A DNA stretch of 64,000 nt from Lewinella sp. 4G2 (GTDB lineage Bacteria; Bacteroidota; Bacteroidia; Chitinophagales; Saprospiraceae), in assembly GCF_001625015.1 (NCBI RefSeq), contig NZ_LVWJ02000014.1, positions 3,348,001 to 3,412,000 of the forward strand, given 5' to 3'. Under the pieces are notes generated by a model, which was not told the DNA's origin, did no database searches, and was given only the letters and a program-made list of their open reading frames with translations. Below, piece after piece: positions 1 through 64,000 of this stretch. The position numbers and the translations under genes were made by a program. The first letter of the stretch is position 1; each line of letters begins with the position of its first letter.

Positions 1-698
1 TGCACCTGTTGATCATTGAGGACGAGAATCGCATTGCCCGCCGCGTGCAACGCATGGCCACCGACTATTTTGGCGACCAGCTAACGGCGCTAGCTCACCG
101 TGATTCCGTCAAGACCGGCCGCGCCTATCTGGATGAACATCAGGTTGATCTGTTGTTGCTCGACCTCAATCTGAACGGCGAGGATGGCTTCACCGTCCTG
201 CAGGAGATGACCTCTCTTTCCTGCCACGTCGTCATCGTATCCGCCTACCACGACCGCGCGCTGGAAGCCTTTGAATACGGGGTGCTCGATTTTGTCCCCA
301 AGCCCTTCAATGCCGCGCGGCTTTTCCGTGCCTTCTCCCGCACCAGTGATCGGACCGCCCAGCCGGATGCCCCGCTGAAGTATCTGTCGGTCCGCAAGAA
401 GGGTGCCATTAATCTGCTCCCGGTAGCCGAGATCAGCCACGTGCAGGGCGCCGGTGTGTACGCGGAGATCGTCCTCCTGAATGGCACCACATTCCTGCAC
501 GGCAAGAGCCTGGATAAACTGGCTACCTTATTACCTACGAGTTTTCACCGCGTCCACAAATCCTACTTGGTCGATTTGCAGCAGATCCGTCAGATTCGCA
601 TCGAAGGTGGCGGCAAATACACGGCCGTCCTCCAGAGCGGTACGGAATTGCCCGTAGGTAGGACGAAATATAAAGGTCTTCGTGATTTGGTGGGTTAG
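1..698 (+). CDS. LytTR-family response regulator, 5' end cut by the window edge
   Basis: Two-component response regulator that would bind DNA after phosphorylation by a sensor kinase of the LytS/YehU type. The reading frame is open to the first base of the window and the first possible start (TTG at 9) falls inside the usual first strand (LLIIEDEN), so the true start is probably just outside. The receiver domain covers about the first 110 residues, with the acidic pair in IIEDEN, the phosphoacceptor Asp in LLLLDLNLNGEDG and the conserved Lys in FVPKPF. A LytTR DNA-binding domain fills the last 105 residues (YLSVRKKG, FHRVHKSYLVDL, LPVGRTKYKGL). The partner histidine kinase is presumably upstream, outside the window. 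Confidence 0.93.
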   Translation, partial: HLLIIEDENRIARRVQRMATDYFGDQLTALAHRDSVKTGRAYLDEHQVDLLLLDLNLNGEDGFTVLQEMTSLSCHVVIVSAYHDRALEAFEYGVLDFVPKPFNAARLFRAFSRTSDRTAQPDAPLKYLSVRKKGAINLLPVAEISHVQGAGVYAEIVLLNGTTFLHGKSLDKLATLLPTSFHRVHKSYLVDLQQIRQIRIEGGGKYTAVLQSGTELPVGRTKYKGLRDLVG

Positions 699-767
699 GG
701 GGAGTTGTTGGGTATTACGAGATCAGGAATATCTGGGCGCCCCGACAAAGTACGGGACTTACTGCGT

Positions 768-784
768 GGCGCTGCCGCAGGTGC
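768..784 (-). repeat. Family A element, short form
   Basis: GGCGCTGCCGCAGGTGC, the reverse complement of the family A 17-mer. It lies in the 185-bp gap between the response regulator and the next gene. The 16 bases after it (GATGTTTTGGGATGGA) are identical to those after the copy at 5002-5018, so this subtype is longer than 17 bp. Confidence 0.8.
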
Positions 785-883
785 GATGTTTTGGGATGGA
801 GAAATAATGGATGGAGTCGAACCAAGGTGCCCACCCAAGGCCAGGGGCAAAAAATTGTACATTTGGACTAAAACCCAGCTAAC

Positions 884-2209
884 GTGTCCGCACCCCATTT
901 CCACAAACTACTCTTCGTATTCTTAGGTGTATTTGCCTTTCACCTAAATGGTCTCCAAGCCCAGGAAGCCGAACTGACCGAAAGCCAGGGCAAACTGATC
1001 GACCTACTTTATACGGTGGAGGATTTTCAACAACGCTTCGGTGTTGCCTTGCAGAATAATCCGGACTTCCAGTTTATGGAAGAGGATGCTTATTTCATCA
1101 AAGTAGCTAGCCAGGAGGTTCCTAATTCTGCCCTTTCCCGCCACTATGAGGCTGTTAGTGCCGCCGTCGCCTCTATGGCTCCAGCGCGGATTGATAGTCT
1201 GATTACACTGATGGAATCCCCCCATGGCGCGGCCATCCGCGAGCTGTTTTTGGCGGATAACCACTACGTAGAACACGGTATGGCGACTTACGTAAATGAT
1301 CTGGTCAATTTTGCTTGGGAAGAAACGAATAGACGGGATAGTGTCCTCTTCGAAAAGGAATTCCCGTACCCCTTGTCGGAAATTTCTGATGGTACGTACA
1401 CAAACGTCATTGCACCGGGAAAAATAGCTCAAGTGGAAAGGAATGGCCCAGTTCAGACCGAAAGATTACAAGGCCAGGAGGTGAAATTGGAGTTGAAGTG
1501 GCTCAACAACAGCCGTTACGAACTGAAGAATCCTGCCGGTAGCCTTTTCCCGAATGGCGAGCCCGTAACGGCCAATATTTTTCATATCGATGGAGACGAA
1601 TACCACTTCATGGTGCTACTGCCCAATGGGATTTACTTAGAAAACATTTTGCAACGCAAGTCCTATACTTCCTACGCCGACGAAATCAAGTCATTCCAGT
1701 GGGGATTGAATGATGAGTATTACGACGAGTTCACAACCCCGTTACCACAAGAAGATATTGCTGACTTTAGGGCCGGAGGTGGCCACGGCTTCTTCCCCGT
1801 CAGTGAATCAAATAGAGTGACCGCCAAGTTCTCGCAGAACAGTAACGCCGACCAAATTGTCAGCATGGAAACCAGCAGTGGGGAGCAGAAGGAGTACCAA
1901 CTGTACGGTACCGCAGCCTTCCAGTTAAGTGGTAAAGACCAGGAGCTCCAGGTCTTCAAACCCACCGCCCCGGAAAGTGACTATCTCTTCATCCCCTTCA
2001 CCGATCTAACCAATGGTAGCGACACCTACGCCGGTGGCCGCTACATCGAGGCCAAACTACCCAGCGACGGCAATATCGTCATTGATTTCAATCAGGCTTA
2101 CCATCCTTACTGTGCCTATACGACGGGTTATTCTTGCCCCATCCCACCGGCCGCAAACCATCTGGAATTCAAAGTAGAAGCCGGGGTAAAACTGCCGATT
2201 AAAGAATAG
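884..2209 (+). CDS. Secreted protein of unknown function, weak DUF2059-like N-terminal half
   Basis: Predicted exported protein of 441 residues. A GTG start at 884 is chosen because it gives a complete signal peptide (hydrophobic FVFLGVFAFHLNGL, cleavage near LQAQ-EAE) and there is no upstream ATG in frame. Residues 35-130 are helical and contain RIDSLITLMESPHGAAIREL, which resembles the closing helix of DUF2059 proteins; this is only a suggestion. The C-terminal half is rich in beta-type sequence, with a CxxxxxYSC cysteine pair near the end. The gene stands alone, followed at once by a type B repeat. No function can be assigned. Confidence 0.75.
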   Translation: MSAPHFHKLLFVFLGVFAFHLNGLQAQEAELTESQGKLIDLLYTVEDFQQRFGVALQNNPDFQFMEEDAYFIKVASQEVPNSALSRHYEAVSAAVASMAPARIDSLITLMESPHGAAIRELFLADNHYVEHGMATYVNDLVNFAWEETNRRDSVLFEKEFPYPLSEISDGTYTNVIAPGKIAQVERNGPVQTERLQGQEVKLELKWLNNSRYELKNPAGSLFPNGEPVTANIFHIDGDEYHFMVLLPNGIYLENILQRKSYTSYADEIKSFQWGLNDEYYDEFTTPLPQEDIADFRAGGGHGFFPVSESNRVTAKFSQNSNADQIVSMETSSGEQKEYQLYGTAAFQLSGKDQELQVFKPTAPESDYLFIPFTDLTNGSDTYAGGRYIEAKLPSDGNIVIDFNQAYHPYCAYTTGYSCPIPPAANHLEFKVEAGVKLPIKE

Positions 2210-2234
2210 AATTGCCTGTGCCTAGGAGGTAAGG

Positions 2235-2403
2235 AGCCCCAGCGGGGCGTCTATTGTAGCGTGGGTTAGAGTTGCCGCAGGCAACAGAGACCCACGTTTT
2301 CGTTGGCGGGTTAGACCGGCCGCAAGCAACGGAGGCCCACGTTTTCGTTGGCGCAGCGTGGGTCAGAATATCCTCAGGCAACGGAGTCCCACATTTTCGT
2401 CGC
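2235..2403 (+). repeat. Type B double-hairpin element with three hairpin-2 copies
   Basis: Begins with the small hairpin GCCCCAGCGGGGC, spacer GTCTATTGTA, then a long hairpin whose arms are GTGGGTTAGAGTTGCC and GGCAACAGAGACCCAC, followed by GTTTTCGTT. The long-hairpin unit is repeated two more times in degenerate form, each ending in CCCAC(G/A)TTTTCGT. It fills the first half of the 351-bp gap between two plus-strand genes. The rest of the gap (2404-2560) shows nothing recognisable. Confidence 0.85.
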
Positions 2404-2560
2404 GTCCTGCGTTCCCATTATACGCCACCCATGCGTTGTCATTCTTGTTACAATCACCCCAACAATCTACCTTAAAAGAGACGTTTTCACCACTCCCCAC
2501 CTTTCCAGTATAAGGATCATATTGCCTGAACTCCTTCGTAATTAGTACACCCGCCCACCC

Positions 2561-3580
2561 ATGACCACCCAAGACCTCCAAACCATACTAGAAATCCAAC
2601 TCCCGGATGACTATCTAGCCTTCCGTGGTGATGATGTCAATACCGCCACCACAATCGAATTCCGTTTTGACGATTGGACGTTCTGGCCACTCGAAAAATG
2701 CGCCACGCGCACGCAGGAACTCAGAAAAAGCAAGGCAATTCCCGAGGTAGCTTTCGCCTTCGCCGACAACGACAATGAGGAAGTGCTTTTCTATTCTGAT
2801 CCGGATAAAACGACGACCGCTATCAAGCACCTAGATAGTGACGGCGACCTCTCTTTCTACGCGTTCTCGTTCTGTGAGATCACTCTTTACCCCGTCACGC
2901 AGCGACTCATCGATGAGATTGACGATGACAATTGGGAGCAACAAGACTTCAGTGCACTCGAGCAGTGCCCCGGGAGTCTGGTCGATTACGCCAATGCATT
3001 GATGACCTCGGAGTACGACGAGTACTTCTCCGTGGATCGAAACGAATTTGCACTGTCCATCTACCTCAGAGCGGCGGCACACCACCATCCGGAAGCCGCG
3101 CACGAGATCGCGAACTACTATTATTACCAGGATGAAGTAGACGTTGAAGCCGTAATCAAATGGCGGAAAAAAGCCATAGCTTGCGGCAATACGGAAGATA
3201 TCTACGAATTGGCTGATTTCATCATCGACGAACAGCCAGAGCAGATAGAGGAAGCGATCGCGCTATTGGAAAGCTTACTCACTAACCGTTGGTATCAGGA
3301 AAGGGCGCTCCTAAAATTGTCGAGAATCTATATGAGAGGGACTGGTGGGCAGCAGGATTACCAGAAAGGAATTGCTCTAGTAAATAAATGCGTGGACCTC
3401 GGCAACGATAACGCGCTGGCGGATCTGGCATTCTACTACTTTAAAGGAGTAGGCGTGACCAAAGACGTCAAGAAAGCACACCAAATGTTGACTCAAGCGG
3501 AGGAGAACGCCCTGAGTAAGACGGGTGTATCGGTTTATAAGGATTTCATCGATATCCTCGAAAAGGAATTAAAAAGGTAA
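2561..3580 (+). CDS. SUKH (SMI1/KNR4-like) domain fused to Sel1-like repeats
   Basis: Cytoplasmic 339-residue protein with no signal peptide. Residues 1-115 look like a SUKH/SMI1-KNR4 domain: an N-terminal helix leading to LPDDYLAF, then FRFDDWTFWPLEKC, FAFADNDNEEVLFY and a hydrophobic FAFSFCEITL strand. Residues 150-330 form helical Sel1-like/TPR-type repeats (ALSIYLRAAAHHHPEAAHEIANYYYY, RGTGGQQDYQKGIALVNKCVDLGNDNALADLAFYYFKGVGVTKDVKKA). The text GVGVTKDVKKA is typical of Sel1 repeats. SUKH proteins are often immunity proteins against toxins, but many are of unknown role and there is no toxin beside this one. The start ATG follows a 150-bp unremarkable leader. Confidence 0.78.
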   Translation: MTTQDLQTILEIQLPDDYLAFRGDDVNTATTIEFRFDDWTFWPLEKCATRTQELRKSKAIPEVAFAFADNDNEEVLFYSDPDKTTTAIKHLDSDGDLSFYAFSFCEITLYPVTQRLIDEIDDDNWEQQDFSALEQCPGSLVDYANALMTSEYDEYFSVDRNEFALSIYLRAAAHHHPEAAHEIANYYYYQDEVDVEAVIKWRKKAIACGNTEDIYELADFIIDEQPEQIEEAIALLESLLTNRWYQERALLKLSRIYMRGTGGQQDYQKGIALVNKCVDLGNDNALADLAFYYFKGVGVTKDVKKAHQMLTQAEENALSKTGVSVYKDFIDILEKELKR

Positions 3581-3699
3581 GGTGTAGCCGGTATACAACT
3601 AGCCAACAACGCACTTAATTTCCTGTTAATCACTCATTTGGCTTCTTTGCCAACCGACTCCTACGACCTATATTGAGGGCAACACCACACACCAAACCC

Positions 3700-4782
3700 A
3701 TGAAATACACTTACTACCTTTTGCTCCTCGCCCTACTCATCAGCGCCTGCGAAGACGAAGACATGCTTAGCCCCGACCCCGGATTACCTGAGGAGGAAGA
3801 AGAAGTCGTCAACGTCGTTGACTCTTTCGAGCTTAACCTAGTTGAACTACCTGTCATCAACGAATCGGGCAACTTTAGCGTGTTGGACTTCACCACCCAG
3901 ATCCCGGGCTTTATTTGGGGGACGACCTACCGCCGGGAGGCCGAAAAGAACGTGCTGTTCTCCTACAACATTAGTGACGAAACCTTTCAATACTTCACGC
4001 CGCCCGGTGATCTGGGCATTCTATCACCCCGGTGGACCGTCGCCGGGCCGGACGGAAAATTGTACCTGTACTCCACTGGCTTCATCTACAGTGAGGTCGC
4101 CGTATTCGAAATTGAAAGTGAGACCTGGTCCAGCATCACCATTCCGGAAGGCGTGAATCGTGTGATTGCGGATCTTAACAAGAAGGATGTCTGGATCGCC
4201 CACGGCGCCGGCGTATCACGTTACCGAAACGGAGAATTACTTACCTACGACGATACGAACTCAGGTTTGCAAAAGGTAACCTCCGGGGCTAACACTTCCT
4301 TCTTCGGCGGCCCTATGGCGGTGGACTCCGACGGTGTAGTGTGGTACGCCAACCAGGGGAGACTCTTTCAATTCCGGGACGAAGCGTGGACGGAACACCC
4401 CAACTCACCTTTCACGGATATCACGAGGATCTCCCAAATATCCCCAGCGGAGTCAGGTGGCGTATTCGTCAAGGTATCCTTCGGCGCATTGACGCAAGTT
4501 AAATTCAATGAAGTGGTGAATACGTACACCAACGAAGAACTGACTGTACCCAGCCGCCCGGCGTTCGACATTATTGAACGCGGTAGCGACGAAAGTATCA
4601 TCTACTCCCACACCAACGGCTTTTCTTACTACAGCCTTTCAGCGGATACCCTCATTATTATCGACAATACGAATAGCGAACTTCCCCAGGGTCAATTGAA
4701 CCTGTACATGGAGCGGGACGCTAACGGGGTGATTTGGTTCGGCGGACACAACGTTTTTGGTACGCTACCGGATGAGTGGTAG
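3700..4782 (+). CDS. Lipoprotein with beta-propeller-like repeats
   Basis: Predicted outer-membrane or periplasmic lipoprotein of 360 residues. ATG at 3700 is chosen over an upstream TTG because it starts a lipoprotein signal directly (MKYTYYLLLLALLISAC, lipobox ISAC). An acidic linker follows (EDEDM, PEEEEEVV). The body shows repeated strands such as FIWGTTYR, VWIAHGAGVSRYRNGELLTYDDTNSGL, VWYANQGRLFQFRDEAW and VIWFGGHNVFGTLPDEW, which resemble the two-component-regulator (YXX/reg_prop) propeller. No enzyme motif is seen. It stands alone, with about 90 bp before it. Confidence 0.78.
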   Translation: MKYTYYLLLLALLISACEDEDMLSPDPGLPEEEEEVVNVVDSFELNLVELPVINESGNFSVLDFTTQIPGFIWGTTYRREAEKNVLFSYNISDETFQYFTPPGDLGILSPRWTVAGPDGKLYLYSTGFIYSEVAVFEIESETWSSITIPEGVNRVIADLNKKDVWIAHGAGVSRYRNGELLTYDDTNSGLQKVTSGANTSFFGGPMAVDSDGVVWYANQGRLFQFRDEAWTEHPNSPFTDITRISQISPAESGGVFVKVSFGALTQVKFNEVVNTYTNEELTVPSRPAFDIIERGSDESIIYSHTNGFSYYSLSADTLIIIDNTNSELPQGQLNLYMERDANGVIWFGGHNVFGTLPDEW

Positions 4783-4859
4783 TCTTGCATCCATCGCTAC
4801 ATCTAGCTCATTTTTACTACAGAGCGACAACCTATCCTTGCCCACCTCCCAATTTCTTC

Positions 4860-4876
4860 GCACCTGCGTCAGCGCC
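4860..4876 (+). repeat. Family A element, short form
   Basis: GCACCTGCGTCAGCGCC in the 375-bp gap 4783-5157. It forms an inverted pair with the copy at 5002-5018, 125 bp apart. The remainder of the gap has no gene-like reading frame or other recognised feature. Confidence 0.8.
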
Positions 4877-5001
4877 CCATATTGAGTTTGGTATTGGATT
4901 GGGGGTCAAGCAGTCACTTCCGCTTGCAAATGACCCGCTCGCCGGTCGTCACGCATTCAATGGTACACAAACCGCCATCTTTCTTCATCTTTAAACCGTT
5001 A

Positions 5002-5018
5002 GGCGCTGCCGCGGGTGC
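5002..5018 (-). repeat. Family A element, short form
   Basis: GGCGCTGCCGCGGGTGC, inverted relative to 4860-4876. It is followed by the same 16-bp flank (GATGTTTTGGGATGGA) as the copy at 768-784. Confidence 0.8.
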
Positions 5019-5157
5019 GATGTTTTGGGATGGAGGTGCTAATGGGGACTTAAGGTATTAGACCCTATGTCTATGGCTCACCCCGCCCTGGTGATAAAAG
5101 GCTATCGAATTTCGCCTAAGCTTGTCCCGAACCAACCTAAACGTAAGAAGAACTGAC

Positions 5158-6618
5158 TTATCGTATGATCAACTCTGCTGTACGGCTTTGCCCTTGTACA
5201 AGTAGTTCTACAAAGTAAATTCCCCGCGCCAGGTGGGATACATCCAGCTTGATTGTTTGGGTTCCCGTTGTCGTCCTCGTCGCTTGTCTTCGCACGAGGA
5301 TCCCTTCTGAATTGTAGACTTGTAGTGATACTTCCTCCGGGGATAATGATACGAAACGAACGTTCACGAATTCCGCCGCTGTTGGATTGGGGAAGAGAGA
5401 ATAGTCGATAGATAGATCTGAGGCGGTTGAACCAACGCTATTTACTAAGCCAACATTTCGGTACAGTTTTGCAGTGAGCTGCTTACCGTTAAAATCAACG
5501 GATCCAGTGATGAGTACGTCTTGGGCCTCGTCACCATCTACGTCCGCAAAAGCGATGGAGCTGTACCATACGCCGGTTAGCGCTTCATTCTGGGCCTCCG
5601 AGAAAATTGCGTTTCCATTGTTAAGGTAAAGTTTTGCGTGTGACTCGTTTATTCCACCAGTTACGATAAGATCCTGATCGCCATCACCATCAATATCCGA
5701 GCAGGCTACGCTACCATAGAAATGGCCTTCAAAGGGCAGACCGGAGAGCAAGGTGAAGTTGCCCGCAGCGTCGTTGAGGTAGATCTCGCTGATTGGCTGG
5801 TTCATTCCGTTAGATGAAGATGTACCAGAAATTATCAGGTCCGGTGCATCATCACCATTTACATCTGAGAATACGACGGTACTGTAGTGAAGATTGGTGA
5901 TGGCAGTTCCCGTCTTTTCCGAGAATCCCCCATTCCCATCATTCAAAAACAGTTTGGTACTGGATTGTAGGTTCGCGTCTCTTCCTGTAATTAAGACATC
6001 CAGGTCATTGTCTCCATCTACGTCCGCAAAGGCAGTAGCACTTGAGGCTACCCCGGTGAACGGGGTGCCCTTTACCTCGACGAAGGTCCCCATTCCCTCG
6101 TTCTTGTAAAGTTTTGCTATTCTCTCATTTTTGGTGGATCCGGTCAGGAGTAGGTCTTCGTCTCCATCTCGGTCTACGTCGCCAAAAGAGACCGCGCTTG
6201 AGCCAACACCATCGAATGGGGTGTTGGACTTTTCGGTAAAGACACCCGTTCCGTCGTTGAGGTACAATTTCGCGATTGGTTCTGTTCCATGCCCAGTAAG
6301 GAGAAGATCTTTATCCCCATCACCGTCGACATCAGAAAATGCGGTGGCACTGAATTGTACCCCCTCCAAAGTGGTGTTTTGCTGCACGGAGAAATTCCCT
6401 TCACCGTCATTGAGATATAGTTTTGAGATGCCTTCTTCGTCATTATTCCGACCGGTGATGAGCAGGTCGAGATCGCCGTCTGCGTCCACGTCCTCGAAAG
6501 CTACCGAGCTTTGTATTACGCCATCAAAGGGCGTAGATGCAAGTTCTCGAAAGTACTGTGCTTGCAGTGAGTATGTGGTCATCAGCATCGACAAGATGAA
6601 GCAGTATTTAAAATTCAT
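5158..6618 (-). CDS. FG-GAP/VCBS repeat protein exported by type IX secretion
   Basis: Secreted 486-residue protein. A signal peptide (MNFKYCFILSMLMTTYSLQA, then QYFRE) is followed by seven repeats of about 55 residues, each with a FSDVDGDGDxDLLITG calcium-binding type motif and a KLYLNDGxGxFxE strand, the pattern of FG-GAP/VCBS propellers. The last 80 residues form a type A C-terminal sorting domain (YSLFPNPTAAEFVNVRF, VYNSEGILV, LARGIYFVEL, TAELIIR), which directs secretion through the T9SS and attachment to the cell surface. The substrate is unknown; such proteins often act in adhesion or as scaffolds. Confidence 0.9.
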   Translation of the reverse strand: MNFKYCFILSMLMTTYSLQAQYFRELASTPFDGVIQSSVAFEDVDADGDLDLLITGRNNDEEGISKLYLNDGEGNFSVQQNTTLEGVQFSATAFSDVDGDGDKDLLLTGHGTEPIAKLYLNDGTGVFTEKSNTPFDGVGSSAVSFGDVDRDGDEDLLLTGSTKNERIAKLYKNEGMGTFVEVKGTPFTGVASSATAFADVDGDNDLDVLITGRDANLQSSTKLFLNDGNGGFSEKTGTAITNLHYSTVVFSDVNGDDAPDLIISGTSSSNGMNQPISEIYLNDAAGNFTLLSGLPFEGHFYGSVACSDIDGDGDQDLIVTGGINESHAKLYLNNGNAIFSEAQNEALTGVWYSSIAFADVDGDEAQDVLITGSVDFNGKQLTAKLYRNVGLVNSVGSTASDLSIDYSLFPNPTAAEFVNVRFVSLSPEEVSLQVYNSEGILVRRQATRTTTGTQTIKLDVSHLARGIYFVELLVQGQSRTAELIIR

Positions 6619-6770
6619 GGCCTCGATTGATGAATTAAAATAGTAGGTGGATCATTGGGTTCGCGCTCTCGCACGTGGCGGCTTTGATTGCGTACGCCCT
6701 AAGCCTAGTGGAAGTGAATTTACAAATGACCACGGTGATTTACCAAGTTTAGGTGTAGGATTGCTGGGAG

Positions 6771-6979
6771 GTAGATTCTACGGCCATGCGGGATGAAACG
6801 AATACGTAGGTTCCACGGCCATGCGGGATGAAACGAACACGTAGGATTCCACGGCCTCGCGGGATGCAACGAACGTGTAGTTACCCACGGCCTCGCGGTA
6901 TAAAACGAACACGTAGGATTCCACGGCCTCGCGGCCCGTTCCATCCTACGCTAAGGTGGATCGTCCCTTCGGGACTGGT
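6771..6979 (-). repeat. Type C double-hairpin element with 36-bp tandem arm array
   Basis: Read on the minus strand: a small hairpin (GTCCCGAAGGGAC) at 6963-6975, spacer, then the long hairpin whose arms are GCGTAGGAT and ATCCTACG around a CGCGAGG-type loop, followed by an array of the right arm. GCGG steps fall at 6788, 6823, 6859, 6895 and 6931, a 35-36 bp period. It occupies most of the 377-bp gap between the FG-GAP protein and the next gene. Confidence 0.85.
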
Positions 6980-6995
6980 GCCTTACATTTAAGCC

Positions 6996-7487
6996 ATGAC
7001 ACCCGATACACCATCATTCGTTCTCGATTTCATCCTGGGATTGAGCGTAGACAAAAAGTGGCAGGATTGGGCTTACCGGAACTATACCTCCGGCCACGAG
7101 CACGAATCCTTAATGGAGCTTATCGTGCTTCAACAGCCCATTAACCAGTTTGAAGCCAAAGAGATAGTTCAACAAATATTCACGGATATGAAGGTTGATG
7201 CTGATGACGTTGATTATTGGGTGGCCCAATACGTACGCTACATTGAAAGTAGACTAACTTATACTTCCATGGAAGACGTTGTGAAACAGCTCTTCCCCCT
7301 ACACCAATTGTATATTGATTTACACCTGCCACCAGTTGGGCTGCAAGAATTTTATATGCTTTACAATGGCTTGCAGGATCTCATTTCCGATGGAGTGCAA
7401 TGGTATCATGATCAATTGACTGAAGTCAATTATGAGGATGTGGCGCGGGCTGCATTTGCGCGGTTTAGGTTGAGGAAAGATGCATAA
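6996..7487 (+). CDS. Hypothetical cytoplasmic protein
   Basis: Protein of 163 residues starting at the first ATG after a type C repeat. It is mainly helical, with no signal peptide, no membrane segment and no motif recognised. Aromatic-rich stretches stand out (DDVDYWVAQYVRYIESRLTY, LQEFYMLYNGLQDL). The next gene begins 30 bp downstream on the same strand, so the two may be co-transcribed. Function unknown; the call as a real gene rests on length, codon pattern and clean position between features. Confidence 0.65.
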   Translation: MTPDTPSFVLDFILGLSVDKKWQDWAYRNYTSGHEHESLMELIVLQQPINQFEAKEIVQQIFTDMKVDADDVDYWVAQYVRYIESRLTYTSMEDVVKQLFPLHQLYIDLHLPPVGLQEFYMLYNGLQDLISDGVQWYHDQLTEVNYEDVARAAFARFRLRKDA

Positions 7488-7517
7488 TTAATAGGATCCT
7501 AGTAAACAAACCCAAAC

Positions 7518-8057
7518 ATGCAAAAATTAATATTAGGGTGGTTAATCACAGTCTGTATAGCCGTCTCCGGGCATGCGCAAACCGTAGACTCATGTACCGG
7601 CCGGGGCAAAGTAGTGGTAGATTCTTTGCTGCCGAAATCCAAAGCGTCTTATGCGGATCACACATGGCGAGACGTATCGGACTCGCAAATACAAGAGGTT
7701 GCTAGGTATTGCACTTTAGGAGATAGCGCATTTATGAAGTTGATATATTACGATTATCTTTTCGGCTATTTCGTCGATTTAGGTGTTGACCTAAATACAC
7801 GCTGTGTAACTGCCAAATTTGTAGAATCCTCGGATATAGAGGATGGAATCGATAGCACCGTCGTGATTGAAACTCTTTTGACAATTGATAAAGCTATTCG
7901 ATCTGGGCAGACCATCTACGGTGAAGTTGTATTAGACTTCCTTGAATACCGTCGTAGCGCCTATAGATTCGGAAAACCAAATCCGGAACCTCGCTCATTC
8001 AAGATTAGATTTGAGGCAATCCATAGCGATAATTGTCAGGAATTAGGAGTGCGTTGA
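7518..8057 (+). CDS. Hypothetical secreted protein
   Basis: Exported protein of 179 residues. The signal peptide is clear (MQKLILGWLITVCIAVSGHA, cleavage before QTVDSC). The mature part has three or four cysteines (DSCTGRG, RYCTLG, TRCVTA, DNCQEL) that could form two disulfides. No family was recognised. It follows the preceding hypothetical gene by 30 bp. This stretch is more AT-rich than its neighbours, as is the 107 bp after it. Confidence 0.68.
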   Translation: MQKLILGWLITVCIAVSGHAQTVDSCTGRGKVVVDSLLPKSKASYADHTWRDVSDSQIQEVARYCTLGDSAFMKLIYYDYLFGYFVDLGVDLNTRCVTAKFVESSDIEDGIDSTVVIETLLTIDKAIRSGQTIYGEVVLDFLEYRRSAYRFGKPNPEPRSFKIRFEAIHSDNCQELGVR

Positions 8058-8164
8058 GTTATCTAAAGTATTCGCCTGTCGAATAAAGTGTTAGTTGATG
8101 ATTTTTACAATTAAGTTGATAAATATGAATTTAGACCATAGCAAGTTTGATTAACTTCCCTACA

Positions 8165-8722
8165 ATGCCCCTCTTCACCGCCGACCTCATCAACTCCTCA
8201 AAATTCCACAAATACCTTCCCCTCCGGTATGGTATCTATGCGCTGCTATTTGTTTTGGTATGGTTGCTAATCGGCGCCCCAGCGAGCTGGTTCAGTAATC
8301 AAGGGGCTGACTTTATATGGGCAGATAAACTGGGCCTGGATGTCATCCACTTGCTTATTGCATTGGTTGTCACGGTAGGCATCGCCTATGCTTTGCACGA
8401 AGGACATCGTGATGTCCGTAGCCTGGGCACTTTAGATATTTATCAGGATAAACTGCGTGTTCACTACGATGGCCATCCGTCTAAAGAATTCCTATACACC
8501 GACGTTACCAATCTGACGATCCGCCGCCGTTCCTCCTGGCAACATGAGGGGCGAAAGGAGAACTATCTCGTCGAATTCGGTAGCGTGGTTGAATTTCATA
8601 CCATCCACGACACCTATTCCTTCGAGTTCCACTTACCATCGGAGACCAAGAATAAAGAGTTTGAGGCCATGATACACACTCTCCAGCAACGCCGCGTAAA
8701 ATTCTTATATACCTCCGTGTAA
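8165..8722 (+). CDS. Hypothetical membrane protein with two transmembrane segments
   Basis: Protein of 185 residues. ATG at 8165 is preferred to TTG at 8147. Two hydrophobic helices lie near the N-terminus (about residues 22-45, YGIYALLFVLVWLLIGAPAS, and 60-80, LLIALVVTVGIAYAL). The remaining cytoplasmic part has a PH-like pattern: LGTLDIYQDKLRVHY, KEFLYTDVTNLTIRRR, YLVEFGSVVEF, YSFEFHLPSETKNKEFEAMIHTLQQR. The bacterial PH-domain likeness is an inference from strand order only. A type B repeat starts two bases after the stop. Confidence 0.68.
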   Translation: MPLFTADLINSSKFHKYLPLRYGIYALLFVLVWLLIGAPASWFSNQGADFIWADKLGLDVIHLLIALVVTVGIAYALHEGHRDVRSLGTLDIYQDKLRVHYDGHPSKEFLYTDVTNLTIRRRSSWQHEGRKENYLVEFGSVVEFHTIHDTYSFEFHLPSETKNKEFEAMIHTLQQRRVKFLYTSV

Positions 8723-8724
8723 TC

Positions 8725-8795
8725 CAGCCCCAGCGGGGCGTCTACCGTAGCGTGGGTTAGAGGTGCTGCAGGCAACGGAGGCCTACGTTTTCGAT
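8725..8795 (+). repeat. Type B double-hairpin element
   Basis: GCCCCAGCGGGGC hairpin, spacer GTCTACCGTA, then the GCGTGGG...GCCTACG long hairpin (inner arms GTGCTGCAGGCAAC-like) and the tail TTTTCGATGG. It begins right after the stop codon at 8722 and is followed by a type C copy. Confidence 0.83.
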
Positions 8796-8810
8796 GGATC
8801 CATTAGCAGA

Positions 8811-8884
8811 AGTCCCGAAGGGACGGTCCAACTTAGCGTAGGATGAAACAGGTCGCGAGACCGTGGAATCCTACGTATTAGTTT
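8811..8884 (+). repeat. Type C double-hairpin element, complete single copy
   Basis: Small hairpin GTCCCGAAGGGAC, spacer CTTA, then GCGTAGGAT...ATCCTACG with inner arms ACAGGTC and GACCGTG round a GCGA loop, ending GTATTAGTT. It is one of the cleanest examples of the shared plan. It sits between convergent genes. Confidence 0.83.
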
Positions 8885-8960
8885 ATTCACGCACGGCCCA
8901 TGCGCTCCACAGTATTCGCTGATTCACCCACCAACAACGGACCTCTACATCCTCAGCCCC

Positions 8961-9428
8961 CTAAGACAACCGATCCTTCACCTCCTCAATAATCTCCACC
9001 GCCTTCGCCCCCGCCTTCACCAACCACCGGGCGCTCGGGTCAACGGCCACGTGGTGGACTACAATTTTCCATCCGTCCCCAACCAGGCGGAAGTGGTCAG
9101 TTACGATTGAGGTGGCAATGGAGAGAGGGGCAGCCTGAGCCTCCATCACCAGCAGGACGTAGGTAACCTTGACGTCGCCTTCCACCTCCCCGGGGAAGAA
9201 CCGTACGTTATTCACCAGATGCCGCTTTAGCGTGACTTCGGATTTGAAGATATTGGGTAGGTCTTCCCGCATCGCGGCGTGGCCCTTTCCCGTACTCAGG
9301 TCGCCGGTGATTTGGCCTTCTTCAACGTAGTAGGTCAAGGTTTCTTCCACGTCCTTTTTGTCCGCCGCCATGTTGTAGGCGTGGATGACGTCGAGGATTT
9401 CAAAACGGGTGTCGGCGGAGATTTGCAT
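8961..9428 (-). CDS. SnoaL-like / NTF2-fold protein
   Basis: Cytoplasmic 155-residue protein of the nuclear-transport-factor-2 (SnoaL-like) fold. Typical features are the N-terminal helix with FEILDVIHAYNMAADKKDVEETLTYYVEEGQITG, a middle TGKGHAAMREDLPNIFKSEVTLKRHLVNNVRF, and the end strands VTYVLLVMEAQ, SIVTDHFRLVGDGWKIVVHHVAVDP. ATG at 9428 gives the usual family start; the frame stays open upstream to 9572, through a family A repeat, but that part does not look coding. Members are small ligand-binding proteins or enzymes; the substrate cannot be told here. Confidence 0.8.
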   Translation of the reverse strand: MQISADTRFEILDVIHAYNMAADKKDVEETLTYYVEEGQITGDLSTGKGHAAMREDLPNIFKSEVTLKRHLVNNVRFFPGEVEGDVKVTYVLLVMEAQAAPLSIATSIVTDHFRLVGDGWKIVVHHVAVDPSARWLVKAGAKAVEIIEEVKDRLS

Positions 9429-9553
9429 GTTGTCATTTGTTTGTTCGTACGTTTTAATTGTCGATAACCCATCTTGTTTGCGGCTGCGGATTGTTTTGAC
9501 GTTTATCATTCCATATTTGTGAAACCCAATAACTGCTCCTAACCATTTGCATC

Positions 9554-9603
9554 GCACCTGCGTCAGCGCCAAATAAGGCTAAGTCGGGCGCTGCCGCGGG
9601 TGC
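9554..9603. repeat. Family A inverted pair (two short copies)
   Basis: GCACCTGCGTCAGCGCC at 9554-9570 and GGCGCTGCCGCGGGTGC at 9587-9603, separated by 16 bp. Together they make a near-perfect 17-bp inverted repeat that could fold as a long hairpin. It lies in the divergent gap between the SnoaL-like gene and the TPR gene. Confidence 0.82.
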
Positions 9604-9655
9604 CAGGAAAGGATCGAGTAGAAGGACTGGCGGTTGACCGATTGACCCTACCTTA

Positions 9656-9667
9656 GTGTCTAGACAC
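9656..9667. promoter_or_regulatory. 12-bp perfect palindrome before the TPR gene
   Basis: GTGTCTAGACAC, 13 bp upstream of the ATG at 9681, overlapping a TACCTTAG box at 9649-9656 that resembles the Bacteroidota -7 element. This suggests an operator at the start site. There is no further support. Confidence 0.35.
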
Positions 9668-9680
9668 CACTTGAAACTTG

Positions 9681-10619
9681 ATGACTGAGCAACAACTCCT
9701 GAAAGAAGCGACCGATCTTTACCACCAGGAAGGGCGCGAAGCCGAGGCCATCACTGCCTTCCGAAAACTGCTGGCGGCCTACCCGAAAAACTCGGAAGCT
9801 TGGGCCCACCTCTCCACGATGTGCCGGCAAATTGGGGATTACGACGCCGCCATCTCCGCCATTGACAGGGCTATCTCACTTGCGCCGGAAGATGCTTGGC
9901 TCAACGAGCAAAAGGGTAGTCTGCTCGCCAGTATCGCGAGGATGCCGGCGGAAAGTCAGCACTATTTCGACGAGCGTACGCGAGAGGCCTTTCTGATCAC
10001 CGCGTACCCCACGAAAAGCCACTTATTGCTAGCGTTGGACCGGACCCTGGAACACCTCCTCCACCTGATGGAAAAGGCTGGGAAACCAACTTTCAAGCCG
10101 CGCCTGAAGCTGGCGATGAGTAAAACAAATATCGGAGCTCACAAAGATGCTATCACCATCCTCACCGGTCTGCTCGACGGCCCCCCGCCACCCCGGATGA
10201 ACCCTGCACGCTGGCAACGGCAACGCCTGAACCTGGACAACCACATAGCCAACAATCTCGTGGCGCTTGGCCGGTACGCGGCCGCGGAAACCCGCTATCA
10301 ATCCGTAATGACCAACCAGAAGGACAACTACCTGACGGGCCTGCAATTGGTCAAACTTTACGAAGCCAGCGCCGAGCCCGCGAAACGTAAGGGCCTGCTT
10401 CAACAACTCTATAGCGACAATGAGGCGCGCTTTAAACGATCCCCCGAACCGGCGTTTCTCTTTCGTAAAATAGCGCTGTTGCGTGCCCTGGACGAACCAA
10501 ACCGGTTAAAGGAGTTGGAGGCAGATTTTGCCGCCCTACCCACTGACCGGGAATACAATCAGCAGGCTATCAAGGAAATGCGCGCTACCATCAACGAGAT
10601 CCTAGGTGATGCTGAGTAG
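9681..10619 (+). CDS. Tetratricopeptide-repeat protein
   Basis: Cytoplasmic 312-residue protein made of TPR helices. The first repeats are plain (ATDLYHQEGREAEAITAFRKLLAAYPKNSEAWAHLSTMCRQIGDYDAAISAIDRAISLAPEDAWL), with further helical repeats through residue 300. No signal peptide or catalytic motif is visible. ATG at 9681 directly follows the TTG that would otherwise extend it by one codon. TPR proteins act as scaffolds; the partner is unknown. It is a single gene, followed by a type B repeat 11 bp after the stop. Confidence 0.82.
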   Translation: MTEQQLLKEATDLYHQEGREAEAITAFRKLLAAYPKNSEAWAHLSTMCRQIGDYDAAISAIDRAISLAPEDAWLNEQKGSLLASIARMPAESQHYFDERTREAFLITAYPTKSHLLLALDRTLEHLLHLMEKAGKPTFKPRLKLAMSKTNIGAHKDAITILTGLLDGPPPPRMNPARWQRQRLNLDNHIANNLVALGRYAAAETRYQSVMTNQKDNYLTGLQLVKLYEASAEPAKRKGLLQQLYSDNEARFKRSPEPAFLFRKIALLRALDEPNRLKELEADFAALPTDREYNQQAIKEMRATINEILGDAE

Positions 10620-10630
10620 GGGGGGATTGC

Positions 10631-10770
10631 TAGCCCTGGAGGGGCGTCTATTGTAGCGTGGGGATGAATTCCCCACGTTTTCGTTGGTTGTCTCGTGGAT
10701 GGTTCCCCACGCTTTCGTTCGTCGTGTTGTGGATGTAGACCGACGATTGCGACTGTTGTAGCGCGGGTAT
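10631..10770 (+). repeat. Type B double-hairpin element with degenerate tail
   Basis: The small hairpin here is CCCTGGAGGGG, different from the GCCCCAGCGGGGC of other copies but still paired. The long hairpin is GCGTGGGG ATGAATT CCCCACG followed by TTTTCGTT. A second arm unit (TTCCCCACGCTTTCGTT) and further decayed material run to about 10770. It fills the gap between convergent genes. Confidence 0.8.
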
Positions 10771-10774
10771 CTCC

Positions 10775-11347
10775 CTAACTCCCCGCCACCCGCTCCCCCT
10801 GACCCGACAACTCCACCACCTTCGCAATCCGCCGCGCCCGCGTATCCGCTCCTTTGGCCAGCTTGATCCACCGCAACGCGAAGCGCATCCGGGCGGGGGA
10901 GAGGGCGTTAAAGAACTCCTCCGCTACGGCGTTCTGGGCGAGGGCGGCCTTGAGGTCATCCGGCTGTATAAGCGCATCGACATCATTCAAAAAATCCCAC
11001 AAGCCGGACGCTTTGCCCCGGGCCACTGCCGCCCGCCCCGGTTCGGCCATGCGCCCTTCCTTCTCCAGTTTGGCGACGCGATCCTTGTACGTTTTCGACC
11101 AGTGCTCGACGCGGCGGGGGGAGATGAGCTGCATCGTCCGTTCGTCGTCGAGCTTCATGCGCCGCCCGTCCATCCACCCATAGGCGAGCAGTTCGTCGAG
11201 CATCTCCGAATTGGAGAAATACTTACTTGGCGTCGATTTCTTGTAGGTGACGAGCCACACGGAAGCTTCCTGGGCGTAGTTGGCGGCGAGCCATTCGCGG
11301 AGTTGGGTGGGGGAGGTGATTTCGATGCGGTTGGGTGGGGTGGGCAT
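10775..11347 (-). CDS. YdeI/OmpD-associated family protein
   Basis: Cytoplasmic 190-residue protein of the YdeI/OmpD-associated (bacteriocin-protection-like) family. Diagnostic segments are the N-terminal LREWLAANYAQEASVWLVTYKK, EMLDELLAYGWMDGRRMKLDDERTMQLISPRR, HWSKTYKDRVAKLEKEGRMAEPG and the C-terminal LSPARMRFALRWIKLAKGADTRARRI. The family has been linked to resistance to cationic peptides in some bacteria, but its biochemical role is not settled. ATG at 11347 gives the expected N-terminus. It stands alone between repeat blocks. Confidence 0.85.
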   Translation of the reverse strand: MPTPPNRIEITSPTQLREWLAANYAQEASVWLVTYKKSTPSKYFSNSEMLDELLAYGWMDGRRMKLDDERTMQLISPRRVEHWSKTYKDRVAKLEKEGRMAEPGRAAVARGKASGLWDFLNDVDALIQPDDLKAALAQNAVAEEFFNALSPARMRFALRWIKLAKGADTRARRIAKVVELSGQGERVAGS

Positions 11348-11403
11348 TTGGGGAACGGTATTTGGTGGGGTAACGGTGAATGATGCCGGAGGTTGTTGCG
11401 TAC

Positions 11404-11560
11404 AGTCCCGGAGGGGCGTTTATTGTAGCGTGGGGATGGTTCCCCACGTTTTCGTTCATCGTTAGATGGGTCAACCCCCACGTTTTCGATTAATATTCGA
11501 CGTATCAATCCCCACGTTTTCGTTTGTCATTGGGCGGGACCAATCCGCGTTTTCGATGAT
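11404..11560 (+). repeat. Type B double-hairpin element with tail array
   Basis: Small hairpin of the form GTCCCGGAGGGGC, long hairpin GCGTGGGGATGGTTCCCCACG plus TTTTCGTT, then three more right-arm units ending in CCCCACGTTTTCG(A/T)TT and a decayed CCGCGTTTTCG. Its tail runs straight into the tail of an inverted type C element. Confidence 0.83.
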
Positions 11561-11693
11561 TCCACGGTCAAACATCGTCAAACGAACGCGTAGGGTTTCA
11601 CGATTTGGCATGATTGAACGAACACGTAGGGTTCCACGGTCTCGCGACCTGTTCCACCCTACGCTAAGGGAGACCGTCCCGTTCGGGACTAGT
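11561..11693 (-). repeat. Type C double-hairpin element with arm array, tail to tail with type B
   Basis: On the minus strand: GTCCCGAACGGGAC hairpin at the right end, then the GCGTAGGGT...ACCCTACG long hairpin, then right-arm copies (CGTAGGGTTTCACG type) with about 36-bp spacing toward 11561, where it meets the type B tail. Confidence 0.83.
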
Positions 11694-11758
11694 ATTCGTG
11701 AAACGACGGAATTGTCGAGACAGGCCTACCTTACCAACGCGCGTCAATTCTCCCCCAA

Positions 11759-12295
11759 ATGCCAAAAACAAAAATCTTCACCGCCACCTCCCTAGACGGC
11801 TACCTAGCCGGCCCCAACGGCGAACTCGACTGGCTCGAAACCACTCCCAACCCCACCCAAAACGATATGGGTTTCGTCGCCCTCATGAACGAGATCGACG
11901 CTGTCGTCATGGGCCGCACGACGTTTGAGACCGTCCTCGCGTTTGGGGTGGAATGGCCCTATGCCAAACCCGTATTCGTCCTGAGCAATACCCTAAAAAA
12001 GGTGCCGGCGGAGCTAAGGGATAAAGTATCTCTAACCCGTGGCACTCCTATGAAAGTCGTAGATCAACTCCATCAGGCTGGCTACGAAACGCTCTACGTG
12101 GATGGCGGCGCCACCATCCAATCCTTCCTCCGTGACGATTTGGTGGATGAATTATGCATCACGACCATACCCATCCTGCTGGGTGGCGGTGCCTCCCTCT
12201 TCGGCGAATTGACCGACCGCCTAACCTTCGATCTCGTCAAGGTCGAGGTATTCCTGGAACACGTGGTACAAACCACCTACCGCCGCACCCGGTAA
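11759..12295 (+). CDS. RibD C-terminal / dihydrofolate-reductase-like protein
   Basis: Cytoplasmic 178-residue protein of the dihydrofolate-reductase-like RibD C-terminal group (YwjB/YyaP type). Seen: IFTATSLDGYLAGPNGELDWLE at the start, DAVVMGRTTFETVL (the nucleotide-binding MGRxTxE pattern), VFVLSNTLKKVP, TLYVDGGATIQSFLRDDLVDELCITTIPILLGGGASLFG and a closing strand. These proteins are taken to be NAD(P)H-dependent reductases of unknown substrate; this one is not a true DHFR or a full RibD. A type C repeat begins at the stop codon. Confidence 0.87.
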   Translation: MPKTKIFTATSLDGYLAGPNGELDWLETTPNPTQNDMGFVALMNEIDAVVMGRTTFETVLAFGVEWPYAKPVFVLSNTLKKVPAELRDKVSLTRGTPMKVVDQLHQAGYETLYVDGGATIQSFLRDDLVDELCITTIPILLGGGASLFGELTDRLTFDLVKVEVFLEHVVQTTYRRTR

Positions 12296-12372
12296 TAGTC
12301 CCGAAGGGACGGATCACCTTAGCGTAGGGTGTAACAGGTCGCGAGACCGTGAAACCCTACGTATTCGTTTCC
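12296..12372 (+). repeat. Type C double-hairpin element, complete single copy
   Basis: GTCCCGAAGGGAC hairpin, spacer CACCTTA, long hairpin GCGTAGGGT...ACCCTACG with inner arms ACAGGTC/GACCGTG and tail GTATTCGTTT. It begins immediately after the stop codon of the upstream gene. Confidence 0.85.
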
Positions 12373-12386
12373 CAACGCAAAAATCC

Positions 12387-12520
12387 CAGCCCCAGCGGGG
12401 CGTCTACCGTAGCGTGGGGGTCAACCCCCACGTTTTCGTTACGGCCCACGTTTTCGTTGCCCCCCACGTTTTCATTACCGCCCACGTTTCCGTTGCTTCC
12501 CGCGTTTCCGTTGATCGAAA
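12387..12520 (+). repeat. Type B double-hairpin element with short-unit tail array
   Basis: GCCCCAGCGGGGC hairpin, spacer, GCGTGGGGGTCAACCCCCACG hairpin core and TTTTCGTT, then four shorter units of about 18-21 bp (CCCACGTTTTCGTT type), each slightly altered. The rest of the gap up to 12631 has no gene; it is C/A-rich leader sequence. Confidence 0.83.
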
Positions 12521-12631
12521 CATGGTCGTCAATCCCGCCAATTTCGATTCCCAAAGAAACCCCTCTCCCAAAAAATCCCCCCGAATTTGAACGCCCACCC
12601 CCCCACGGGGTATACCACCCCAAAAAACCCC

Positions 12632-14740
12632 ATGTCCCAACGCCTCGCCCTGATCATAATCCTCCTCCTCACCTTCCTCGCCACCCAAACCCTCTCCGCC
12701 CATTCCGAACCCCATTTCCCGGCACCTGCGCGAGCGCCAAACTTGTCCCGCATTTTATCGGGAGCAGCGCCCGCAACCCCTAAAACCCTATTACCACTAA
12801 GCGCCCCGGAACCATTCGTGAGCTTGCTATTTGAGCAACACAACCCGGAGTATTACGCTAAGCAAGCAGCAGACTGGGAAGCCATCGCCACCGGCGAATG
12901 CAGCGACGCCAACGCCATCTGGAACTACTACAAGGCCGCCCACTACGCCAACCGATTTGCGGAGGGGACGTACGACTTGCCCGACATCCTCGCCATGGCC
13001 GAAGAGCGGTTAGAAGCGAACAGTTTTGAACTGAATTACCTGCGTTTCGCCGATGCCAAGGACCCAACCCTGCGCCACGCCCACCTCGTACGGGCCAACG
13101 CCGCCGACCCCAACCGGCTGGAGGCCGCGACCGCGCTCTCGGCCTACTACACGATCATCGGACAGTGGGCGCGGCGGGACCAAACGCTGATCGATATGCA
13201 CCGGCGGCGGGCCATTCCGGAAGGGGTGATGGAGTACAACTACAACCAGCTGATGAGCGTAGGCCAGAACGGGGTGTTGCTCACCTACGGCGACGCCGAT
13301 ACCTACCCCAGTTGGCTCCTCCAGAGCGCCTACCGGGTGCGGCCGGACGTACACGTGATCAACTACAACCTGCTGGTGAATTTTCCCGCTTACCGGGAGG
13401 TCGTTGTGGACCGCCTCGGCATCAAACTGCCGAAGGGTCGGGAACCGGATACCGACCCTTTTGCCCTGCTCGCCCGCCAAGCAAATGACGTGTACGTCGC
13501 CACGACCGCCCGCGAAACCCTACCCGCCGACCGCGCGAAGGACTTTTACCTGACCGGCCTCACCCTCCGCATCAGCGAAAAGCCGCTCGATAACCTGGAC
13601 CGGATCGCCCAACTCTACCGCCACACCTGGCGGCTCGAACAGCTGCGCTTTCCCTTTGCCGAAGGGCCGCGGCAGCGCGTCGCCGACCAGCTCAACCAAA
13701 ATTACCTGCCCGCTCTGCTCACGCTCTACGAAGCCGAACCGAAACTGGCCGATTTGAAGGATTTGATCTCCGGCATCGCTGACCGCGCCGGGGTCTCCGA
13801 AACAGTCAATAAAATCATCGCGCCGGAAGCCGCGCTGCCCGCCCTCGCCGGGGCCGACGTGGACCTGCGGGCCAAGGATATCGCGAAAGGATTTTCCTAC
13901 GTGCCCTCCGGAAATTATACGGATGTTCGCGATAAATCCACGACCAGCATTAACGGCTTTTACGCGGGTGAAACGAACGTCACCAACGCGGAATACCAAA
14001 GCTTTTTGGAGGACCTCCTGCGGCAGCGCGATTTTGATCTGTTGAGTAGGGTAGAGGTCGCCCGGCCCAACCTGGATACGCTGAAAAAAGCCTTGCTGGA
14101 AACCGCGGATGCGGAATCGTACGTCAATATGATCATGGGTGTCGACCCGCGCTACGCCGCCCACCCGGTGGTTAACATCAGCTACGAGGCCGCGGAATTG
14201 TACGCCATCTGGTTGGCCCAGGTCTACAACAGCGACCCGAAAAGGCCGGACGGGCGCAACGTTCGTTTCCGGTTATTTGAGGCCACGGAATACGCCTACG
14301 CGGCGCAGGGCGGCCGGGAGTACGCGCCCTATCCGTGGGGCGGGCCGTATTACCGCAACTCTAAGGGCTGCATCCTGGGAAATCTGAATATGCTGCACCC
14401 GGTTTCGCTGGAAGAGACCAAGATTTTCCGCGAAAAGATCTCCGTTTCCACTTATCTCTCTCCCAGGAAGCGGGCCGAAATCCTCGAACGAACGAACGTG
14501 GAGTGTGAGTACGACGACGATGGCGGCTTTTTAACCGTGCAGGCCGATGCCTATTACCCCAACGACTACGGTTTGTACAACATGGCCGGAAATGCGGCCA
14601 CCATGGTCCACCCGGAAGGGACTGCCGCCGGAGGAAGCTACCTCGACCCCGCCGAACGCATCAAGGTCGGCTCCACCCAACAACTTGCTTTGCCCCACCC
14701 GGGCGTCGGTTTCCGGCTCATCATGATGTACGTAGATTAG
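12632..14740 (+). CDS. Exported FGE-sulfatase-fold protein (GldK/GldJ-like), probably non-catalytic
   Basis: Exported 702-residue protein. ATG at 12632 gives a clear signal peptide (ALIIILLLTFLATQTLSA). A family A long element encodes residues 31-47 (APARAPNLSRILSGAAP), directly after it. Residues 55-300 are helical and include LTYGDADTYPSWLLQSAYRV, like the soluble end of DUF2723 proteins. Residues about 410-702 form a formylglycine-generating-enzyme fold: GFYAGETNVTNAEYQSFL, PVVNISYEAAELYAIWLA, FRLFEATEYAYAAQGG, YPWGGPYY, YGLYNMAGNAATMVHPEGTAAGGSYLD, GVGFRLIM. The active-site cysteines of true FGE are absent, so a structural role as in GldK/GldJ is likelier. It is the first gene of an operon with an ECF sigma factor. 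Confidence 0.85.
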   Translation: MSQRLALIIILLLTFLATQTLSAHSEPHFPAPARAPNLSRILSGAAPATPKTLLPLSAPEPFVSLLFEQHNPEYYAKQAADWEAIATGECSDANAIWNYYKAAHYANRFAEGTYDLPDILAMAEERLEANSFELNYLRFADAKDPTLRHAHLVRANAADPNRLEAATALSAYYTIIGQWARRDQTLIDMHRRRAIPEGVMEYNYNQLMSVGQNGVLLTYGDADTYPSWLLQSAYRVRPDVHVINYNLLVNFPAYREVVVDRLGIKLPKGREPDTDPFALLARQANDVYVATTARETLPADRAKDFYLTGLTLRISEKPLDNLDRIAQLYRHTWRLEQLRFPFAEGPRQRVADQLNQNYLPALLTLYEAEPKLADLKDLISGIADRAGVSETVNKIIAPEAALPALAGADVDLRAKDIAKGFSYVPSGNYTDVRDKSTTSINGFYAGETNVTNAEYQSFLEDLLRQRDFDLLSRVEVARPNLDTLKKALLETADAESYVNMIMGVDPRYAAHPVVNISYEAAELYAIWLAQVYNSDPKRPDGRNVRFRLFEATEYAYAAQGGREYAPYPWGGPYYRNSKGCILGNLNMLHPVSLEETKIFREKISVSTYLSPRKRAEILERTNVECEYDDDGGFLTVQADAYYPNDYGLYNMAGNAATMVHPEGTAAGGSYLDPAERIKVGSTQQLALPHPGVGFRLIMMYVD
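12722..12771 (+). repeat. Family A element, long form, inside a gene
   Basis: 50-bp long form: GCACCTGCG, then 34 bp holding the TCCCGC ATTTTA TCGGGA hairpin, then CAGCGCC. It begins at the first base of codon 31 of the FGE-fold gene and is fully translated. Confidence 0.85.
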
Positions 14741-14748
14741 CCAATACC

Positions 14749-15303
14749 TTGACCGACCGCCAACTACTCATCGCCGCCAGCCAGGGAGACCAGGCCGCTT
14801 TCACCGATCTCTACCGGAGGTACGGAGCGCGCCTCTACGCCTATTTCCTGCCCCGCGCCGGTAGCGATGCGGCCCGCGCCGAGGACTTGCGCCAACAAGT
14901 TTTCCTGCGCCTGTTGGAGAGCCGGGCCTTCCGGGAGGCGCGCGACAATGCTGTTTCCGCGCCCGACGATCTTGGTCCGCTACTCTTCCACATCGCCGCC
15001 AATTTGCTTAAAAATGAGTACCGAGGGACGGAGCGTCGCCTCCGCCGACAGGGGGAATTCGCCGCCCGGCAACCCCTTTTTGAGCAGCGAGATTCGGAGC
15101 CGGATAAACAAGCCTTACAACGCGCCATCAGCCAATTGCCCGAGCCGCAACGGCTCTGCGTCGACCTCCGTTTCCGCCAGAATTACTCCATTGAGGAGAT
15201 CGCCGATGCCCTTGATTGCGCGCCCGGCACCGTCAAAAGTCGCCTCCATTACGGCCTCAAAAAGCTCGCCGCCATCCTCCGCCCTACCACGACCAACAAA
15301 TAA
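14749..15303 (+). CDS. ECF-type RNA polymerase sigma factor
   Basis: Extracytoplasmic-function sigma factor of 184 residues. Region 2 is seen in AAFTDLYRRYGARLYAYFLPRAGSDAARAEDLRQQVFLRLLES (about residues 17-60) and region 4 in LQRAISQLPEPQRLCVDLRFRQNYSIEEIADALDCAPGTVKSRLHYGLKKL (about 122-178). The start is a TTG eight bases after the previous stop; it gives the usual MTDRQLLIAASQGDQAAF beginning and no ATG is available. The next gene starts two bases after the stop and encodes a membrane protein, the usual arrangement for a sigma/anti-sigma pair. Confidence 0.92.
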   Translation: MTDRQLLIAASQGDQAAFTDLYRRYGARLYAYFLPRAGSDAARAEDLRQQVFLRLLESRAFREARDNAVSAPDDLGPLLFHIAANLLKNEYRGTERRLRRQGEFAARQPLFEQRDSEPDKQALQRAISQLPEPQRLCVDLRFRQNYSIEEIADALDCAPGTVKSRLHYGLKKLAAILRPTTTNK

Positions 15304-15305
15304 TT

Positions 15306-15926
15306 ATGGATTACCTCGATTACCTCGCCGACCACCGTTACGATGAGTTGCCGCCCGCCGTCCGCGACCAAATCAGCCGTGAGGAGTACGATGCTCACCG
15401 GGAGCTCAGTCAGCAGTTGAGTACAGGTCAGTCCTCCGCGTTACCCGGTCCGGCGCTGCTCGCTGCCTTCTCGAATGCAACGAATGTGGCGCCGCTCCCG
15501 ATAAAAGGCGGGACGAGTTTGGCGCTCGCGCAGGTGCAGGGAAAAGGGGAAGGGCAACGCAAAGAAAGGACCTCCATCTGGCCCTTCGTCGCCGCTGCCG
15601 GCTGGTTGCTGTTCCTGCTGGCGGGAGGTCTGTACGTATCCCGCCCAACCGAATTGGTGGAACTTGCCGCAGTAGTACCTCCCCCCGTCATCAGGACGGA
15701 TACCGTACGCATCGCCCAAACGGATACCCTATACCTACCGAAGTATAAATACGTGACCCGCATCGTCCGCGATACCGTCTACCGGCCATCTTCGGAACCG
15801 ATCTACGTCACCGTCCGCGATACGGTGTATCGGGCCGCCCCGCCGGCGGAGGTGTACCGGGTTTCCGGGAGTAAGAATTTGGAAGGTAGGGAAGAGTTGT
15901 TGCGGTTGATGATTTCGGCGGAGTGA
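15306..15926 (+). CDS. Probable anti-sigma factor, single membrane pass
   Basis: Membrane protein of 206 residues, placed two bases after the ECF sigma gene. The N-terminus (MDYLDYLADHRYDELPPAVRDQI and SREEYDAHRELS) is a short cytoplasmic helical part. A linker follows, then one transmembrane helix (about residues 92-113, PFVAAAGWLLFLLAGGLYV) and a periplasmic tail with DTVRIAQTDTLYL, RDTVYRP and RDTVYRA repeats. No zinc-type ZAS motif is seen. The role as an anti-sigma factor is inferred from position and topology. A long family A element in reverse orientation encodes most of the linker (residues about 62-77). Confidence 0.72.
   Translation: MDYLDYLADHRYDELPPAVRDQISREEYDAHRELSQQLSTGQSSALPGPALLAAFSNATNVAPLPIKGGTSLALAQVQGKGEGQRKERTSIWPFVAAAGWLLFLLAGGLYVSRPTELVELAAVVPPPVIRTDTVRIAQTDTLYLPKYKYVTRIVRDTVYRPSSEPIYVTVRDTVYRAAPPAEVYRVSGSKNLEGREELLRLMISAE
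15488..15537 (-). repeat. Family A element, long form, inside a gene (reverse)
   Basis: Reverse complement of the 50-bp long form (GGCGCCG...CCCG ATAAAAGG CGGGA...GGCGCTCGCGCAGGTGC). It is translated in another frame as APLPIKGGTSLALAQVQ, directly before the membrane helix of the probable anti-sigma factor. Confidence 0.85.
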
Positions 15927-16001
15927 TAGTCCCGAAGGGACGGTTCCCCTTAGCGTAGGGTGGAGTAGGCCGAAGGGCCACGGAACCCTACGTATTCGTT
16001 T
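15926..16001 (+). repeat. Type C double-hairpin element, complete single copy
   Basis: Starts on the last base of the stop codon of the upstream gene: GTCCCGAAGGGAC hairpin, spacer CCCCTTA, long hairpin GCGTAGGGT...ACCCTACG with inner GGCCGAAGGGCC-like loop, tail GTATTCGTTT. The inner loop stem differs from other C copies but still pairs. Confidence 0.84.
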
Positions 16002-16017
16002 GCCGATATATGCAAGC

Positions 16018-16072
16018 CAGCCCCAGCGGGGCGTCTACCGTAGCGTGGGGGTCAACCCCCACGTTTTCGTTG
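16018..16072 (+). repeat. Type B double-hairpin element
   Basis: GCCCCAGCGGGGC hairpin, spacer GTCTACCGTA, GCGTGGGGGTCAACCCCCACG and TTTTCGTTGG. It is followed at once by the tail of an inverted type C array. Confidence 0.85.
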
Positions 16073-16080
16073 GACGTTAC

Positions 16081-16368
16081 ATGGGTTTCACGATTTTACG
16101 TGTATTATCAAATACGTCGGGTGCCACGGTTTCGGATGATTACACGAATGCGTAGGGTTTCACGATATGGCGTGATTGAACGAACACGTATGATATCCAC
16201 GATATGGCGTGATTGAATCAACACGTATGATATCCACGATACGGCGTGATTGAACTAATACGTAGGGTTCCACGGTATGGTGTGAATAAACGAATACGTA
16301 GGGTTCCACGGTCTCGCGACCCGTTCCACCCTACGCTAAGGTGGCCCGTCCCATTCGGGACTGGTATT
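16081..16368 (-). repeat. Type C element with eight-unit 36-37 bp arm array
   Basis: The C hairpins lie at the right end (GTCCCGAATGGGAC at about 16350-16363). The array runs left; the CACG step falls at 16092, 16128, 16164, 16201, 16238, 16274 and 16310, a constant period of 36-37 bp. Within a unit about 22 bp are well kept (ACGTAGGGTTCCACG) and about 14 bp vary. It is the longest arm array in the window. Confidence 0.86.
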
Positions 16369-16389
16369 CGTTCATTAACTAGTAACCAT

Positions 16390-16595
16390 CCAGCCCCGGC
16401 GGGGCGTCTATCGTAGCGTGGGGGTCAACCCCCACGTTTTCGTTTATTGTATTGCGATTGTCAACCCCCACGTTTTCGTTTATTGTATTGCGATGATCAA
16501 CCCCCACGTTTTCGTTTATTGTATTGGGATGATCAACCCCCACGTTCTCGCTTTGTCGCAGCGTTACGGTCAATCCCTACGGTTTCGTTTATCAT
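16390..16595 (+). repeat. Type B element with 36-bp tandem arm array
   Basis: GCCCCGGCGGGGC hairpin, spacer, GCGTGGGGGTCAACCCCCACG, then four near-identical 36-bp units beginning TCAACCCCCACGTTTTCG at 16425, 16461, 16497 and 16533, and a decayed fifth at 16570. Units also share TTATTGTATTG. Because the units are near-identical and lack unique spacers, this is not a CRISPR array. Together with its neighbours it fills the 760-bp gap 15927-16686. Confidence 0.87.
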
Positions 16596-16621
16596 CCCAA
16601 GCTCCATTACCCACCTCCACC

Positions 16622-16638
16622 GCACCCGCGGCAGCGCC
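16622..16638 (+). repeat. Family A element, short form
   Basis: GCACCCGCGGCAGCGCC, 48 bp upstream of the cupin gene start. The bases after it include the gene's likely promoter region (TAATTTTTG at 16672-16680). Confidence 0.8.
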
Positions 16639-16686
16639 CTTGAAATCGGTGAATGAACGTACATTGAGATTTAATTTTTGTACATC

Positions 16687-17163
16687 ATGCGCCACCTATA
16701 TAAGCTCTGCCTCGTTCTGCTAACCCTCCCCGCGTGCGCTCAGCAGTCTGCGTACCAAATCAACTCCTACCAAACGGAAGGTCGCAAGGCACCCAACACC
16801 CACTACCTCGGGGAAGCGTGGTTGAACCCGTTGATCCACGACGATGAGGATTTGGGGTATAACATTACGAAGGCGACCTTCAAAGCCAATTCGACGCTGG
16901 ATTGGCACCGCCACGCCACGGCCCAAGTGTTGGTTATCGTTGAAGGAGAGGCCTATTATCAGGAGCGGGGGAAGGACCCAGTCATCTTGAGAGAGGGCGA
17001 CGTGATAAAATGCGACAAGGAAACCGAACACTGGCATTCCTCTACCAAAACGAGTGACGTGACCTACCTGGCGCTCTACGGTGGCGGCGCACCTACTACC
17101 TGGACGGAGGTGGTGACGCAGGAGTATTACGATGAGGTGGCAGCGCGACTTTCAAAGGAGTGA
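16687..17163 (+). CDS. Exported cupin-domain lipoprotein
   Basis: Protein of 158 residues with a lipoprotein signal (RHLYKLCLVLLTLPAC, lipobox LPAC). The rest is one cupin barrel: motif 1 is WHRHATAQVLVIVEGEAYYQERG with two His and a Glu-like metal set, and motif 2 is LREGDVIKCDKETEHWHS with the last His. A tail TWTEVVTQEYYDEVA resembles cupins paired with carboxymuconolactone-decarboxylase proteins. The metal and substrate are unknown. ATG at 16687 is preferred to TTG at 16678 because it starts the signal peptide directly. Confidence 0.82.
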   Translation: MRHLYKLCLVLLTLPACAQQSAYQINSYQTEGRKAPNTHYLGEAWLNPLIHDDEDLGYNITKATFKANSTLDWHRHATAQVLVIVEGEAYYQERGKDPVILREGDVIKCDKETEHWHSSTKTSDVTYLALYGGGAPTTWTEVVTQEYYDEVAARLSKE

Positions 17164-17276
17164 AGGTTGGAATGATATTAACCAGAATCCGATAGATTTT
17201 ACCAGACGAGGCAAAGGACCAACGATGGTTGAATTGTATTTTGGTGTCTTCATTGCACCTCGTTATCAACTCATCC

Positions 17277-18725
17277 ATGCACCACCGGTTTCAATTTGTG
17301 AGTACAATCCTGCTACTTTGCCTACTCTCCTGCCAAACCAACCCCGCTCCTTCACCCAATGACCCGGCACCTGCGCGAGCGCCAACCTCGTCCCGCATTT
17401 TATCGGGAACAGCGCCCCCTGAATATGCTAAATTGGCCGCTGAGGTACGCGCGGAAACCGAACGGGTATGGGCGGCCTACGAACGGTACGCCTGGCCGCA
17501 CGATAATTTACTGCCGCTCAGCAAAAGCTATCGGGATTGGTACGCGGAGCCGATCTTCATCTCGCCGATTGACGGTTACAGCACGCTAAAGCTGATGGGA
17601 CTCGACGAGCAAGCTAACCGTATTGAAAGGTACGTGGCGGACTCGATCAGTTTTGACCGGGATATCGACGTGAAGGTATTTGAGGTAAATATTCGCGTCC
17701 TGGGCGGTTTGTTGGCGATGTACGCCGAAACAAAGAACCCCGCCGTACTGGCCAAAGCAGCCGATTTTGGTGACCGGATGCTACCCGCCTTCGACTCACC
17801 AACGGGAATGCCTTACTACTACGTGAATTTAAAAACGGGAAAACCGAGCGGTGCGATAGTGAATGTGGCCGAAGCGGGATCGTACTTGCTGGAATTGGGC
17901 CTGTTGAGTTATTACACGAACGACGCCAAATACTACCAAACTGGAAAGCGGGCGACGCTGGCCCTCAATACCCGCCGGTCAGTAATCGGATTGTTCGGCC
18001 GCGACATAAATGTGGAAACGGGGGAGTGGACGGAAACCAATAGCATGGTGGGTGCCTACGCGGATAGCTACTTCGAATACTTATACAAAGCTTATCTACT
18101 GTTTGGTGACCCCGAGTTGAAGGAAATTTGGGACGACAACATCAGCGCCATCCAAAACTACCTGCCCGACGAGCAGGATAGTTTGCTTTGGTACCCGCGC
18201 GTCACGATGGAGACTGGCGAGGTCACGCAAACGGAAATTACGCTGTGGGATGCCTATTTCCCCGCCCTACTGGTATTAGCGGACGACGTGGATCGCGCAA
18301 AACATGCGTTTAATGCATGGGACGTCGTCGTCACCAAACACGGAATGACACCAATGGTGTACAACTATGCAGCAGATACCGTCGTGAATGGCTACCACCA
18401 ATTGAACCCCGAAGTAATAGAATCCGCCTATTACCTGCACGCCGCCACGGGCGACGAAAGGTACCGGACTTTTGCCCGAGATTACTTTACCCGGTTAAAG
18501 GAGTGCTGCCGTACTGAGGTAGCATTCACCCACCTCAAAGATGTGCGCACGGGCGAGCGGGATGATGAAATGGCGACGTTCTTCGTGGCAGAGACGCTCA
18601 AGTACTTCTATTTGCTCTATGGTGGCAGTGAAACAGTTGGGCTGGATACCCACGTGTTCACCACGGAGGCACACCCGTTTGCTAAGAAAGACATTATTAA
18701 GGCTGGGGAACGTTTGGGCTTTTAA
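17277..18725 (+). CDS. GH47 family alpha-mannosidase, lipoprotein
   Basis: Predicted surface or periplasmic glycoside hydrolase family 47 (class I alpha-1,2-mannosidase) of 482 residues. ATG at 17277 starts a lipoprotein signal (RFQFVSTILLLCLLSC, Cys19). Family A long DNA encodes residues 31-47 just after it. The GH47 (alpha/alpha)7 motifs are all present in order: NVAEAGSYLLELGLLS, GAYADSYFEYLYKAYL, LNPEVIESAYYLHAATGDERYR, DEMATFFVAETLKYFYLLY and VFTTEAHPF, the last with the calcium-binding Thr. The acidic residues in AEAGS, DSYFEY, NPEVIES and DEMATFF match the family's catalytic set. It would trim alpha-1,2-mannose from mannans or glycans. Confidence 0.93.
   Translation: MHHRFQFVSTILLLCLLSCQTNPAPSPNDPAPARAPTSSRILSGTAPPEYAKLAAEVRAETERVWAAYERYAWPHDNLLPLSKSYRDWYAEPIFISPIDGYSTLKLMGLDEQANRIERYVADSISFDRDIDVKVFEVNIRVLGGLLAMYAETKNPAVLAKAADFGDRMLPAFDSPTGMPYYYVNLKTGKPSGAIVNVAEAGSYLLELGLLSYYTNDAKYYQTGKRATLALNTRRSVIGLFGRDINVETGEWTETNSMVGAYADSYFEYLYKAYLLFGDPELKEIWDDNISAIQNYLPDEQDSLLWYPRVTMETGEVTQTEITLWDAYFPALLVLADDVDRAKHAFNAWDVVVTKHGMTPMVYNYAADTVVNGYHQLNPEVIESAYYLHAATGDERYRTFARDYFTRLKECCRTEVAFTHLKDVRTGERDDEMATFFVAETLKYFYLLYGGSETVGLDTHVFTTEAHPFAKKDIIKAGERLGF
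17367..17416 (+). repeat. Family A element, long form, inside a gene
   Basis: 50-bp long form, starting at the first base of codon 31 of the GH47 gene, in the same frame as the copy in the FGE-fold gene. It translates as APARAPTSSRILSGTAP. Confidence 0.85.
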
Positions 18726-18829
18726 AGTTGAGAAAGTTGGTATGGTCTACGTTAATGAAGCAACCATCGTTTGGCCCTAAATTTTTCTGCTTCCGAGCAT
18801 TTTGTATCTTAGTCTGGCAATACATAAAT

Positions 18830-19234
18830 ATGAGACAAAGCGACGAAGACCTCTACGAAAAGGCCGCGGAGAAGGTGAAGAACAAAAAAAGCTTCTTCTA
18901 CCACCTCTTCGCCTACGTGTGTACGCTCGGACTTTTCTACGCCTTAATGTACTTCGAGAACAATGGAGAGATCCTGCCCGTCCTCATCATCGGGATCACC
19001 TGGGGTATTGGGCTGATCTCTCATTATTACAGCGCTTTTGGAGCCGAAAATCTGGGCGTCCTCGGTATCGATGAAGATTGGGAAGAAGATGCCCTGGAGA
19101 AGGAAATTGACCGGTTAAAGCGGAAGCGAGAGTTGCGGGAGGAATTGCGGCGTGAAAAGGAACTAGCCCGTGAGGAGGAGCAACTTAAGCTCCGGGAGCT
19201 TAACGAGAATTACAACCACAACGATCTGATCTAA
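18830..19234 (+). CDS. 2TM domain protein
   Basis: Small membrane protein of 134 residues with the 2TM domain common in Bacteroidota. After a charged start (MRQSDEDLYEKAAEKVKNKK) come two hydrophobic helices (SFFYHLFAYVCTLGLFYALMYF and ILPVLIIGITWGIGLISHYYSAFG), then a long charged coiled-coil tail (LEKEIDRLKRKRELREELRREKELAREEEQLKLRELNENY). ATG at 18830 is used; the frame stays open upstream but that part does not resemble the family. The domain is also found in LytTR and histidine kinase operons; no specific role can be given here. Confidence 0.88.
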   Translation: MRQSDEDLYEKAAEKVKNKKSFFYHLFAYVCTLGLFYALMYFENNGEILPVLIIGITWGIGLISHYYSAFGAENLGVLGIDEDWEEDALEKEIDRLKRKRELREELRREKELAREEEQLKLRELNENYNHNDLI

Positions 19235-19264
19235 TGCCTGCGGCGGAACTGAAGACCTTTTGCT

Positions 19265-19801
19265 GTGCCATCCGACCCCATAAACAGTTTTGATGAACGT
19301 CTCCGCGGCGGCCACCCGAATTCCCTCGGCAATACCGTGGAAATTGTCGATGAGGTGCTGGCCGACCAGGCATTATTCAGCGATCTATTCGACTGCTATT
19401 TTAGTGACGACGAAACGGTCCGTTTGCGGGTTTCCAATGCTATAAAGCGTATCGGCAAGGAGGACAAATCCTTGCTAATTCCCTACATCGATCGTTTGCT
19501 GGAGGACGTCTCCCTGATTGACCAGGCTTCTACGCAGTGGACGCTGTCTCAGCTCTTTCTCTTACTTCAAAAGGACCTGAACGAAGACCAGCGGACGGCC
19601 GCCATTGGCCTCATGAAGCATAACCTGGAAACGCACACCGACTGGATCGTCCTTTCCCAGACGATGAATACGTTGGCGGAATGGGCAAAGAAGGATGAGG
19701 ACTTGAAAGCCTACCTCATCCCTCAGTTGGAGCGGCAGGTGGAGGATGAGCGGAAGTCGGTATCGGGTAGGGCGGGGAAATTGTTGGCGAAATTATCGTG
19801 A
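19265..19801 (+). CDS. HEAT-like repeat protein
   Basis: Helical cytoplasmic protein of 178 residues. Paired helices such as DQALFSDLFDCYFSDDETVRLRVSNAIKRIGKEDKSLLIPYIDRLLEDV and LKAYLIPQLERQVEDERKSVSGRAGKLLAKL look like HEAT repeats. The GTG start at 19265 is chosen because no ATG is available at the N-terminus and the sequence from MPSDPINSFDERL is colinear with the fold. It lies 30 bp after the 2TM gene and could share its transcript. Binding partner unknown. Confidence 0.7.
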   Translation: MPSDPINSFDERLRGGHPNSLGNTVEIVDEVLADQALFSDLFDCYFSDDETVRLRVSNAIKRIGKEDKSLLIPYIDRLLEDVSLIDQASTQWTLSQLFLLLQKDLNEDQRTAAIGLMKHNLETHTDWIVLSQTMNTLAEWAKKDEDLKAYLIPQLERQVEDERKSVSGRAGKLLAKLS

Positions 19802-19842
19802 CTTAGAGTATAGACATTTAGCTGAACGGAGCAGCAAATAAT

Positions 19843-20397
19843 ATGGAAAACTACCTAACTAGCGTCCGCAAACAGTTCGAGTACTACCGCACCCTCGGCG
19901 ACCGGACCTTCGATCAACTTACCGAAAGCCAACTACTCCATGTACCGGGTAGTAACAGCAACTCCATCGCCGTGATGGTAAACCACCTGCACGGCAATAT
20001 GAAATCCCGTTGGACGGACTTCCTCAACTCCGACGGGGAAAAGGAGTGGCGCCACCGCGATCAGGAATTCGAGGAGGTCATCCGCACCAAGGCCGATCTA
20101 TTGAATAAGTGGAATGAAGGTTGGGATTGCCTTTTTAGGGCCACCGATTCGATTACCCCGGATAAGTACACAGCGACCATTTTAATCCGCAACCAGCAAC
20201 ATACTCTGACCGAAGCCTTCAACCGGCAGATGATGCACTACGCTTACCACGTTGGCCAGATCGTCTACGTAGGCCGTATGCTGAAAGGGGAGGAGTGGGT
20301 GAGCCTGTCCATACCGCGCGGAGCGTCCGTTACTTTCAACCAGAAGAAGATGGGGCAGGGCACCCACGGTGGTCATTTTACGGATGATCTGAAGTGA
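19843..20397 (+). CDS. DUF1572 / DinB-superfamily protein
   Basis: Cytoplasmic four-helix-bundle protein of 184 residues. The family pattern is clear: EYYRTLGDRTFDQLTESQLLHVPGSNSNSIAVMVNHLHGNMKSRWTDFL, then a second helix pair and the closing RQMMHYAYHVGQIVYVGRMLKGEEWVSLSIPRG. The metal-binding His residues are those of NHLHGN and HYAYHVGQ. These proteins resemble DinB/YfiT metal-dependent thiol transferases; the substrate is unknown. It is a single gene ending convergent to the membrane protein at 20404. Confidence 0.87.
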   Translation: MENYLTSVRKQFEYYRTLGDRTFDQLTESQLLHVPGSNSNSIAVMVNHLHGNMKSRWTDFLNSDGEKEWRHRDQEFEEVIRTKADLLNKWNEGWDCLFRATDSITPDKYTATILIRNQQHTLTEAFNRQMMHYAYHVGQIVYVGRMLKGEEWVSLSIPRGASVTFNQKKMGQGTHGGHFTDDLK

Positions 20398-20403
20398 AGC
20401 CTA

Positions 20404-21015
20404 CTACTCAATCCCAAACAACCAGTACGCTTCGGGGATCGCGAACCAGCGAAAGCCATTCGTCAAACCGAAGATTGTCGCTCCGGCAATTATCACGCCT
20501 AGTGCCAAGATGGAATACCCCTGACCCTGCGGACTTATCCCAATAATCTTCCCGGTCATCTTCTTCCCGTGGACGGCACCCAAGTGACCAAAAAATGCCA
20601 CAATGGCCAAGGCGTAGTACGGAATGAAGAACAGGAATAGCGGAAAGGTATTGAGCCCGGCCGCTCCGAAATAGAAGTTGGTGTCCAGGTCAAGAATCCA
20701 CCTTCCGGCGAGTACAGCACTTAGGTGAATGAGGAAAAACGAGGCCAGATAGGCTCCGCTCCACCGTTGGATACGGTCCAGACCTCGCCAATTAATCCGG
20801 CGGCCATGCCACACCATTTGAATACCGGAGTAAATTTGGAAGCAGACGGCCAGTAGCAGCGGGACTTCGACCAGAGGGTGGCGGTACACGATCCGCAGTC
20901 GCTCCATGAATGCAAGGTGTGCTGCTGGCCCAACGTAGATGTAGGCGTGGTTGAGCAAGTGCGCCAGGATGAAAATGGTGATGACGATACCGGAGAGGCG
21001 GTGCAGCGCTTTCAT
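20404..21015 (-). CDS. Integral membrane protein, cytochrome b/SdhC-like
   Basis: Membrane protein of 203 residues with five predicted helices: LSGIVITIFILAHLLNHAYIYVG, VEVPLLLAVCFQIYSGIQMVW, RWSGAYLASFFLIHLSAVLAG, LFLFFIPYYALAIVAFFGHLGAVHG and ILALGVIIAGATIFGLTNGF. The conserved-looking His residues (HR near the start, AHLLNH, FLIHLS, FFGHLGAVHG) recall haem-ligand histidines of the succinate dehydrogenase cytochrome b group. No Sdh partner genes are near, so an orphan haem membrane protein is the best guess. It is divergent from the ECF sigma gene. Confidence 0.65.
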   Translation of the reverse strand: MKALHRLSGIVITIFILAHLLNHAYIYVGPAAHLAFMERLRIVYRHPLVEVPLLLAVCFQIYSGIQMVWHGRRINWRGLDRIQRWSGAYLASFFLIHLSAVLAGRWILDLDTNFYFGAAGLNTFPLFLFFIPYYALAIVAFFGHLGAVHGKKMTGKIIGISPQGQGYSILALGVIIAGATIFGLTNGFRWFAIPEAYWLFGIE

Positions 21016-21071
21016 GTCGGTAAAGCTACGGCGCTGCCCTCACGTACACGCGTTGTTTGTTTTACCGCTAG

Positions 21072-21100
21072 TTTTGTAACACCAGCGCCCTCCGTGCATC
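21072..21100 (+). promoter_or_regulatory. Candidate ECF-type promoter, sigma gene
   Basis: TTTTGTAACACC, 12 bases, GCATC, ending 17 bp before the ATG of the sigma factor gene. The same two boxes with the same spacing occur at 22351-22379 before an SRPBCC gene. The layout (AAC-containing -35 box, short -10 box) resembles ECF promoters, suggesting self-activation. A TAGTTTTG at 21069-21076 could be a housekeeping -7 box instead. Confidence 0.45.
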
Positions 21101-21117
21101 TAAACCTAAAACAACCG

Positions 21118-21987
21118 ATGCAAAATCCCCTTACCGGACAGTATAACGAAGCGGAAAACCGTCAACTCGTCGAAGCGGCGGTATCGGGCGACCGCAGTGC
21201 GCTAGACCAACTAGTGAAGCTCCACCAACCCTTCATTTACAACGTGGCCTGGAAGATGGTCCACGACGCCAACGATGCCCTGGACCTTACCCAGGAAACC
21301 TTACTCAAGGTCATCACCAAGCTCGCCCTATTTCAGGGGAAGAGCAGCTTCCGTACCTGGCTCTACCGCATCGTGATGAATGAATTTCTAATGGGAAAGC
21401 GCCGCAAAACGGAGGACTCCTTCAGCTCCTTCGCCGATTACGGTGCCCAACTCGATGCCGTTCCCAACAGCGAACTCACCCGTGAGGAGGAAATAGCGCA
21501 AGAGGAGTTGAGCAGGGAGATGAAGATCCGGTGCATGTCCGGCATGCTCATGTGTTTGACCCGCGAGCAACGCCTGATTTACATCCTCGGCGACAGCTTC
21601 GGGATCGACCACAACGTCGGCGCTGAGATCTTTGAGGTCTCCCCCCAAAACTTTCGCGTCAAGCTCCACCGGGCGCGCAAGGAACTGTACAATTATATGA
21701 ACAATAAGTGCGGGCTCGTCAACAAGACCAACCCCTGCCGCTGCCCGAAGAAAGCGCGTACCCTGAAGAAAATGGGCGCCCTGGACGAGGGCAACATGCA
21801 GTTCAACGTCGGTTTCAAATCCAAGATCGCCGCCTACGCGACGGAACACCACGCCGTGGCGGGGGATGCCTTCGAGGAGAAGTATACCGAGCTGTTCCGC
21901 GACCACCCCGCGCGCCGGGATTTTGACAAGCAGACCGTTATTGATGAAATCCTGGAGAATGATGAGTTGATGCGGTATTTTAAATAG
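21118..21987 (+). CDS. ECF-type sigma factor with Cys-containing C-terminal extension
   Basis: Sigma factor of 289 residues, longer than the usual 180-200. ATG at 21118 follows a promoter-like motif; the upstream open frame runs antisense to the neighbouring gene. Region 2 is LDQLVKLHQPFIYNVAWKMVHDANDALDLTQETLLKVITKL with FRTWLYRIVMNEFL, and region 4 is CLTREQRLIYILGDSFGIDHNVGAEIFEVSPQNFRVKLHRARKEL. After residue 195 comes MNNKCGLVNKTNPCRCPKKAR (Cys-x8-Cys-x-Cys), then about 80 residues ending in FEEKYTELFRDHPARRDFDKQTVIDEILENDELMRYF. A paralog with the same extension lies at 40520-41386. No anti-sigma gene adjoins, so the extension may act as the sensor. Confidence 0.9.
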   Translation: MQNPLTGQYNEAENRQLVEAAVSGDRSALDQLVKLHQPFIYNVAWKMVHDANDALDLTQETLLKVITKLALFQGKSSFRTWLYRIVMNEFLMGKRRKTEDSFSSFADYGAQLDAVPNSELTREEEIAQEELSREMKIRCMSGMLMCLTREQRLIYILGDSFGIDHNVGAEIFEVSPQNFRVKLHRARKELYNYMNNKCGLVNKTNPCRCPKKARTLKKMGALDEGNMQFNVGFKSKIAAYATEHHAVAGDAFEEKYTELFRDHPARRDFDKQTVIDEILENDELMRYFK

Positions 21988-21993
21988 CGTACC

Positions 21994-22275
21994 CTATTTC
22001 AACACATCCCCAATCGAAGGGTCCTTATCGAACACACTCTTCGCGTAGGGGCAGAGCGGCATGATCTTGATGCCGTTGGCCCGCGCGTGCTCCACCACCT
22101 TATCGAGCAGCTGCCGGCCAACGCCCTGGCCCCGTAGCGACTCACCCACTTCCGTGTGGCTGATGATGATCAACTGCGGTCCTGCGATGGAAAACTCCAT
22201 GTGGGCAGTAGGGTCCGAGAGTGGGCCGACGTGGGCGGTGCCTTTAGTGTCTTCGATGGTGAGGGTGACTTCCAT
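21994..22275 (-). CDS. GCN5-like N-acetyltransferase, short YjdJ type
   Basis: Cytoplasmic acetyltransferase-like protein of 93 residues, the size of the short GNAT group (YjdJ/YidJ type). Seen: HMEFSIAGPQLIIISHTEVGESLRGQGVGRQLLDKVVEHARANGIKIMPLCPYAKSVFDKDP. The GQGVGRQL segment is the acetyl-CoA pyrophosphate loop and the CPYAKSVF end is typical of the group. ATG at 22275 gives the normal length; the frame is open upstream. The substrate is unknown. It sits between the ECF sigma and SRPBCC genes but on the opposite strand. Confidence 0.88.
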   Translation of the reverse strand: MEVTLTIEDTKGTAHVGPLSDPTAHMEFSIAGPQLIIISHTEVGESLRGQGVGRQLLDKVVEHARANGIKIMPLCPYAKSVFDKDPSIGDVLK

Positions 22276-22350
22276 AGGGCTAAGGTTGGGTTTGCCGCAA
22301 GCTAGGGTGACGAATGCCAATGTTCAAATAAATGAATTAAATCTCGTCCC

Positions 22351-22379
22351 TTTTGTAACACCCATTCATTCTCCGCATC
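22351..22379 (+). promoter_or_regulatory. Candidate ECF-type promoter, SRPBCC gene
   Basis: TTTTGTAACACC, 12 bases, GCATC, 28 bp before the ATG at 22408; identical boxes and spacing to 21072-21100. Suggests control of this gene by the sigma factor encoded 400 bp upstream. Confidence 0.45.
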
Positions 22380-22407
22380 CAAAGCGTAACCATCTAATAA
22401 AAGAACC

Positions 22408-22908
22408 ATGGAAATCAAAACTACTTTCACCGTCAACAAACCCATCGATCAAGTTTGGGACGTCCTCGGCAACGACTTCGGCGGCGCCGCCAAATGGGCT
22501 TCCGGGCTTTACCACTCCGAAGGCTACGGTGCTCCCCAAATCGAAGGGGCTGCGTGTAACAACCGGGCATGTGACACGGACTTCGGGAAGATCAAGGAGG
22601 TCATCAAAACCTTTGATGCCAAGCACTACCACCTTGCCTACGCCGTCATCGAAGGCTTTCCTGGCTTCGTAAAGTCCGGCGTCAACAACTGGCGCCTTAC
22701 GCCGAAAGGCAACCAGACGCAGGTGGACATCCACTTCATTGGCGAGCTGCAGGGTGTAATGGGGTTTCTCATGAAGCCGATGATGAAGATGAAACTTGGC
22801 GGCGCTATCAAGCAGGCGGGCAAGGATTTCAAGCACTACGTCGAGACTGGTAAGCCGAGCGCTAAGAAGGCCAAGGAGTTAAAGAAGCGGCCTTTGCAGG
22901 CGGCCTGA
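22408..22908 (+). CDS. SRPBCC (START/Bet v1-like) protein
   Basis: Cytoplasmic 166-residue protein of the SRPBCC ligand-binding fold. The start TTFTVNKPIDQVWDVLGNDFGGAAKWASGLYHSEGYG is typical, followed by FGKIKEVIKTFDAKHYHLAYAVIEGFPGFVKSGVNNWRLTPKGNQTQVDIHF and the long C-terminal helix MKPMMKMKLGGAIKQAGKDFKHYVETG. These proteins bind hydrophobic ligands or act as cyclases; no ligand can be inferred. The next gene encodes an exported protein of the same fold. A shared promoter-like motif links this gene to the sigma factor at 21118. Confidence 0.85.
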   Translation: MEIKTTFTVNKPIDQVWDVLGNDFGGAAKWASGLYHSEGYGAPQIEGAACNNRACDTDFGKIKEVIKTFDAKHYHLAYAVIEGFPGFVKSGVNNWRLTPKGNQTQVDIHFIGELQGVMGFLMKPMMKMKLGGAIKQAGKDFKHYVETGKPSAKKAKELKKRPLQAA

Positions 22909-23002
22909 TCATCCCTTGGTATTTCCTTCCCTGATTGTTTACTCTAAAACGTCAGGGTGAGGTTCCGCAGCCTCCCGTTACCCATTTTAAACCAATTTCA
23001 TT

Positions 23003-23019
23003 GTACCCGCGTCAGCGCC
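23003..23019 (+). repeat. Family A element, short form, variant
   Basis: GTACCCGCGTCAGCGCC, two mismatches from the usual 17-mer, 38 bp before the ATG of the exported SRPBCC gene. Confidence 0.65.
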
Positions 23020-23057
23020 AAAACCATACGGCGTTGAGACGGACAAACCATGCCATT

Positions 23058-23720
23058 ATGCAACGTACATCACGTATTTATTCAATATTTATCCTTGCCG
23101 CCATTATGCTGGCTTCTTTCTCGCTTTCGGCGCAGAGTATGAGTAAGGATTACCGCAAAATGACCATTACCCGCGTCATTGACGCGCCCGCCGAACGGGT
23201 TTGGGAAGCCCTCGTCGGTGACTACGGCGAGATATCCAATTTCTCCCCATTCATCTACACTTCGGATTACGTATCCGGCTCATTGAAAGGCGCCGTGGGC
23301 GTGGAACGGAAATGTAGTTTTAATGCCAAGGGCAGCCGCTGGACGAAGGAACGCATCGCCGAACTCGACAACGAAAATATGGTGATGAAGAACGTCATCA
23401 TCGACGCCCAAAAATTCCCGCTCGATCTCGACAACAGCTTCGCCATCTACTCTGTCGTGGACAACGGCGATGGCACCTCCACGGCTGGCTACGAATTTTC
23501 TTTCCGTACCAAACCTGCCTTCATGGGCGGCATGGCAGCCAGCTCCTTCAAGAGCAGCCTCAACGAAACCCTCATCGGTCTGGACCACTACCTGGCTACC
23601 GGCGAACACGTGACGGGTGGGTCGGCGAACGCCAAGAAAGTGCTTAAGGATTATAAGCAGGCGGGGGAGTATGGTGATTTTAAATACCGGTTGGTGAAAA
23701 TGGAGGGGGCGGCGAAGTAG
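23058..23720 (+). CDS. Exported SRPBCC-fold protein
   Basis: Exported 220-residue protein. ATG at 23058 starts a signal peptide (SRIYSIFILAAIMLASFSLSA, cleavage before QSMSK); the upstream open frame crosses a family A repeat and is not counted. The mature part is an SRPBCC fold: MTITRVIDAPAERVWEALVGDYGEISNFSPFIYTSDYVSG, VERKCSFNAKGSRWTKERIAEL, GDGTSTAGYEFSFRTKPAFMGGMAASSFKSSLNETLIGLDHYLATGE. It is more distantly related to the preceding gene's product. An extracytoplasmic ligand-binding role is likely. A terminator follows. Confidence 0.83.
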   Translation: MQRTSRIYSIFILAAIMLASFSLSAQSMSKDYRKMTITRVIDAPAERVWEALVGDYGEISNFSPFIYTSDYVSGSLKGAVGVERKCSFNAKGSRWTKERIAELDNENMVMKNVIIDAQKFPLDLDNSFAIYSVVDNGDGTSTAGYEFSFRTKPAFMGGMAASSFKSSLNETLIGLDHYLATGEHVTGGSANAKKVLKDYKQAGEYGDFKYRLVKMEGAAK

Positions 23721-23752
23721 GCAATGCCTTCCCTTACATATTTTATTTAGTC

Positions 23753-23790
23753 AGAGCCGTTGCCTAATGATGGGTTGCGGCTCTGTTTTT
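23753..23790 (+). terminator. Rho-independent terminator
   Basis: Stem AGAGCCG / CGGCTCT around an 18-base loop, then GTTTTT. It lies 32 bp after the stop of the exported SRPBCC gene. Confidence 0.75.
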
Positions 23791-23846
23791 AAGTTGTATT
23801 TTGAATTTGTTCTAACTATCCAATATCCTATTGATTGATTCACCCT

Positions 23847-23901
23847 GTCCCGAAGGGCCGGCTTGAGTAGCGATGGCACACCATCAGGTGGCCCATTCTA
23901 C
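23847..23901 (+). repeat. Type D double-hairpin element
   Basis: GTCCCGAAGGGCCGGC hairpin, then GTAGCGATGGCACACC...GGTGGCCCATTCTAC as the long hairpin. It is followed at 23908-23936 by a separate 9-bp stem hairpin (TACCCCATC/GATGGGGTA) between convergent genes, which may serve as a terminator though no T-run follows. Confidence 0.8.
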
Positions 23902-23950
23902 TAATAGTACCCCATCTCGAATTCAGCGATGGGGTATTCCAATTATTTAA

Positions 23951-24400
23951 TTACTTATTCCGCAAAATCGGGTAATCCACTACAATCTGCCAATCTCCTT
24001 CACTAACCTCCGTCAACAGAAAGGTTGCCTGCATGATGGTATTTGGGCCATCAAAGGTGACCATCAGGTTGGCATTGTAATCGATGACTGTAGTTTGGTC
24101 GTAGGTCACGGTGTAGCGCTCGCCACCAATCTTCTTGCTACCGATGAGTTGAATGTAGGTGTCCCGGTCCAGTACCGAATTCTTATCCGCCGTAGGGTAG
24201 CGGGGGATGATCACGGTGAAGTTAGGATGGAGGATGGCCTCCAAAGCGGCGGCATCGTTGGTAGCGATGGCGTCCGCAAAGGCGGCAATAACGGCTTGAG
24301 GAGCAGCATTCATGCTATCATTATTTGAAGGCGTGGAGGAAGTAGCGCAGCTAACGAAGGTGAGGGCGCCGAGTAGGAAGAAAAAAGAGGCGAAACGCAT
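23951..24400 (-). CDS. NTF2-fold (DUF4440-like) lipoprotein
   Basis: Lipoprotein of 149 residues. The signal (RFASFFFLLGALTFVSC, lipobox FVSC) is followed by a short linker and an NTF2-like fold of the DUF4440 kind: QAVIAAFADAIATNDAAALEAILHPNFTVIIPR, DRDTYIQLI, VTYDQTTVIDYNANLMVTFD, MQATFLLTEVSEGDWQIVVDYPIL. The function of such exported NTF2 proteins is unknown. A perfect CRP-type operator lies 52 bp upstream of its start, and the Crp/Fnr gene is next upstream on the same strand. Confidence 0.82.
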   Translation of the reverse strand: MRFASFFFLLGALTFVSCATSSTPSNNDSMNAAPQAVIAAFADAIATNDAAALEAILHPNFTVIIPRYPTADKNSVLDRDTYIQLIGSKKIGGERYTVTYDQTTVIDYNANLMVTFDGPNTIMQATFLLTEVSEGDWQIVVDYPILRNK

Positions 24401-24451
24401 AGTTGAAGGATTTTTGTTTCCACAAATTTCCGCGTACTGCTCGGGTTAGCG

Positions 24452-24467
24452 TGTGACATTTGTCACA
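24452..24467. promoter_or_regulatory. CRP/FNR-type operator
   Basis: TGTGACATTTGTCACA, an exact TGTGA-N6-TCACA palindrome. It lies between the Crp/Fnr gene (24494-25051) and the lipoprotein gene starting at 24400, both on the minus strand. Confidence 0.7.
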
Positions 24468-24493
24468 TTCTACCTCCTCATCAATCCATCGAA

Positions 24494-25051
24494 TTATTTC
24501 TTCCGCCGGACCCGGCTCAGGGTTTCTCTTGTCATACCCAGGTAGGTAGCCAGGTGTCGTAAGGTGATCCGCTCGAGTAACGCTGGCTGGTGCTCGAGCA
24601 CGTATTGGTAACGCTCCACCGCACTCAGCGTGCTCTGTCGAACGGACAACTCCGTACGGCCAACCAAAAGCTGTTCCAGCACCTTGCGGCCCAGGTGTTG
24701 GAAATTACTGGATTGTTCGTACAGCCCAAGCAGGTCTTCCCGCCGTATGTACTTGATGGTACTACCCTCCACTGCGCGCAAGAACAAACTACTCGGCTCC
24801 TGGCTGACGAGGCTGCTTACATCGGTAGCAAACTGGCCGTCTAGAAAAAAGTCCTGGTATATCTCCTTACCGTCGCGTAAACCGTACAAACCCACGACAC
24901 CTTGCTTCACGAAGTATAGACCCCTGCACACATCGCCCGACCAAAATAAGTGTTCCCCTTTGGCATAGGACCTCTCGTGGCAAATACCCTCTAGTTGTTC
25001 AAGTTCTGCCTCGGAAAGTGGATGAATACTCGTGACGGTCTTGCGCAGCAT
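24494..25051 (-). CDS. Crp/Fnr-family transcriptional regulator
   Basis: DNA-binding regulator of 185 residues. The cyclic-nucleotide-binding fold covers residues 1-120 (YAKGEHLFWSGDVCRGLYFVKQGVVGLYGLRDGKEIYQDFFLDGQFATDVSSL). The PRU/arginine pattern for cAMP in true CRP is not seen, so the ligand may differ. The C-terminal winged helix ends in ITLRHLATYLGMTRETLSRVRRKK, with ETLSR in the recognition helix. ATG at 25051 is preferred to 25093. A perfect CRP-type box lies 27 bp after the gene, before the next gene, as a likely target site. There is no iron-sulfur Cys motif. Confidence 0.9.
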   Translation of the reverse strand: MLRKTVTSIHPLSEAELEQLEGICHERSYAKGEHLFWSGDVCRGLYFVKQGVVGLYGLRDGKEIYQDFFLDGQFATDVSSLVSQEPSSLFLRAVEGSTIKYIRREDLLGLYEQSSNFQHLGRKVLEQLLVGRTELSVRQSTLSAVERYQYVLEHQPALLERITLRHLATYLGMTRETLSRVRRKK

Positions 25052-25100
25052 ATCGAATTTAATTGACAGGCACGAATGTAAGGGCTGCGCCATTCACTTC

Positions 25101-25155
25101 GTCCCGAAGGGCCGGCCTACGTAGCGATGGCACACCTTCAGGTGGTCCATTCTAC
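25101..25155 (+). repeat. Type D double-hairpin element
   Basis: GTCCCGAAGGGCCGGC hairpin and GTAGCGATGG...CCATTCTAC long hairpin; inner arms CACC/GGTG. It fills most of the 124-bp gap between two minus-strand genes. Confidence 0.8.
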
Positions 25156-25175
25156 AATAATAACCCACCAACAAA

Positions 25176-26066
25176 TCATTCCCTAGGCTTACTATCCCCA
25201 TAAACTGGCAACCCATCCAAAGGATACAACACCGCTTTCTCAAACGTATCAAACTTAAAATCCCGAAAGGTAAACGTGTACACATCCTTCTCAATATCCT
25301 CTTTCGGGTGCCCAAGCTGGATAACCGTCGTAGCCGGAAGGTGAGCACCGATGGAAGTCTTAACACGCTCTGGAAAACGCACGGTCGCATTCTTCATGCC
25401 ACCCGGCATTGGGAGAAAGAAATCAGTGATGGTCAATTCTGTCAAGTCCGTAAATCCGGTGGCTTTGTTGATGTACAATAACCACTGGTCGTACTCTTTC
25501 TTCTGCGTGCCGTCTCCCCAGGTGACGAAGACGAGATCGTAATGCTGCCCATCAAACTCACGCTCACCTGCGTACCGGATAATGTCGGCCCCCAGCAAGC
25601 GCATTGGGGCTTCGGCTAGGTAGTGGTACGTAGCCAGTCCCCAGGGGTACCGTTTGCTGCCCAGGCTTTCAACGGCGGCCGAAGCATCATCCCGCTGATA
25701 GCCCTCCCAACTCTGGATTCCCATGATCTGCCCCTGTTTGCGACCCTCAAGAAATTCCACCTGGCCATCAAAAGTATTCGCCGCGAAACGGAATTGAATG
25801 TCGTTTCCCTTTGCGCCCGGCAACGAGTTCATGGGCATGGAAGACCATACGGGAGACCAGGTGAATTTGGAGGTCACTTCGTAAACCTCAACGTCCTGCA
25901 GGGCATCGTAACCCATCTTTTCGTAGGTTATTTGCAGCAGTTCGCGCCCCTTGCTTTCGGCGTTAGCGACCTGATTATCAGCCAGCACATCCGTTTGCAG
26001 ATTGGCGATGGAACAACTGGCCAGCAGGGTGGCGAGTACGGGAAAGAGGAAAAGTCTGGTAAGCAT
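25176..26066 (-). CDS. Hypothetical lipoprotein
   Basis: Lipoprotein of 296 residues (signal TRLFLFPVLATLLASC, lipobox LASC). The mature protein is rich in beta strands, for example VEVYEVTSKFTWSPVWSSMPM, IQFRFAANTFDGQVEFLEGRKQGQIMGIQSWEGYQ, REFDGQHYDLVFVTWGDGTQKKEYDQWLLYINKATGFTDLTELTITDFFLPMPGGMKNATVRF. The order recalls LolA-type half-barrels that read lipids, but no named family was recognised with confidence. It is upstream of the Crp/Fnr gene on the same strand, separated by a type D repeat. Confidence 0.72.
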   Translation of the reverse strand: MLTRLFLFPVLATLLASCSIANLQTDVLADNQVANAESKGRELLQITYEKMGYDALQDVEVYEVTSKFTWSPVWSSMPMNSLPGAKGNDIQFRFAANTFDGQVEFLEGRKQGQIMGIQSWEGYQRDDASAAVESLGSKRYPWGLATYHYLAEAPMRLLGADIIRYAGEREFDGQHYDLVFVTWGDGTQKKEYDQWLLYINKATGFTDLTELTITDFFLPMPGGMKNATVRFPERVKTSIGAHLPATTVIQLGHPKEDIEKDVYTFTFRDFKFDTFEKAVLYPLDGLPVYGDSKPRE

Positions 26067-26162
26067 TTGTGGTTGTTTTTGTTACCACAAAGGTCCGGGC
26101 GGTTGGGGCGGCGGGCTTGGTCGTTCGGGTCCGATATTTGTCGTTTCGGGTCACGGAGTTAG

Positions 26163-26179
26163 GGCGCGGCCGCAGGTGC
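26163..26179 (-). repeat. Family A element, short form, variant
   Basis: GGCGCGGCCGCAGGTGC, two mismatches from the usual form, in the 226-bp gap before the GH140-like gene's 3' end. Nothing else is seen in the gap. Confidence 0.65.
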
Positions 26180-26292
26180 CAGGATAGAATAAAAGAGCAA
26201 GAGGATGGGCGTCGCTTTAACTCATTCTTTCTTTGGGATAACTCCGATCGCGTTGAAATCTACTTAAGCGACTCACCCATAGCTTTTCCTAA

Positions 26293-27672
26293 TTACCGGT
26301 CTTCCGCTCTAACGACCAGCACCCAGTCGTTCCCCGGAGCCGGTTCAAAGGGTGGGTCGAACAGTAACATATCTTCGGTTTGAGCTGCTTTAAAAGGGAT
26401 GGAATTTCCGCTTCGCGGGTCGAACCAGGAGCAGATTACCTTTCCCGGCAGGCGATCTCGCCGTATCTCCAGCCGGTCACCGTAAGGGGTATAGGCGATC
26501 ACCAAACCTGTGTCCTGTGTCCTGACGACCAGGGTTTCGCGGCCCGAGCTGTTAGGTATGGCGGTAAACAGGTCGGCGTCCGGGCTCAGCTCCCAAAAGG
26601 GCAGACCTTCCATAAGGCGCCGCAGGTAACCCATCTGCCTTACGCCGGGGTACCGTAAGGCCGTCCGCCAGTCGGTCCGGGCGCTGGAAATGGGCGCACG
26701 ACCGGGTTGCCACATCTGCCAGATACTGTGGTTGCCGAAGGTATGGCCGGCAGTGCCGGCCAGTACGCTCCAGTAGGCAGCGCGGCGGGTGTCGAAGTCG
26801 GTGAACCAGCCGTTGACCGGGCGCCAGTTGATGGGGTGATCCTCGTAGCAAGGCTCACCATTGATGACTGGTTTACCGGGTGCCTCGGCCAGGACCTCGG
26901 GGGGAAACTTGTAGTCCAATTTATTGCCGCTGCCGCCGTGGCCCGACTGGAACATGTGAAAATCCAGCCAGTCGTCGTTCGGGAAGTAGTCGCTGGATTT
27001 GTAGCCCCCCTGGGGGTGGTAGGTAATCAGTTGTCGCCGGTCGACGGCGGCGCGCAGACCGGCCGCCATTGCACGGACAATGGCAAAATCCTCCGGTTCT
27101 TCCGGAATGCGGTCCCCACCCAGGATCCAGATAACGTTGTTGTTACGGTAACGCTCACCGAGGAAGCGGCCGAAGGTCCGGGCGTTCTCCGGCGTGAATA
27201 CCTCTGGGCCGACGCCCCATTTCTTGTTAAACTTATCGCCCCAGGTCGGCAGGAGTCCCAGATAAAGCCCCAGGCTATCTGCCAGCCTGACCACGGCATC
27301 CACGTGCTGAAAGTATTCCTCGTTCGGCCGCGCGGGGTCGAGGTTCCGGAGCGGAAGGTGACCGTTGGCGGACGGGACGGTCAAGCCTTCGAGCTCCGCC
27401 AAGATGACGGTCTGGATAACATTGATGCCCTTGGCGGCGCGGTCCTTGAGGTACATCCTACTTTCCGCTTCGTCACAGCGGTGGAGCAACTCCCAGGCCG
27501 TGTCGGCGAGGTAGAAGAAGGGTAGGCCGGCGCCCGTCACTAGGTGGCTTCCGTCGGCGCTTACGCGCAACTCCCTTTGAGTTTTATTCTCCGGTGGAGC
27601 GGACTGCGCTGATACTGCTTGGTAGCTAAGCACAAGTAGAAGGTAGAGGAGTGAATTCAGCAGACGTCGCAC
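26293..27672 (-). CDS. Glycoside hydrolase of the DUF4038 / GH140 type
   Basis: Exported 459-residue enzyme. Signal peptide RRLLNSLLYLLLVLSYQAVSA, then a TIM-barrel of the DUF4038 apiosidase-like (GH140) group: TGAGLPFFYLADTAWELLHRCDEAESRMYLKDRAAKGINVIQTVIL, WGVGPEVFTPENARTFGRFLGERYRNNNVIWILGGDR, DFHMFQSGHGG, PVINGEPCYEDHP and RRAAYWSVLAGTAGHTFGNHSIW. WILGGDR and NGEPCYE hold the likely acid/base and nucleophile. The last 90 residues (LVVRTQDTGLVIAYTPYGDRLEIRRDRL, WFDPRSG) match the collagen-binding-like domain usual at the C-terminus. It would cleave apiose-type or other plant/algal side chains; the exact substrate is unknown. Confidence 0.88.
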   Translation of the reverse strand: MRRLLNSLLYLLLVLSYQAVSAQSAPPENKTQRELRVSADGSHLVTGAGLPFFYLADTAWELLHRCDEAESRMYLKDRAAKGINVIQTVILAELEGLTVPSANGHLPLRNLDPARPNEEYFQHVDAVVRLADSLGLYLGLLPTWGDKFNKKWGVGPEVFTPENARTFGRFLGERYRNNNVIWILGGDRIPEEPEDFAIVRAMAAGLRAAVDRRQLITYHPQGGYKSSDYFPNDDWLDFHMFQSGHGGSGNKLDYKFPPEVLAEAPGKPVINGEPCYEDHPINWRPVNGWFTDFDTRRAAYWSVLAGTAGHTFGNHSIWQMWQPGRAPISSARTDWRTALRYPGVRQMGYLRRLMEGLPFWELSPDADLFTAIPNSSGRETLVVRTQDTGLVIAYTPYGDRLEIRRDRLPGKVICSWFDPRSGNSIPFKAAQTEDMLLFDPPFEPAPGNDWVLVVRAEDR

Positions 27673-27750
27673 GGCAAAAAAGTTTTGTTATGTGGAACTG
27701 AATGTAGTGTATTCCGTCGGCTTAGGGCGTCCTGATCCCCAATTGCCTTT

Positions 27751-27767
27751 GCACCTGCGTCCGCGCC
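27751..27767 (+). repeat. Family A element, short form, variant
   Basis: GCACCTGCGTCCGCGCC, one mismatch from the usual form, between two minus-strand genes. Confidence 0.72.
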
Positions 27768-27827
27768 AGAAAAACTGATCTCCGGGTACATGCTAGACAA
27801 TTGTCTTCAAGTAATTCTTACGTTCTC

Positions 27828-28265
27828 TCACCATCCCCGGTACCCCGGCGGCACCACCCTACACAAACGTAAATAGACAACCACCTGCCCCCGGTGGTGG
27901 GAGAGGTGGTTGTCCATTACCTGTAAAATGAATTCCTTAGAACGCTTTCCGTAAAAGACGGGCACAATTTCATCAAGTGCACCTTCGTCCGCTTCCTTCA
28001 AGTAGGCGAGCAGGGCATCAAAGAATTCCGTCAAGTGCCACAGAATATCTTCTCGAGTCTTCACCGAGGGCTTTTCCATCGTCACTCCGGTCACGAAGCG
28101 GCTGTGGGTCCGCATCCAGGTGGTCAGGTGGGCAAACTGCGACCGGAAAGATTTAACCTCAGGTGTAGGTTTAAAATCCCAATACTCGTCGGGCATGGCG
28201 CTAATCAGTTTCAGGGTGTAACCCTTGTTACCCTTCCACTTCTGCAGGAGTTCACTACGGTTCAT
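27828..28265 (-). CDS. DinB-family protein
   Basis: Cytoplasmic four-helix DinB-like protein of 145 residues. Seen: WKGNKGYTLKLISAMPDEYWDFKPTPEVKSFRSQFAHLTTWMRTHSRF and the C-terminal LQVMDNHLSHHRGQVVVYLRLCRVVPPGYRG. The metal site His residues are AHLTTW and SHHRGQ, as expected. It starts five bases after the SRPBCC gene stop and is probably translated from the same message. These proteins are likely thiol-dependent transferases; the substrate is unknown. Confidence 0.9.
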   Translation of the reverse strand: MNRSELLQKWKGNKGYTLKLISAMPDEYWDFKPTPEVKSFRSQFAHLTTWMRTHSRFVTGVTMEKPSVKTREDILWHLTEFFDALLAYLKEADEGALDEIVPVFYGKRSKEFILQVMDNHLSHHRGQVVVYLRLCRVVPPGYRGW

Positions 28266-28270
28266 GTGTA

Positions 28271-28684
28271 CTAAGCTAAGGCAAGTTCCCCAAGGCCGGC
28301 GGCCGCGGCGGCGTACATACCTTTAATATTAGGCTCGAGTTGGGCGAAGAGTTCTTCACTCTCTACGCCGAAGTCGACGTCCCAGTGCAGCAGGCAATTA
28401 TTAGCGTCAACGGCTTCGACGCGCATGGTTCCCTCGATGTCAATGACGGGCATCATGTCCTGCTTCTGGATGGAGTAGCGGAAGGTCATGGCCTCGTCGT
28501 TACTCTCCTCGATGGTTTCTTCCAGGCGCGCCTCACCGGCTTCGCAGTAACGGCGGTTACCCTCGACGCGGCAGGCGGTCACGGGCGGAAGCCACTTGTC
28601 GACGCCTTCGCCAGTGCGTAGGTTAGCCCATACTTCGGAGGCGGGGGCGGAAATCGGGTTGGTAGTAGTGATGTGCTTTTTCAT
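28271..28684 (-). CDS. SRPBCC-family protein
   Basis: Cytoplasmic SRPBCC-fold protein of 137 residues: ITTTNPISAPASEVWANLRTGEGVDKWLPPVTACRVEGN, RLEETIEESNDEAMTFRYSIQ, PVIDIEGTMRVEAVDANNCLLHWDVDF and a final helix LEPNIKGMYAAAAAGLGELA. It is first in a two-gene operon with DinB. Upstream on the minus strand a GGAACTTTGTTCC palindrome lies at about 28711-28723. Small-molecule binding is likely; the ligand is not known. Confidence 0.85.
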   Translation of the reverse strand: MKKHITTTNPISAPASEVWANLRTGEGVDKWLPPVTACRVEGNRRYCEAGEARLEETIEESNDEAMTFRYSIQKQDMMPVIDIEGTMRVEAVDANNCLLHWDVDFGVESEELFAQLEPNIKGMYAAAAAGLGELALA

Positions 28685-28784
28685 GGCAGTATCGGTTTGG
28701 TGATTGAATGGAACAAAGTTCCGCCTTACCCGCTGTTACCGTTTGGCTGCCCCGTCCAGTCAGTTGGCAATCTGGTTCAGACCT

Positions 28785-30029
28785 TTAGTTCACGGCCTCC
28801 AACCTCTCCACCAACTCCCTCACCCGCACCCCCTTCGCCGCCATCGACGAAAAATCATCAAACCCATCCCCCGCAAAACCAACGCGCGTTCGGTGGATCC
28901 AGAAACGATCCGAAAGCGGCTCGTCGAAGAGGGATTGAATGGCCTCCCGCCCGTACATAAACCCAAGCAGGCCGCCCCAGGTCGCTGTCGGGTTGTCGCT
29001 ATCCCAACCGGCCAGGGTGCCAATTTTGACGGTCTCCACGAAATCGCCATCTCCGTAAAATAGAGAAACCAAGGAGGCCGCAAAGTTGATACCCGCCGCA
29101 AAGCACCCGTTGCAATAGAGCTTCCTTGAGGTGACGTCGTAGCCATCTGCACCCGTCACCTGATACCGCTGGTAGATTTCATCACGGCACTGTTCCCAGG
29201 GGATCCCAGCGGCGTGGCGGGCTTTGACGAATTCGTACATCGCCCGTGGGTAGTGGCCTTCCACTAGCTGGGTTTTGGCGGCATCCGCCAGTTCCTGCAC
29301 GGGGGCTTTTTCACCGGCGGCCAACTCAGTATCCGCCGCCAATGCATACAACGCTACGTAGAAGCGAGCAATTTCCGCTGCTTCCTCCGCCGCGGCGACG
29401 CGGATCGGTAATTCCGCTAATCGGAGTGCGAGGTCGACGTCACCGGGTGCGTAGAGCCCGAAAATCTCCGTCGTTAATTGCGCGTCGATCATATCGTAAT
29501 GCTCATTATTTGTGGGATTCGACGTTGCCGGTGGTAAGGTGCCATCTTCCATCAGGCGCAGAGCGCGTTCATTGCTTACCCACAAATAATTTTCTTCATC
29601 CGATTTAATGTGTCGCAGCCAACCATCACGGATTTGCGTCGGGCTCAAGAGGGCAGTATCGTGACGCAGCAATAGCTCCTGGTAAATATATTCGATATCC
29701 GTATCGTCATCCGCTCCCCACGCCGAATCGGGTTTAACCAACACAAAATCGATCGTCGGAGAAAGGTGGCTAATGGTATCGCCGGACCAGATATTAGGTT
29801 GGTCCGGACCACCCCAATCCTCCCTGGTGTAGAACGCCCCGGTCTGGATATCACCAATATTCCCCACCTTGTCCATCTCGGTTACCAGGCCCGTCCAATT
29901 AGCAATGCACTGCCCCAACCAGAACCCGGCAAATTGGTCTTCAATGGACGGTTTGGTCGTCGCCACCACGGTGGTTTCCGGGGTATTACAAGCAAAGAAA
30001 ATTAGCAGTACGGGTAAGTATCTGAACAT
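28785..30029 (-). CDS. ADP-ribosylglycohydrolase-family lipoprotein
   Basis: Lipoprotein of 414 residues. ATG at 30029 starts a plain lipoprotein signal (FRYLPVLLIFFAC, lipobox FFAC); the frame is open to 30194 but that part crosses a family A repeat. The ADP-ribosylglycohydrolase all-helical fold is shown by FAGFWLGQCIANWTGLVTE, WGADDDTDIEYIYQELL (acidic metal motif), then GTLAGWDSDNPTATWGGLLGFMYG (the paired-Asp second metal motif). The family removes ADP-ribose from proteins or DNA; an exported lipid-anchored form implies an extracytoplasmic substrate. Bacteroidota also carry sugar-related members of this fold, so the true substrate is open. Confidence 0.85.
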   Translation of the reverse strand: MFRYLPVLLIFFACNTPETTVVATTKPSIEDQFAGFWLGQCIANWTGLVTEMDKVGNIGDIQTGAFYTREDWGGPDQPNIWSGDTISHLSPTIDFVLVKPDSAWGADDDTDIEYIYQELLLRHDTALLSPTQIRDGWLRHIKSDEENYLWVSNERALRLMEDGTLPPATSNPTNNEHYDMIDAQLTTEIFGLYAPGDVDLALRLAELPIRVAAAEEAAEIARFYVALYALAADTELAAGEKAPVQELADAAKTQLVEGHYPRAMYEFVKARHAAGIPWEQCRDEIYQRYQVTGADGYDVTSRKLYCNGCFAAGINFAASLVSLFYGDGDFVETVKIGTLAGWDSDNPTATWGGLLGFMYGREAIQSLFDEPLSDRFWIHRTRVGFAGDGFDDFSSMAAKGVRVRELVERLEAVN

Positions 30030-30088
30030 ACCCGAAGATAGCGCCGACCCAATAATTTGCCGAACCCCAATATTCCATTTCAGTAGCT

Positions 30089-30105
30089 GGCGCTGCCGCA
30101 GGTGC
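30089..30105 (-). repeat. Family A element, short form
   Basis: GGCGCTGCCGCAGGTGC, 60 bp upstream of the ADP-ribosylglycohydrolase start, between it and the AraC gene's end. Confidence 0.8.
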
Positions 30106-30175
30106 AGGGTAGGGGGGCAAAAGAGCGGAGTAATGCGGTTGGTGGGCAAGGTATTGCAGGAGAGAACTACCCAAT

Positions 30176-31015
30176 CTAATGACCCCGTCTCCACTCCGTA
30201 GGCGAGACCCCGTAAACCTTCTGGAACGTCCGCGAAAAGTGGGCCAGTTCTTTAAATCCGCAGTCGTAAGCCACGTCGGAAATTCGCCCATCGGTTCTGC
30301 GAAGTAACTCCGCCGCCCGCTCCAGCCGTCGCTGACGGATGAAGCCAGCGGGTGCATCGCCGTAAGTCTTTCGGAAGGTTCGTTTAAAGGTAGAGAGGCT
30401 CATCCCGCAAAGGTGGGCGAGTTCCTCGGTACTCAAATCTTCGTAGAGGTTGACCTCAATCACGGACTGAAAGTCATAAGTAGTTGGCGTAAATAATCCG
30501 GCAATCAAGCGGCGGACGTCGGCAGCCTTCTCCGTTCGGGCCAGCAGGAGGAGTAATTCCTTGATCTTCAGCTTTTGCAACTCATCATTGACCAGGGCGG
30601 GGTTATCGAAGTAAAACTGTAGTCCATTGATGTAAGCAGTAATGAGTTCTGACGCTACCCGGTGTTCAAAGTGGATGGGCTGCACCCGGTCGATTTCCGC
30701 CAGGAAGTCCGGAAAGTCACGGTCGTAGATCATCCGGAGCGTATCCGCGTAGAGGTGGATGGCCACGGCTTCGAAACGGTCACTTCGATTGCTCAAAAAC
30801 TCCGAAAAGTAATTTCCGCAACGTAGAACCAGCCCCTCATCTGCTTGCTGCTTCACCGTCCCCGTAGGGGTGTAGGATCGGCTATCGCCTTCAATTACGT
30901 AATAAAAGCAGGCCTCGTCGGGCATGACAACCGGGACGCGTAAAGGCGGGCACCCAACGACGCGCTCAAAAGTTTTTTTACCGGCCAGTTCAAAGGCGTG
31001 GTGCTGGGTGATCAT
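30176..31015 (-). CDS. AraC-family transcriptional regulator
   Basis: Regulator of 279 residues. The N-terminal 165 residues are a cupin-like effector part (DEACFYYVIEGDSRSYTPTG, EGLVLRCGNYFSEFLSN). The C-terminal 110 residues hold two helix-turn-helix motifs typical of AraC: LSTEELAHLCGMSLSTFKRTFRKTYGDAPAGFIRQRRLERAAELLRRT and RISDVAYDCGFKELAHFSRTFQKVYGVSPTEWRR. Its ATG overlaps the stop of the upstream SRPBCC gene in an ATGA, so the two are translationally coupled, and the SRPBCC protein could provide or sense the effector. Target genes are unknown. Confidence 0.93.
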   Translation of the reverse strand: MITQHHAFELAGKKTFERVVGCPPLRVPVVMPDEACFYYVIEGDSRSYTPTGTVKQQADEGLVLRCGNYFSEFLSNRSDRFEAVAIHLYADTLRMIYDRDFPDFLAEIDRVQPIHFEHRVASELITAYINGLQFYFDNPALVNDELQKLKIKELLLLLARTEKAADVRRLIAGLFTPTTYDFQSVIEVNLYEDLSTEELAHLCGMSLSTFKRTFRKTYGDAPAGFIRQRRLERAAELLRRTDGRISDVAYDCGFKELAHFSRTFQKVYGVSPTEWRRGH

Positions 31016-31491
31016 GCTACTTGTTTACCTAGATTCTTCAGCGCTTTGCTCATCACCCCCGGCATCATGATCTGGCGGGCAACGAAATTCATCGCGAAAT
31101 TACTGTTGGGGTAAAAGTACTGCGTCCAGATGACCTCCGTCCCGGAACCCTTTGGTTGCAGTTGGATGTAACCGACGTGGTCCTTCACCAAGTGCATATC
31201 GGCGATCTGGTAGGCGTAGCCGTAGGGGGCGTCCCAAAAAACGATCTTTTCTTTTAGTAGGTCAGGGCCAAATTGACATTCCCGTTCGCAGCCTTCGGTG
31301 AACTCGCCGTTTGCGTTGGGTTTAGTCAACTCCACGTGGGAGATCATTGGCATCCATTCCGTCATCCCGCCGTGGTTGGCGACGACATCCCACACTTCTT
31401 CGATGGGAGCATTAATTAATCGTGTCTTACGGAGCTGCTGGGGAGCGTTGGTGTAGTCTTTAGCGTTGAAGATTTTCTTCGTGGAAGTCAT
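31012..31491 (-). CDS. SRPBCC-family protein coupled to AraC regulator
   Basis: Cytoplasmic SRPBCC-fold protein of 159 residues: LRKTRLINAPIEEVWDVVANHGGMTEWMPMISHVELTKPNANGEF, CERECQFGPDLLKEKIVFWDAPYGYAYQIAD, HVGYIQLQPKGSGTEVIWTQYFYPNS and a final long helix. It resembles MxaD/polyketide-cyclase proteins. Its stop codon overlaps the start of the AraC gene. Fourth SRPBCC gene within 10 kb. Confidence 0.87.
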   Translation of the reverse strand: MTSTKKIFNAKDYTNAPQQLRKTRLINAPIEEVWDVVANHGGMTEWMPMISHVELTKPNANGEFTEGCERECQFGPDLLKEKIVFWDAPYGYAYQIADMHLVKDHVGYIQLQPKGSGTEVIWTQYFYPNSNFAMNFVARQIMMPGVMSKALKNLGKQVA

Positions 31492-31608
31492 GGTGGTTGT
31501 TTTGTTAAGTACAAATTTCCTCCAGCCAGTCGGCCTTCACTTGTCTAATCAGGTCAGGTACTATGAAAATTGGGTCAGCATCCACTTTGTCCTCCGTCCT
31601 ATTGCTTC

Positions 31609-31625
31609 GCACCTGCGGCAGCGCC
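31609..31625 (+). repeat. Family A element, short form
   Basis: GCACCTGCGGCAGCGCC, in the 379-bp gap 31492-31870. The rest of the gap holds only a terminator at its right side and AT-rich sequence. Confidence 0.8.
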
Positions 31626-31770
31626 CTCAGGGTACGGGATAGAAGAGCAGGTGTGCATAGCGTACAGTACGAATGTAGTATTACATAGATGCTGCTATAT
31701 GAACAGGTTGATTTAGTGGCGCCTATAACTTATAAATTGCGGGTATTTGCGGAGCCAAGCTACCCATATA

Positions 31771-31820
31771 CAAAAACAAAAAACCCAGAACCAAATGGCC
31801 ACGCCATCCAATTCTGGGTT
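31771..31820 (-). terminator. Rho-independent terminator of the alginate locus
   Basis: On the minus strand: stem AACCCAGAA / TTCTGGGTT with an inner ATGG/CCAT stem, followed by TTTTTTGTTTTTG. It lies 51 bp after the SDR stop codon, closing the minus-strand operon. Confidence 0.85.
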
Positions 31821-31870
31821 AATGCGAATCTCTTCAGATCATGCTGAGGTGCTTCGAATATCAGGTCATT

Positions 31871-32635
31871 CTAGATCCCCAACGCCTGGCCACCACCTAC
31901 CTGGATGGTCTCGGCCGTCATGAATGCAGCGTCTTTGCCCGCCAGGAAAGCGACTACGCCGGCTACATCCTCGGGTGCACCGAGGCGGCCGAGCATGATG
32001 TTCTTCGCCCAGGAAGCAAAGACCTCGGGCTTCGTGGATTTGATCTGCTGGTGAAAGGGCGTATCAATCGTGCCGGGAGACACTGCGTTAACGCGGATAC
32101 CGTACTCCGCCAAATCCTTGGCCAGTGCGCGGGTAATGGCGTGGACGGCAGCTTTGGACGTACCGTAAATGCCCGCTCCGGGGCCACCCGCATTCCAGGC
32201 TGCGTTGGAAGTGAAGTTGATGATCGTCGGGTGCTCTCCCTTTTTCAGGTAGGGGATGGCGGCGCGGGACGCAAAGAATACGCTGTCCAGGTTCAGGGCC
32301 ATGACTTTACGGAAGAACTCCGTGGTCATTTCCTCGAAACGGCTGCGGCCACCAAGGCCACCAGCGTTGTTCACCAGTACGTCGATGCGGCCGTATTCTT
32401 CGCCGATGGCCTTGATGTGCTCACCTACGGCTACCTCGTCGGTAACGTCGAAGGCACGGAAGGTGGCATCGTGGCCGGCAGCCTTTAGCTCTTTTACTTT
32501 GGCGTTGCCAGCTTCTTCGTCGCGACCGTTCAGGACTACCCGGTAGCCGTCTTCGCAGAGGCGTTTGGCGACTTCAGCGCCGATTCCACTCGTAGCGCCG
32601 GTTACGATGGCTACTCTTGCGGTTGAATTACTCAT
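31871..32635 (-). CDS. SDR-family reductase, probable DEH (4-deoxy-hexoseulose uronate) reductase
   Basis: NAD(P)-dependent short-chain dehydrogenase of 254 residues. The cofactor motif TGATSGIGAEVAKRL is at residues 11-25, NNAG at about 89-92, and the catalytic Ser, Tyr and Lys in FTSNAAWN and IYGTSKAAV. The C-terminal end (IQVGGGQALGI) is typical. In alginate loci an SDR reduces DEH (the ring-opened product of alginate lyases) to 2-keto-3-deoxygluconate; this assignment is from position, not from specific residues. It is last in the operon, 56 bp after the transporter, and is followed by a terminator. Confidence 0.85.
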   Translation of the reverse strand: MSNSTARVAIVTGATSGIGAEVAKRLCEDGYRVVLNGRDEEAGNAKVKELKAAGHDATFRAFDVTDEVAVGEHIKAIGEEYGRIDVLVNNAGGLGGRSRFEEMTTEFFRKVMALNLDSVFFASRAAIPYLKKGEHPTIINFTSNAAWNAGGPGAGIYGTSKAAVHAITRALAKDLAEYGIRVNAVSPGTIDTPFHQQIKSTKPEVFASWAKNIMLGRLGAPEDVAGVVAFLAGKDAAFMTAETIQVGGGQALGI

Positions 32636-32691
32636 GGTATATTTATTTTAGTTCAATTAATAAAGGTACTCTGGGGAAAAGGGTTGGTTGA

Positions 32692-34014
32692 CTACCGGTC
32701 AAGGAAAATAGAATCCTCTTTTGCGTTTAATGGAGCGATGCGCGGGCACAGGAACCAAATACTCGCAATGGCGATCAGGGCCATCACCGCACCAATCACG
32801 AAAACGGTAGTATAGTTACCGCCTTGAGTCAACCAAGGCACCAGGGCCGTCATGGCCGCACCGGTTAACTTGGCGGCGGTACCAGCGATTCCGGATAACG
32901 TCCCGACCGTCTTGCCACCAAAAAAGTCACTGGGCAGGGTCTGCACGTTACCAATGGCCGTCTGGAAACCAAACAGCACGACGGCCATAATCAGGGATGC
33001 CGCCAGTGGGCCACCTGGATTGGAGAGCGCCAACAGGCTAGGAAGCATGATGAGACAACCAAGGGTGATGACGAGCTTGCGCGTGTAGTCCACCGTCTTA
33101 CCTGCTTTAATGCGGTTCTGAGCCATCAGGCCTCCGAACCAGGCGCCAAACATCGCGCCAACGTATGGGATCCAACCGAAGTCCTTGATCTCCTGCGTGG
33201 AGATGCCGTAGGACTCAAATAGGTAGATGGGAATCCACACAATGAATAGCCACCAGATGGGATCAATCACGGCGGTGGCCAGGATGACGCCCCAACTCTC
33301 GCGGTGGCTAAGCAACTTCCCAAAACTCGGGTTATAGCCTTCATCGAATGCTCCGTCTCGATCGAGGTCCTGATTCTGCTGACCAGTGAGGATGTACTGT
33401 CGCTCCTCTTCGGTTATCCAGGGGTGTTCACGCGGTGGTGCTTTCACCAGAATCAGCCAGGGGATGAGCCAGAGCAAACCAACTATACCCACCAGGATAA
33501 AGATCGTCTGCCAGCTATAGGTCGCCGCCAAAATAGAAATGATGGGTATCGAAATGATTCCACCAATCGCCGCACCGGAATTGAAAATTCCCTGCGCAAA
33601 GGCCCGCTCCTTAGTTGGAAACCACTCCGCGTTCCCCTTCGTAGCTCCGGGCCAGTTGCCGGCTTCGGATATGCCGAGAATGGAACGGAAGATGGAGAAA
33701 CTCGCCACCCCTTGGGCCAGGGCGTGCGCGGCGGTTGCCAGCGACCAAACCCCAATTGAGAGGACAAAACCCAACCGGGTACCGATCCAATCAAAAATGC
33801 GACCGAAAATGGCCTGCCCAAAAGCGTAGGAAAAGATGAAGACCACGCTGATAAAAGCGTACACCTCCTTCCGCTCATCCGCCGTATAATCCGGATACAG
33901 CTCCTGAGAAATGTCCGGCCACAGCACGCTGAGCGACTGCCGGTCGATGTAATTGATGACGGTAGCCAGGGCGATCAAACCCACGACCCACCACCTTAGT
34001 CCTTTGAGTTTCAT
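32692..34014 (-). CDS. MFS hexuronate transporter, ExuT/ACS family
   Basis: Inner-membrane transporter of 440 residues with 12 predicted helices. The start RWWVVGLIALATVINYIDRQSLSVLWPDI is the classic anion:cation symporter (ACS, ExuT/GudP) N-terminus. The first MFS loop motif is GRIFDWIGTRLGF, then RSILGISEAGNWPGATKGNAEWFPTKERAFAQGIFNSGAAIG, also diagnostic of the family. The last stretch has PSDFFGGKTVGTLSGIAGTAAKLTGAAM. It would import alginate monomers or DEH by proton symport. Its ATG immediately follows the KdgF stop codon. Confidence 0.93.
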   Translation of the reverse strand: MKLKGLRWWVVGLIALATVINYIDRQSLSVLWPDISQELYPDYTADERKEVYAFISVVFIFSYAFGQAIFGRIFDWIGTRLGFVLSIGVWSLATAAHALAQGVASFSIFRSILGISEAGNWPGATKGNAEWFPTKERAFAQGIFNSGAAIGGIISIPIISILAATYSWQTIFILVGIVGLLWLIPWLILVKAPPREHPWITEEERQYILTGQQNQDLDRDGAFDEGYNPSFGKLLSHRESWGVILATAVIDPIWWLFIVWIPIYLFESYGISTQEIKDFGWIPYVGAMFGAWFGGLMAQNRIKAGKTVDYTRKLVITLGCLIMLPSLLALSNPGGPLAASLIMAVVLFGFQTAIGNVQTLPSDFFGGKTVGTLSGIAGTAAKLTGAAMTALVPWLTQGGNYTTVFVIGAVMALIAIASIWFLCPRIAPLNAKEDSIFLDR

Positions 34015-34365
34015 CTAGTGCTTGATTGAATCGACGAAGTCCTCACGGTGGGGGCTGAATACGTCGATCAGGACGCCGGCTTTCGTGCATACGCAACCGT
34101 GCATCACGTGGGGGGGTATGTAGTAAGAATCTCCACCTTTGATGGTACGGACCTCATCCCCAATCGTCATCTCAAATTCGCCACTTTCGACGTAGGTGAC
34201 TTGACTGTGGTAATGCTCGTGTAGCTGGCCGACCGCGCCGGGCTCGAAGTGCACCTTTACGAGCATGATCTTGTCGTCGCAGCCGTGGATCTGCCGTTTG
34301 AGTCCAGGGCCGACCTCTTCCCAGGGGATCTCGTCGCCGTAGAGAAATTCTTTACTTGCTTTCAT
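34015..34365 (-). CDS. kdgF: KdgF-like cupin (uronate linearisation)
   Basis: Small cupin of 116 residues. It matches KdgF, which speeds ring-opening of 4,5-unsaturated uronates from alginate or pectin lyases. Metal-binding and active-site pattern: HEHYHSQVTYVESGEFEMTIG (two His and Gln), YYIPPHVMHGC (His), and the end LIDVFSPHREDFV, where Asp, Phe and Arg match residues needed in characterised KdgF. The gene overlaps the end of the PL17 gene by 14 bp and ends next to the transporter start, so it is in the alginate operon. Confidence 0.9.
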   Translation of the reverse strand: MKASKEFLYGDEIPWEEVGPGLKRQIHGCDDKIMLVKVHFEPGAVGQLHEHYHSQVTYVESGEFEMTIGDEVRTIKGGDSYYIPPHVMHGCVCTKAGVLIDVFSPHREDFVDSIKH

Positions 34366-36691
34366 TGTCTGTTTTTATGAGGTGATGGACGCCCTTCCAG
34401 CTGAAGGTCTGCCCGTTGATTTTTAATTGGTGTTCGGTAGTCCTGTCGGGATCCTGAAGCGCGAGGGTGAGTACCCACGTTGTTCCGTCATTATGCGTTA
34501 GTTGAAGGGCTACGTAGTCCTCCGTATCTATCACCAATTCCAGATTAGCAACTTCACCATAGGGGCGGCGGGGCACCTCTTCCCGAGGATCGTAACTACC
34601 GTGCGTTTCCAGTACGGAGGCGAAGGTAGTTGTGGCTGCCGTACGACGGAGTAGGAAGCCCGGGTCACGCCGAAGGTTGAACTCGGGGTCGTTAGCGCCC
34701 AGTCGCAGGAACAGGATTTCGTCACCCGGCTGCGTAGCCATGGTTTGGGTGTAGAAGGTGCCTTTGTGTAGCCAGTTGATGTGGGCTACGCCGGGCTTCG
34801 GTACGCCGCTGGCTTCCGCGTACACGTGCTGATAGCCGTGTCCGTTACCCAGAGGTTGGAGCCGGTTTCGGGTAGCGTAAGGGAAGTTCGTTTGCAGTAA
34901 CTCACCCAGGTACCAAGTTGGGAGATCGTGCTGGGCGTTTTTGGTTCCAGCGGAACGAAATACATCTACCATCAGCGGTTGGGTAAACGCATCGATTGTC
35001 ACCAGTAGGTTAAAACGTTGCAGATCACGACCCGGATAGGCATTGTCGGTTGTGGCACTTACTAATTGCTGATCCGTATTGGCTACGTCAAAAGTATAAA
35101 GGTCGGGGTGAAGATCCTCCGCGATGCTGATCTTGCCTTCGTACTGAGAGGTTTCGTCGATCACCAGGGTGTTGTGCGCCAGCGTGTGCTTAGCCCAACT
35201 GTTGTTCTCCTTAAGGTAACGACCGCCGCCTTTCTGATCGATGTTAACCCACCGGGCCGCGCCGTAATCCTGGATCACCTCCCCCTTTTCGTTGTAAAGC
35301 GAGTAGGCCAATTTGTCGTAGTGACCGTGGCCCATTCCCTGCGCGGAGTACTTCATTACGAGGCAAGTTTGGGCGTCGTCCGATCCGTAGGCCCGGAGGA
35401 CGCCCACGCCACCTTCATCACCTTCGGGGCCATCCATAAAAGCTACGGGGGAAGGTTGGTAGGGGACGGCTTCACCCGCCGCAATAGCGTCGGCAACGGC
35501 CGCCCCTTCAACGTCGAGGGTAAATGCCCCCTGTTGCTCGGCCAACGATAGTAACATCGGGTCGCGACCGAAGTGGTACCACGCGTAATCAACGGCCTTC
35601 ACCACTTCCGGCGAGTAAACGGACATGCCCTTCTGGCTGTCGTTGATGGGAAAAAAATCACCGGTCGGGTCCGCTTGGTTGAGCATACCGAGGACGGCCT
35701 TTTTAAGGATGCCATCCCGGTAATCCAGCACGCCAATTTCGGGGCGTTCGGTGGCCAGCGCGCGGCCGAACAGTAAAAAAGGTGACAGTGCGTACCGCAA
35801 ATAATAAGGCCCTTCCGTGAAGTAGCCATCCGGAGAAAAGCTGAGGTCGAGCTGCGCCAGGAAACCAGCGCGCCCGTATTTGTCTTTGATCTTGCCCGTA
35901 TCGTCATCCCGCAGGTCATCTGGTAACACGTCCGGCGGTAAGCCGTAGAGGGCGCGGTTGACGAGGGAGTCATCTTCCATTACCAGGCCGATCATCCCCA
36001 CCGCAGCGCTGCCCCAGGTGGAATGGTTGTGGATTCGGTTGAAGAATTGCGGGTTCTCAACGGATAGGAAGTCCGCCATCGGCCGGAAGAGTTCGTTGTC
36101 CAGTTTCTGGCGGTTGTCTTCATCGAGCCAGTCGTAGATATCGTTATAGCCCTGGCTGACGTACACCAACCAATTGGCGTCATTGAGGCACTGCCAGAAG
36201 ATCTTCCCGGTGGCGTAAGACCGGTCCGTCGGGTGAGTGGGCCACGTCGGGTAGCGCTCGGCGTACAGCAACAGCGCATCCCGTAGGAAGACGGCGTAAC
36301 GTTCGTCGCCGGTCAGTCGGTACAGCGCGCCGGCATCCCGTAGGGTATACCAATTCTGTTTGTGGATTTCGTGCGTCGGCCCACCGGCCATGTCCTTTGG
36401 CGTAGGCACTTCAATCCCAGCCTGCATCACCTTTTCTACTTGCACCTGCGTCAGCGCCAACTGCTCCTGAAAAGCGGGCGCGTATTCTTCGCTAGCAACA
36501 GACTTTCCTGCCTCATTTTCGCAAGAGAACAGCAGAACTAGTATAAGCGCCGCTGTTGTGATTGACGCAAGCTTAGTAATAACAGCCGATACATTGCTCA
36601 CATCTATCACGTCTATCACGTCTCCCCTCTCCTTCGGAGAGGGGCCGGGGGAGAGGATTCCAACACCAACCAAAAGTTTCCACATAATCAT
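34352..36691 (-). CDS. PL17 alginate lyase (oligoalginate lyase), lipoprotein
   Basis: Polysaccharide lyase family 17 enzyme of 779 residues that releases unsaturated monomers from alginate oligomers. The ATG at 36691 overlaps the PL6 stop in an ATGA, which supports this start. The N-terminal 60 residues are odd: after MIMWKLLVGVGIL comes a hairpin repeat read as SPGPSPKERGDVIDVIDV, then a true lipoprotein signal (TTAALILVLLFSC). The alpha/alpha-toroid domain has WYTLRDAGALYRLTGDERYAVFLRDALLLYAERYP and FFNRIHNHSTWGSAAVGMIGLV, with the catalytic Asn-His. The heparinase II/III-like part follows (YSAQGMGHGHYDKLAYSLY, DYGAARW, HNTLVIDET). A family A short copy encodes residues 79-83. Confidence 0.92.
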   Translation of the reverse strand: MIMWKLLVGVGILSPGPSPKERGDVIDVIDVSNVSAVITKLASITTAALILVLLFSCENEAGKSVASEEYAPAFQEQLALTQVQVEKVMQAGIEVPTPKDMAGGPTHEIHKQNWYTLRDAGALYRLTGDERYAVFLRDALLLYAERYPTWPTHPTDRSYATGKIFWQCLNDANWLVYVSQGYNDIYDWLDEDNRQKLDNELFRPMADFLSVENPQFFNRIHNHSTWGSAAVGMIGLVMEDDSLVNRALYGLPPDVLPDDLRDDDTGKIKDKYGRAGFLAQLDLSFSPDGYFTEGPYYLRYALSPFLLFGRALATERPEIGVLDYRDGILKKAVLGMLNQADPTGDFFPINDSQKGMSVYSPEVVKAVDYAWYHFGRDPMLLSLAEQQGAFTLDVEGAAVADAIAAGEAVPYQPSPVAFMDGPEGDEGGVGVLRAYGSDDAQTCLVMKYSAQGMGHGHYDKLAYSLYNEKGEVIQDYGAARWVNIDQKGGGRYLKENNSWAKHTLAHNTLVIDETSQYEGKISIAEDLHPDLYTFDVANTDQQLVSATTDNAYPGRDLQRFNLLVTIDAFTQPLMVDVFRSAGTKNAQHDLPTWYLGELLQTNFPYATRNRLQPLGNGHGYQHVYAEASGVPKPGVAHINWLHKGTFYTQTMATQPGDEILFLRLGANDPEFNLRRDPGFLLRRTAATTTFASVLETHGSYDPREEVPRRPYGEVANLELVIDTEDYVALQLTHNDGTTWVLTLALQDPDRTTEHQLKINGQTFSWKGVHHLIKTDNESK
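36442..36458 (+). repeat. Family A element, short form, inside a gene
   Basis: GCACCTGCGTCAGCGCC on the plus strand; antisense to PL17, in which it is read as ALTQV at residues 79-83, a short distance after the lipobox Cys. Confidence 0.82.
36601..36655. repeat. Hairpin repeat inside the PL17 N-terminus
   Basis: CCCCTCTCC TTC GGAGAGGGG, a 9-bp stem with a C(UUCG)G-type loop, with GCCGGGGGAGAGG flank on one side and the tandem GTGATAGAC on the other. It encodes SPGPSPKERGDVIDVIDV between the start codon and the lipoprotein signal. Similar elements are common intergenic repeats in Bacteroidota, as far as I recall. Confidence 0.7.
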
Positions 36692-39000
36692 TCCAGCCTA
36701 GTACCGATCGCCCGGCCGTTAAGAGAAGTCATCGGTTCCGTCAAATCACGTTTGAGCCCCGCCGTGCGGTAGGGTTCGCCGTTGTCTACGAGTTTCGTGC
36801 CGCCGGAGAAGACGGAATTGGTAATGTCGACCACCGGCTCACCGACCACCAGGTGGAGGGCAACCGGTTTGGAATCGTCGAAAATGCAACCGTCAATCTG
36901 TACCACTTGCGTGCCGTGGAGGCGGATCGAAGCCCCCGTGCGGTTGCGTTTGTCGCCACCAATTTCGTCGAAAGTGCAGTCCTTGATGGTCACCATCGGG
37001 CCCAGCGTGCTTTCATCGCGGCCGCCCCGGTGGATGTGGATGGCTTCCTGACCGATATCATCAAACAGGCAGTTTTCAACGACCACTGATTGGGCATTAT
37101 ACACGCCAATATCATCCGTTTCCCGGTCGAGGGCGAGCACGCTGCCGGAGACGTTTTCAAAGCGATTATTGCGCAGCACGATCGAGTCCGCAAAGGTGTT
37201 CTTGTATACGCGCAGGACGTTGAAGCTGTGGTTGATGTCCAGGTCCGTAAAGTCGCAATCCTCAATGAATAGCTTGTAGTTCCTGATCATGCTGTAGCGG
37301 CTGGTGCGGACGACGGCGTTCAGTGGGCGGTCGCGGCAGGCCTTGCCATCCACTTTGACGCCACGGAGCATTAGCGAACCCCCGTTTTCGATGTTAAAAA
37401 GCGTTGTTTTTTCGAAGAGCAGCGTCGGCTTTTCCGCCAGACCCTCCGCAGCGATCACGCTGATGGGGTGGGGGAGATCGATGGATTTCGTGGTACGGTA
37501 TTCCCCCGCGGCGGTGAGGCGCAAAACGTCACCGCGCGAAGAGCTACGCACGGCTTCCCAGATGGTGTTGGTACCTGGGCTGACGTCGATCGTTTTTCCG
37601 GTCGCGAAGAAGGGTTCCTGTACGTCCATCTCGTAGTAGGAAGCTCCCGTATTTTCGGCGGTCGCCATGAGGTCGATACCCCGGCGAATACTGTCCGACA
37701 CCGCTAAACCGCTGGGTAATAGAATGCCATTTCCAACATCTTCGAGGTTTATCTCACGGCTCTCAAAACCGGTAGATTGTAGTGGTTTCAAGCCATCGCT
37801 GAGCAGATTGCCCCGGAAGGTGATGCCGGAGAGGTCGTCAAAAACGTTGAATAGAGAGCCACCGGATTTGCGGTAGAATACGTTGTCGGTGAAGGTCGTC
37901 CGGTCCGGCGTTGCGCTGCGTTCGGCGTCGCTACCCACCGCGAGGCCCACGTTCGCACATTCCACCAGTATGTTGCGGCTGATATCCGAATCCGTGACCT
38001 GAACGTAGCGGTTCAACGGGGAATTGGGTACGCCATTCATCACCGTCAACGCACTGCGAAACCGATATCCCTGGAGGCCACTGAGGTAGTTATTCACTAC
38101 GGTTTGCTTAGCGTTGATCACGCGGATACCGCCCGTGTGAGCCAATCCGGAACCGAAGAAGAAGTTATTGTTGATGGTCGTCTCATCACCGTGACGGATC
38201 GTCAGCGTGCCGCGGCTATTCCTGAAAGTGTTGTAGCGGTAGATGTTCTGGCCGGACTTATTGGAAATAATCTCCACTTCGCCGTTGCACTGCTCAAAGA
38301 GATTGGCCTCCACGAGCGTGTTAGAGTTGAACATGCAGTAGTGCGAGGTACCGATGCGCAGCGTCTCCCCGCCATTCGAACCCAACGTACCCCGATAACC
38401 GAAATAGTTGTGGTCAACCCGGTGGTAGTTCTCGCGGTCGGCTTCATCGCCAAGGCGCACGGCCAGTAAAACGCCCTGGTTGCGTTTCCCGACGAAGCTA
38501 TTGTGATCTACGCGGTTGTTGCGCCCGTAGAGGGCCACCCAGTAGTCACTATCAAAGCGCTCATTGGGGTTGTAATTGTCGACCACGCACTGCGTCACGC
38601 GGCAATGATTACAGACGCCTTCTTCCGTCCGAAAGCTAATCACTTCACTCGTTGGGGTGAAACCGTTTTGGAAAACGAAGCCTTCAACAATGATGTATTC
38701 ACCGGAAATGGCCAAACTGGATTCACCTTCCAAAATGACACCGCCATCCGTTTCCGCGACCAGGTAGATCGGGTTCTCTGATGTTCCCATGGCGTGTAGC
38801 GCAAATTCCTCATCTGTGTACGTTCCGTTGGGCACGACGATTCGGTCCCCCGGTCCGGCGGCGTCCAGTTGTGCGCGAAAATCTGTCGGAGCAGGTGCTT
38901 CGCAACCAAGAGCAGCTATCAAGAGCATTAGACAGACTAACCACCGCAAGGAGGTTGATGTGGGCGCTGCCGCGGGTGCAGAGTGAAGGATAGGGTGCAA
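36688..39000 (-). CDS. PL6 alginate lyase, lipoprotein, with second beta-helix domain
   Basis: Polysaccharide lyase family 6 enzyme of 770 residues. The N-terminus has a family A copy (residues 8-13, APAAAP), then a lipoprotein signal (RWLVCLMLLIAALGC). The catalytic beta-helix domain (to about residue 380) has the PL6/chondroitinase B pattern: GDRIVVPNGTYTDEEF, GNQGVLLAVRLGD-like strands, NGGETLRIGTSHYCMFNSNTLVEANLFEQCNGEVEIISNKSGQNIYRYNTFRNSRGTLTIRHGDE, with the catalytic Lys in SNKSG and Arg in IRHG. A second beta-helix domain fills the rest (NTIWEAVRSSSRGDVLRL, CDFTDLDINHSFNVLRVYKN). It would cut polymeric alginate at the cell surface. Confidence 0.92.
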   Translation of the reverse strand: MHPILHSAPAAAPTSTSLRWLVCLMLLIAALGCEAPAPTDFRAQLDAAGPGDRIVVPNGTYTDEEFALHAMGTSENPIYLVAETDGGVILEGESSLAISGEYIIVEGFVFQNGFTPTSEVISFRTEEGVCNHCRVTQCVVDNYNPNERFDSDYWVALYGRNNRVDHNSFVGKRNQGVLLAVRLGDEADRENYHRVDHNYFGYRGTLGSNGGETLRIGTSHYCMFNSNTLVEANLFEQCNGEVEIISNKSGQNIYRYNTFRNSRGTLTIRHGDETTINNNFFFGSGLAHTGGIRVINAKQTVVNNYLSGLQGYRFRSALTVMNGVPNSPLNRYVQVTDSDISRNILVECANVGLAVGSDAERSATPDRTTFTDNVFYRKSGGSLFNVFDDLSGITFRGNLLSDGLKPLQSTGFESREINLEDVGNGILLPSGLAVSDSIRRGIDLMATAENTGASYYEMDVQEPFFATGKTIDVSPGTNTIWEAVRSSSRGDVLRLTAAGEYRTTKSIDLPHPISVIAAEGLAEKPTLLFEKTTLFNIENGGSLMLRGVKVDGKACRDRPLNAVVRTSRYSMIRNYKLFIEDCDFTDLDINHSFNVLRVYKNTFADSIVLRNNRFENVSGSVLALDRETDDIGVYNAQSVVVENCLFDDIGQEAIHIHRGGRDESTLGPMVTIKDCTFDEIGGDKRNRTGASIRLHGTQVVQIDGCIFDDSKPVALHLVVGEPVVDITNSVFSGGTKLVDNGEPYRTAGLKRDLTEPMTSLNGRAIGTRLE
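38963..38979 (-). repeat. Family A element, short form, inside a gene
   Basis: GGCGCTGCCGCGGGTGC, read in PL6 as APAAAP at residues 8-13, before the lipoprotein signal. Confidence 0.8.
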
Positions 39001-39271
39001 AGAAGTGTATTTTGTAGTGCTGATCGGCTGCCGCTAAAGAGGGTAGGTCAAGGTTAGCAACGGACAAGTAACTGACCGTTAACGCAAGAGCGTATTCGCA
39101 AAACCATAACCAAGTTATCCCTCCAAACCCATTGGTAGAATTGGGTTATTTCGGTGGTGGCCGGCGCTTAAAATTTGCCGGCCTCAGTAGTGAAAGTATT
39201 TTGAATCGACTTATAAGAAAGTGAGCGCCAAAGCTGGATTGGTGAGAATCAGCTCGGGCGCCCGATAGCTT

Positions 39272-39976
39272 TTAGGTTTGCAAACCCTTGCTGAAGTTCA
39301 CAACGTCCTTCAGGTGGCGGCGCATGGCTTCCTCGGCACCCTCCACGTCCTTGCGGCGGATGTGACGTAGAATCTCTTCGTGCTCCAGGTGAGCTCGGAA
39401 TTCTGTTTTATCGTCACAGACGCGGTAGTTCATGTGGTACCGGATGATATCCGGAGTGATAACCATCATCAACGACTTGAGTACGCCATTTTTACTCGCG
39501 TCAGCGATACTGAGGTGATACATTAAATCCTCTTCGATGGAGGACTCACCCGCAGCGGTCTTGACTTCATAAGCCTCAATGGCGCGTTGGATCTCTACGA
39601 GATCTTCGTCCGTCCGGCGCATGGCAGCCAGCTTAACGCACTGAATTTCTAACATCACGCGGGTCTCTACGAGGGACGCAAAATCGCTTTCTTCAAGTTG
39701 GAGGACGTCCGTGATCAGTCCTTCCAAAGCGGCAATACCCAGACCTGATACAACGGTACCGCTTTGGGGGAGGGTACGCAGAATACCGTAGAACTCCAAC
39801 TTGCGTAGTGCATCCCGCACGTGGCCGCGGCTGACGCCCAATCGTTCGGCCAGCTTGCGCTCCGCCGGCAGCCGATCTCCGGGGGAAAGTTGCCCTGAAG
39901 TGATGAGCGCCCGCATCTGTTTAATGATCATGTCGACGGGGGAGTCCACCTTGATCTGATTAAAGTTGTGTAACAT
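39272..39976 (-). CDS. FadR-type GntR transcriptional regulator of the alginate locus
   Basis: DNA-binding regulator of 234 residues. Winged helix: IIKQMRALITSGQLSPGDRLPAERKLAERLGVSRGHVRDALRKLEFYGILRTLPQSGTVVSG, the standard GntR pattern. The C-terminal 150 residues are an FCD effector domain (LVETRVMLEIQCVKLAAMRR, DLMYHLSIADASKNGVLKSLM, EHEEILRHIRRKDVEGAEEAMRRHLKDVV, with the conserved Asp and His residues for metal or ligand). ATG at 39976 gives a usual start; GTG at 40003 could extend it. Placed upstream of and co-oriented with PL6, it is likely to bind the nearby palindromes and respond to an alginate-derived sugar acid. Confidence 0.92.
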   Translation of the reverse strand: MLHNFNQIKVDSPVDMIIKQMRALITSGQLSPGDRLPAERKLAERLGVSRGHVRDALRKLEFYGILRTLPQSGTVVSGLGIAALEGLITDVLQLEESDFASLVETRVMLEIQCVKLAAMRRTDEDLVEIQRAIEAYEVKTAAGESSIEEDLMYHLSIADASKNGVLKSLMMVITPDIIRYHMNYRVCDDKTEFRAHLEHEEILRHIRRKDVEGAEEAMRRHLKDVVNFSKGLQT

Positions 39977-40031
39977 GTGTGATGATGATGTCCGGGTAGT
40001 CAAAGTTCTGCCCCAAAGATAGCAAAGTTAA

Positions 40032-40060
40032 TTGGTTGACCAAATATTTGGTTGACCAAT
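40032..40060. promoter_or_regulatory. Paired GntR operator candidates
   Basis: TTGGTTGACCAA at 40032-40043 and TTGGTTGACCAAT at 40048-40060, two copies of a 12-bp palindrome spaced 16 bp start to start, 55-84 bp upstream of the GntR gene start. Confidence 0.7.
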
Positions 40061-40259
40061 CCGATGGCAAGAAAAGTCGCTTGTTTTGGTATGGTGTGGA
40101 GACACGTACGATGCTTATAAAGTATCGTATTTGATTGGTAGGCAAGGGTTTATAAAATAAGTAAATCCATATGCGTAATTGTGCCGCGCTTGTGCCATTC
40201 TGTTGGCGTTAGAGATTGCTAATGTGTGCTAGTGGGTTGGCAATGGGGCGTGTGGCTAT

Positions 40260-40279
40260 TTGGTTAACCAATTAATTGG
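40260..40279. promoter_or_regulatory. Third GntR operator candidate
   Basis: TTGGTTAACCAA, a perfect palindrome with the same core as the pair at 40032-40060, overlapping a second palindrome CCAATTAATTGG. It lies 284 bp upstream of the regulator gene. Confidence 0.6.
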
Positions 40280-40344
40280 GGAATTATATCTGGGCTGCCG
40301 GAAAGGTGGCATCGCTATGTAGATCGGGGTTTTTAGGTTGGGAA

Positions 40345-40425
40345 TTAACGAAAATCCAGGGTCGTCGGTCCTACGGACCTTGGGACCCTGGGCTACCGGG
40401 GATCCTTTCAGGATCACTTATTTGA
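40345..40425 (-). repeat. Type G double-hairpin element
   Basis: On the minus strand: small hairpin GATCCTGAAAGGATC, spacer CCCGGTA, long hairpin GCCCAGGGTC...GACCCTGG with inner GGTCC/GGACC arms, tail ATTTTCGTT. Same plan as types B, C and E. Confidence 0.78.
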
Positions 40426-40437
40426 CAATAGGCCGTC

Positions 40438-40519
40438 CAAAATGCCGAATGCAACGTCCAAAAAGCAACGTCCAACGTCCATATCCACCGTCCAAAATCC
40501 AACGTCTAAAATCCAACGT
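40438..40519 (+). repeat. Type F short-period tandem repeat (TCCAAAATCCAACGTC)
   Basis: About ten loosely repeated 7-10 bp units of TCCAAAA, TCCAACG and TCTAAAA type, G-poor on the plus strand, ending at the stop codon of the minus-strand sigma gene. The remainder of the 543-bp gap holds operators and a type G element. Confidence 0.75.
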
Positions 40520-41386
40520 CTATAGATCAAACACCTCCCGCACCCGCTCATCCGCCACCAACTTTCGGAACCGCACCGCCCAGTCCGGGCCATCGTAGTA
40601 GGGGTGTTGCCGGTACAACTCTACGTAGTCATCCGCTAGCAAAGTGTCGACGGGGCCAACGGCGGCTTTAGCTCGTTGAGCCACCGTCCGCAGGGTAGGG
40701 CGGGTGAATTTGAGTTGTTGCGGATCCACCCAGCCGGCGGCGATGAAGGCGGTGGTTTTGGCCCGGCAACGGCAGGGGTTAGCTTTGTTGATGAGCCCAC
40801 ACTTCGCATTCATAAAGTTGCGTAGATCACGGCGGGCGCGTTGCAGTCGTTTACGGTACGTATCCGCCGGAACGCCAAATACCTCCGCACCCACGGCGGA
40901 AGGCACCCCGAAAAGGTCCCCCAGAATAAAGACCAGGCGTTGTTTGCGGTCCAGACAGAGGAGCATTCCGAGCATACAACCTAGTTTAGCTTCTTCGACG
41001 ATGAGGCCGGCATCCGGCTCGGTGTCCGCAGGCAATTGTAGTGGCTGCAAGAGCATACTATCGAGCGCCTCACCATACTGTTCAAAACTAGTGATCTCAC
41101 CTTCCAGCGGCGTTTTCTCGGCATCCAGGAAAGTGTTGACGACTATCCGGTACGCCCAGGTGCGGAAGGACGATTTGCCGGCAAACTGGCCAATGCGGGT
41201 GACGATTTTTACCAGCGCCTCCTGCGATAAATCCTGCGCATCCTGCGGGCTGAGGGCGTAGCGTAGCGCCACGTTGTAAATGAAGGCCTGGTGCCGCCGG
41301 ATCAATTGATCAAGGGCACTCAGGTCGCCATTCGTGGCCATCTCCACCAATTGCTCATCGAGCAAATCGCTGTTATCGGTAAGCAT
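40520..41386 (-). CDS. ECF-type sigma factor with Cys-containing C-terminal extension (paralog)
   Basis: Sigma factor of 288 residues, paralog of the one at 21118-21987. Region 2 is LDQLIRRHQAFIYNVALRYALSPQDAQDLSQEALVKIVTRI with FRTWAYRIVVNTFLD; region 4 is CLDRKQRLVFILGDLFGVPSAVGAEVFGVPADTYRKRLQRARRDL. The same Cys-x8-Cys-x-Cys (KCGLINKANPCRC) and about 80-residue C-terminal part follow (LLADDYVELYRQHPYYDGPDWAVRFRKLVADERVREVF). ATG at 41386 is used. It is co-transcribed with the upstream gene at 41391-42038, four bases away. Confidence 0.9.
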   Translation of the reverse strand: MLTDNSDLLDEQLVEMATNGDLSALDQLIRRHQAFIYNVALRYALSPQDAQDLSQEALVKIVTRIGQFAGKSSFRTWAYRIVVNTFLDAEKTPLEGEITSFEQYGEALDSMLLQPLQLPADTEPDAGLIVEEAKLGCMLGMLLCLDRKQRLVFILGDLFGVPSAVGAEVFGVPADTYRKRLQRARRDLRNFMNAKCGLINKANPCRCRAKTTAFIAAGWVDPQQLKFTRPTLRTVAQRAKAAVGPVDTLLADDYVELYRQHPYYDGPDWAVRFRKLVADERVREVFDL

Positions 41387-41390
41387 TGAG

Positions 41391-42038
41391 CTAGTTAAGT
41401 TTAATGATCGGCCCGCCGTCGGTACCAGCCGCCGCAAAAAGGCCGAAGACCTTCATTTCGGAAATGCTACTAAAGTACGGACCGAGTTCGGGTAATCCCA
41501 TCAGGGCGGCTGCGGCCAGTTCGTGTTGTTCCTTGGATTGCCAGATGGCCAGGTCGCCCAGCACATCGGCATCCTTGTCGTGGCGCAGCATCGCGTGGTG
41601 ATGGCACCCTTCCCGTTGCGACAAGAGGCTATGCAGTTTTGGGTGGATGGCGTGGCTGGTGGCGGGGTCTTTAGTGGAAAAGAGGGCCAGCTCCAGTAGT
41701 CCTGATTTCGTTTCCATAGTACCTCGAAGGTCTGCCGCGTTGACGGACGACCGGTAGTGCCCCATGTGCTGAACGGCCGCAATGGCGGCGGAGAAGAATT
41801 GGAAATCAGGGTCCGCCATCACCATTTCTGCGGCGGCGAAGGCGGAGTCGAGACCATCCCAACAAACCACGTCGGCACGCATCTGTCCGTCCTCTCCGAC
41901 CCAGTGGCTCCACCACCGTAGTCCGGAGGCCTTGTCCCACAGGAGCTTTGCGGCCTTGCTAACGACAGGTAGAAAAGTGTCCTGAGCCATTTCCGTTGGC
42001 GTGTAGACAACAATTTCAAGAAAAGATTGAGTATCCAT
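41391..42038 (-). CDS. Hypothetical protein, probable duplicated ferredoxin-like barrel
   Basis: Cytoplasmic 215-residue protein encoded four bases before the ECF sigma gene, so likely in one transcript with it. Two halves have similar strand-helix order (FLEIVVYTPTEMAQDTFLPVVSKAAKLL and GLLELALFSTKDPATSHAIHPKLHSLLSQ). This recalls dimeric alpha-beta barrel (ABM-like) proteins, an inference only. HHHAMLRHD may bind metal or haem. A role as regulator or target of the sigma factor is possible. Confidence 0.65.
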   Translation of the reverse strand: MDTQSFLEIVVYTPTEMAQDTFLPVVSKAAKLLWDKASGLRWWSHWVGEDGQMRADVVCWDGLDSAFAAAEMVMADPDFQFFSAAIAAVQHMGHYRSSVNAADLRGTMETKSGLLELALFSTKDPATSHAIHPKLHSLLSQREGCHHHAMLRHDKDADVLGDLAIWQSKEQHELAAAALMGLPELGPYFSSISEMKVFGLFAAAGTDGGPIIKLN

Positions 42039-42180
42039 AGTATCTGGTTTTATACTTGGACGATCTCAGCGTCTTCCCGTGACCGAAAACCCAGTATTTT
42101 TCCAAACTCTTGCCCCAAATGGGTAACAACAAGCCCATGACTCTCCACCGTCAGGTGGCGGACCCATACCTTTCAGTAAT

Positions 42181-42252
42181 ATTCCAAAATCCAAAATCCA
42201 AAATCCAAAGTCCAAAGTCCAAAGTCTAAAATCCAACGTCTAAAGTCCCAAA
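42181..42252 (+). repeat. Type F short-period tandem repeat before a gene start
   Basis: About nine units of TCCAAAA / TCCAAAG / TCTAAAA / TCCAACG running up to 42252; the next gene's start codon is at 42255. Confidence 0.78.
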
Positions 42253-42254
42253 AT

Positions 42255-42953
42255 TTGCGCCCCCACCTAACCCTCCTCTTCCTAACCTTCTCCCTGGCCC
42301 TCACCGCCCAGCCCGACCGCAACCAAAAGTTCGCTGCCGCCGCAATGGTCGGCCTCAACATGTCCCAAATCCACGGAGATCGGTACTTCGGGTACCGCAA
42401 GCCGGGGATACGATTTGGGGTAGAGACGCAGGTACTTTTTCGGCCGGAGCTTTTTCTTACGGTTGGGGTAGGGTACTCCCGCGAAGGAGCGCAGCCCAAC
42501 GCGGAGGAGATCCGCATCGACGGGGGCAACGGCACCCAGCTCAACCTGTCCATGATCCAGGTACCCATACTACTGAACTACCGCATCGGTAACCGCAAGG
42601 CCACGGGTAAGCGGGACAATTTTGCTTTGTACCGAAGTCCTATCCTCCAGGTCGGCGCCAAGGTCACGCGGCTCATCAAATTCAGTACTGCCAACCGTGG
42701 CTTTTTTGATCAACTCCGCGCCGCGCCACCCATCAACGAAGTCGGCCTCGAATTTCGCGACATCGACGTAGCCATCATCGCCGGAGCTACCGCGCCCATT
42801 GGCCTTCGCTACGCGGTCTTCGTTCAACACGCCCTTTCCGTCCGCGGCCTCTACGATCCGGACGCATTAATTCCCTACGAAGGCACGCGCCTTGAGGTAA
42901 GCCAATTGCGCCCCTATGCACTTTCCGTTGGACTAAAGATCAATGTCTATTGA
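42255..42953 (+). CDS. PorT-like outer-membrane beta-barrel protein
   Basis: Outer-membrane protein of 232 residues. Start is TTG, which gives a signal peptide (RPHLTLLFLTFSLALTA, cleavage before QPDRN). The body is a small barrel of the PF13568 type: AAAAMVGLNMSQIHGDRYFGYRKPGIRFGVETQVLF, FLTVGVGYSREG, LSMIQVPILLNYRI, SPILQVGAKVTRLIKF, DVAIIAGATAPIGLRYAVFVQHALSVRGLYD and LRPYALSVGLKINVY at the end, with a final aromatic. No ATG is available upstream and the type F array abuts the start. Confidence 0.8.
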   Translation: MRPHLTLLFLTFSLALTAQPDRNQKFAAAAMVGLNMSQIHGDRYFGYRKPGIRFGVETQVLFRPELFLTVGVGYSREGAQPNAEEIRIDGGNGTQLNLSMIQVPILLNYRIGNRKATGKRDNFALYRSPILQVGAKVTRLIKFSTANRGFFDQLRAAPPINEVGLEFRDIDVAIIAGATAPIGLRYAVFVQHALSVRGLYDPDALIPYEGTRLEVSQLRPYALSVGLKINVY

Positions 42954-43086
42954 TTCGAACGCAAAAAGGTCCATCTCAAATAGAGATGGGATCAGGTAGC
43001 AGAGTTGTACAAAAAATTAAAAACTAGATCTACCATTCTTACGCTGTACGAACGCAGTGAGCATATACTTGCGGTAGCCATTCAGT

Positions 43087-43160
43087 CCTCACTAATCGAG
43101 TATCGAGTATCGAGAATCCAATTTTGAGAATCGAGAATCGAAATTGAGCATCAATTTCGC
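43087..43160 (+). repeat. Type F-like tandem repeat (TCGAGTA / TCGAGAA)
   Basis: Repeats of ATCGAGTATCGAGAATC type immediately before the ATG at 43163. Different unit from the other type F arrays but the same position against a gene start. Between 42954 and 43086 there is a CCATCTC/GAGATGG hairpin at 42971-42989 without a T-run on the coding side, and nothing else. Confidence 0.6.
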
Positions 43161-43162
43161 CC

Positions 43163-43807
43163 ATGTTTTCCCCAACCCAGCTTATCGCCCTCTCCGATTT
43201 CGCCCTAGCGGCCTGCTGCTTATTCATGTCCGGCTGGCTCTTCGGTAGGCTGTCCGCTCCGCATTCCCGCCCCGGGCTGCTTTGCTTTTTCATGCTCTTT
43301 GCCGGTGCCGCACCGTTTCTGGGTGGGGTAGACCACGGATTTTTCGAGCCCCTTGGCGCCCGCTTTATCCCTCGGCTCATCACCTACCTGATGATCGCCG
43401 CCGGCACTTTTTGCCTCTTCCGCTACACCATTCTCACCTACCTGCCAAACGCCCGGAAAGTACTCATGCCCATCGCTTTTCTCCAACTGGTAGGTTTTGT
43501 TGCAGCGTCCTTTCTGACGGATAATTTCCTGCTCGTCATCGGCAATTTCACCCCGGTGCTGGTCCTTTTCGTCGCCATGAATCTCCTTCAGCGCAAGGCC
43601 GGCCCAGGCCGCACCTGGTTGGCGACATACGGTGTGGTGATGACGGCCGCCTCCCTCATCCAGGCCCTCGGCATCGCCATCCCCGGCCTCCTCGACGCCG
43701 ATACCTTCTCCCACCTTGTCGCATTAGCCAGCTACGCCTTTTTCTTCCTGGGTGCCCGCGATGTTATCCACGCTCATCAAGCCGTCCCGAAGGGCCGGCC
43801 TACGTAG
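43163..43807 (+). CDS. Integral membrane protein, DUF6962-like
   Basis: Membrane protein of 214 residues with about seven helices (LIALSDFALAACCLFMSGWLFG, GLLCFFMLFAGAAPFLGG, LITYLMIAAGTFCLFRY, VLMPIAFLQLVGFVAASF, VIGNFTPVLVLFVAMNLL, WLATYGVVMTAASLIQALGI, LVALASYAFFFLGARDVI). Resembles the DUF6962 group by helix number and loop GGVDHGFFEPLG. The last residues (AVPKGRPT) and the stop codon come from a type D repeat inserted at its 3' end, so the original end may have been a few codons longer or shorter. Confidence 0.75.
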   Translation: MFSPTQLIALSDFALAACCLFMSGWLFGRLSAPHSRPGLLCFFMLFAGAAPFLGGVDHGFFEPLGARFIPRLITYLMIAAGTFCLFRYTILTYLPNARKVLMPIAFLQLVGFVAASFLTDNFLLVIGNFTPVLVLFVAMNLLQRKAGPGRTWLATYGVVMTAASLIQALGIAIPGLLDADTFSHLVALASYAFFFLGARDVIHAHQAVPKGRPT

Positions 43808-43904
43808 CGATGGCACACCGTCAGGTGGCCCATTCTACTTGGCATGGTGGTCCATTCTTCACCGCACGTCGGCTTATTCACTACCGCACGTTGGCCCATT
43901 CTAC
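43784..43904 (+). repeat. Type D double-hairpin element with tail units
   Basis: GTCCCGAAGGGCCGGC and GTAGCGATGG...CCATTCTAC as in other type D copies, followed by two degenerate arm units ending in CCATTCTTC and CCCATTCTAC. It begins inside the upstream gene and supplies its stop codon (TAG at 43805-43807). Confidence 0.82.
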
Positions 43905-43963
43905 ATAGTCAGGTCACCCTTCACAAATTCTCCGTTCATTCCTATCTTCCACTCAACAATCAG

Positions 43964-44053
43964 GGCGCTGCCGCAGGTGCAAAGCCAAGGAACAAGAAAC
44001 AATAGGTAAGGCCCGGTTTACTCGCCCATCTCCCTGGCACCCGCGGCAGCGCC
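43964..44053. repeat. Family A inverted pair
   Basis: GGCGCTGCCGCAGGTGC at 43964-43980 and GCACCCGCGGCAGCGCC at 44037-44053, 56 bp apart, inverted. It lies just upstream of the ATG at 44088. Confidence 0.8.
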
Positions 44054-44087
44054 AACTTGTGGATGTCTGAATGTAAGGTGAACTGAT

Positions 44088-44696
44088 ATGGAAAAAATCA
44101 CCCTGGATTGGGCAAAAGCGGAACTAGTAAAATGGGCCCGCGAAGACCTCGCGCTACGGGATGCTCTCATCGCGGAAGGCAGGCTGGGGGAGGGGTATGA
44201 TGTGGCTATGGAAGCCCTGCACGTTAAGAATGCGGACCGTTTGGAGAGGGTGATTTCCCAGTTAGGTTTCCCCACCGAAAGTAGGGTTGAGCCCGAAGCC
44301 GCCGAAGCTGCTTGGCTCATCGTACAGCACGCGATCAGCCGGCCAAATTTCATGCGAGCGTGCCGCGATGTACTGAAGGCGGAACCAGCGGCTAACCTGC
44401 GCGAACGCGTCCGCCTAGCCTACCTGGAAGATCGCATCGCCATCTTTGAAAACCGGCCGCAGACCTACGGCACCCAATTTGATTACGATGCAAACGGCGA
44501 ACTCTCTCCTCAACCAATCGCTGACGCGGACGGGGTGGATGAACGGCGTGCCGCTCTCGGACTGGATTCACTCGCCGAAAGAACTAAAAAGATGAGAGAT
44601 CGCGCGCAAAGAGCAAGCGATTACCCCAGGGTAGGCCACGCCGAACGCAAACTGCAATATGAAAAATGGAAACGGCGCGTCGGTTGGCTCAAGTAG
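44088..44696 (+). CDS. DUF6624-like protein
   Basis: Cytoplasmic 202-residue protein of the DUF6624 kind. Seen: NADRLERVISQLGFPTESRVEPEAAEAAWLIVQHAISRPNFMRACRDVL, then LAYLEDRIAIFENRPQTYGTQFDYDANGELSPQPIADADGVDERRAALGLDSLAE. The GTQFxxxxNGxxxPxPI and VDERRxxxGL strings are the family's hallmarks. The function is not known; such genes are common in Bacteroidota. A family A pair lies before the start. Confidence 0.85.
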   Translation: MEKITLDWAKAELVKWAREDLALRDALIAEGRLGEGYDVAMEALHVKNADRLERVISQLGFPTESRVEPEAAEAAWLIVQHAISRPNFMRACRDVLKAEPAANLRERVRLAYLEDRIAIFENRPQTYGTQFDYDANGELSPQPIADADGVDERRAALGLDSLAERTKKMRDRAQRASDYPRVGHAERKLQYEKWKRRVGWLK

Positions 44697-44768
44697 TCAG
44701 CACCTCGGTAGGATTAATTCAGTAATCTCTTCAGGCTTCTCCGAAAGATGAAGTTTCTATTTGTCGCT

Positions 44769-44776
44769 TATTTTGC
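44769..44776 (+). promoter_or_regulatory. Candidate -7 box, near-leaderless
   Basis: TATTTTGC three bases before the ATG at 44780; resembles the TAnnTTTG-type element and would place transcription close to the start codon. Confidence 0.35.
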
Positions 44777-44779
44777 GGC

Positions 44780-45460
44780 ATGAAATACACCCCCAATCTA
44801 CTATTACTTGCCATAGCGCTTCTACTTCCCATCATCTCGGTATCCGCCCAAACCCTTGCCGTGACCGAATACGGAGACACCATCTTCGTCTACGACAACG
44901 GCACGTGGAGCTACGACATGCTCGACGAAATGCCCGAGCAGGAAACGGTGTTTGACTACCTGAACCAGGAACTCGACATCGTTGAAATTGAAGCGCCCTT
45001 CACCACACCCGCGAAGGCCCAAAAGGTACTGACGGCCCCGAACGATATGTTCGACGTCAAGTACGACGCCAGCGTTTGGAAGCGGGTACCACCCGCCACG
45101 CTCAATGAAGATGCGACCTTCGCCATTCAGGGCAAGGAAAGAGATATTTGGTGTGTCGTCATCGCCGAGGAGACAGAAATCTCGAAGGACAAACTCTTGT
45201 TGATAGCCAAGAACACACTTGACGAGAGCTCTGGCAAGAAATCCGAAATCCTATCCGTGGAAGCGCGCAACGTCAACGGAACGGACCTGCTGCGTGGCGT
45301 CCTCAAAGCGGACCTGAATGGTCTGGTGATTGTCTTCGACAGCTACTACTATTCCAACGATGCCGGCTCCGTGCAATTCGTTACCTGGACAACCGAAACC
45401 GTTTGGAAGCGCAACCAGGAAATGATTCACGATTTACTGAATGGCTTCGTGGTGAAGTAG
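44780..45460 (+). CDS. Hypothetical secreted protein
   Basis: Exported protein of 226 residues. Signal peptide KYTPNLLLLAIALLLPIISVSA with cleavage before QTLAV. The mature start TEYGDTIFVYDNGTWSYD is a small motif seen in many Bacteroidota exported proteins. The remainder (LTAPNDMFDVKYDASVWKRVPP, RDIWCVVIAEETEI, GTDLLRGVLKADLNGLVIVFDSYYYSN, SVQFVTWTTETVWKRNQEMIHDLLNGF) is a mixed alpha/beta domain of unknown function, possibly PsbP/Mog1-like by strand order. Confidence 0.75.
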   Translation: MKYTPNLLLLAIALLLPIISVSAQTLAVTEYGDTIFVYDNGTWSYDMLDEMPEQETVFDYLNQELDIVEIEAPFTTPAKAQKVLTAPNDMFDVKYDASVWKRVPPATLNEDATFAIQGKERDIWCVVIAEETEISKDKLLLIAKNTLDESSGKKSEILSVEARNVNGTDLLRGVLKADLNGLVIVFDSYYYSNDAGSVQFVTWTTETVWKRNQEMIHDLLNGFVVK

Positions 45461-45475
45461 GGTACCGCCTTTCGG

Positions 45476-47632
45476 CTATTTCACCAAAGTCATCTCCTCC
45501 ACCAAGTGTGGCGCACCGCCCAATTTATCAATCAGGAAGAGCACGTACCGAACGTCGACCATGATATTCCGGCAAATGGCGGGGTCGTAATTAACGTCGC
45601 TCATTGTGCTCTGCCAGGTACGATCGAAGTTGAGGCCGACGAGGCGACCGTTGGCATCCAGGGCGGGGCTACCGGAGTTGCCACCGGTGGTGTGGTTGGA
45701 ACCGAGGACGCAGACGGGTAATTTGCCGTCGGCGGTGGCGTATTGGCCGTAGTCCTTTCCCTCGTGCAATTCAATGAGTTTGGCCGGTAGGTCGAATTCG
45801 TAATCGCCGGGGACGTACTTGTCGATGACGCCGTCGAGGTAGGTCATGTAGTGGTTGTCCTTGCCGTCGAGACCCTCGAAGCCTTCGAATTTGCCGTAGC
45901 TGACGCGGAGGGTGGAGTTGGCATCCGGGTAGAATCTTTTTTCGGGGAACATCGTCATCAAGCCCTTCATGTACTGGCGTTGGAGGGGTGCTAGGCGCTG
46001 TTGGTACTCATTGTAGATATCGACCACGTGGGTTTCGTTGTGCTTATTGAGCTGAAGGACGAATTGGTAGGCCATGTCGCCCTTGATCATGTCCACCGCA
46101 CCCTGAGGATTGGTTTCCAGCAAGTTGATCAGCCGGTCCCCGCGGGTGAGGTAGCTGCGGTTGAAGAGGTCCTGAATAACGCGGCTCTGGCTACCGGCGA
46201 AGTCGGCCTGATCGCGGACGTACTGGCTCTGGTACTGCTCCGGTAATTCCTCGTAGTAAGCCGGCAACAGGGCTAGCGCGACCCGCTTGTCGATCTCCGC
46301 ATTGTAGCCCTTGTAGAAATTCTTCAGGTAGTTCACGATCCGAGGCACTCGGGCGGTGAAGGCTTCGATGCCGTTGTTATCCGCGACCCGGAGTTGGCCA
46401 CGGAGTACGCTGGCGATGCGAAATAGATCGACGTTGTAGTTGATCTCACTGACGTAGGCGCGTGCTTTTGCGACTTCTTCCCGCTTCGCGATGATGCTAT
46501 TGATCTCTGGAAGTAGGTTGCCGTAGGCCTGCTTAGCGTTAGGTTTGGCCGCCAGCCGCTGATTGTACTCGGTTTCCATGGCGGACCGATTTTCTATCCC
46601 ATCAAAGGTGGCTACGCCTTCGCTTTCGCCGCGCCACTTTTTCCAGGAATTAGCGATGCGGGCCTGCTTACTGGCGTAATCGATTTTTACCTGTGGGTTG
46701 GCCCGCATGGCGCTATCGATGACGGCTAGGCTCTTGTCCCGCATGCCGATGCGGATGGGGTTGACGACCTCCGTCCGTTGGCGCATGGCTTCGGCGCTGA
46801 GGTACTGATCCGTGCGGCCGGGGAAGCCAAAGATCATGGAGAAGTCGCCGGGTTTGACGCCGGCCATGCTGATTTCGAGGTGCTTTTTGGGCGTCATCGC
46901 CACGTTCTCAGGAGCGTAGTCGGCCGGGCTGCCGTCGGGGGCGGTGTAGATGCGGAAGAGGCTGAAGTCGCCGGTGTGGCGGGGCCATTCCCAGTTATCG
47001 GTGTCGGCGCCGTATTTACCAATGGAAGAGGGTGGGGTACCCACCAAGCGCACGTCGGTGTACTTTTTGGTGACGAAGGCGAAGTACTGGTTACCATCGT
47101 AGAAAGGCTTGACGAGCACTTCCTCGAACTTGTTGAGTTGGTAGCCTTCTTTAAGGGCATCGATGTTGCCGGAGATCAATTTGTCCCGATCAGACTCGCT
47201 CAGCTCATCCGTCACCCCTGCGAGCACCTGGTCGGAAACGTCTTCGATGCGTTCGATGAAGGTGACGAAGAGCCCGGCGTTGGGTTTTTCTTCCATCTTG
47301 TTCTTGGCCCAAAAGCCATTTTCCAGAACGTTATCCTCCAGCGTTGAATGGCTCTGGATGGCCCCAAATCCACAGTGGTGATTGGTGAGGACGAGCCCTT
47401 GATTAGAGATCACCTCTCCGGTACAGAACCCACCGAAGTGGACGATGGCATCCTTAAGGCTGCTGTTGTTGATATCGTAGATATCCTTTGCGGAGATCTT
47501 CATCCCCATGGCCTGCATTTCCTCTTCGTTGAGGTTCTCCAGGAGGAGGGGCAGCCACATTCCACCTCCAGCGGAGAGGGAGATGGTGACGAAACAGGTA
47601 AGAATTAAAGAGAGGAAGGGGCGGATGAGCAT
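45476..47632 (-). CDS. S46-family dipeptidyl-peptidase, DPP11-like
   Basis: Exported serine peptidase of 718 residues (signal RPFLSLILTCFVTISLSA). S46 family enzymes remove dipeptides from the N-terminus of peptides in the periplasm. Catalytic His is in VLTNHHCGFGAIQSHS (about residue 85), the Asp in WEWPRHTGDFSLFRIY, and the Ser in NHTTGGNSGSPALDANG. Eighteen residues after that Ser is Arg (GLNFDRTW); in Porphyromonas gingivalis DPP11 the equivalent Arg673 sets preference for acidic second residues, where DPP7 has Gly. So an Asp/Glu-specific DPP11 is favoured. It supports growth on peptides. Confidence 0.92.
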   Translation of the reverse strand: MLIRPFLSLILTCFVTISLSAGGGMWLPLLLENLNEEEMQAMGMKISAKDIYDINNSSLKDAIVHFGGFCTGEVISNQGLVLTNHHCGFGAIQSHSTLEDNVLENGFWAKNKMEEKPNAGLFVTFIERIEDVSDQVLAGVTDELSESDRDKLISGNIDALKEGYQLNKFEEVLVKPFYDGNQYFAFVTKKYTDVRLVGTPPSSIGKYGADTDNWEWPRHTGDFSLFRIYTAPDGSPADYAPENVAMTPKKHLEISMAGVKPGDFSMIFGFPGRTDQYLSAEAMRQRTEVVNPIRIGMRDKSLAVIDSAMRANPQVKIDYASKQARIANSWKKWRGESEGVATFDGIENRSAMETEYNQRLAAKPNAKQAYGNLLPEINSIIAKREEVAKARAYVSEINYNVDLFRIASVLRGQLRVADNNGIEAFTARVPRIVNYLKNFYKGYNAEIDKRVALALLPAYYEELPEQYQSQYVRDQADFAGSQSRVIQDLFNRSYLTRGDRLINLLETNPQGAVDMIKGDMAYQFVLQLNKHNETHVVDIYNEYQQRLAPLQRQYMKGLMTMFPEKRFYPDANSTLRVSYGKFEGFEGLDGKDNHYMTYLDGVIDKYVPGDYEFDLPAKLIELHEGKDYGQYATADGKLPVCVLGSNHTTGGNSGSPALDANGRLVGLNFDRTWQSTMSDVNYDPAICRNIMVDVRYVLFLIDKLGGAPHLVEEMTLVK

Positions 47633-47662
47633 ACTGGTTTATTTGGGGAGGGTAAGGTAGGG

Positions 47663-47680
47663 ATTTAACGAAAATGTGGG
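47663..47680 (-). repeat. Type B right-arm remnant
   Basis: On the minus strand CCCCCACATTTTCGTTAAA, a lone B-type right arm and tail just upstream of the DPP11-like gene start. Confidence 0.6.
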
Positions 47681-47736
47681 GGTGGGTGGTGGTGGTTACC
47701 GTCTGCTGTTTGTGGAATTGGCCACCGGCCTCGCTT

Positions 47737-48390
47737 GGTAGAATGGGCCACCTGACGGTGTGCCATCGCTACGTAGGCCGGCCCTTCGGGACGGGTTGAT
47801 TGTGGGCGTAAGCGCCGCAGGCCTCCCCAACCTCTCCTGCTCATGCGAAATAGCTAAACATGATTTGTAGAATGGGCCACCTGACGGTGTGCCATCGCTA
47901 CGTAGACCGGCCCTACGGGACGGATTGATTGTGGACGTAAGCGCCGCAGACCTCCCCAACCTCTCCTGCTCATGCGAAATAGCTAAACATGATTTGTAGA
48001 ATGGGCCAACTGACGATGTGCCATCGCTACGTAGGCCGGCCCTACGGGACGGATTGATTGTGGACGTAAGCGCCGCAGGCCTCCCCAACATCTCCTGCTC
48101 ATGGGAAAATACCTTAGAACAAAACAGGTGAAATTTACCAAACTCTTATTCTCCAAACCTCTACCTCTCATGCGAGCACGAAGTACTGCGAAGCAAAATA
48201 AGCGCCGCAGGCCTCCCCAACCTCCCCTGCTCATGCGAAATAGCTAAACATGATTTGTAGAATGGGCCACCTGACGGTGTGCCATCGCTACGTAGGCCGG
48301 CCCTTCGGGACGGGTTAATAGTAGACGTAAGCGCCGCAGGCCTCCCCAAGCTCTCCCGCTCTCCGAAATACATAGTGTGATATGCGAGAT
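47737..48390 (-). repeat. Type D element array with 129-bp unit
   Basis: Four type D hairpin elements in inverted orientation. The GAATGGGCC step lies at 47741, 47870, 47999 and 48260. Units of 129 bp contain the element plus a fixed 75-bp piece (GCGCCGCAGGCCTCCCCAA and TGCGAAATAGCTAAACATG). Between the third and fourth, one unit has lost the hairpins and gained AT-rich sequence (48100-48200). The array fills most of the 902-bp gap 47633-48534. On one strand it stays open because 129 is a multiple of 3, but that is not taken as a gene. Confidence 0.86.
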
Positions 48391-48534
48391 AGAATCCATA
48401 TATTGTTGCCAGGCGCCATAATTGGTGCACCTTAATTTTTCACGGTCCGACCCTAGTTTACGTTGCGTTAAGCGAATTGTCAGCAATCACTAAAGAGCGA
48501 AGATTTACTGCGGGGAGGGCCTAACCCCATTTAA

Positions 48535-50502
48535 ATGAAACACCTCAACCTGTTCCTACTTCTCCTCCTGATCACAACCGGACTGTGCGCCCAGGACCGC
48601 GAACCACTCGATATTAAATACGGGAAACTCAGCGCGGGAGAATTCTCCTACATGCCCACCGGCCGTGATTCTTCCACCGAGGCTTACGTTCTGTTTGACC
48701 GGATGAGCCTCGAAATCAATTTTGATGCTTCCAATACGCCCCGCCGGACACAGCGGGTTCACCGTCGGGTGAAACTCATTCGGGAATCCAGCTTTGACCG
48801 CGCGACGGTAGAACTGTACTACCGCCCCAAAACTGAAAGCATGACCGATATCAATGCTTGCATTTTTATTCCCGGGGAGAAAGTGGTCAAGCTGAAGGGG
48901 CGGGACTTCGTACGGTCCAAGTATAGCGATGACGTGAACCTGATTAAGTTTACTTTCCCCGGCGTGAAGGAGGGGGCGATCATTGAGTATCAGTATAATT
49001 ATTCTACCGAAAACATTGTCGTTCCCAGTCGTTTCCAGTTTCAGGAGGATATTCCGGTGCGGTACGTAGAGTACAGCTCCCGCATTCTGGACATGTTCGA
49101 GTACGTCAACATTGGGACGAGTACTAATTACGACGTCAAGCAACACCGTAACACTACGCAGCAATTAGGGAGTAGGACGCACCAGATCAACATCAACACT
49201 TTTGGGTACTACGACCTGCCTTCCTACGAATACCAGCCGTACGTCAATAACTTTTTGGATTACCTCCCGTACGTCCAATACCAGCTACGGAACTTCTACC
49301 CACCGGACGGTACCGTCCGCAAGATCTTCACGGATTGGCCGCAGACCATCAAGGCGATGGACGGCTGGACGGAGTTCGGCAAAGCCTACAAGCAAGGTGG
49401 CCTTTCCAATGGCGTTTGGAAAGTGGCCGAACCCAAATTAGCCGGCCTCACCACCGAAACGGAAAAGGCACAGGCGCTCTACGATTTCGTGATCAACAAC
49501 GTCGTCTGGAATGAGGTGCACGACTGGACGAGCGACCACTCTCCCGATCGCACTTTTGAGGCGAAGGAAGGCGACAGCGGGGAGATGGCCTTCATGCTCC
49601 TGGCCCTCCTGCGCCGTGCGGATATCGAAGCGCAACCAGCGTTGGTATCCCTTCGCGACCGGGGAGCACCGATCCAGGTCTTCCCCATCATGGCCCAATT
49701 CGAGCACGCCATGGTGTACGCCAAACTAGACGGCGAATGGACGTTCCTGGACCCTAATGACCGCCGCCGGCCAATGGGATTGCCCCGGTCCTCCGCCCTC
49801 AACGGCGCGGTGATGATTGCTGACCCGGACAATCCACGCTGGGTGGAGCCGACTACGCCCGCCGCAAAGAGCACCATCATGGTTACTGCAGATTTACAAG
49901 ATGATGGTACCGCCACCACTGAGATCATCGCCAAAAGCGATAGCTACTTTGCTTACTCGGATCGAATCCGTGTTGCCAATATGGAAGAGGATATGGAATT
50001 TCCCATCGCAGAAAACATTGCAAAGCGTTTTCCTGAGGCCTCACTCGTGGATATGGAGGTGATGGACGGAGACGTCAAAAGTGGCGACATGAAATACTCG
50101 ATGCACCTCGAAGTACCGATGGCGGACGTGGTCGATGACTACCTCTATTTGCAGCCAATTCTCGTTACTGCACTGGATAAAGAACTTGTGGACACGGAAC
50201 GCCGGCTCTACCCAATGGATTTCAACTACCCCTGGGTGAAACGCTACATCACGACCATCAATTTGCCGGAAGGGTACGTCGTCGACGAAATTCCGGAGTC
50301 CTTCATCGTGAAGTCTGAGGATGGGTCGATGGTCTCGCTGTTCCGCGTCCTCGGGCAGGAAGATGGGAAGATCAACCTGGAGCACCGCGTCAGCATCAAC
50401 CGGACGGTTTATTCGGCCGCGGAATATCCCGTGCTGAAGGAGTTGTTTGAGCTGGTCATCGAAGCGCAAGAATCCGTCATCGTACTAAAGAAGGCTAAAT
50501 GA
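48535..50502 (+). CDS. DUF3857 / transglutaminase-like exported protein 1
   Basis: Exported 655-residue protein (signal KHLNLFLLLLLITTGLCA, before QDREP). Residues 60-210 are a DUF3857 domain (VHRRVKLIRESSFDRATVELYYR, IEYQYNYSTENIVVPSRFQFQEDIPVRYVEYSSRI). Residues 290-400 resemble a transglutaminase-like fold (TEKAQALYDFVINNVVWNEVHDW, GEMAFMLLALLRRADIEAQPALVSLRDRG, FEHAMVYAKLDGEWTFLDPND), where the usual Cys of the catalytic triad appears replaced (GDSGEMAFML), with His and Asp present. The rest is DUF3858-like. Likely an outer-membrane-associated scaffold or peptide-handling protein. Its stop overlaps the next start. Confidence 0.87.
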   Translation: MKHLNLFLLLLLITTGLCAQDREPLDIKYGKLSAGEFSYMPTGRDSSTEAYVLFDRMSLEINFDASNTPRRTQRVHRRVKLIRESSFDRATVELYYRPKTESMTDINACIFIPGEKVVKLKGRDFVRSKYSDDVNLIKFTFPGVKEGAIIEYQYNYSTENIVVPSRFQFQEDIPVRYVEYSSRILDMFEYVNIGTSTNYDVKQHRNTTQQLGSRTHQININTFGYYDLPSYEYQPYVNNFLDYLPYVQYQLRNFYPPDGTVRKIFTDWPQTIKAMDGWTEFGKAYKQGGLSNGVWKVAEPKLAGLTTETEKAQALYDFVINNVVWNEVHDWTSDHSPDRTFEAKEGDSGEMAFMLLALLRRADIEAQPALVSLRDRGAPIQVFPIMAQFEHAMVYAKLDGEWTFLDPNDRRRPMGLPRSSALNGAVMIADPDNPRWVEPTTPAAKSTIMVTADLQDDGTATTEIIAKSDSYFAYSDRIRVANMEEDMEFPIAENIAKRFPEASLVDMEVMDGDVKSGDMKYSMHLEVPMADVVDDYLYLQPILVTALDKELVDTERRLYPMDFNYPWVKRYITTINLPEGYVVDEIPESFIVKSEDGSMVSLFRVLGQEDGKINLEHRVSINRTVYSAAEYPVLKELFELVIEAQESVIVLKKAK

Positions 50503-52406
50503 TGCGTGCAGTTATCCTATTGTTACTTGCCCTTTGCTCCGCACCCGCGGCAGCGCAAGATTTTCAGTATTCCATTCTAACGCTCCCCGAGAAATTGAAA
50601 GAAAACGCAAACTCCGTGGTGCGTGATTTGACGTACGATTACGTGGTGTACTCCGATCGAGAATCGACCGTAACCGTGACGGAGACAATAACTATTCTCA
50701 ACAGTAAGCACGCGTCGCTGTCGGACGTTTCGGCGAGGTACGACAAGGGTACGTCGCGGGTCACGAAATTGGAAGCAGAAATATTCGGTCCGTTGGGGGA
50801 GAAACTGGGGAAGCTCAAGAAATCAGCCATTAACGACTTTCGGGCCGTAGATGGCTTTGACGGTAACGGCCGGGTGATGTACGCTTCGATGGAGTACGCC
50901 AAGTATCCGTACACAATCGTCAAGACTTACGAAAAGAAAATGGAGGGAATCGGTATGGTAATGGGTGCCCCTTCCGTGGCGCCCTTGCAATATGATCAGT
51001 CACTCCAGCAGGCGACGATTCGAGTGACGGTGCCGGCATCCGTCGGTCTGAATGTACAGGGTAACAACATTCCGGAACCCACCATTTCTGGATCGGACCC
51101 CATGGTCTACGAGTGGAAATTGGCGGACATCCCCGCCGTAAGTCACGAAGTGCTGGCTCCGGTCTTTAGCCAGCAAATGCCCTTTCTGATCACTACTTTT
51201 AAAAAATTCAACGCGGATGGGTACGAAGGGAGTTTTTCAGACTGGAACCAACTGGGCCAATTCATGCAGCAACTCTACGTGGACCGCGACGTGCTTACCC
51301 CGGAACTCAAAGCATTGGTACACCAAGTAACCGACGACAAGGAGACCAATTTTGCGAAGATTGACGCATTGTACCGCTTAATGCAAGAGAGAACGCGCTA
51401 CATCAGCGTCCAGCTCGGCATCGGTGGTTGGCAACCTTTCCCCGTGAGCTACGTGGAGGAAAATCGCTACGGCGATTGCAAAGCGCTGAGTAACTATATG
51501 GCCGCGATGCTCAACGAAATTGGAATTGAATCCTACCACGTACTCGTGGAAGCCGGCGATGAAGTCCGGATGCCTAAATCGGAGGAATTCGCAAACCCCT
51601 ACTTCAACCACATGATCCTTTACGTCCCCGCCGAGGATATGTACCTGGAATGTACGAGCAGTAATAATCCGACGGGCTACCTGGGCAGCTTTACCGAAGG
51701 GCGAACGGTACTGCACGTCACCCCCGAAGGCGGCCGGCTAGCGGAAATCCCCCGAACCTCACCTGCTGAGAACGGACAACTACAAACCCTCGCGGTGACC
51801 GTCCTGGAAGATGGCGGCGCGGAATTGGATTTTCACAACCACTACTTCGGTACTACCCACGATCGGTACCGCAACCTGCAGGATGAATTGCCAGACCAGC
51901 GGGAGCAGATCAAAGCGCTCCACCGTACGGGAACGATCCCGGACGTCCACGGTAGTACCTACGAATTAAGCGTAGTACCGGACGCACCCGAAGCTAAGCT
52001 ACACTACCACACCAAGTTGAATAAGTACGCCCGCTCCATGGGCAAACGGATGTTTATCCCCGTCAACAAGTATTCGGCTTACGGCGTCCCCGAAAGGCTG
52101 GAAAAGCGCCGCACGGAAGTTCGGAGCGAAGAATCCCGTTTCTACGTGGATACCGTAAGAATCACCCTCCCCAATAATATGGAGATCGAAAGCCTCGGCC
52201 CCGAACGGATTGATCTCGATCACGCTGCTGGCGAATACAGGTCCACCATCGCCGTCAAGGGTAACCAATTGGAGTGGGTGCGGACGCTCAAGCTAGTACC
52301 CTTCAACATCCCCGCCACCGAGTACGATAGTTACCGCGAATTCTTCCTAGATGCTGCGAAAGCGGACGGCCGCCAGGTAGTAGTGAAGGAACGACGAACG
52401 AAGTAG
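50499..52406 (+). CDS. DUF3857 / transglutaminase-like exported protein 2
   Basis: Exported 635-residue protein, start ATG overlapping the preceding stop (ATGA), so coupled in translation. Signal peptide RAVILLLLALCSAPAAA with cleavage before QDFQY; a family A copy encodes APAAAQ exactly at this cleavage site. DUF3857 (SVVRDLTYDYVVYSDRESTVTVTETITIL, VKTYEKKMEGIGMVMGAP) is followed by the transglutaminase-like fold (ALYRLMQERTRYISVQLGIGGWQPFPVSYVEENRYGDCKALSNYMAAMLNEIGIESYHVLV, NHMILYVPAEDMYLECT), here with the catalytic Cys in YGDCKALS and a His in FNHMIL. The pair may combine one active and one inactive copy. Confidence 0.88.
   Translation: MMRAVILLLLALCSAPAAAQDFQYSILTLPEKLKENANSVVRDLTYDYVVYSDRESTVTVTETITILNSKHASLSDVSARYDKGTSRVTKLEAEIFGPLGEKLGKLKKSAINDFRAVDGFDGNGRVMYASMEYAKYPYTIVKTYEKKMEGIGMVMGAPSVAPLQYDQSLQQATIRVTVPASVGLNVQGNNIPEPTISGSDPMVYEWKLADIPAVSHEVLAPVFSQQMPFLITTFKKFNADGYEGSFSDWNQLGQFMQQLYVDRDVLTPELKALVHQVTDDKETNFAKIDALYRLMQERTRYISVQLGIGGWQPFPVSYVEENRYGDCKALSNYMAAMLNEIGIESYHVLVEAGDEVRMPKSEEFANPYFNHMILYVPAEDMYLECTSSNNPTGYLGSFTEGRTVLHVTPEGGRLAEIPRTSPAENGQLQTLAVTVLEDGGAELDFHNHYFGTTHDRYRNLQDELPDQREQIKALHRTGTIPDVHGSTYELSVVPDAPEAKLHYHTKLNKYARSMGKRMFIPVNKYSAYGVPERLEKRRTEVRSEESRFYVDTVRITLPNNMEIESLGPERIDLDHAAGEYRSTIAVKGNQLEWVRTLKLVPFNIPATEYDSYREFFLDAAKADGRQVVVKERRTK
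50541..50556 (+). repeat. Family A element, short form, at a signal-peptide cleavage site
   Basis: GCACCCGCGGCAGCGC; codons 15-20 of the second DUF3857 gene (APAAAQ), matching the AxA cleavage motif. Confidence 0.7.
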
Positions 52407-52426
52407 GTACCACCGCTACCGCCTAA

Positions 52427-52670
52427 GTGTCCCGGAGGGACACGCAAGTTAGCCCAGGGTCAAGCAGCCGCAGGCTGACGACCCTGGGTTTTCGTTATTG
52501 AGGCCCGGGGTGAACACGATTTTGATTTGTCGTTATTGACGCCTGGTAGAATACGATCTAATTCATCGTTATAGACGCCTGGTAAAACACGACCCTAGGT
52601 TTTCGTTATAGACCGCGGTTAGGCAAGTCTTTTATTCATCGTAATAGAATACCGATTGTGCAAGACCCCG
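52427..52670 (+). repeat. Type E double-hairpin element with arm array
   Basis: Small hairpin GTGTCCCGGAGGGACAC, spacer, long hairpin GCCCAGGGTC...GACCCTGGG with inner GCAGCC/GGCTG arms and tail TTTTCGTTATTG. Then four degenerate units of about 40-45 bp with TCGTTAT ends. It fills the gap between convergent genes. Confidence 0.82.
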
Positions 52671-52686
52671 GGTTAAAAGGTCGGTA

Positions 52687-55167
52687 CTACAACTCCTCCA
52701 CCGGCACCGCCGTATTCTCCACCCGCCGTTGCTTCAGGTAACGGTAAGCCAGCAAACCGGCCGCACCTAGTATAATTAACAGGCTACAGATGTAACTCAG
52801 CGTTACCCCAAGATTGTAGGAACCGGGGTTGAAAACCATTTCAATTTCGTGTTGTCCGGCCGGTACCCGAAGGCCACGTAGAATGTAATTGGTCCGGATT
52901 AACTCAGCTGGTTTACCGTCGATGGTGGCTTCCCAACCCAGGTCGGGGCCGTACCACATCTCGGAAAACACGACCAATTGTTCTGAGGGTGAATCGAAGG
53001 CGTAGGTCAGATTATCGGGGATGTACTTAGTGAGTTGAATACTGCCCTCGCCACTTGGGCTGATACCAGCTACCACGTCCGCAAAATCTTCGTGGACAAT
53101 AGCGGTCTTCTTCAGATCCTCTACGGTGCCCAAGGCTTCGAATTCAGCGGTATTACTGCTCACCACTTCGACTTGATTCACCAACCAAGCATTACCGTAG
53201 GCCGCCGGATTTTTACGGGCTTGCGGCGTGTTATTTTCACCGGGGACGATAAAGTACTTGGTGTTGAGCATGTTCAACACATCCTGATCGCGCTTCAGCA
53301 GGTAGCCGTCGATTAGATCCTGGTAACGGCGCATTTTGACGGCGGAGTAGCCACCAATGCTTTTGTGGTAGAAACTGGTGGACGCGTCGTTGAAGGTGTT
53401 GACCGTCAAATTCAGTACCCGGAAGTTGGGATCTTTATCGGCGAGGATCAGATCATCTGCCGGAGTGGTAGGTGGCCTGGTCCCTAATTTTCTTTTCCGT
53501 ACCCAAGCGTCCTCTCCAATGTATTCTTTATTGATGCCCGAGAAGTCGAACACTACCAGGGCAGCCAGGATGAGTCCCGCAATGGTGGGGTTGACTAATT
53601 GTTTAAACCAGGCAAACAATAGACCGAAGGTGAGGCCAACGTAGAGGAAACTCCGCCAGGCGCTGTCGGAGTAAGCTTCCTGGCGGGTATCCTCTAGTGC
53701 CTGGAGCAAGTTTGCGCCCACGTCAGCACCACCGAGCATTCGGCTTAGGGTAGGTGCATCATTGGCGCCCGAAAAGGTGATAAAGCTTGGCAGAACTACG
53801 GCTACCAGAAAACCTAAGGTTCCGGCAGTGATGCCAGCGTAGAGCAATTGCTTCCGCGCTCGCTCAGGAGATTTTGTCAGAGTTTTCGACCAACGGGTAA
53901 TTCCCAAGATCCCCAGGGATGCCATCATGAATGTGGTGATGGAGAGGGCGGAATTAGGCGTCCGGAATTTATTGAGGAGGGGGACATTGTCAAACAGAAA
54001 TCGGTTGAACCCTTCCAGGTTGGAGCCCATCGCCATGAGCATGATGAGGAGGGTGCCACCGCCCAACCAGGCAGCCTCGGGCCTTTTTGCCGTGAAGAGC
54101 CCGAATATGAAGATGGCCCACACCACCGCACCGAGGTAGATCGGCCCTTCCGTGAAGGGCAGGGAGCCATGGTACAGCGGCGCCATAAATTGGCTGCGAA
54201 TATTGAAGCCAGCCCGTTTGATCGCTTTTCCAAAGGATGAGGTAGAGGAAACCGTCTCTCCACTTCCGCCACCTGCTGCCATTGGGGCGTAGGTGGCAAT
54301 CGCGTCCTTGAAGCCATTACTCCACTGCATGGCGTAATCCCAATCAAGTCCAGAACCAGTGTTTGCGCCGCCAGATGAGCTGGCTACTGGCTTTTCCAGG
54401 ACCTGCCCACCCCGCATAGTTGCTGCAGCATATTCCCGGGTTGGAAGCACGTTACTCGCACCCGCGCCCAGGGCAACAATAAGTCCTACTAGCAATGCAG
54501 CACTAGCTAAAGCGAATTCCTTTAGTTTTTTCTGCCTGATTGCTTGTACCAGTTTTGCAATACCGAAAATCGGTACCGTGATCCCGAAATAGTAAAGCAT
54601 CTGCGGGTGATTCGAGAGGATAGCGAGCCCCATGCCTAGCGCAAAAAGTACCCCTCCCGCCAGGTATTTCTGTCGGAAAGCTACGATAAGCCCACTCGCT
54701 ATTAGCGGCAGATACAGCAGCGTTCTTGTCTTCGTCCCGTGCCCAGCGCCCCAGAGGACCATATTGTTGGTGGCCAGCGCAATCGCGAACGCGCCCGCTA
54801 TACTTAACCAGGGATTTACTCCTACGATGATCAGGAATAGATACGCACAGATCAAACCGCCAAAGAAGATGCCAGCTGCGCCACCCAGGTAACTCCTGAT
54901 CGGCGCTTCTAATGATCGAAGTAAGTTCCCTTTAGAAATGGTCTTGACTTGGTAGGTAGGCATCCCCCCAAAACTCGTACCCGTCCAGTTCATGCGTCGG
55001 CCTTCCGTACGCTGGTAGGCGCCCATCTCGGCGGAGGAGCCCTTGTAAGCTTCGATATCTCCCTGCCGGAGGTCCTTACCATCAAACTGCGGGGCAAAGA
55101 CGATGAACACCGCCGCGTAAAACATCACGACGGCGACGATATGTGGAATGAACTGCTTAAACTTCAT
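52687..55167 (-). CDS. YfhO-family membrane protein
   Basis: Large inner-membrane protein of 826 residues of the YfhO family. The start KQFIPHIVAVVMFYAAVFIVFAPQFDGKDLRQGD with SSFGGMPTY-like loop is typical, followed by about 12 helices (GIFFGGLICAYLFLIIVGVNPWLSIAGAFAIALATNNMVLWGAGHGTKTRTLLYLPLI) and a large extracytoplasmic region near the C-terminus ending NYILRGLRVPAGQHEIEMVFNPGSYNLGVTLSYICSLLIILGAAGLLAYRYL. Family members are thought to help in glycolipid or lipoteichoic acid glycosylation in Gram-positives; the role in Bacteroidota is not settled. It follows gpsA by nine bases. Confidence 0.9.
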   Translation of the reverse strand: MKFKQFIPHIVAVVMFYAAVFIVFAPQFDGKDLRQGDIEAYKGSSAEMGAYQRTEGRRMNWTGTSFGGMPTYQVKTISKGNLLRSLEAPIRSYLGGAAGIFFGGLICAYLFLIIVGVNPWLSIAGAFAIALATNNMVLWGAGHGTKTRTLLYLPLIASGLIVAFRQKYLAGGVLFALGMGLAILSNHPQMLYYFGITVPIFGIAKLVQAIRQKKLKEFALASAALLVGLIVALGAGASNVLPTREYAAATMRGGQVLEKPVASSSGGANTGSGLDWDYAMQWSNGFKDAIATYAPMAAGGGSGETVSSTSSFGKAIKRAGFNIRSQFMAPLYHGSLPFTEGPIYLGAVVWAIFIFGLFTAKRPEAAWLGGGTLLIMLMAMGSNLEGFNRFLFDNVPLLNKFRTPNSALSITTFMMASLGILGITRWSKTLTKSPERARKQLLYAGITAGTLGFLVAVVLPSFITFSGANDAPTLSRMLGGADVGANLLQALEDTRQEAYSDSAWRSFLYVGLTFGLLFAWFKQLVNPTIAGLILAALVVFDFSGINKEYIGEDAWVRKRKLGTRPPTTPADDLILADKDPNFRVLNLTVNTFNDASTSFYHKSIGGYSAVKMRRYQDLIDGYLLKRDQDVLNMLNTKYFIVPGENNTPQARKNPAAYGNAWLVNQVEVVSSNTAEFEALGTVEDLKKTAIVHEDFADVVAGISPSGEGSIQLTKYIPDNLTYAFDSPSEQLVVFSEMWYGPDLGWEATIDGKPAELIRTNYILRGLRVPAGQHEIEMVFNPGSYNLGVTLSYICSLLIILGAAGLLAYRYLKQRRVENTAVPVEEL

Positions 55168-55176
55168 AGAGCAATA

Positions 55177-56250
55177 TTACAAGAAATCGACGTCAACGTC
55201 GTAAGGGTAGGTAATGAGGTAATCCATCGCTTCCTTGATGGGGAAGTCTTCAAAGACGATCCGGTACAGCATCTCCGTGATAGGGACCCGCAGGCGCAAA
55301 TCTTTAGCCAGGTGGCGCGTAACCATCAGGGTACGGACGCCTTCGGCCAGTTCCTGGCTGGTCTCCATCACCTCGGCCAGTTTTTCACCGCTACCCAACC
55401 GGTAGCCAAAGGTGTAGTTGCGGCTTTTGCGAGAGGTGGCCGTGGCGATAAGGTCACCAATGCCGGCCGTCCCGAAGAAGGCGCGGTTTTCACTGCCGAG
55501 GGCGCGGCCGAAGTAGATCATTTCGTGGAGACCACGCGTGATGAGCATGGCCTGGATATTCTTGCCGAGGCCAAATCCCTTAAGAATGCCGGAACCAAGT
55601 GCAATCACGTTCTTAAGGACGCCGGCCAACTCTGCTCCTAAAAGATCGTGAGTTTCGAAGACGTGCAGTTGCTGCGAGGCCAGCACGGCCTGAGCTCGGG
55701 TGATCACTTCATCAAATTTACTGGCCACAACGGAGGCGGAGGGTTGGCCGTCCAGTAACTCCCGCGCCAGGTTAGGCCCGGTGAGGGCACCCACTCGGAC
55801 GACGACACTTTCCTCTTTAATGACGTCAGTCATCGTATGGACCTGCCGCCGGCGCAGTCCCTTTTTCGGAATGTCATTCAGTTCCACTTCCGTGATGTCA
55901 AAACCTTTGGTTCCATGAATCAGCACGTGGGCGGGCTCTAGGTACTTGGTGATGCTGCGCATCATCGTCCTGAAGTTGTTGGAAGGCACGATGGGGAAGA
56001 TCAACTGGCATTCCCCGGCCACCCGTGCCAGATCGTTCACCACCCGTACGCGGGGGTGCAGTTCAACGCCGAAGCGGAAGCGATCTTTTTGTAGTTGCTC
56101 TACCACCTGCCGGTTGCGGCTGTACACCAATACGTCAGTATTCAGTGCCATCAAGTTAGCCATAGCCGTACCGAAGGAACCGGCACCGATGATACCAACC
56201 GGTTCCGGTTTGGGGGAAGGGCTAGCTGGAGAGGCTGGGGTGGGGGGCAA
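55177..56250 (-). CDS. gpsA: NAD(P)H-dependent glycerol-3-phosphate dehydrogenase
   Basis: Cytoplasmic enzyme of 357 residues that reduces dihydroxyacetone phosphate to sn-glycerol-3-phosphate for phospholipid synthesis. The Rossmann motif VGIIGAGSFGTAMANLMA lies at about residues 18-35, after a Pro/Ser-rich N-terminal stretch. Further motifs: IFPIVPSNNFRTMMRSI, LIHGTKGFD, VGALTGPNLARELLDGQPSASVVAS, ELAGVLKNVIALGSGILKGFGLGKNIQAMLITRGLHEM with the catalytic Lys in VLKN, and FFGTAGIGDLIATATSRKSRNYTFG. The start is TTG at 56250; a usual start would be nearer VGIIGAG. It lies between the S4 protein and yfhO genes, forming an operon. Confidence 0.95.
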   Translation of the reverse strand: MPPTPASPASPSPKPEPVGIIGAGSFGTAMANLMALNTDVLVYSRNRQVVEQLQKDRFRFGVELHPRVRVVNDLARVAGECQLIFPIVPSNNFRTMMRSITKYLEPAHVLIHGTKGFDITEVELNDIPKKGLRRRQVHTMTDVIKEESVVVRVGALTGPNLARELLDGQPSASVVASKFDEVITRAQAVLASQQLHVFETHDLLGAELAGVLKNVIALGSGILKGFGLGKNIQAMLITRGLHEMIYFGRALGSENRAFFGTAGIGDLIATATSRKSRNYTFGYRLGSGEKLAEVMETSQELAEGVRTLMVTRHLAKDLRLRVPITEMLYRIVFEDFPIKEAMDYLITYPYDVDVDFL

Positions 56251-56296
56251 GGTGCTTTATTGAAGGGGTGATGGCCGCAGCGCAGCCGGGGCGAAC

Positions 56297-56689
56297 TTAC
56301 GAACTGAACTCATCATCCTTAAAGGTATCGATCTCCCGGCGCTCCCGTTTGGTGGGCCGCCCTTTGCCTTTCTCGCGAAATTCGGAACCACTCTTCCCGA
56401 CGAACCAATCCTTGAATTTAGTCAATTCTTCCTCGGGGGTGTGGTCGATGTAGGCAGTAACGGCGATCGGTGCGCCAACGCGCTTGTCCAGGATCTTTAC
56501 CACTTCGTATTCCATGTTGAAGCCGTTTCGGACGACGCTCACCCGGTCACCCACAGTAACGGAAAAGCTTGGTTTCACGACCGTCCCGTTAACACGGACT
56601 TTGTTACTTCGGACGATGTCACCCGAAAGGGTACGGCTCTTGAAAATGCGCACGGCCCAGAGCCATTTGTCAATTCTTACTTTATCCAT
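56297..56689 (-). CDS. hslR: S4-domain RNA-binding protein, Hsp15-like
   Basis: Small RNA-binding protein of 130 residues, Hsp15 family, which binds 50S subunits stalled with nascent chains. The S4 domain is MDKVRIDKWLWAVRIFKSRTLSGDIVRSNKVRVNGTVVKPSFSVTVGDRVSV, followed by a basic tail (KGKGRPTKRERREIDTFKDDE). ATG at 56689 gives the normal family start; the frame is open upstream to 56812 but that part has no family likeness. First gene of an apparent three-gene operon with gpsA (46 bp) and yfhO. Confidence 0.9.
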   Translation of the reverse strand: MDKVRIDKWLWAVRIFKSRTLSGDIVRSNKVRVNGTVVKPSFSVTVGDRVSVVRNGFNMEYEVVKILDKRVGAPIAVTAYIDHTPEEELTKFKDWFVGKSGSEFREKGKGRPTKRERREIDTFKDDEFSS

Positions 56690-56860
56690 ATTCGCCCAAT
56701 GGGTGGGGTTTGCGAAAAGTTCTGCAGTGGCCAGGACTTCCTGCTGCTTAAGGAGTCGCAAGTTAGCACGGCGGGTACCACGATTCCCTTTATTTACGTT
56801 AATCAACGTCAAATAGGGTGGCCGGCGGCTTGCTGCTATCCTTGTCGCCGATGCCCGGCT

Positions 56861-56869
56861 TACCTTTGC
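56861..56869 (+). promoter_or_regulatory. Candidate near-leaderless promoter box
   Basis: TACCTTTGC, an exact TAnnTTTG, three bases before the ATG at 56873. A TTG at 56842-56844 could be the -33 element. Transcription would start at or very near the start codon. Confidence 0.45.
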
Positions 56870-56872
56870 TCC

Positions 56873-57634
56873 ATGCGTTTCTATATATCAATTTTCGCGC
56901 TCTGCCTGCTCGCATCCTGTAACGAGGAAGTTGCGGACCCGGTCGATCTGGCTTCCGACCAGGATTACTTTCCCGTCGAGCTGAATCGCCCCGTTATTTA
57001 TGCTCAGGACAGCATCGTGTTAGTAGGGCTATCGCGTGGCGTGCGTTACGATACGGCGCGGTCGCAGGTGCGGGAGCAATTGGTTGAATCGTTCACTACG
57101 GGTGATGGGCAAACCGTCTACCGAGGGGAACGCTGGCAACGTACGGACGGATCTGCAGAATGGCAGTTTGTCCAGACGTACACCCTCCAAAAGGCGGAAA
57201 CCGCCGCCTTTCGGACCGAAGACAACCTGACCTTCACCAAGCTGATCTTCCCCATCACGCCCAACCGATCGTGGGATGGCAACGTGGCTTTCGACGTTAC
57301 CCAGGACATCCCCGTCGGCGGCGAATTCCTTGACGTTTACAACGGTTGGAATTATCGTTACGCTCCAACTATGCTGGATACAACGCTAAATGGGAATGCA
57401 CTTACCGAAACCCAACTCGTCATTCAGGCAGAGGTGAACAACGCCATTGAGTACCGGCAGGCCTTCGAACGGTATGCTCCGGGCATTGGACTGGTAGAAC
57501 GATTCCTGGATGCCCGCCACACCCAGTGCCGGAATTGCTGCAATGCCGACCTGCAAGCCTGTAGCCTTTTGCCCTGGGACGAGAAGGCGGAAAAGGGGTA
57601 CATCATCCATCAGACCCTACTCAGTTTTGAATGA
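56873..57634 (+). CDS. Hypothetical lipoprotein
   Basis: Lipoprotein of 253 residues. ATG at 56873 is chosen because it starts the signal directly (RFYISIFALCLLASC, lipobox LASC); the open frame upstream is antisense to hslR. The mature part is beta-rich (YDTARSQVREQLVESFTTGDGQTVYRGERWQRTDGSAEWQFVQTYTLQ, LTFTKLIFPITPNRSWDGNVAFD, YEQAFERYAPGIGLVERFLDA-like end). The last 40 residues hold four Cys (RHTQCRNCCNADLQACS). No family was recognised. Confidence 0.75.
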   Translation: MRFYISIFALCLLASCNEEVADPVDLASDQDYFPVELNRPVIYAQDSIVLVGLSRGVRYDTARSQVREQLVESFTTGDGQTVYRGERWQRTDGSAEWQFVQTYTLQKAETAAFRTEDNLTFTKLIFPITPNRSWDGNVAFDVTQDIPVGGEFLDVYNGWNYRYAPTMLDTTLNGNALTETQLVIQAEVNNAIEYRQAFERYAPGIGLVERFLDARHTQCRNCCNADLQACSLLPWDEKAEKGYIIHQTLLSFE

Positions 57635-57720
57635 TTAAGCATAGCAGTGGCGGTCTACAACTAGGTCAGCAGCGATATTATCTGCATTAACAAAGGATGC
57701 TTTTACTCCTCATTTCTTAC

Positions 57721-57732
57721 CTTTAGCTAAAG
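57721..57732. promoter_or_regulatory. 12-bp palindrome before the TRAP genes
   Basis: CTTTAGCTAAAG, overlapping a TACCTTTAG box at 57718-57726, 46 bp before the start of the TRAP small permease gene; possible operator or promoter. Confidence 0.35.
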
Positions 57733-57778
57733 CGTTCTACTTCCCCCAAACACCTGAACTACCTAACACACCTTACCC

Positions 57779-58306
57779 ATGCGCACCGTAAGAGCCATTG
57801 AATCCCTCGTTGCCTTCGTTGGTAAGGCGGCCGGGTACCTCAATCTCATGCTGATTGCCGTTATCGTAATTGACGTAGGCCTACGCACCATCTTTTCCCT
57901 GACGGGGGCCTGGGTGATAGAATTGGAGTGGCACCTATTCGCCGTCATCTTCATGCTCGGCATTCCCTACGCCATGCAGCACGACCGCCACGTGCGGGTC
58001 GATCTTTTTTACGAGAAGTTCACCCATAAGGATCGCCGCGTGGTAAATCTCGTGGGCACCCTCATTTTCTTACTTCCCTGGGCCGCCGTCCTTCTACTGA
58101 CCGGCTGGCACTACGCGGCAGAGGCATGGGCTTCCGCTGAGGGTAGCCCGAACCCGAATGGTATACCTTACTTCTTTCCCATCAAGGCGATGATTCCCTT
58201 TGCCGCCGGTCTGCTATTGCTGCAAGCGATGGCCACCGGAGGCAAGGTGTACCTCGAGCCCGAGCCAGGTGCCAACCCCGAACACGAGCCTTCGCAACTC
58301 GACTGA
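57779..58306 (+). CDS. dctQ: TRAP transporter small permease (DctQ)
   Basis: Inner-membrane protein of 175 residues with four helices, the small permease of a tripartite ATP-independent periplasmic transporter. Seen: AGYLNLMLIAVIVIDVGLRTIF, GAWVIELEWHLFAVIFMLGIPYAMQHDRHVRVDLFYEKF (the typical WxxE...R-x-HVRVD region), VNLVGTLIFLLPWAAVLLLTGWHYAAEAW and IKAMIPFAAGLLLLQAMA. Large permease gene starts 34 bp downstream. No DctP binding-protein gene adjoins. Confidence 0.9.
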   Translation: MRTVRAIESLVAFVGKAAGYLNLMLIAVIVIDVGLRTIFSLTGAWVIELEWHLFAVIFMLGIPYAMQHDRHVRVDLFYEKFTHKDRRVVNLVGTLIFLLPWAAVLLLTGWHYAAEAWASAEGSPNPNGIPYFFPIKAMIPFAAGLLLLQAMATGGKVYLEPEPGANPEHEPSQLD

Positions 58307-58328
58307 CGAACATCAGACCGGGCGACCG

Positions 58329-58336
58329 TACCTTGC
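58329..58336 (+). promoter_or_regulatory. TACCTTGC box before dctM
   Basis: TACCTTGC four bases before the ATG at 58341; similar in place and sequence to the box at 56861-56869. It may be an internal promoter or chance. Confidence 0.3.
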
Positions 58337-58340
58337 TGCT

Positions 58341-59630
58341 ATGCTTCCCGTCTTGGCCTTGATCCTGTTTGCCAGCATCTTTTTGCTGGTGCTGTACGGT
58401 TACCCCGTTGCCTTTACCCTTGGTGGCCTCAGCCTGATCTACGCACTTTGCTTTCTCGACGTATCCGTCCTGACCCTATTGCCTAACCGGGTAATGGGCG
58501 TGATGGAAAACAGTGTCCTCCTGGCCGTTCCCCTTTTCATCTTCATGGGCATCATGCTGGAGCGCTCCGGCCTCGCCGAAAGGATGCTCCGGACGATGGC
58601 CGATCTCTTTGGCCGCGTGCGCGGGGGGATGGCCGTGTCGGTGATTATCGTCGGGGCCTTGCTGGCGGCTTCTACCGGCATTGTGGGGGCGACGGTGGTG
58701 ACGATGGGGCTCATCAGCCTCCCACCCATGTTGAAGAAAGGGTACGAACCAAGTATTGCCACTGGAGTGATCGCTGCTTCAGGAACGCTGGGGCAGATCA
58801 TTCCACCTTCGGTAGTCCTGGTGCTACTGGGTAGTGTACTCGGCGTCTCGGTGGGGAAGTTGTTCGCTGCGGCCCTCGTGCCCAGCGCCCTGTTGGTAGG
58901 CGCTTACATTCTTTATGTGTTACTACTGGGCATCTTCAAACCAACGGCCCTTCCGCCGGGGGAACGCCAGGTGGAACCCTGGGACGCTACCTTCTTTAAG
59001 CGATTGTTCGGTTCTCTAGTGCTGCCATTGATATTAATTGTAGCCGTTCTGGGAAGTATCCTGGCCGGATGGGCTTCCCCCACCGAAGCGGCCGCCATCG
59101 GTGCGGCTGGTGCCATGCTGCTTACCCTCAGCCAGCGTAAACTAACCTGGGATACCACTAAGCTGGTGTGTCGTGAGACCACTCACCTGACTTCGATGGT
59201 GTTTATGATCTTGCTGGGTGCCACTACGTTCAGCCTGGTCTTCCGGGAGTTGGGAGGGGACTCCTTTCTGGTGCACCTCATCGAACGGAGCGACTTGACG
59301 GAATATCAGTTCCTGGCACTGGTGATGGTCGTTGTGTTCATCGCCGGTTTCTTTATTGACTTCATCGAAATCGTCTTCATCATCGTCCCGGTCGTGACGC
59401 CGCTTTTCGTAGGGTATGGTACCGATCTGATTTGGTTAGGTGTGCTTCTGGGCATCAACCTACAGACGAGTTTCCTGTCGCCACCGTTCGGATTCGCCCT
59501 GTTCTACCTGAAGGGGGTGGCGCCGCCGGAAGTCAAGACTGTACATCTGTATCGGGGGATACTGCCGTTCCTGTTGATCCAGGTAGTGTTGATTGCCCTT
59601 GTTGTCCTTTTTCCGGAGTGGATTCTATAA
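58341..59630 (+). CDS. dctM: TRAP transporter large permease (DctM)
   Basis: Inner-membrane protein of 429 residues, the large permease of the TRAP transporter, with about 12 helices. Typical strings: LPNRVMGVMENSVLLAVPLFIFMGIMLERSGLAERML, VGATVVTMGLISLPPMLKKGYEPSIATGVIAASGTLGQIIPPSVVLVLLG and the end VTPLFVGYGTDLIWLGVLLGINLQTSFLSPPFGFALFYLKGVAPPEV. ATG at 58341 is chosen for the proper first helix; the frame runs open upstream inside dctQ. Substrates of TRAP systems are usually carboxylates or sialic acids; the missing DctP leaves the substrate open. Confidence 0.93.
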   Translation: MLPVLALILFASIFLLVLYGYPVAFTLGGLSLIYALCFLDVSVLTLLPNRVMGVMENSVLLAVPLFIFMGIMLERSGLAERMLRTMADLFGRVRGGMAVSVIIVGALLAASTGIVGATVVTMGLISLPPMLKKGYEPSIATGVIAASGTLGQIIPPSVVLVLLGSVLGVSVGKLFAAALVPSALLVGAYILYVLLLGIFKPTALPPGERQVEPWDATFFKRLFGSLVLPLILIVAVLGSILAGWASPTEAAAIGAAGAMLLTLSQRKLTWDTTKLVCRETTHLTSMVFMILLGATTFSLVFRELGGDSFLVHLIERSDLTEYQFLALVMVVVFIAGFFIDFIEIVFIIVPVVTPLFVGYGTDLIWLGVLLGINLQTSFLSPPFGFALFYLKGVAPPEVKTVHLYRGILPFLLIQVVLIALVVLFPEWIL

Positions 59631-59694
59631 GCAGTTTTCGGGGAACATTTTGAACTTAACTCATTCCCCGTACTACCAGACTTAGCCAAAAACC

Positions 59695-59723
59695 TTTGGC
59701 TTTCCAACAAATTCCTATCTTTC
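59695..59723 (+). promoter_or_regulatory. Candidate Bacteroidota-type promoter
   Basis: TTTG at 59695-59698, 17 bp, TATCTTTC at 59716-59723 (consensus TAnnTTTG), about 115 bp before the ATG of the PorE-like gene. Confidence 0.5.
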
Positions 59724-59838
59724 GCCTACCAAATTCACGTTTAGCCTTTCAACTGACCTTCCAGCCGTTCCAACTCGGCTCCATTATATAGTATCCCCGC
59801 TCTCCGGAGCACCTTTTTAGCTTAAACTGATTCCAAAA

Positions 59839-62217
59839 ATGAAAAACCTATTCTCCAGCTTGCTGCTGCTAGCCCTGCTAGTGATGGCACTACCGGTAAG
59901 CGCGCAGTTCCGCCGCGACCGCAACACGGCCAACAAAGAGTACGAGCTCAAGGCGTACAACCTGGCCATCGAAAACTACAAGAAGGCCCTGACTCGCCGC
60001 CCGGATGACCTCGAGTCCCTCAGCCGGATCGCCGATTCTTACCGGATGCTCAACCAAATGCAGGCTGCGCATACCAATTACCAGAAAGCGGTACTGCAGA
60101 AGAAAGTAAGCGCGGAGACCATCCTGGAACACGCGCACGTCCTCAAGGCGCTGGGCCGTTACGACGAGGCCAAACAGTTTTACCTGCTGTACGCCCGGGA
60201 CCACGACGTGGTCAAAGGAAATCACTTCGCCCAGAGCTGCGACTTCGCCAAGGCCCAAACGGGAGTCAGTGCCGGCTTCACCGCCACCTCGGTAATGAGC
60301 AATTCACCGTCCAGTGACTTTGGACCGAGCCTGCCTTCATCCCAACAATTGGTCTTCAACTCCGCACGGACTTTGAGTGGCCAATCCTTTACGGGTCAAG
60401 CTAGTAATGCACCCTACGTTGCTGCCATCGGCCCGGCCGGCAACATCGGCCAGGCCCTTACGCTGGAGACTGGCTACCGTCCGAGCGCCGGGAACGTTGG
60501 CCCGGTCAGCTATACTCCGGACGGCCGTCAGGTAATCTTCACCCAGAACAACTTCACTGCGGGGACGCGGATGATTCCCGAAGCCGGCATCACGATGGCG
60601 CTCTACATCGCCGACGTGAACGAACGCGGTGAATGGCTCAACGTACAGCCGCTGCCCTTTAACGGCACCACCTACAACTCCGGATACGGTACGTTCTCTG
60701 CTGACGGTAATACGATCTACTTTAGCAGCGACCGGCCCGAAGGCTACGGTGGCTACGACATCTACCGTTCCGAACGCTCAGGTGGCACCTGGTCCAGCGT
60801 TCCCGAGAACTTGGGCACCACCGTTAACTCCGTTGGCCACGAGATCACCCCCTTTTACGATGGAAAATCGTTGTACTTCTCCAGTAACCATCATCAGGGA
60901 TTAGGCGCTTACGATGTGTTTCGCGCGGAGATGTCCGGCAAGCAGCCCATTACCCTTTACCACATGGGGGAGGGGATCAACTCTACCCGCGACGATATTG
61001 GCTTCATCACGGATCCCATCACTTCCGTAGGGTACGTTTCTTCTAACCGCATCGGCGGAATGGGGATGGAGGATATTTACAAGATCACCACTGGCGAAGC
61101 TCCCGCAAACCCAGTTACCGGTACTGGAAGCACTACTTTTCCGACTACCACCGTCCCCGGACAGGTTGATCCTAATACTACGACCACCGTTCCGGGTAGG
61201 GTAACGACCACTCCGGGTACCACGACTACTCCGGGTACTACGACGGCTCCCACTAGCGGACGCGACACAACTACGCCCGTTCCTGGTGGCCCAACGCCTC
61301 CCGGAACCTACCGTGGTTTGGTAACCAACGCTCAAACTGGCTATCCTATTCCCATGGCTAACATCCGGGTCACGCAACGCCCCACGGGTGCTTCCCTCAC
61401 GATGTTTACCAACGTCGACGGCGAGTATATCATTGAGCTCAAGCCTGGCATTCCTTACGATATCAGCATCGATGCGGAAAACTTCCTCGGAGTTAAATTC
61501 CCCGTTACGAACACCACTGGTGACCGCAACATCCTCGGCAACACCACGCTGCTACCTTCCGCCAGCGGACCGGCCACTACCACCACAACGCCGCCCCGGA
61601 CGACTACCACGGCTCCTACGACCACGACTACGACTTCTACGACGACTTACCCAACCACGACTACGTCAACCTCCAACATCACTGGTTACAGTGTACAGAT
61701 TGCGAGCTTACGGTCCACTCCGGATCTTGGTAAATTTTCCAACGTGAGTTCAGTGGGCAACGTCTATTCCGTAGATACGGGCTCCAGCTACAAAGTTAGA
61801 ATGGGTGTATTCGCTACGCGTGCTGAGGCAGATGCCGCCGCCGCCCGCGCAAAAGCCGCTGGCTACAACGGAGCCTTCGTGGTAGCTGATACTGGCGTTT
61901 CCTCCGGTACTACGCGCAGCACTTCCACTGCTTCTACCTACACGCCCTCGACAACCACAACTACCGCGCCAGTCTCTACTGGTCGTTACAAAGTACAGTT
62001 GGGCGCGTATGGCCAACCGCAAAACTTTGATCGTTCCAAAGCTTCCCAGCTTGGTGCGCTCGAAACGCGCAACCGCGGCAACATAACCCTGTTCCTGATC
62101 GGCGGTCTGAATAGCATCGGTGAAGCCAACACCATGAAGGCCCGCGCCCGCTCCATGGGTTACGATGGTGCTTTCGTTCTCGAAGAGGTAAACGGACAGC
62201 TTGTAAAACTGCAGTAG
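59839..62217 (+). CDS. PorE-like protein with TPR, propeller, CarboxypepD-like and two SPOR domains
   Basis: Exported 792-residue protein (signal NLFSSLLLLALLVMALPVSA). Order: TPR helices (residues 25-130, NKEYELKAYNLAIENYKKALTRRPDDLESLSRIADSYRML), a WD40/PD40 propeller (150-410, VNSVGHEITPFYDGKSLYFSSNHHQGLGAYDVFRAE), a Thr/Pro linker, a carboxypeptidase-regulatory-like domain (490-580, YRGLVTNAQTGYPIPMANIRVTQRP), a second Thr-rich linker, then two SPOR domains (about 615-680, GYSVQIASL..., and 715-790, GRYKVQLGAY...). PorE of the T9SS has the same first parts but an OmpA-like end. SPOR domains bind bare glycan strands, so this may anchor to peptidoglycan by another route. Confidence 0.88.
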   Translation: MKNLFSSLLLLALLVMALPVSAQFRRDRNTANKEYELKAYNLAIENYKKALTRRPDDLESLSRIADSYRMLNQMQAAHTNYQKAVLQKKVSAETILEHAHVLKALGRYDEAKQFYLLYARDHDVVKGNHFAQSCDFAKAQTGVSAGFTATSVMSNSPSSDFGPSLPSSQQLVFNSARTLSGQSFTGQASNAPYVAAIGPAGNIGQALTLETGYRPSAGNVGPVSYTPDGRQVIFTQNNFTAGTRMIPEAGITMALYIADVNERGEWLNVQPLPFNGTTYNSGYGTFSADGNTIYFSSDRPEGYGGYDIYRSERSGGTWSSVPENLGTTVNSVGHEITPFYDGKSLYFSSNHHQGLGAYDVFRAEMSGKQPITLYHMGEGINSTRDDIGFITDPITSVGYVSSNRIGGMGMEDIYKITTGEAPANPVTGTGSTTFPTTTVPGQVDPNTTTTVPGRVTTTPGTTTTPGTTTAPTSGRDTTTPVPGGPTPPGTYRGLVTNAQTGYPIPMANIRVTQRPTGASLTMFTNVDGEYIIELKPGIPYDISIDAENFLGVKFPVTNTTGDRNILGNTTLLPSASGPATTTTTPPRTTTTAPTTTTTTSTTTYPTTTTSTSNITGYSVQIASLRSTPDLGKFSNVSSVGNVYSVDTGSSYKVRMGVFATRAEADAAAARAKAAGYNGAFVVADTGVSSGTTRSTSTASTYTPSTTTTTAPVSTGRYKVQLGAYGQPQNFDRSKASQLGALETRNRGNITLFLIGGLNSIGEANTMKARARSMGYDGAFVLEEVNGQLVKLQ

Positions 62218-62257
62218 AACTCAAGTACAGATCCAAAGCAACCAACCGGTTGTGTTG

Positions 62258-62298
62258 AAAGCCAGCTCATCGCCATCGCGCCGTGAGCTGGCTTTTTC
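62258..62298 (+). terminator. Rho-independent terminator
   Basis: Stem AGCCAGCTCA / TGAGCTGGCT around a 14-base loop, then TTTTT. It lies 40 bp after the stop of the PorE-like gene. Confidence 0.85.
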
Positions 62299-62432
62299 GT
62301 TACTTACAAGCAGCGAAAGCTGCACTTCCCGGTAAATGGGATTCAGTGGTATTAGAACTACTTACAATTTTTAAGCTCCTACTGCACAGGTCCGTCCAAG
62401 CACAAGCTGCTCCCTCAGAAATTGTAATTTCC

Positions 62433-62468
62433 ATCGTCCAAAATCTAAAGTCCAACATCTAACGTCTC
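62433..62468 (+). repeat. Type F short-period tandem repeat before a gene start
   Basis: CGTCCAAAATCTAAAGTCC and related units ending seven bases before the ATG of the dehydratase gene. Confidence 0.7.
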
Positions 62469-62475
62469 TAAAAAA

Positions 62476-63444
62476 ATGATTGAACTCCGCCCCCTAACCC
62501 AACCACCCAACCAGGCAGACCTACTACTCACCCACGAAGCCATCCAACCGTTCATTCACCGCACCCCGATTATGCGTTGCGAAAGCCTGGACGAGATGGC
62601 TGGTTGTCACCTACACTTTAAGTGCGAAAACTTTCAGAAAATTGGCGCCTTTAAGATGCGGGGAGCAGCAAGTGCAGCATTGCGGTTTGGCCCGGAGGAA
62701 ATCAAGGCGGGGTTGGCCACTCATAGTTCGGGGAACCACGCCCAGGCCGTCGCTCGGGCAGCCCGTACGCTCGGTGTGCCAGCCTATATCGTAATGCCAC
62801 ACGATGCGCCAAAGGTCAAGATCGCAGCGGTCCAGGGCTATGGAGCGCAGATCTCTTTTTGCAACAACACCCCGGAGGAACGTCAGGCTGCATTGAACGA
62901 CGTAGTTGCGGCAACGGGGGCCGCCTTTATTCACCCATTCAATGACTTCGGCGTAGTCGCCGGGCAGGCAACCGCGGGCATCGAGTTGATCCGTGATACC
63001 AAAACCACGCTGGATTACATCCTGGCACCCGTCGGTGGTGGCGGATTACTCGCCGGTACCGCCCTTGCCGCCCGATACTTTAGCTTGCAAGCCACCGTCT
63101 GGGGCGCCGAGCCGGAAAACGTCGATGACGCACACCGTTCCCTTCAGACGGGGCGGATCGAAGCAAACGTAGATAACCGGACCGTAGCGGATGGGCTTCG
63201 CACTAACCTCGGCGAGCGCACCTTCCAGATCATCCAAAAACGAGTGCCGAAGATCTTACTGGTCTCCGAGCAAGAGATCATCGAAGCAACCCGACTCATC
63301 TGGGAGAGAATGAAGATCATTATTGAACCCAGCTGTGCCGTCCCTTTCGCCGCAGTCCTCCGCTACCGGGAGGCTTTTGCAAATAAACATGTAGGAATCA
63401 TTCTAACGGGCGGAAACGTGGACGTTACGGCGCTTCCTTTTTAA
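62476..63444 (+). CDS. PLP-dependent threonine/serine dehydratase or serine racemase
   Basis: Cytoplasmic fold-type II PLP enzyme of 322 residues. The PLP Lys is in FQKIGAFKMRGAASAAL (residue about 59), with SSGNHAQAVARAARTLG for the substrate carboxylate and GGGGLLAGTALAA for the PLP phosphate. The C-terminal part (IIEPSCAVPFAAVLRY, GIILTGGNVDVTALPF) is usual for the short form without an ACT domain. This fits catabolic threonine dehydratase (threonine to 2-oxobutanoate) or serine racemase/dehydratase; the sequence alone does not decide. It stands alone with a type F array just before the start. Confidence 0.9.
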   Translation: MIELRPLTQPPNQADLLLTHEAIQPFIHRTPIMRCESLDEMAGCHLHFKCENFQKIGAFKMRGAASAALRFGPEEIKAGLATHSSGNHAQAVARAARTLGVPAYIVMPHDAPKVKIAAVQGYGAQISFCNNTPEERQAALNDVVAATGAAFIHPFNDFGVVAGQATAGIELIRDTKTTLDYILAPVGGGGLLAGTALAARYFSLQATVWGAEPENVDDAHRSLQTGRIEANVDNRTVADGLRTNLGERTFQIIQKRVPKILLVSEQEIIEATRLIWERMKIIIEPSCAVPFAAVLRYREAFANKHVGIILTGGNVDVTALPF

Positions 63445-63476
63445 GCCAAACCTATCAATTTCCTGCGGGGCCGCGC

Positions 63477-63484
63477 TACCTTGC
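63477..63484 (+). promoter_or_regulatory. TACCTTGC box before the TIR-like gene
   Basis: TACCTTGC four bases before the ATG at 63489; matches the boxes at 56861 and 58329 in sequence and distance. Confidence 0.35.
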
Positions 63485-63488
63485 GCGC

Positions 63489-64000
63489 ATGTTGAGTATC
63501 TCCCTCGCTTATTCCATCGAAGACCAACCCGCGGCCCAGCAAATTGCGGATGACCTGGAAGGTTTCGTCACCATAAATCACTTCGGCGTCGAGACCACCA
63601 CCGGCGGCGCGCTGATGGCTGGTATGTTGGACGCCGAGTCCGGGCCACTCATCGTACTCCTCAGCGATCATTTTCTGCGCAACGCTAACTGTTTGTTCGG
63701 CGCGTCATCCTTTCTAATCGGTCGGCGGGACACCCTCCTGGTTTCTTTGAAAACCCGGACGTACGATGAAGACTTGCAGGAAATTGTCGTCGTACAAACC
63801 GATCTGTCGGATGATGAGCAACGGGCTGTCTACGAGAATTACTGGAATGATTCCTTCCGGGATCTAACCGACAAGACCAAAGACCTCAACCTTAATCAAA
63901 ACAATCCTTTCCGCCGCTACCTCGACCGGGTCCGTACCATCCAGCAGGAGTTGCCCGAAATACTGAACCACCTCGCTGATTCTCCGCACACCACTCAGTC
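63489..64000 (+). CDS. TIR-like domain protein, 3' end cut by the window edge
   Basis: The frame from ATG at 63489 runs open to the end of the window, 170 codons. The start MLSISLAYSIEDQPAAQQIADDLEG, an inner loop TTTGGALMAGMLDA and GPLIVLLSDHFLRNANCLFGASSFLIGRRD follow the strand-helix order of TIR or TIR-like domains (hydrophobic strand, ISxAYSxED, then VLLSDHFLxNxxC). Residues 95-170 are charged helical linker (TDLSDDEQRAVYENYWNDSF, LDRVRTIQQELPEIL). TIR proteins can be NADases, defence sensors or scaffolds; catalytic Glu assignment is uncertain. The downstream domain is beyond the window. Confidence 0.6.
   Translation, partial: MLSISLAYSIEDQPAAQQIADDLEGFVTINHFGVETTTGGALMAGMLDAESGPLIVLLSDHFLRNANCLFGASSFLIGRRDTLLVSLKTRTYDEDLQEIVVVQTDLSDDEQRAVYENYWNDSFRDLTDKTKDLNLNQNNPFRRYLDRVRTIQQELPEILNHLADSPHTTQ

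What the first reader, a model, noticed from the sequence alone, without database searches (positions are those of the whole stretch)
12722..17416. A 50-bp repeat translated in three unrelated proteins, differing from its short form by exactly 33 bp
The long form of family A occurs at 12722-12771, 15488-15537 (reverse) and 17367-17416, always inside genes. Aligned to the 17-bp short form, the long form is the same ends (GCACCTGCG and CAGCGCC) with a 33-bp net gain that holds a small hairpin (TCCCGC ATTTTA TCGGGA). 33 bp is 11 codons, so switching forms keeps the frame. Two copies are read as APARAP-xx-SRILSG and begin at codon 31, right after export signals; the third, read on the opposite strand, lies just before a membrane helix. 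This recalls the Rickettsia palindromic elements that insert into genes, but the sequence is different.
Basis: partly seen in the sequence, partly recalled or inferred. Interest (0 to 1): 0.78.

Follow-up and report, generated by a model that had tools for sequence, protein, structure and literature searches.

The report
Tiny hairpin insert in repeated DNA word
In a Lewinella-type bacterium a 17-letter DNA word is repeated about 940 times, and in about 22 of those places a 33-letter foldable piece has entered at one spot of the word, often inside genes, where it adds 11 amino acids without breaking the reading frame.

Summary
In detail: three 50-bp copies in the window (0 expected), 22 in the genome. 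"Always in genes" does not: 18 of 22 are in coding frames, which equals coding density.

The "short form" is the key. GCACCYGCGNCMGCGCC occurs 941 times here and in 20 of 21 genomes of the genus, with dialects. It resembles DNA uptake sequences; that function is untested.

The long form is this 17-mer with 33 bp inserted between bases 9 and 10; in 18 of 22 copies the outer parts rebuild an exact 17-mer. The insert folds as two abutting hairpins with some compensatory changes. In relatives the short motif sits at the same codons: exact in CcsA, an anti-sigma-type gene and an epimerase, 16 of 17 in BirA, absent in the FGE gene. The gain is 10-11 residues in the first two; the epimerase and BirA fit less well. 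Species G002 has another hairpin at the same point, 33 bp in 18 of 22.

It works like Rickettsia palindromic elements but is smaller and site-specific. How it spreads is not shown.

The parts
12722..12771 (+). Long form, copy 1, codons 31-47 of an FGE-sulfatase-domain protein (gene 12632-14740), read APARAPNLSRILSGAAP
12731..12763 (+). The 33-bp two-hairpin insert of copy 1 (motif bases 1-9 before it, 10-17 after it)
   Evidence: parse
15488..15537 (-). Long form, copy 2, read antisense (VAPLPIKGGTSLALAQV) in a putative anti-sigma membrane protein (gene 15306-15926; no Pfam family, next to an ECF sigma factor); the orthologue of N. persica has the exact 17-bp motif here and a net 11 residues fewer
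15496..15528 (-). The 33-bp insert of copy 2
17367..17416 (+). Long form, copy 3, codons 31-47 of a glycosyl hydrolase family 47 protein (gene 17277-18725), read APARAPTSSRILSGTAP
17376..17408 (+). The 33-bp insert of copy 3
735..784 (-). Intact short motif (768-784) followed by a different 33-bp hairpin (735-767) resembling the G002 insert
4860..4876 (+). Short motif, first of an inverted pair
5002..5018 (-). Short motif, second of the pair
9554..9570 (+). Short motif, first of an inverted pair
9587..9603 (-). Short motif, second of the pair
16622..16638 (+). Short motif, called intergenic
26163..26179 (-). Short motif, called intergenic
27751..27767 (+). Short motif, called intergenic
30089..30105 (-). 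Short motif, called intergenic
31609..31625 (+). Short motif, called intergenic
36442..36458 (+). Short motif, at the 5' end of a called gene, antisense
38963..38979 (-). Short motif, called intergenic
43964..43980 (-). Short motif, first of an inverted pair
44037..44053 (+). Short motif, second of the pair
57055..57071 (-). Short motif inside a called gene, antisense

Best explanation
The genome carries a genus-wide 17-bp recognition-type motif (GCACCYGCGNCMGCGCC in a degenerate context of about 35 bp), which behaves like a DNA uptake word or another genome-wide recognition word. In this species a 33-bp unit, made of two abutting hairpins (CGAG/CTCG and TCCCG/CGGGA), has entered about 22 existing copies of the motif between bases 9 and 10, with no target duplication visible and no motif base lost. 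Being 33 bp with readable frames it is tolerated in genes, where it adds 11 residues to loops, linkers and regions behind signal peptides. Shown: the site, the insert, the presence of the motif in relatives at orthologous codons in 4 of 5 families, the pairing, and a parallel insert in a second species. Inferred: that it spreads as a single-stranded hairpin copied or transposed into the motif, for instance by a Y1 (IS200/605-type) transposase, and that a folded single strand brings the two motif parts together. The function of the motif is inferred from its statistics only.
For: Long copies: 22 in G000, reversed-pattern control 0. Of 22, 18 rebuild an exact motif from bases 1-9 and 43-50, against 4 from the first 17 bases. 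They share the context of the short copies (CCC-TT--C before, CAAAT after) and vary at motif bases 6 and 10 much as short copies do, which points to separate sites being entered.

Prior motif in relatives: CcsA has an exact 17-mer in 4 of 19 orthologues and one mismatch in 3 more. The anti-sigma-type orthologue of N. persica has an exact 17-mer, and the G000 protein is a net 11 residues longer between conserved anchors. The epimerase of G002 (79% identical) has an exact 17-mer. The BirA of G002 has 16 of 17 bases in the same frame.

Pairing: the 33-mer folds alone into exactly two hairpins with no spare base. 93.9% of cells pair, 6 cells change on both sides, and 0 of 500 shuffles reach the pairing or the covariation score.

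Parallel: G002 has 22 hairpin inserts at the same point among 42 matches, 18 of them 33 bp.
Against: No enzyme is tied to the insert; none of six Y1 transposase loci has the motif nearer than 269 bp. Folding energy is ordinary for the consensus 50-mer (z -0.8) and weak for the 33-mer (z -1.7). The number of pairs with two-sided change (2) is reached by 145 of 500 shuffles, and relatedness can exceed shuffles without structure. The outer stem of a three-way junction is not kept.

The epimerase does not show the size gain: G002 has the short motif there but is only 2 residues shorter than G000, both being longer than the rest of the genus. BirA is longer by 19 residues, not 11, and the near-motif of G002 overlaps codons for conserved residues, so part of that match may be chance. 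In the anti-sigma-type protein the net 11 includes -3 and +3 residues in the flanking linker. In the FGE protein no relative shows the motif. No long copy has T at motif base 10, which 27 of 178 short copies have. Clustered copies are not significantly more alike (p = 0.14). The G002 insert lacks a clear first hairpin.
Confidence: 0.6

Rival explanations
1. Rickettsia-palindromic-element-like: the whole 50-bp unit is a mobile palindrome that inserts into genes wherever the frame allows, and the short form is its remnant or relative.
For: 18 of 22 copies lie in genes of unrelated families and are read in four frames; copies cluster (5 pairs within 5 kb, 0.44 expected); the spread is species-specific.
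Against: Relatives hold the 17-bp motif at the same codons in CcsA, the anti-sigma-type gene, the epimerase and (16 of 17) BirA. The genic share equals coding density. The ends of the unit are the motif itself, which is about 40 times commoner.
Confidence: 0.13
2. The long form is ancestral and the 17-bp form arises by precise loss of the hairpins (for example slippage across a folded template).
For: The insert folds out exactly, so precise loss would leave the consensus motif. Two species have hairpin forms at the same point, and at the epimerase both G000 and G002 are longer than the genus.
Against: Hairpin forms are seen in 2 of the 6 genomes searched with free length, while the motif is in 20 of 21. 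At CcsA the relatives that have the motif have the short one. The two species' inserts differ in sequence.
Confidence: 0.1
3. The long forms spread by copying between motif sites (ectopic gene conversion or template switching, perhaps with incoming DNA), with no dedicated enzyme. This is a rival on the mode of spread only; it agrees with the best explanation on what the thing is.
For: Context and bases 6 and 10 of each site are kept while the inside is shared. Copies cluster. The window has three copies within 4.7 kb.
Against: Shared flanks are only 9 and 8 bp plus a degenerate context, short for homologous recombination (general knowledge). Nearby copies are not significantly more alike.
Confidence: 0.3
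4. Coincidence of Ala/Pro-rich linkers: the peptides APARAP and the like are selected as protein sequence.
For: The three window copies lie in regions behind signal-like N-termini or in a linker.
Against: The same DNA is read in four frames on both strands and also lies outside genes; DNA letters and hairpin pairing are kept.
Confidence: 0.01

Closest known systems
Rickettsia-specific palindromic elements (RPE)
   Same: Short, hairpin-bearing, translated in frame within unrelated conserved proteins, also found outside genes (PMC2229807, passages read)
   Different: RPEs are 105-146 bp and listed with 12-bp terminal inverted repeats (same passages). Here the insert is 33 bp and enters one position of one 17-bp motif that relatives already have. 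RPE sequences were not compared here
DNA uptake sequences (DUS/USS) of Neisseriaceae and Pasteurellaceae
   Same: Hundreds to thousands of copies, no strand bias, many inside genes, species dialects, even spacing noted by earlier authors (abstracts of PMC3630211 and PMC2346458; passages of PMC1939737). A degenerate flank around a strict core also fits, but that is recalled
   Different: 17-bp core, phylum Bacteroidota, no role in transformation known, neighbouring copies tend to alternate in strand; I recall no inserted hairpins in uptake sequences
REP elements with RAYT (Y1) transposases; GTAG/CGTC-tagged palindromes (PMC3733652, start of abstract and passages)
   Same: Small hairpin units in high copy; the genome has six Y1_Tnp genes
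   Different: The Y1 genes sit near other palindromic families; the insert was found only within or directly after the motif in G000 and is mostly genic here

Membership tests
Rickettsia palindromic elements | In-frame fusion within protein genes | tested here: met
   18 of 22 copies in coding frames, four frames used
Rickettsia palindromic elements | Length 105-146 bp | tested here: not met
   Insert 33 bp, with motif 50 bp; RPE length from passages of PMC2229807
Rickettsia palindromic elements | Long stem-loop with terminal inverted repeats | tested here: not met
   Two short abutting hairpins; outer stem not kept
Rickettsia palindromic elements | Whole element absent from orthologues at the site (my criterion) | tested here: not met
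   33 bp absent, but the 17-bp motif present in a relative (once with one mismatch) at 4 of 5 families
DNA uptake sequence (for the 17-bp motif) | Hundreds to thousands of copies, both strands | tested here: met
   467 forward, 474 reverse, control 0
DNA uptake sequence (for the 17-bp motif) | Dialects between related species | tested here: met
   Base 12 is A in 170 of 178 in G000 and C in 40 of 43 in G002; base 6 also differs; 20 of 21 genomes have the motif
DNA uptake sequence (for the 17-bp motif) | Acquired in genes by base changes, not insertion (recalled as a trait) | tested here: inconclusive
   Gapless in methylmalonyl-CoA mutase against the human enzyme and at two BirA motifs of relatives, 18 of 18 and 17 of 18 orthologues. 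One gap nearby in an FAD oxidoreductase; many other sites, whose output was cut, show gaps in some orthologues
DNA uptake sequence (for the 17-bp motif) | Raises uptake or transformation | not testable with these tools
   Needs an experiment
DNA uptake sequence (for the 17-bp motif) | Competence genes and a receptor in the genome | not tested
REP/RAYT | Element flanks its Y1 transposase gene | tested here: not met
   6 loci read: nearest motif is 269 bp from the Y1 match; other palindrome families lie within about 160 bp in L077 and L080
IS200/IS605-type non-autonomous unit | Hairpin ends, no target duplication, fixed target (recalled) | tested here: inconclusive
   Two hairpins, no duplication seen, fixed site; no cognate transposase identified

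The most novel reading that the evidence does not exclude
The 17-mer is an uptake-sequence system of Bacteroidota, and the 33-bp two-hairpin unit is a parasite or modifier of it. It enters the uptake word itself at one fixed point, folds out in single strands so that the word is restored, and so rides on the transformation that the word promotes, while being read as 11 harmless residues in genes. A second species has its own version.
Probability: 0.22. Interest if true: 0.92.

Novelty: new variant of a known kind. Interest (0 to 1): 0.72.

Why it matters
It offers translated micro-insertions with a known prior site, a likely direction of change and a fixed size, with a parallel in a second species. 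That makes it possible to test how very small hairpin units spread and how proteins gain short peptides. If the 17-mer proves to be an uptake word, sequence-specific transformation would extend to another, distant group of bacteria and acquire a molecular hitchhiker.

Tried and rejected
RAYT/REP origin of the motif: six Y1_Tnp loci were found; other palindrome families lie near them (L077 and L080 by pattern, L078 and L079 by eye), the motif does not.

Insert as a free repeat: with two narrow hairpin patterns, 10 of 10 matches in 567 kb of G000 lie in or directly after the motif; part of those 567 kb was chosen for long copies, and contig C11 has none. In G002 there were 20 matches, all in loci fetched for the insert and their surroundings; 2 of 20 lack an intact first part of the motif. 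The ten G002 stretches chosen by motif positions (200 kb) gave none.

Plasmid or phage origin: no blastn match of the consensus 50-mer at E 0.01.

Long forms in other relatives: none in G001, G005, G009 and G016 by my reading of the free-length matches. One two-mismatch match in G002 and one three-mismatch match in G004, the latter probably chance. The other 15 relatives were searched only at fixed length and with this species' pattern.

Likeness of clustered copies: not significant. Three-way-junction stem: not conserved. Gene-end bias of motif orientation as the cause of strand alternation: weak.

Literature. Listings only: 'DNA uptake sequence'+Bacteroidetes+'natural transformation' (3 papers, unrelated by title), 'natural competence'+Bacteroidota+'uptake sequence' (0), Lewinella+palindromic+repeat+genome (1, unrelated by title), palindromic elements in reading frames (1,554 papers with three of five terms, 15 listed; 23 with two of four terms, 10 listed), RPE terms (22,605, 8 listed), uptake sequences and reading frame (33, 12 listed), Neolewinella/Lewinella/Saprospiraceae with repeat terms (82 with any two terms, 12 listed, none on such repeats by title). 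Passages seen: PMC2229807, PMC3733652, PMC1939737. Outline with abstract seen: PMC2346458, PMC3630211. Any statement that such a system is not in print rests on these searches alone.
Full report
WHAT IS THERE. The three 50-bp copies stand at 12722-12771 (+), 15488-15537 (-) and 17367-17416 (+), with none expected by chance. The window's genome (G000, 5.21 Mb in 21 contigs) has 16 copies in a strict search and 22 in a looser one, with 0 for the reversed pattern. The two named loci that encode a relative of the FGE-domain protein come from Neolewinella persica and an uncultured Lewinella, so the organism is taken to be a Lewinella-type bacterium of the Bacteroidota.

THE SHORT FORM. GCACCYGCGNCMGCGCC occurs 941 times (467 and 474 on the two strands; control 0). 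In the genus it occurs in 20 of 21 genomes, from 0 to 1112 copies. In C11 and the window the number of sites falls to 13 at three mismatches before the background rises, the picture of a maintained word and not of decaying repeats. The core has a degenerate context, CCC--TT--C before it and CAAAT after it. Dialects exist: base 12 is A in 170 of 178 sites of G000 but C in 40 of 43 of G002. In the stretches examined 86 of 175 sites lie in called genes against coding fractions of 0.76-0.84, so it is depleted there, yet common. Of 40 genic copies in C11 and the window, 1 falls in the two frames that would give HLRQRP- and GRCRRC-like peptides (counted by eye). In methylmalonyl-CoA mutase it aligns without a gap to the human enzyme, and two BirA motifs of relatives are gapless in 18 of 18 and 17 of 18 orthologues. 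Other sites, whose output was cut, show gaps, so this is not a law. These traits are those of DNA uptake sequences; no function was tested and competence genes were not looked for.

THE LONG FORM IS THE SHORT FORM PLUS 33 BP. Reading the long form as bases 1-9, a 33-bp insert, and bases 10-17 gives an exact motif in 18 of 22 copies; reading the first 17 bases as the motif gives 4 of 22. Bases 6 and 10 vary among long copies much as among short ones (T/C 14:7; G/A/C 13:6:3), but T at base 10, found in 27 of 178 short sites, is missing; the outer context is the same. This is what separate entries into separate existing sites would leave.

ORTHOLOGUES. CcsA (cytochrome c assembly): 4 of 19 relatives have the exact 17-mer and 3 have it with one mismatch, at the codons where G000 has the long form and 10-11 residues more. 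Anti-sigma-type protein of the window (next to an ECF sigma factor; no Pfam family of its own): N. persica (L075, which contains L084 of G009) has the exact motif in the same frame, and G000 is longer by a net 11 residues between AAF and the PFVAAAGW/PWLAAAGW anchor; the motif part differs by 11 and the flanking linkers by -3 and +3. Epimerase: G002, 79% identical, has the exact motif, but its protein is only 2 residues shorter than that of G000; both are longer than the rest of the genus (G000 by 9), and G000 has 11 gap columns against a solved relative. So the site agrees but the size gain is not shown. BirA: G002 has 16 of 17 bases in the same frame, partly in codons of conserved residues; G000 is 19 residues longer than most. 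FGE-domain protein: no relative shows the motif at the site, in a region of variable length. A choline-dehydrogenase-like protein has 10 extra residues there against a solved relative; its genus relatives, and those of GH47 and the other long-form genes, were not compared.

GENES AND FRAMES. By ORF and codon scoring 18 of 22 copies are in genes and 4 are not (C12:19085, C14:1881381, C14:2603841, C14:2360616; the last is my judgement). Families include an epimerase, a biotin ligase, an ABC-2 permease, a subtilase, CcsA, GH47 and FGE-domain proteins; some have no Pfam family. Long copies are more often genic than short ones (Fisher p = 0.006) but not more than coding density (p = 1).

STRUCTURE. 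The 33-mer folds alone as ((((.......))))(((((........))))) with no base left between or outside the hairpins. In the 22 copies 93.9% of cells pair, six cells have changes on both sides (U-A to C-G four times; G-C to A-U and to C-G once each), and 0 of 500 shuffles reach the pairing or the covariation score, though 145 of 500 reach the number of pairs with two-sided change. Folding energies are mostly not exceptional. Folding the insert out brings motif bases 9 and 10 together; that this matters is inference.

A SECOND SPECIES. With free insert length, G002 shows 22 hairpin copies among 42 matches: 18 with 33 bp, 3 with 32 and 1 with 34, at the same point of the motif but with another sequence (ACGC...AGTCCCG...CGGGGCG) (one shorter, partial match not counted). 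By my reading about four are plausibly coding. In G000 the 18 hairpin copies among 32 matches all have 33 bp; one 49-bp match (C14:3822264) may be a decayed copy. So 33 bp looks like the size of the unit and not only a result of frame selection. G000 also has two intact motifs followed by a G002-like 33-bp hairpin, one of them at 735-784 of the window.

HOW IT MAY SPREAD. Copies cluster: 5 pairs within 5 kb against 0.44 expected, the largest of 5000 random sets being 5; clustered copies are not significantly more alike. The six Y1 transposase genes are candidates by class only. Transposition of a single-stranded hairpin and copying between motif sites both remain open; I lean slightly to the first because the site is exact, nothing is seen to be duplicated or lost, and both hairpins are kept.

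OPEN OBSERVATION. Neighbouring motifs alternate in strand: 60 of 81 in C11 and, in an independent 400 kb, 55 of 76. Leaving out pairs closer than 600 bp it is 47 of 68 and 51 of 72; beyond 2 kb it weakens to 39 of 60 and 34 of 55. By hand, G002 gives 14 of 26 and G001 55 of 93, so it may be peculiar to G000. Spacing is more even than random in C11 (CV 0.61 against 0.88) and less clearly in the second stretch (0.73 against 0.87). No explanation is offered.

Noticed in passing
G000 C11 and C14:2400001-2800000 (L055-L074, L227-L246): Neighbouring 17-bp motifs prefer opposite strands (115 of 157 neighbour pairs; 98 of 140 when more than 600 bp apart; 73 of 115 beyond 2 kb), and in C11 they are more evenly spaced than random.
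   Followed up: partly
window 4860/5002, 9554/9587, 43964/44037: Short motifs often form close inverted pairs; in C11 13 of 13 neighbour pairs nearer than 600 bp are inverted.
   Followed up: partly
window 2235-16600, many places: Other palindromic repeat families (AGCCCCAGCGGGGCG..., GTCCCGAAGGGAC..., CCCACGTTTTCGTT tandem runs); such families lie near Y1 transposase genes in L077 and L080 by pattern, and in L078 and L079 by eye.
   Followed up: partly
window 47680-48361: Four copies of a 163-bp direct repeat in steps of 129, 129 and 261 bp.
   Followed up: no
L073:8022-16292 and the neighbouring 12.9-kb gene of C11: Very long genes carry several motifs, with two inverted pairs at the same 439-bp spacing, consistent with internal duplication.
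   Followed up: no
L014 and L213: After some long forms the first bases of the insert begin again (CAACTCGTCC in L014, GCTAGTCCCACA in L213), hinting at a second, truncated unit.
   Followed up: no
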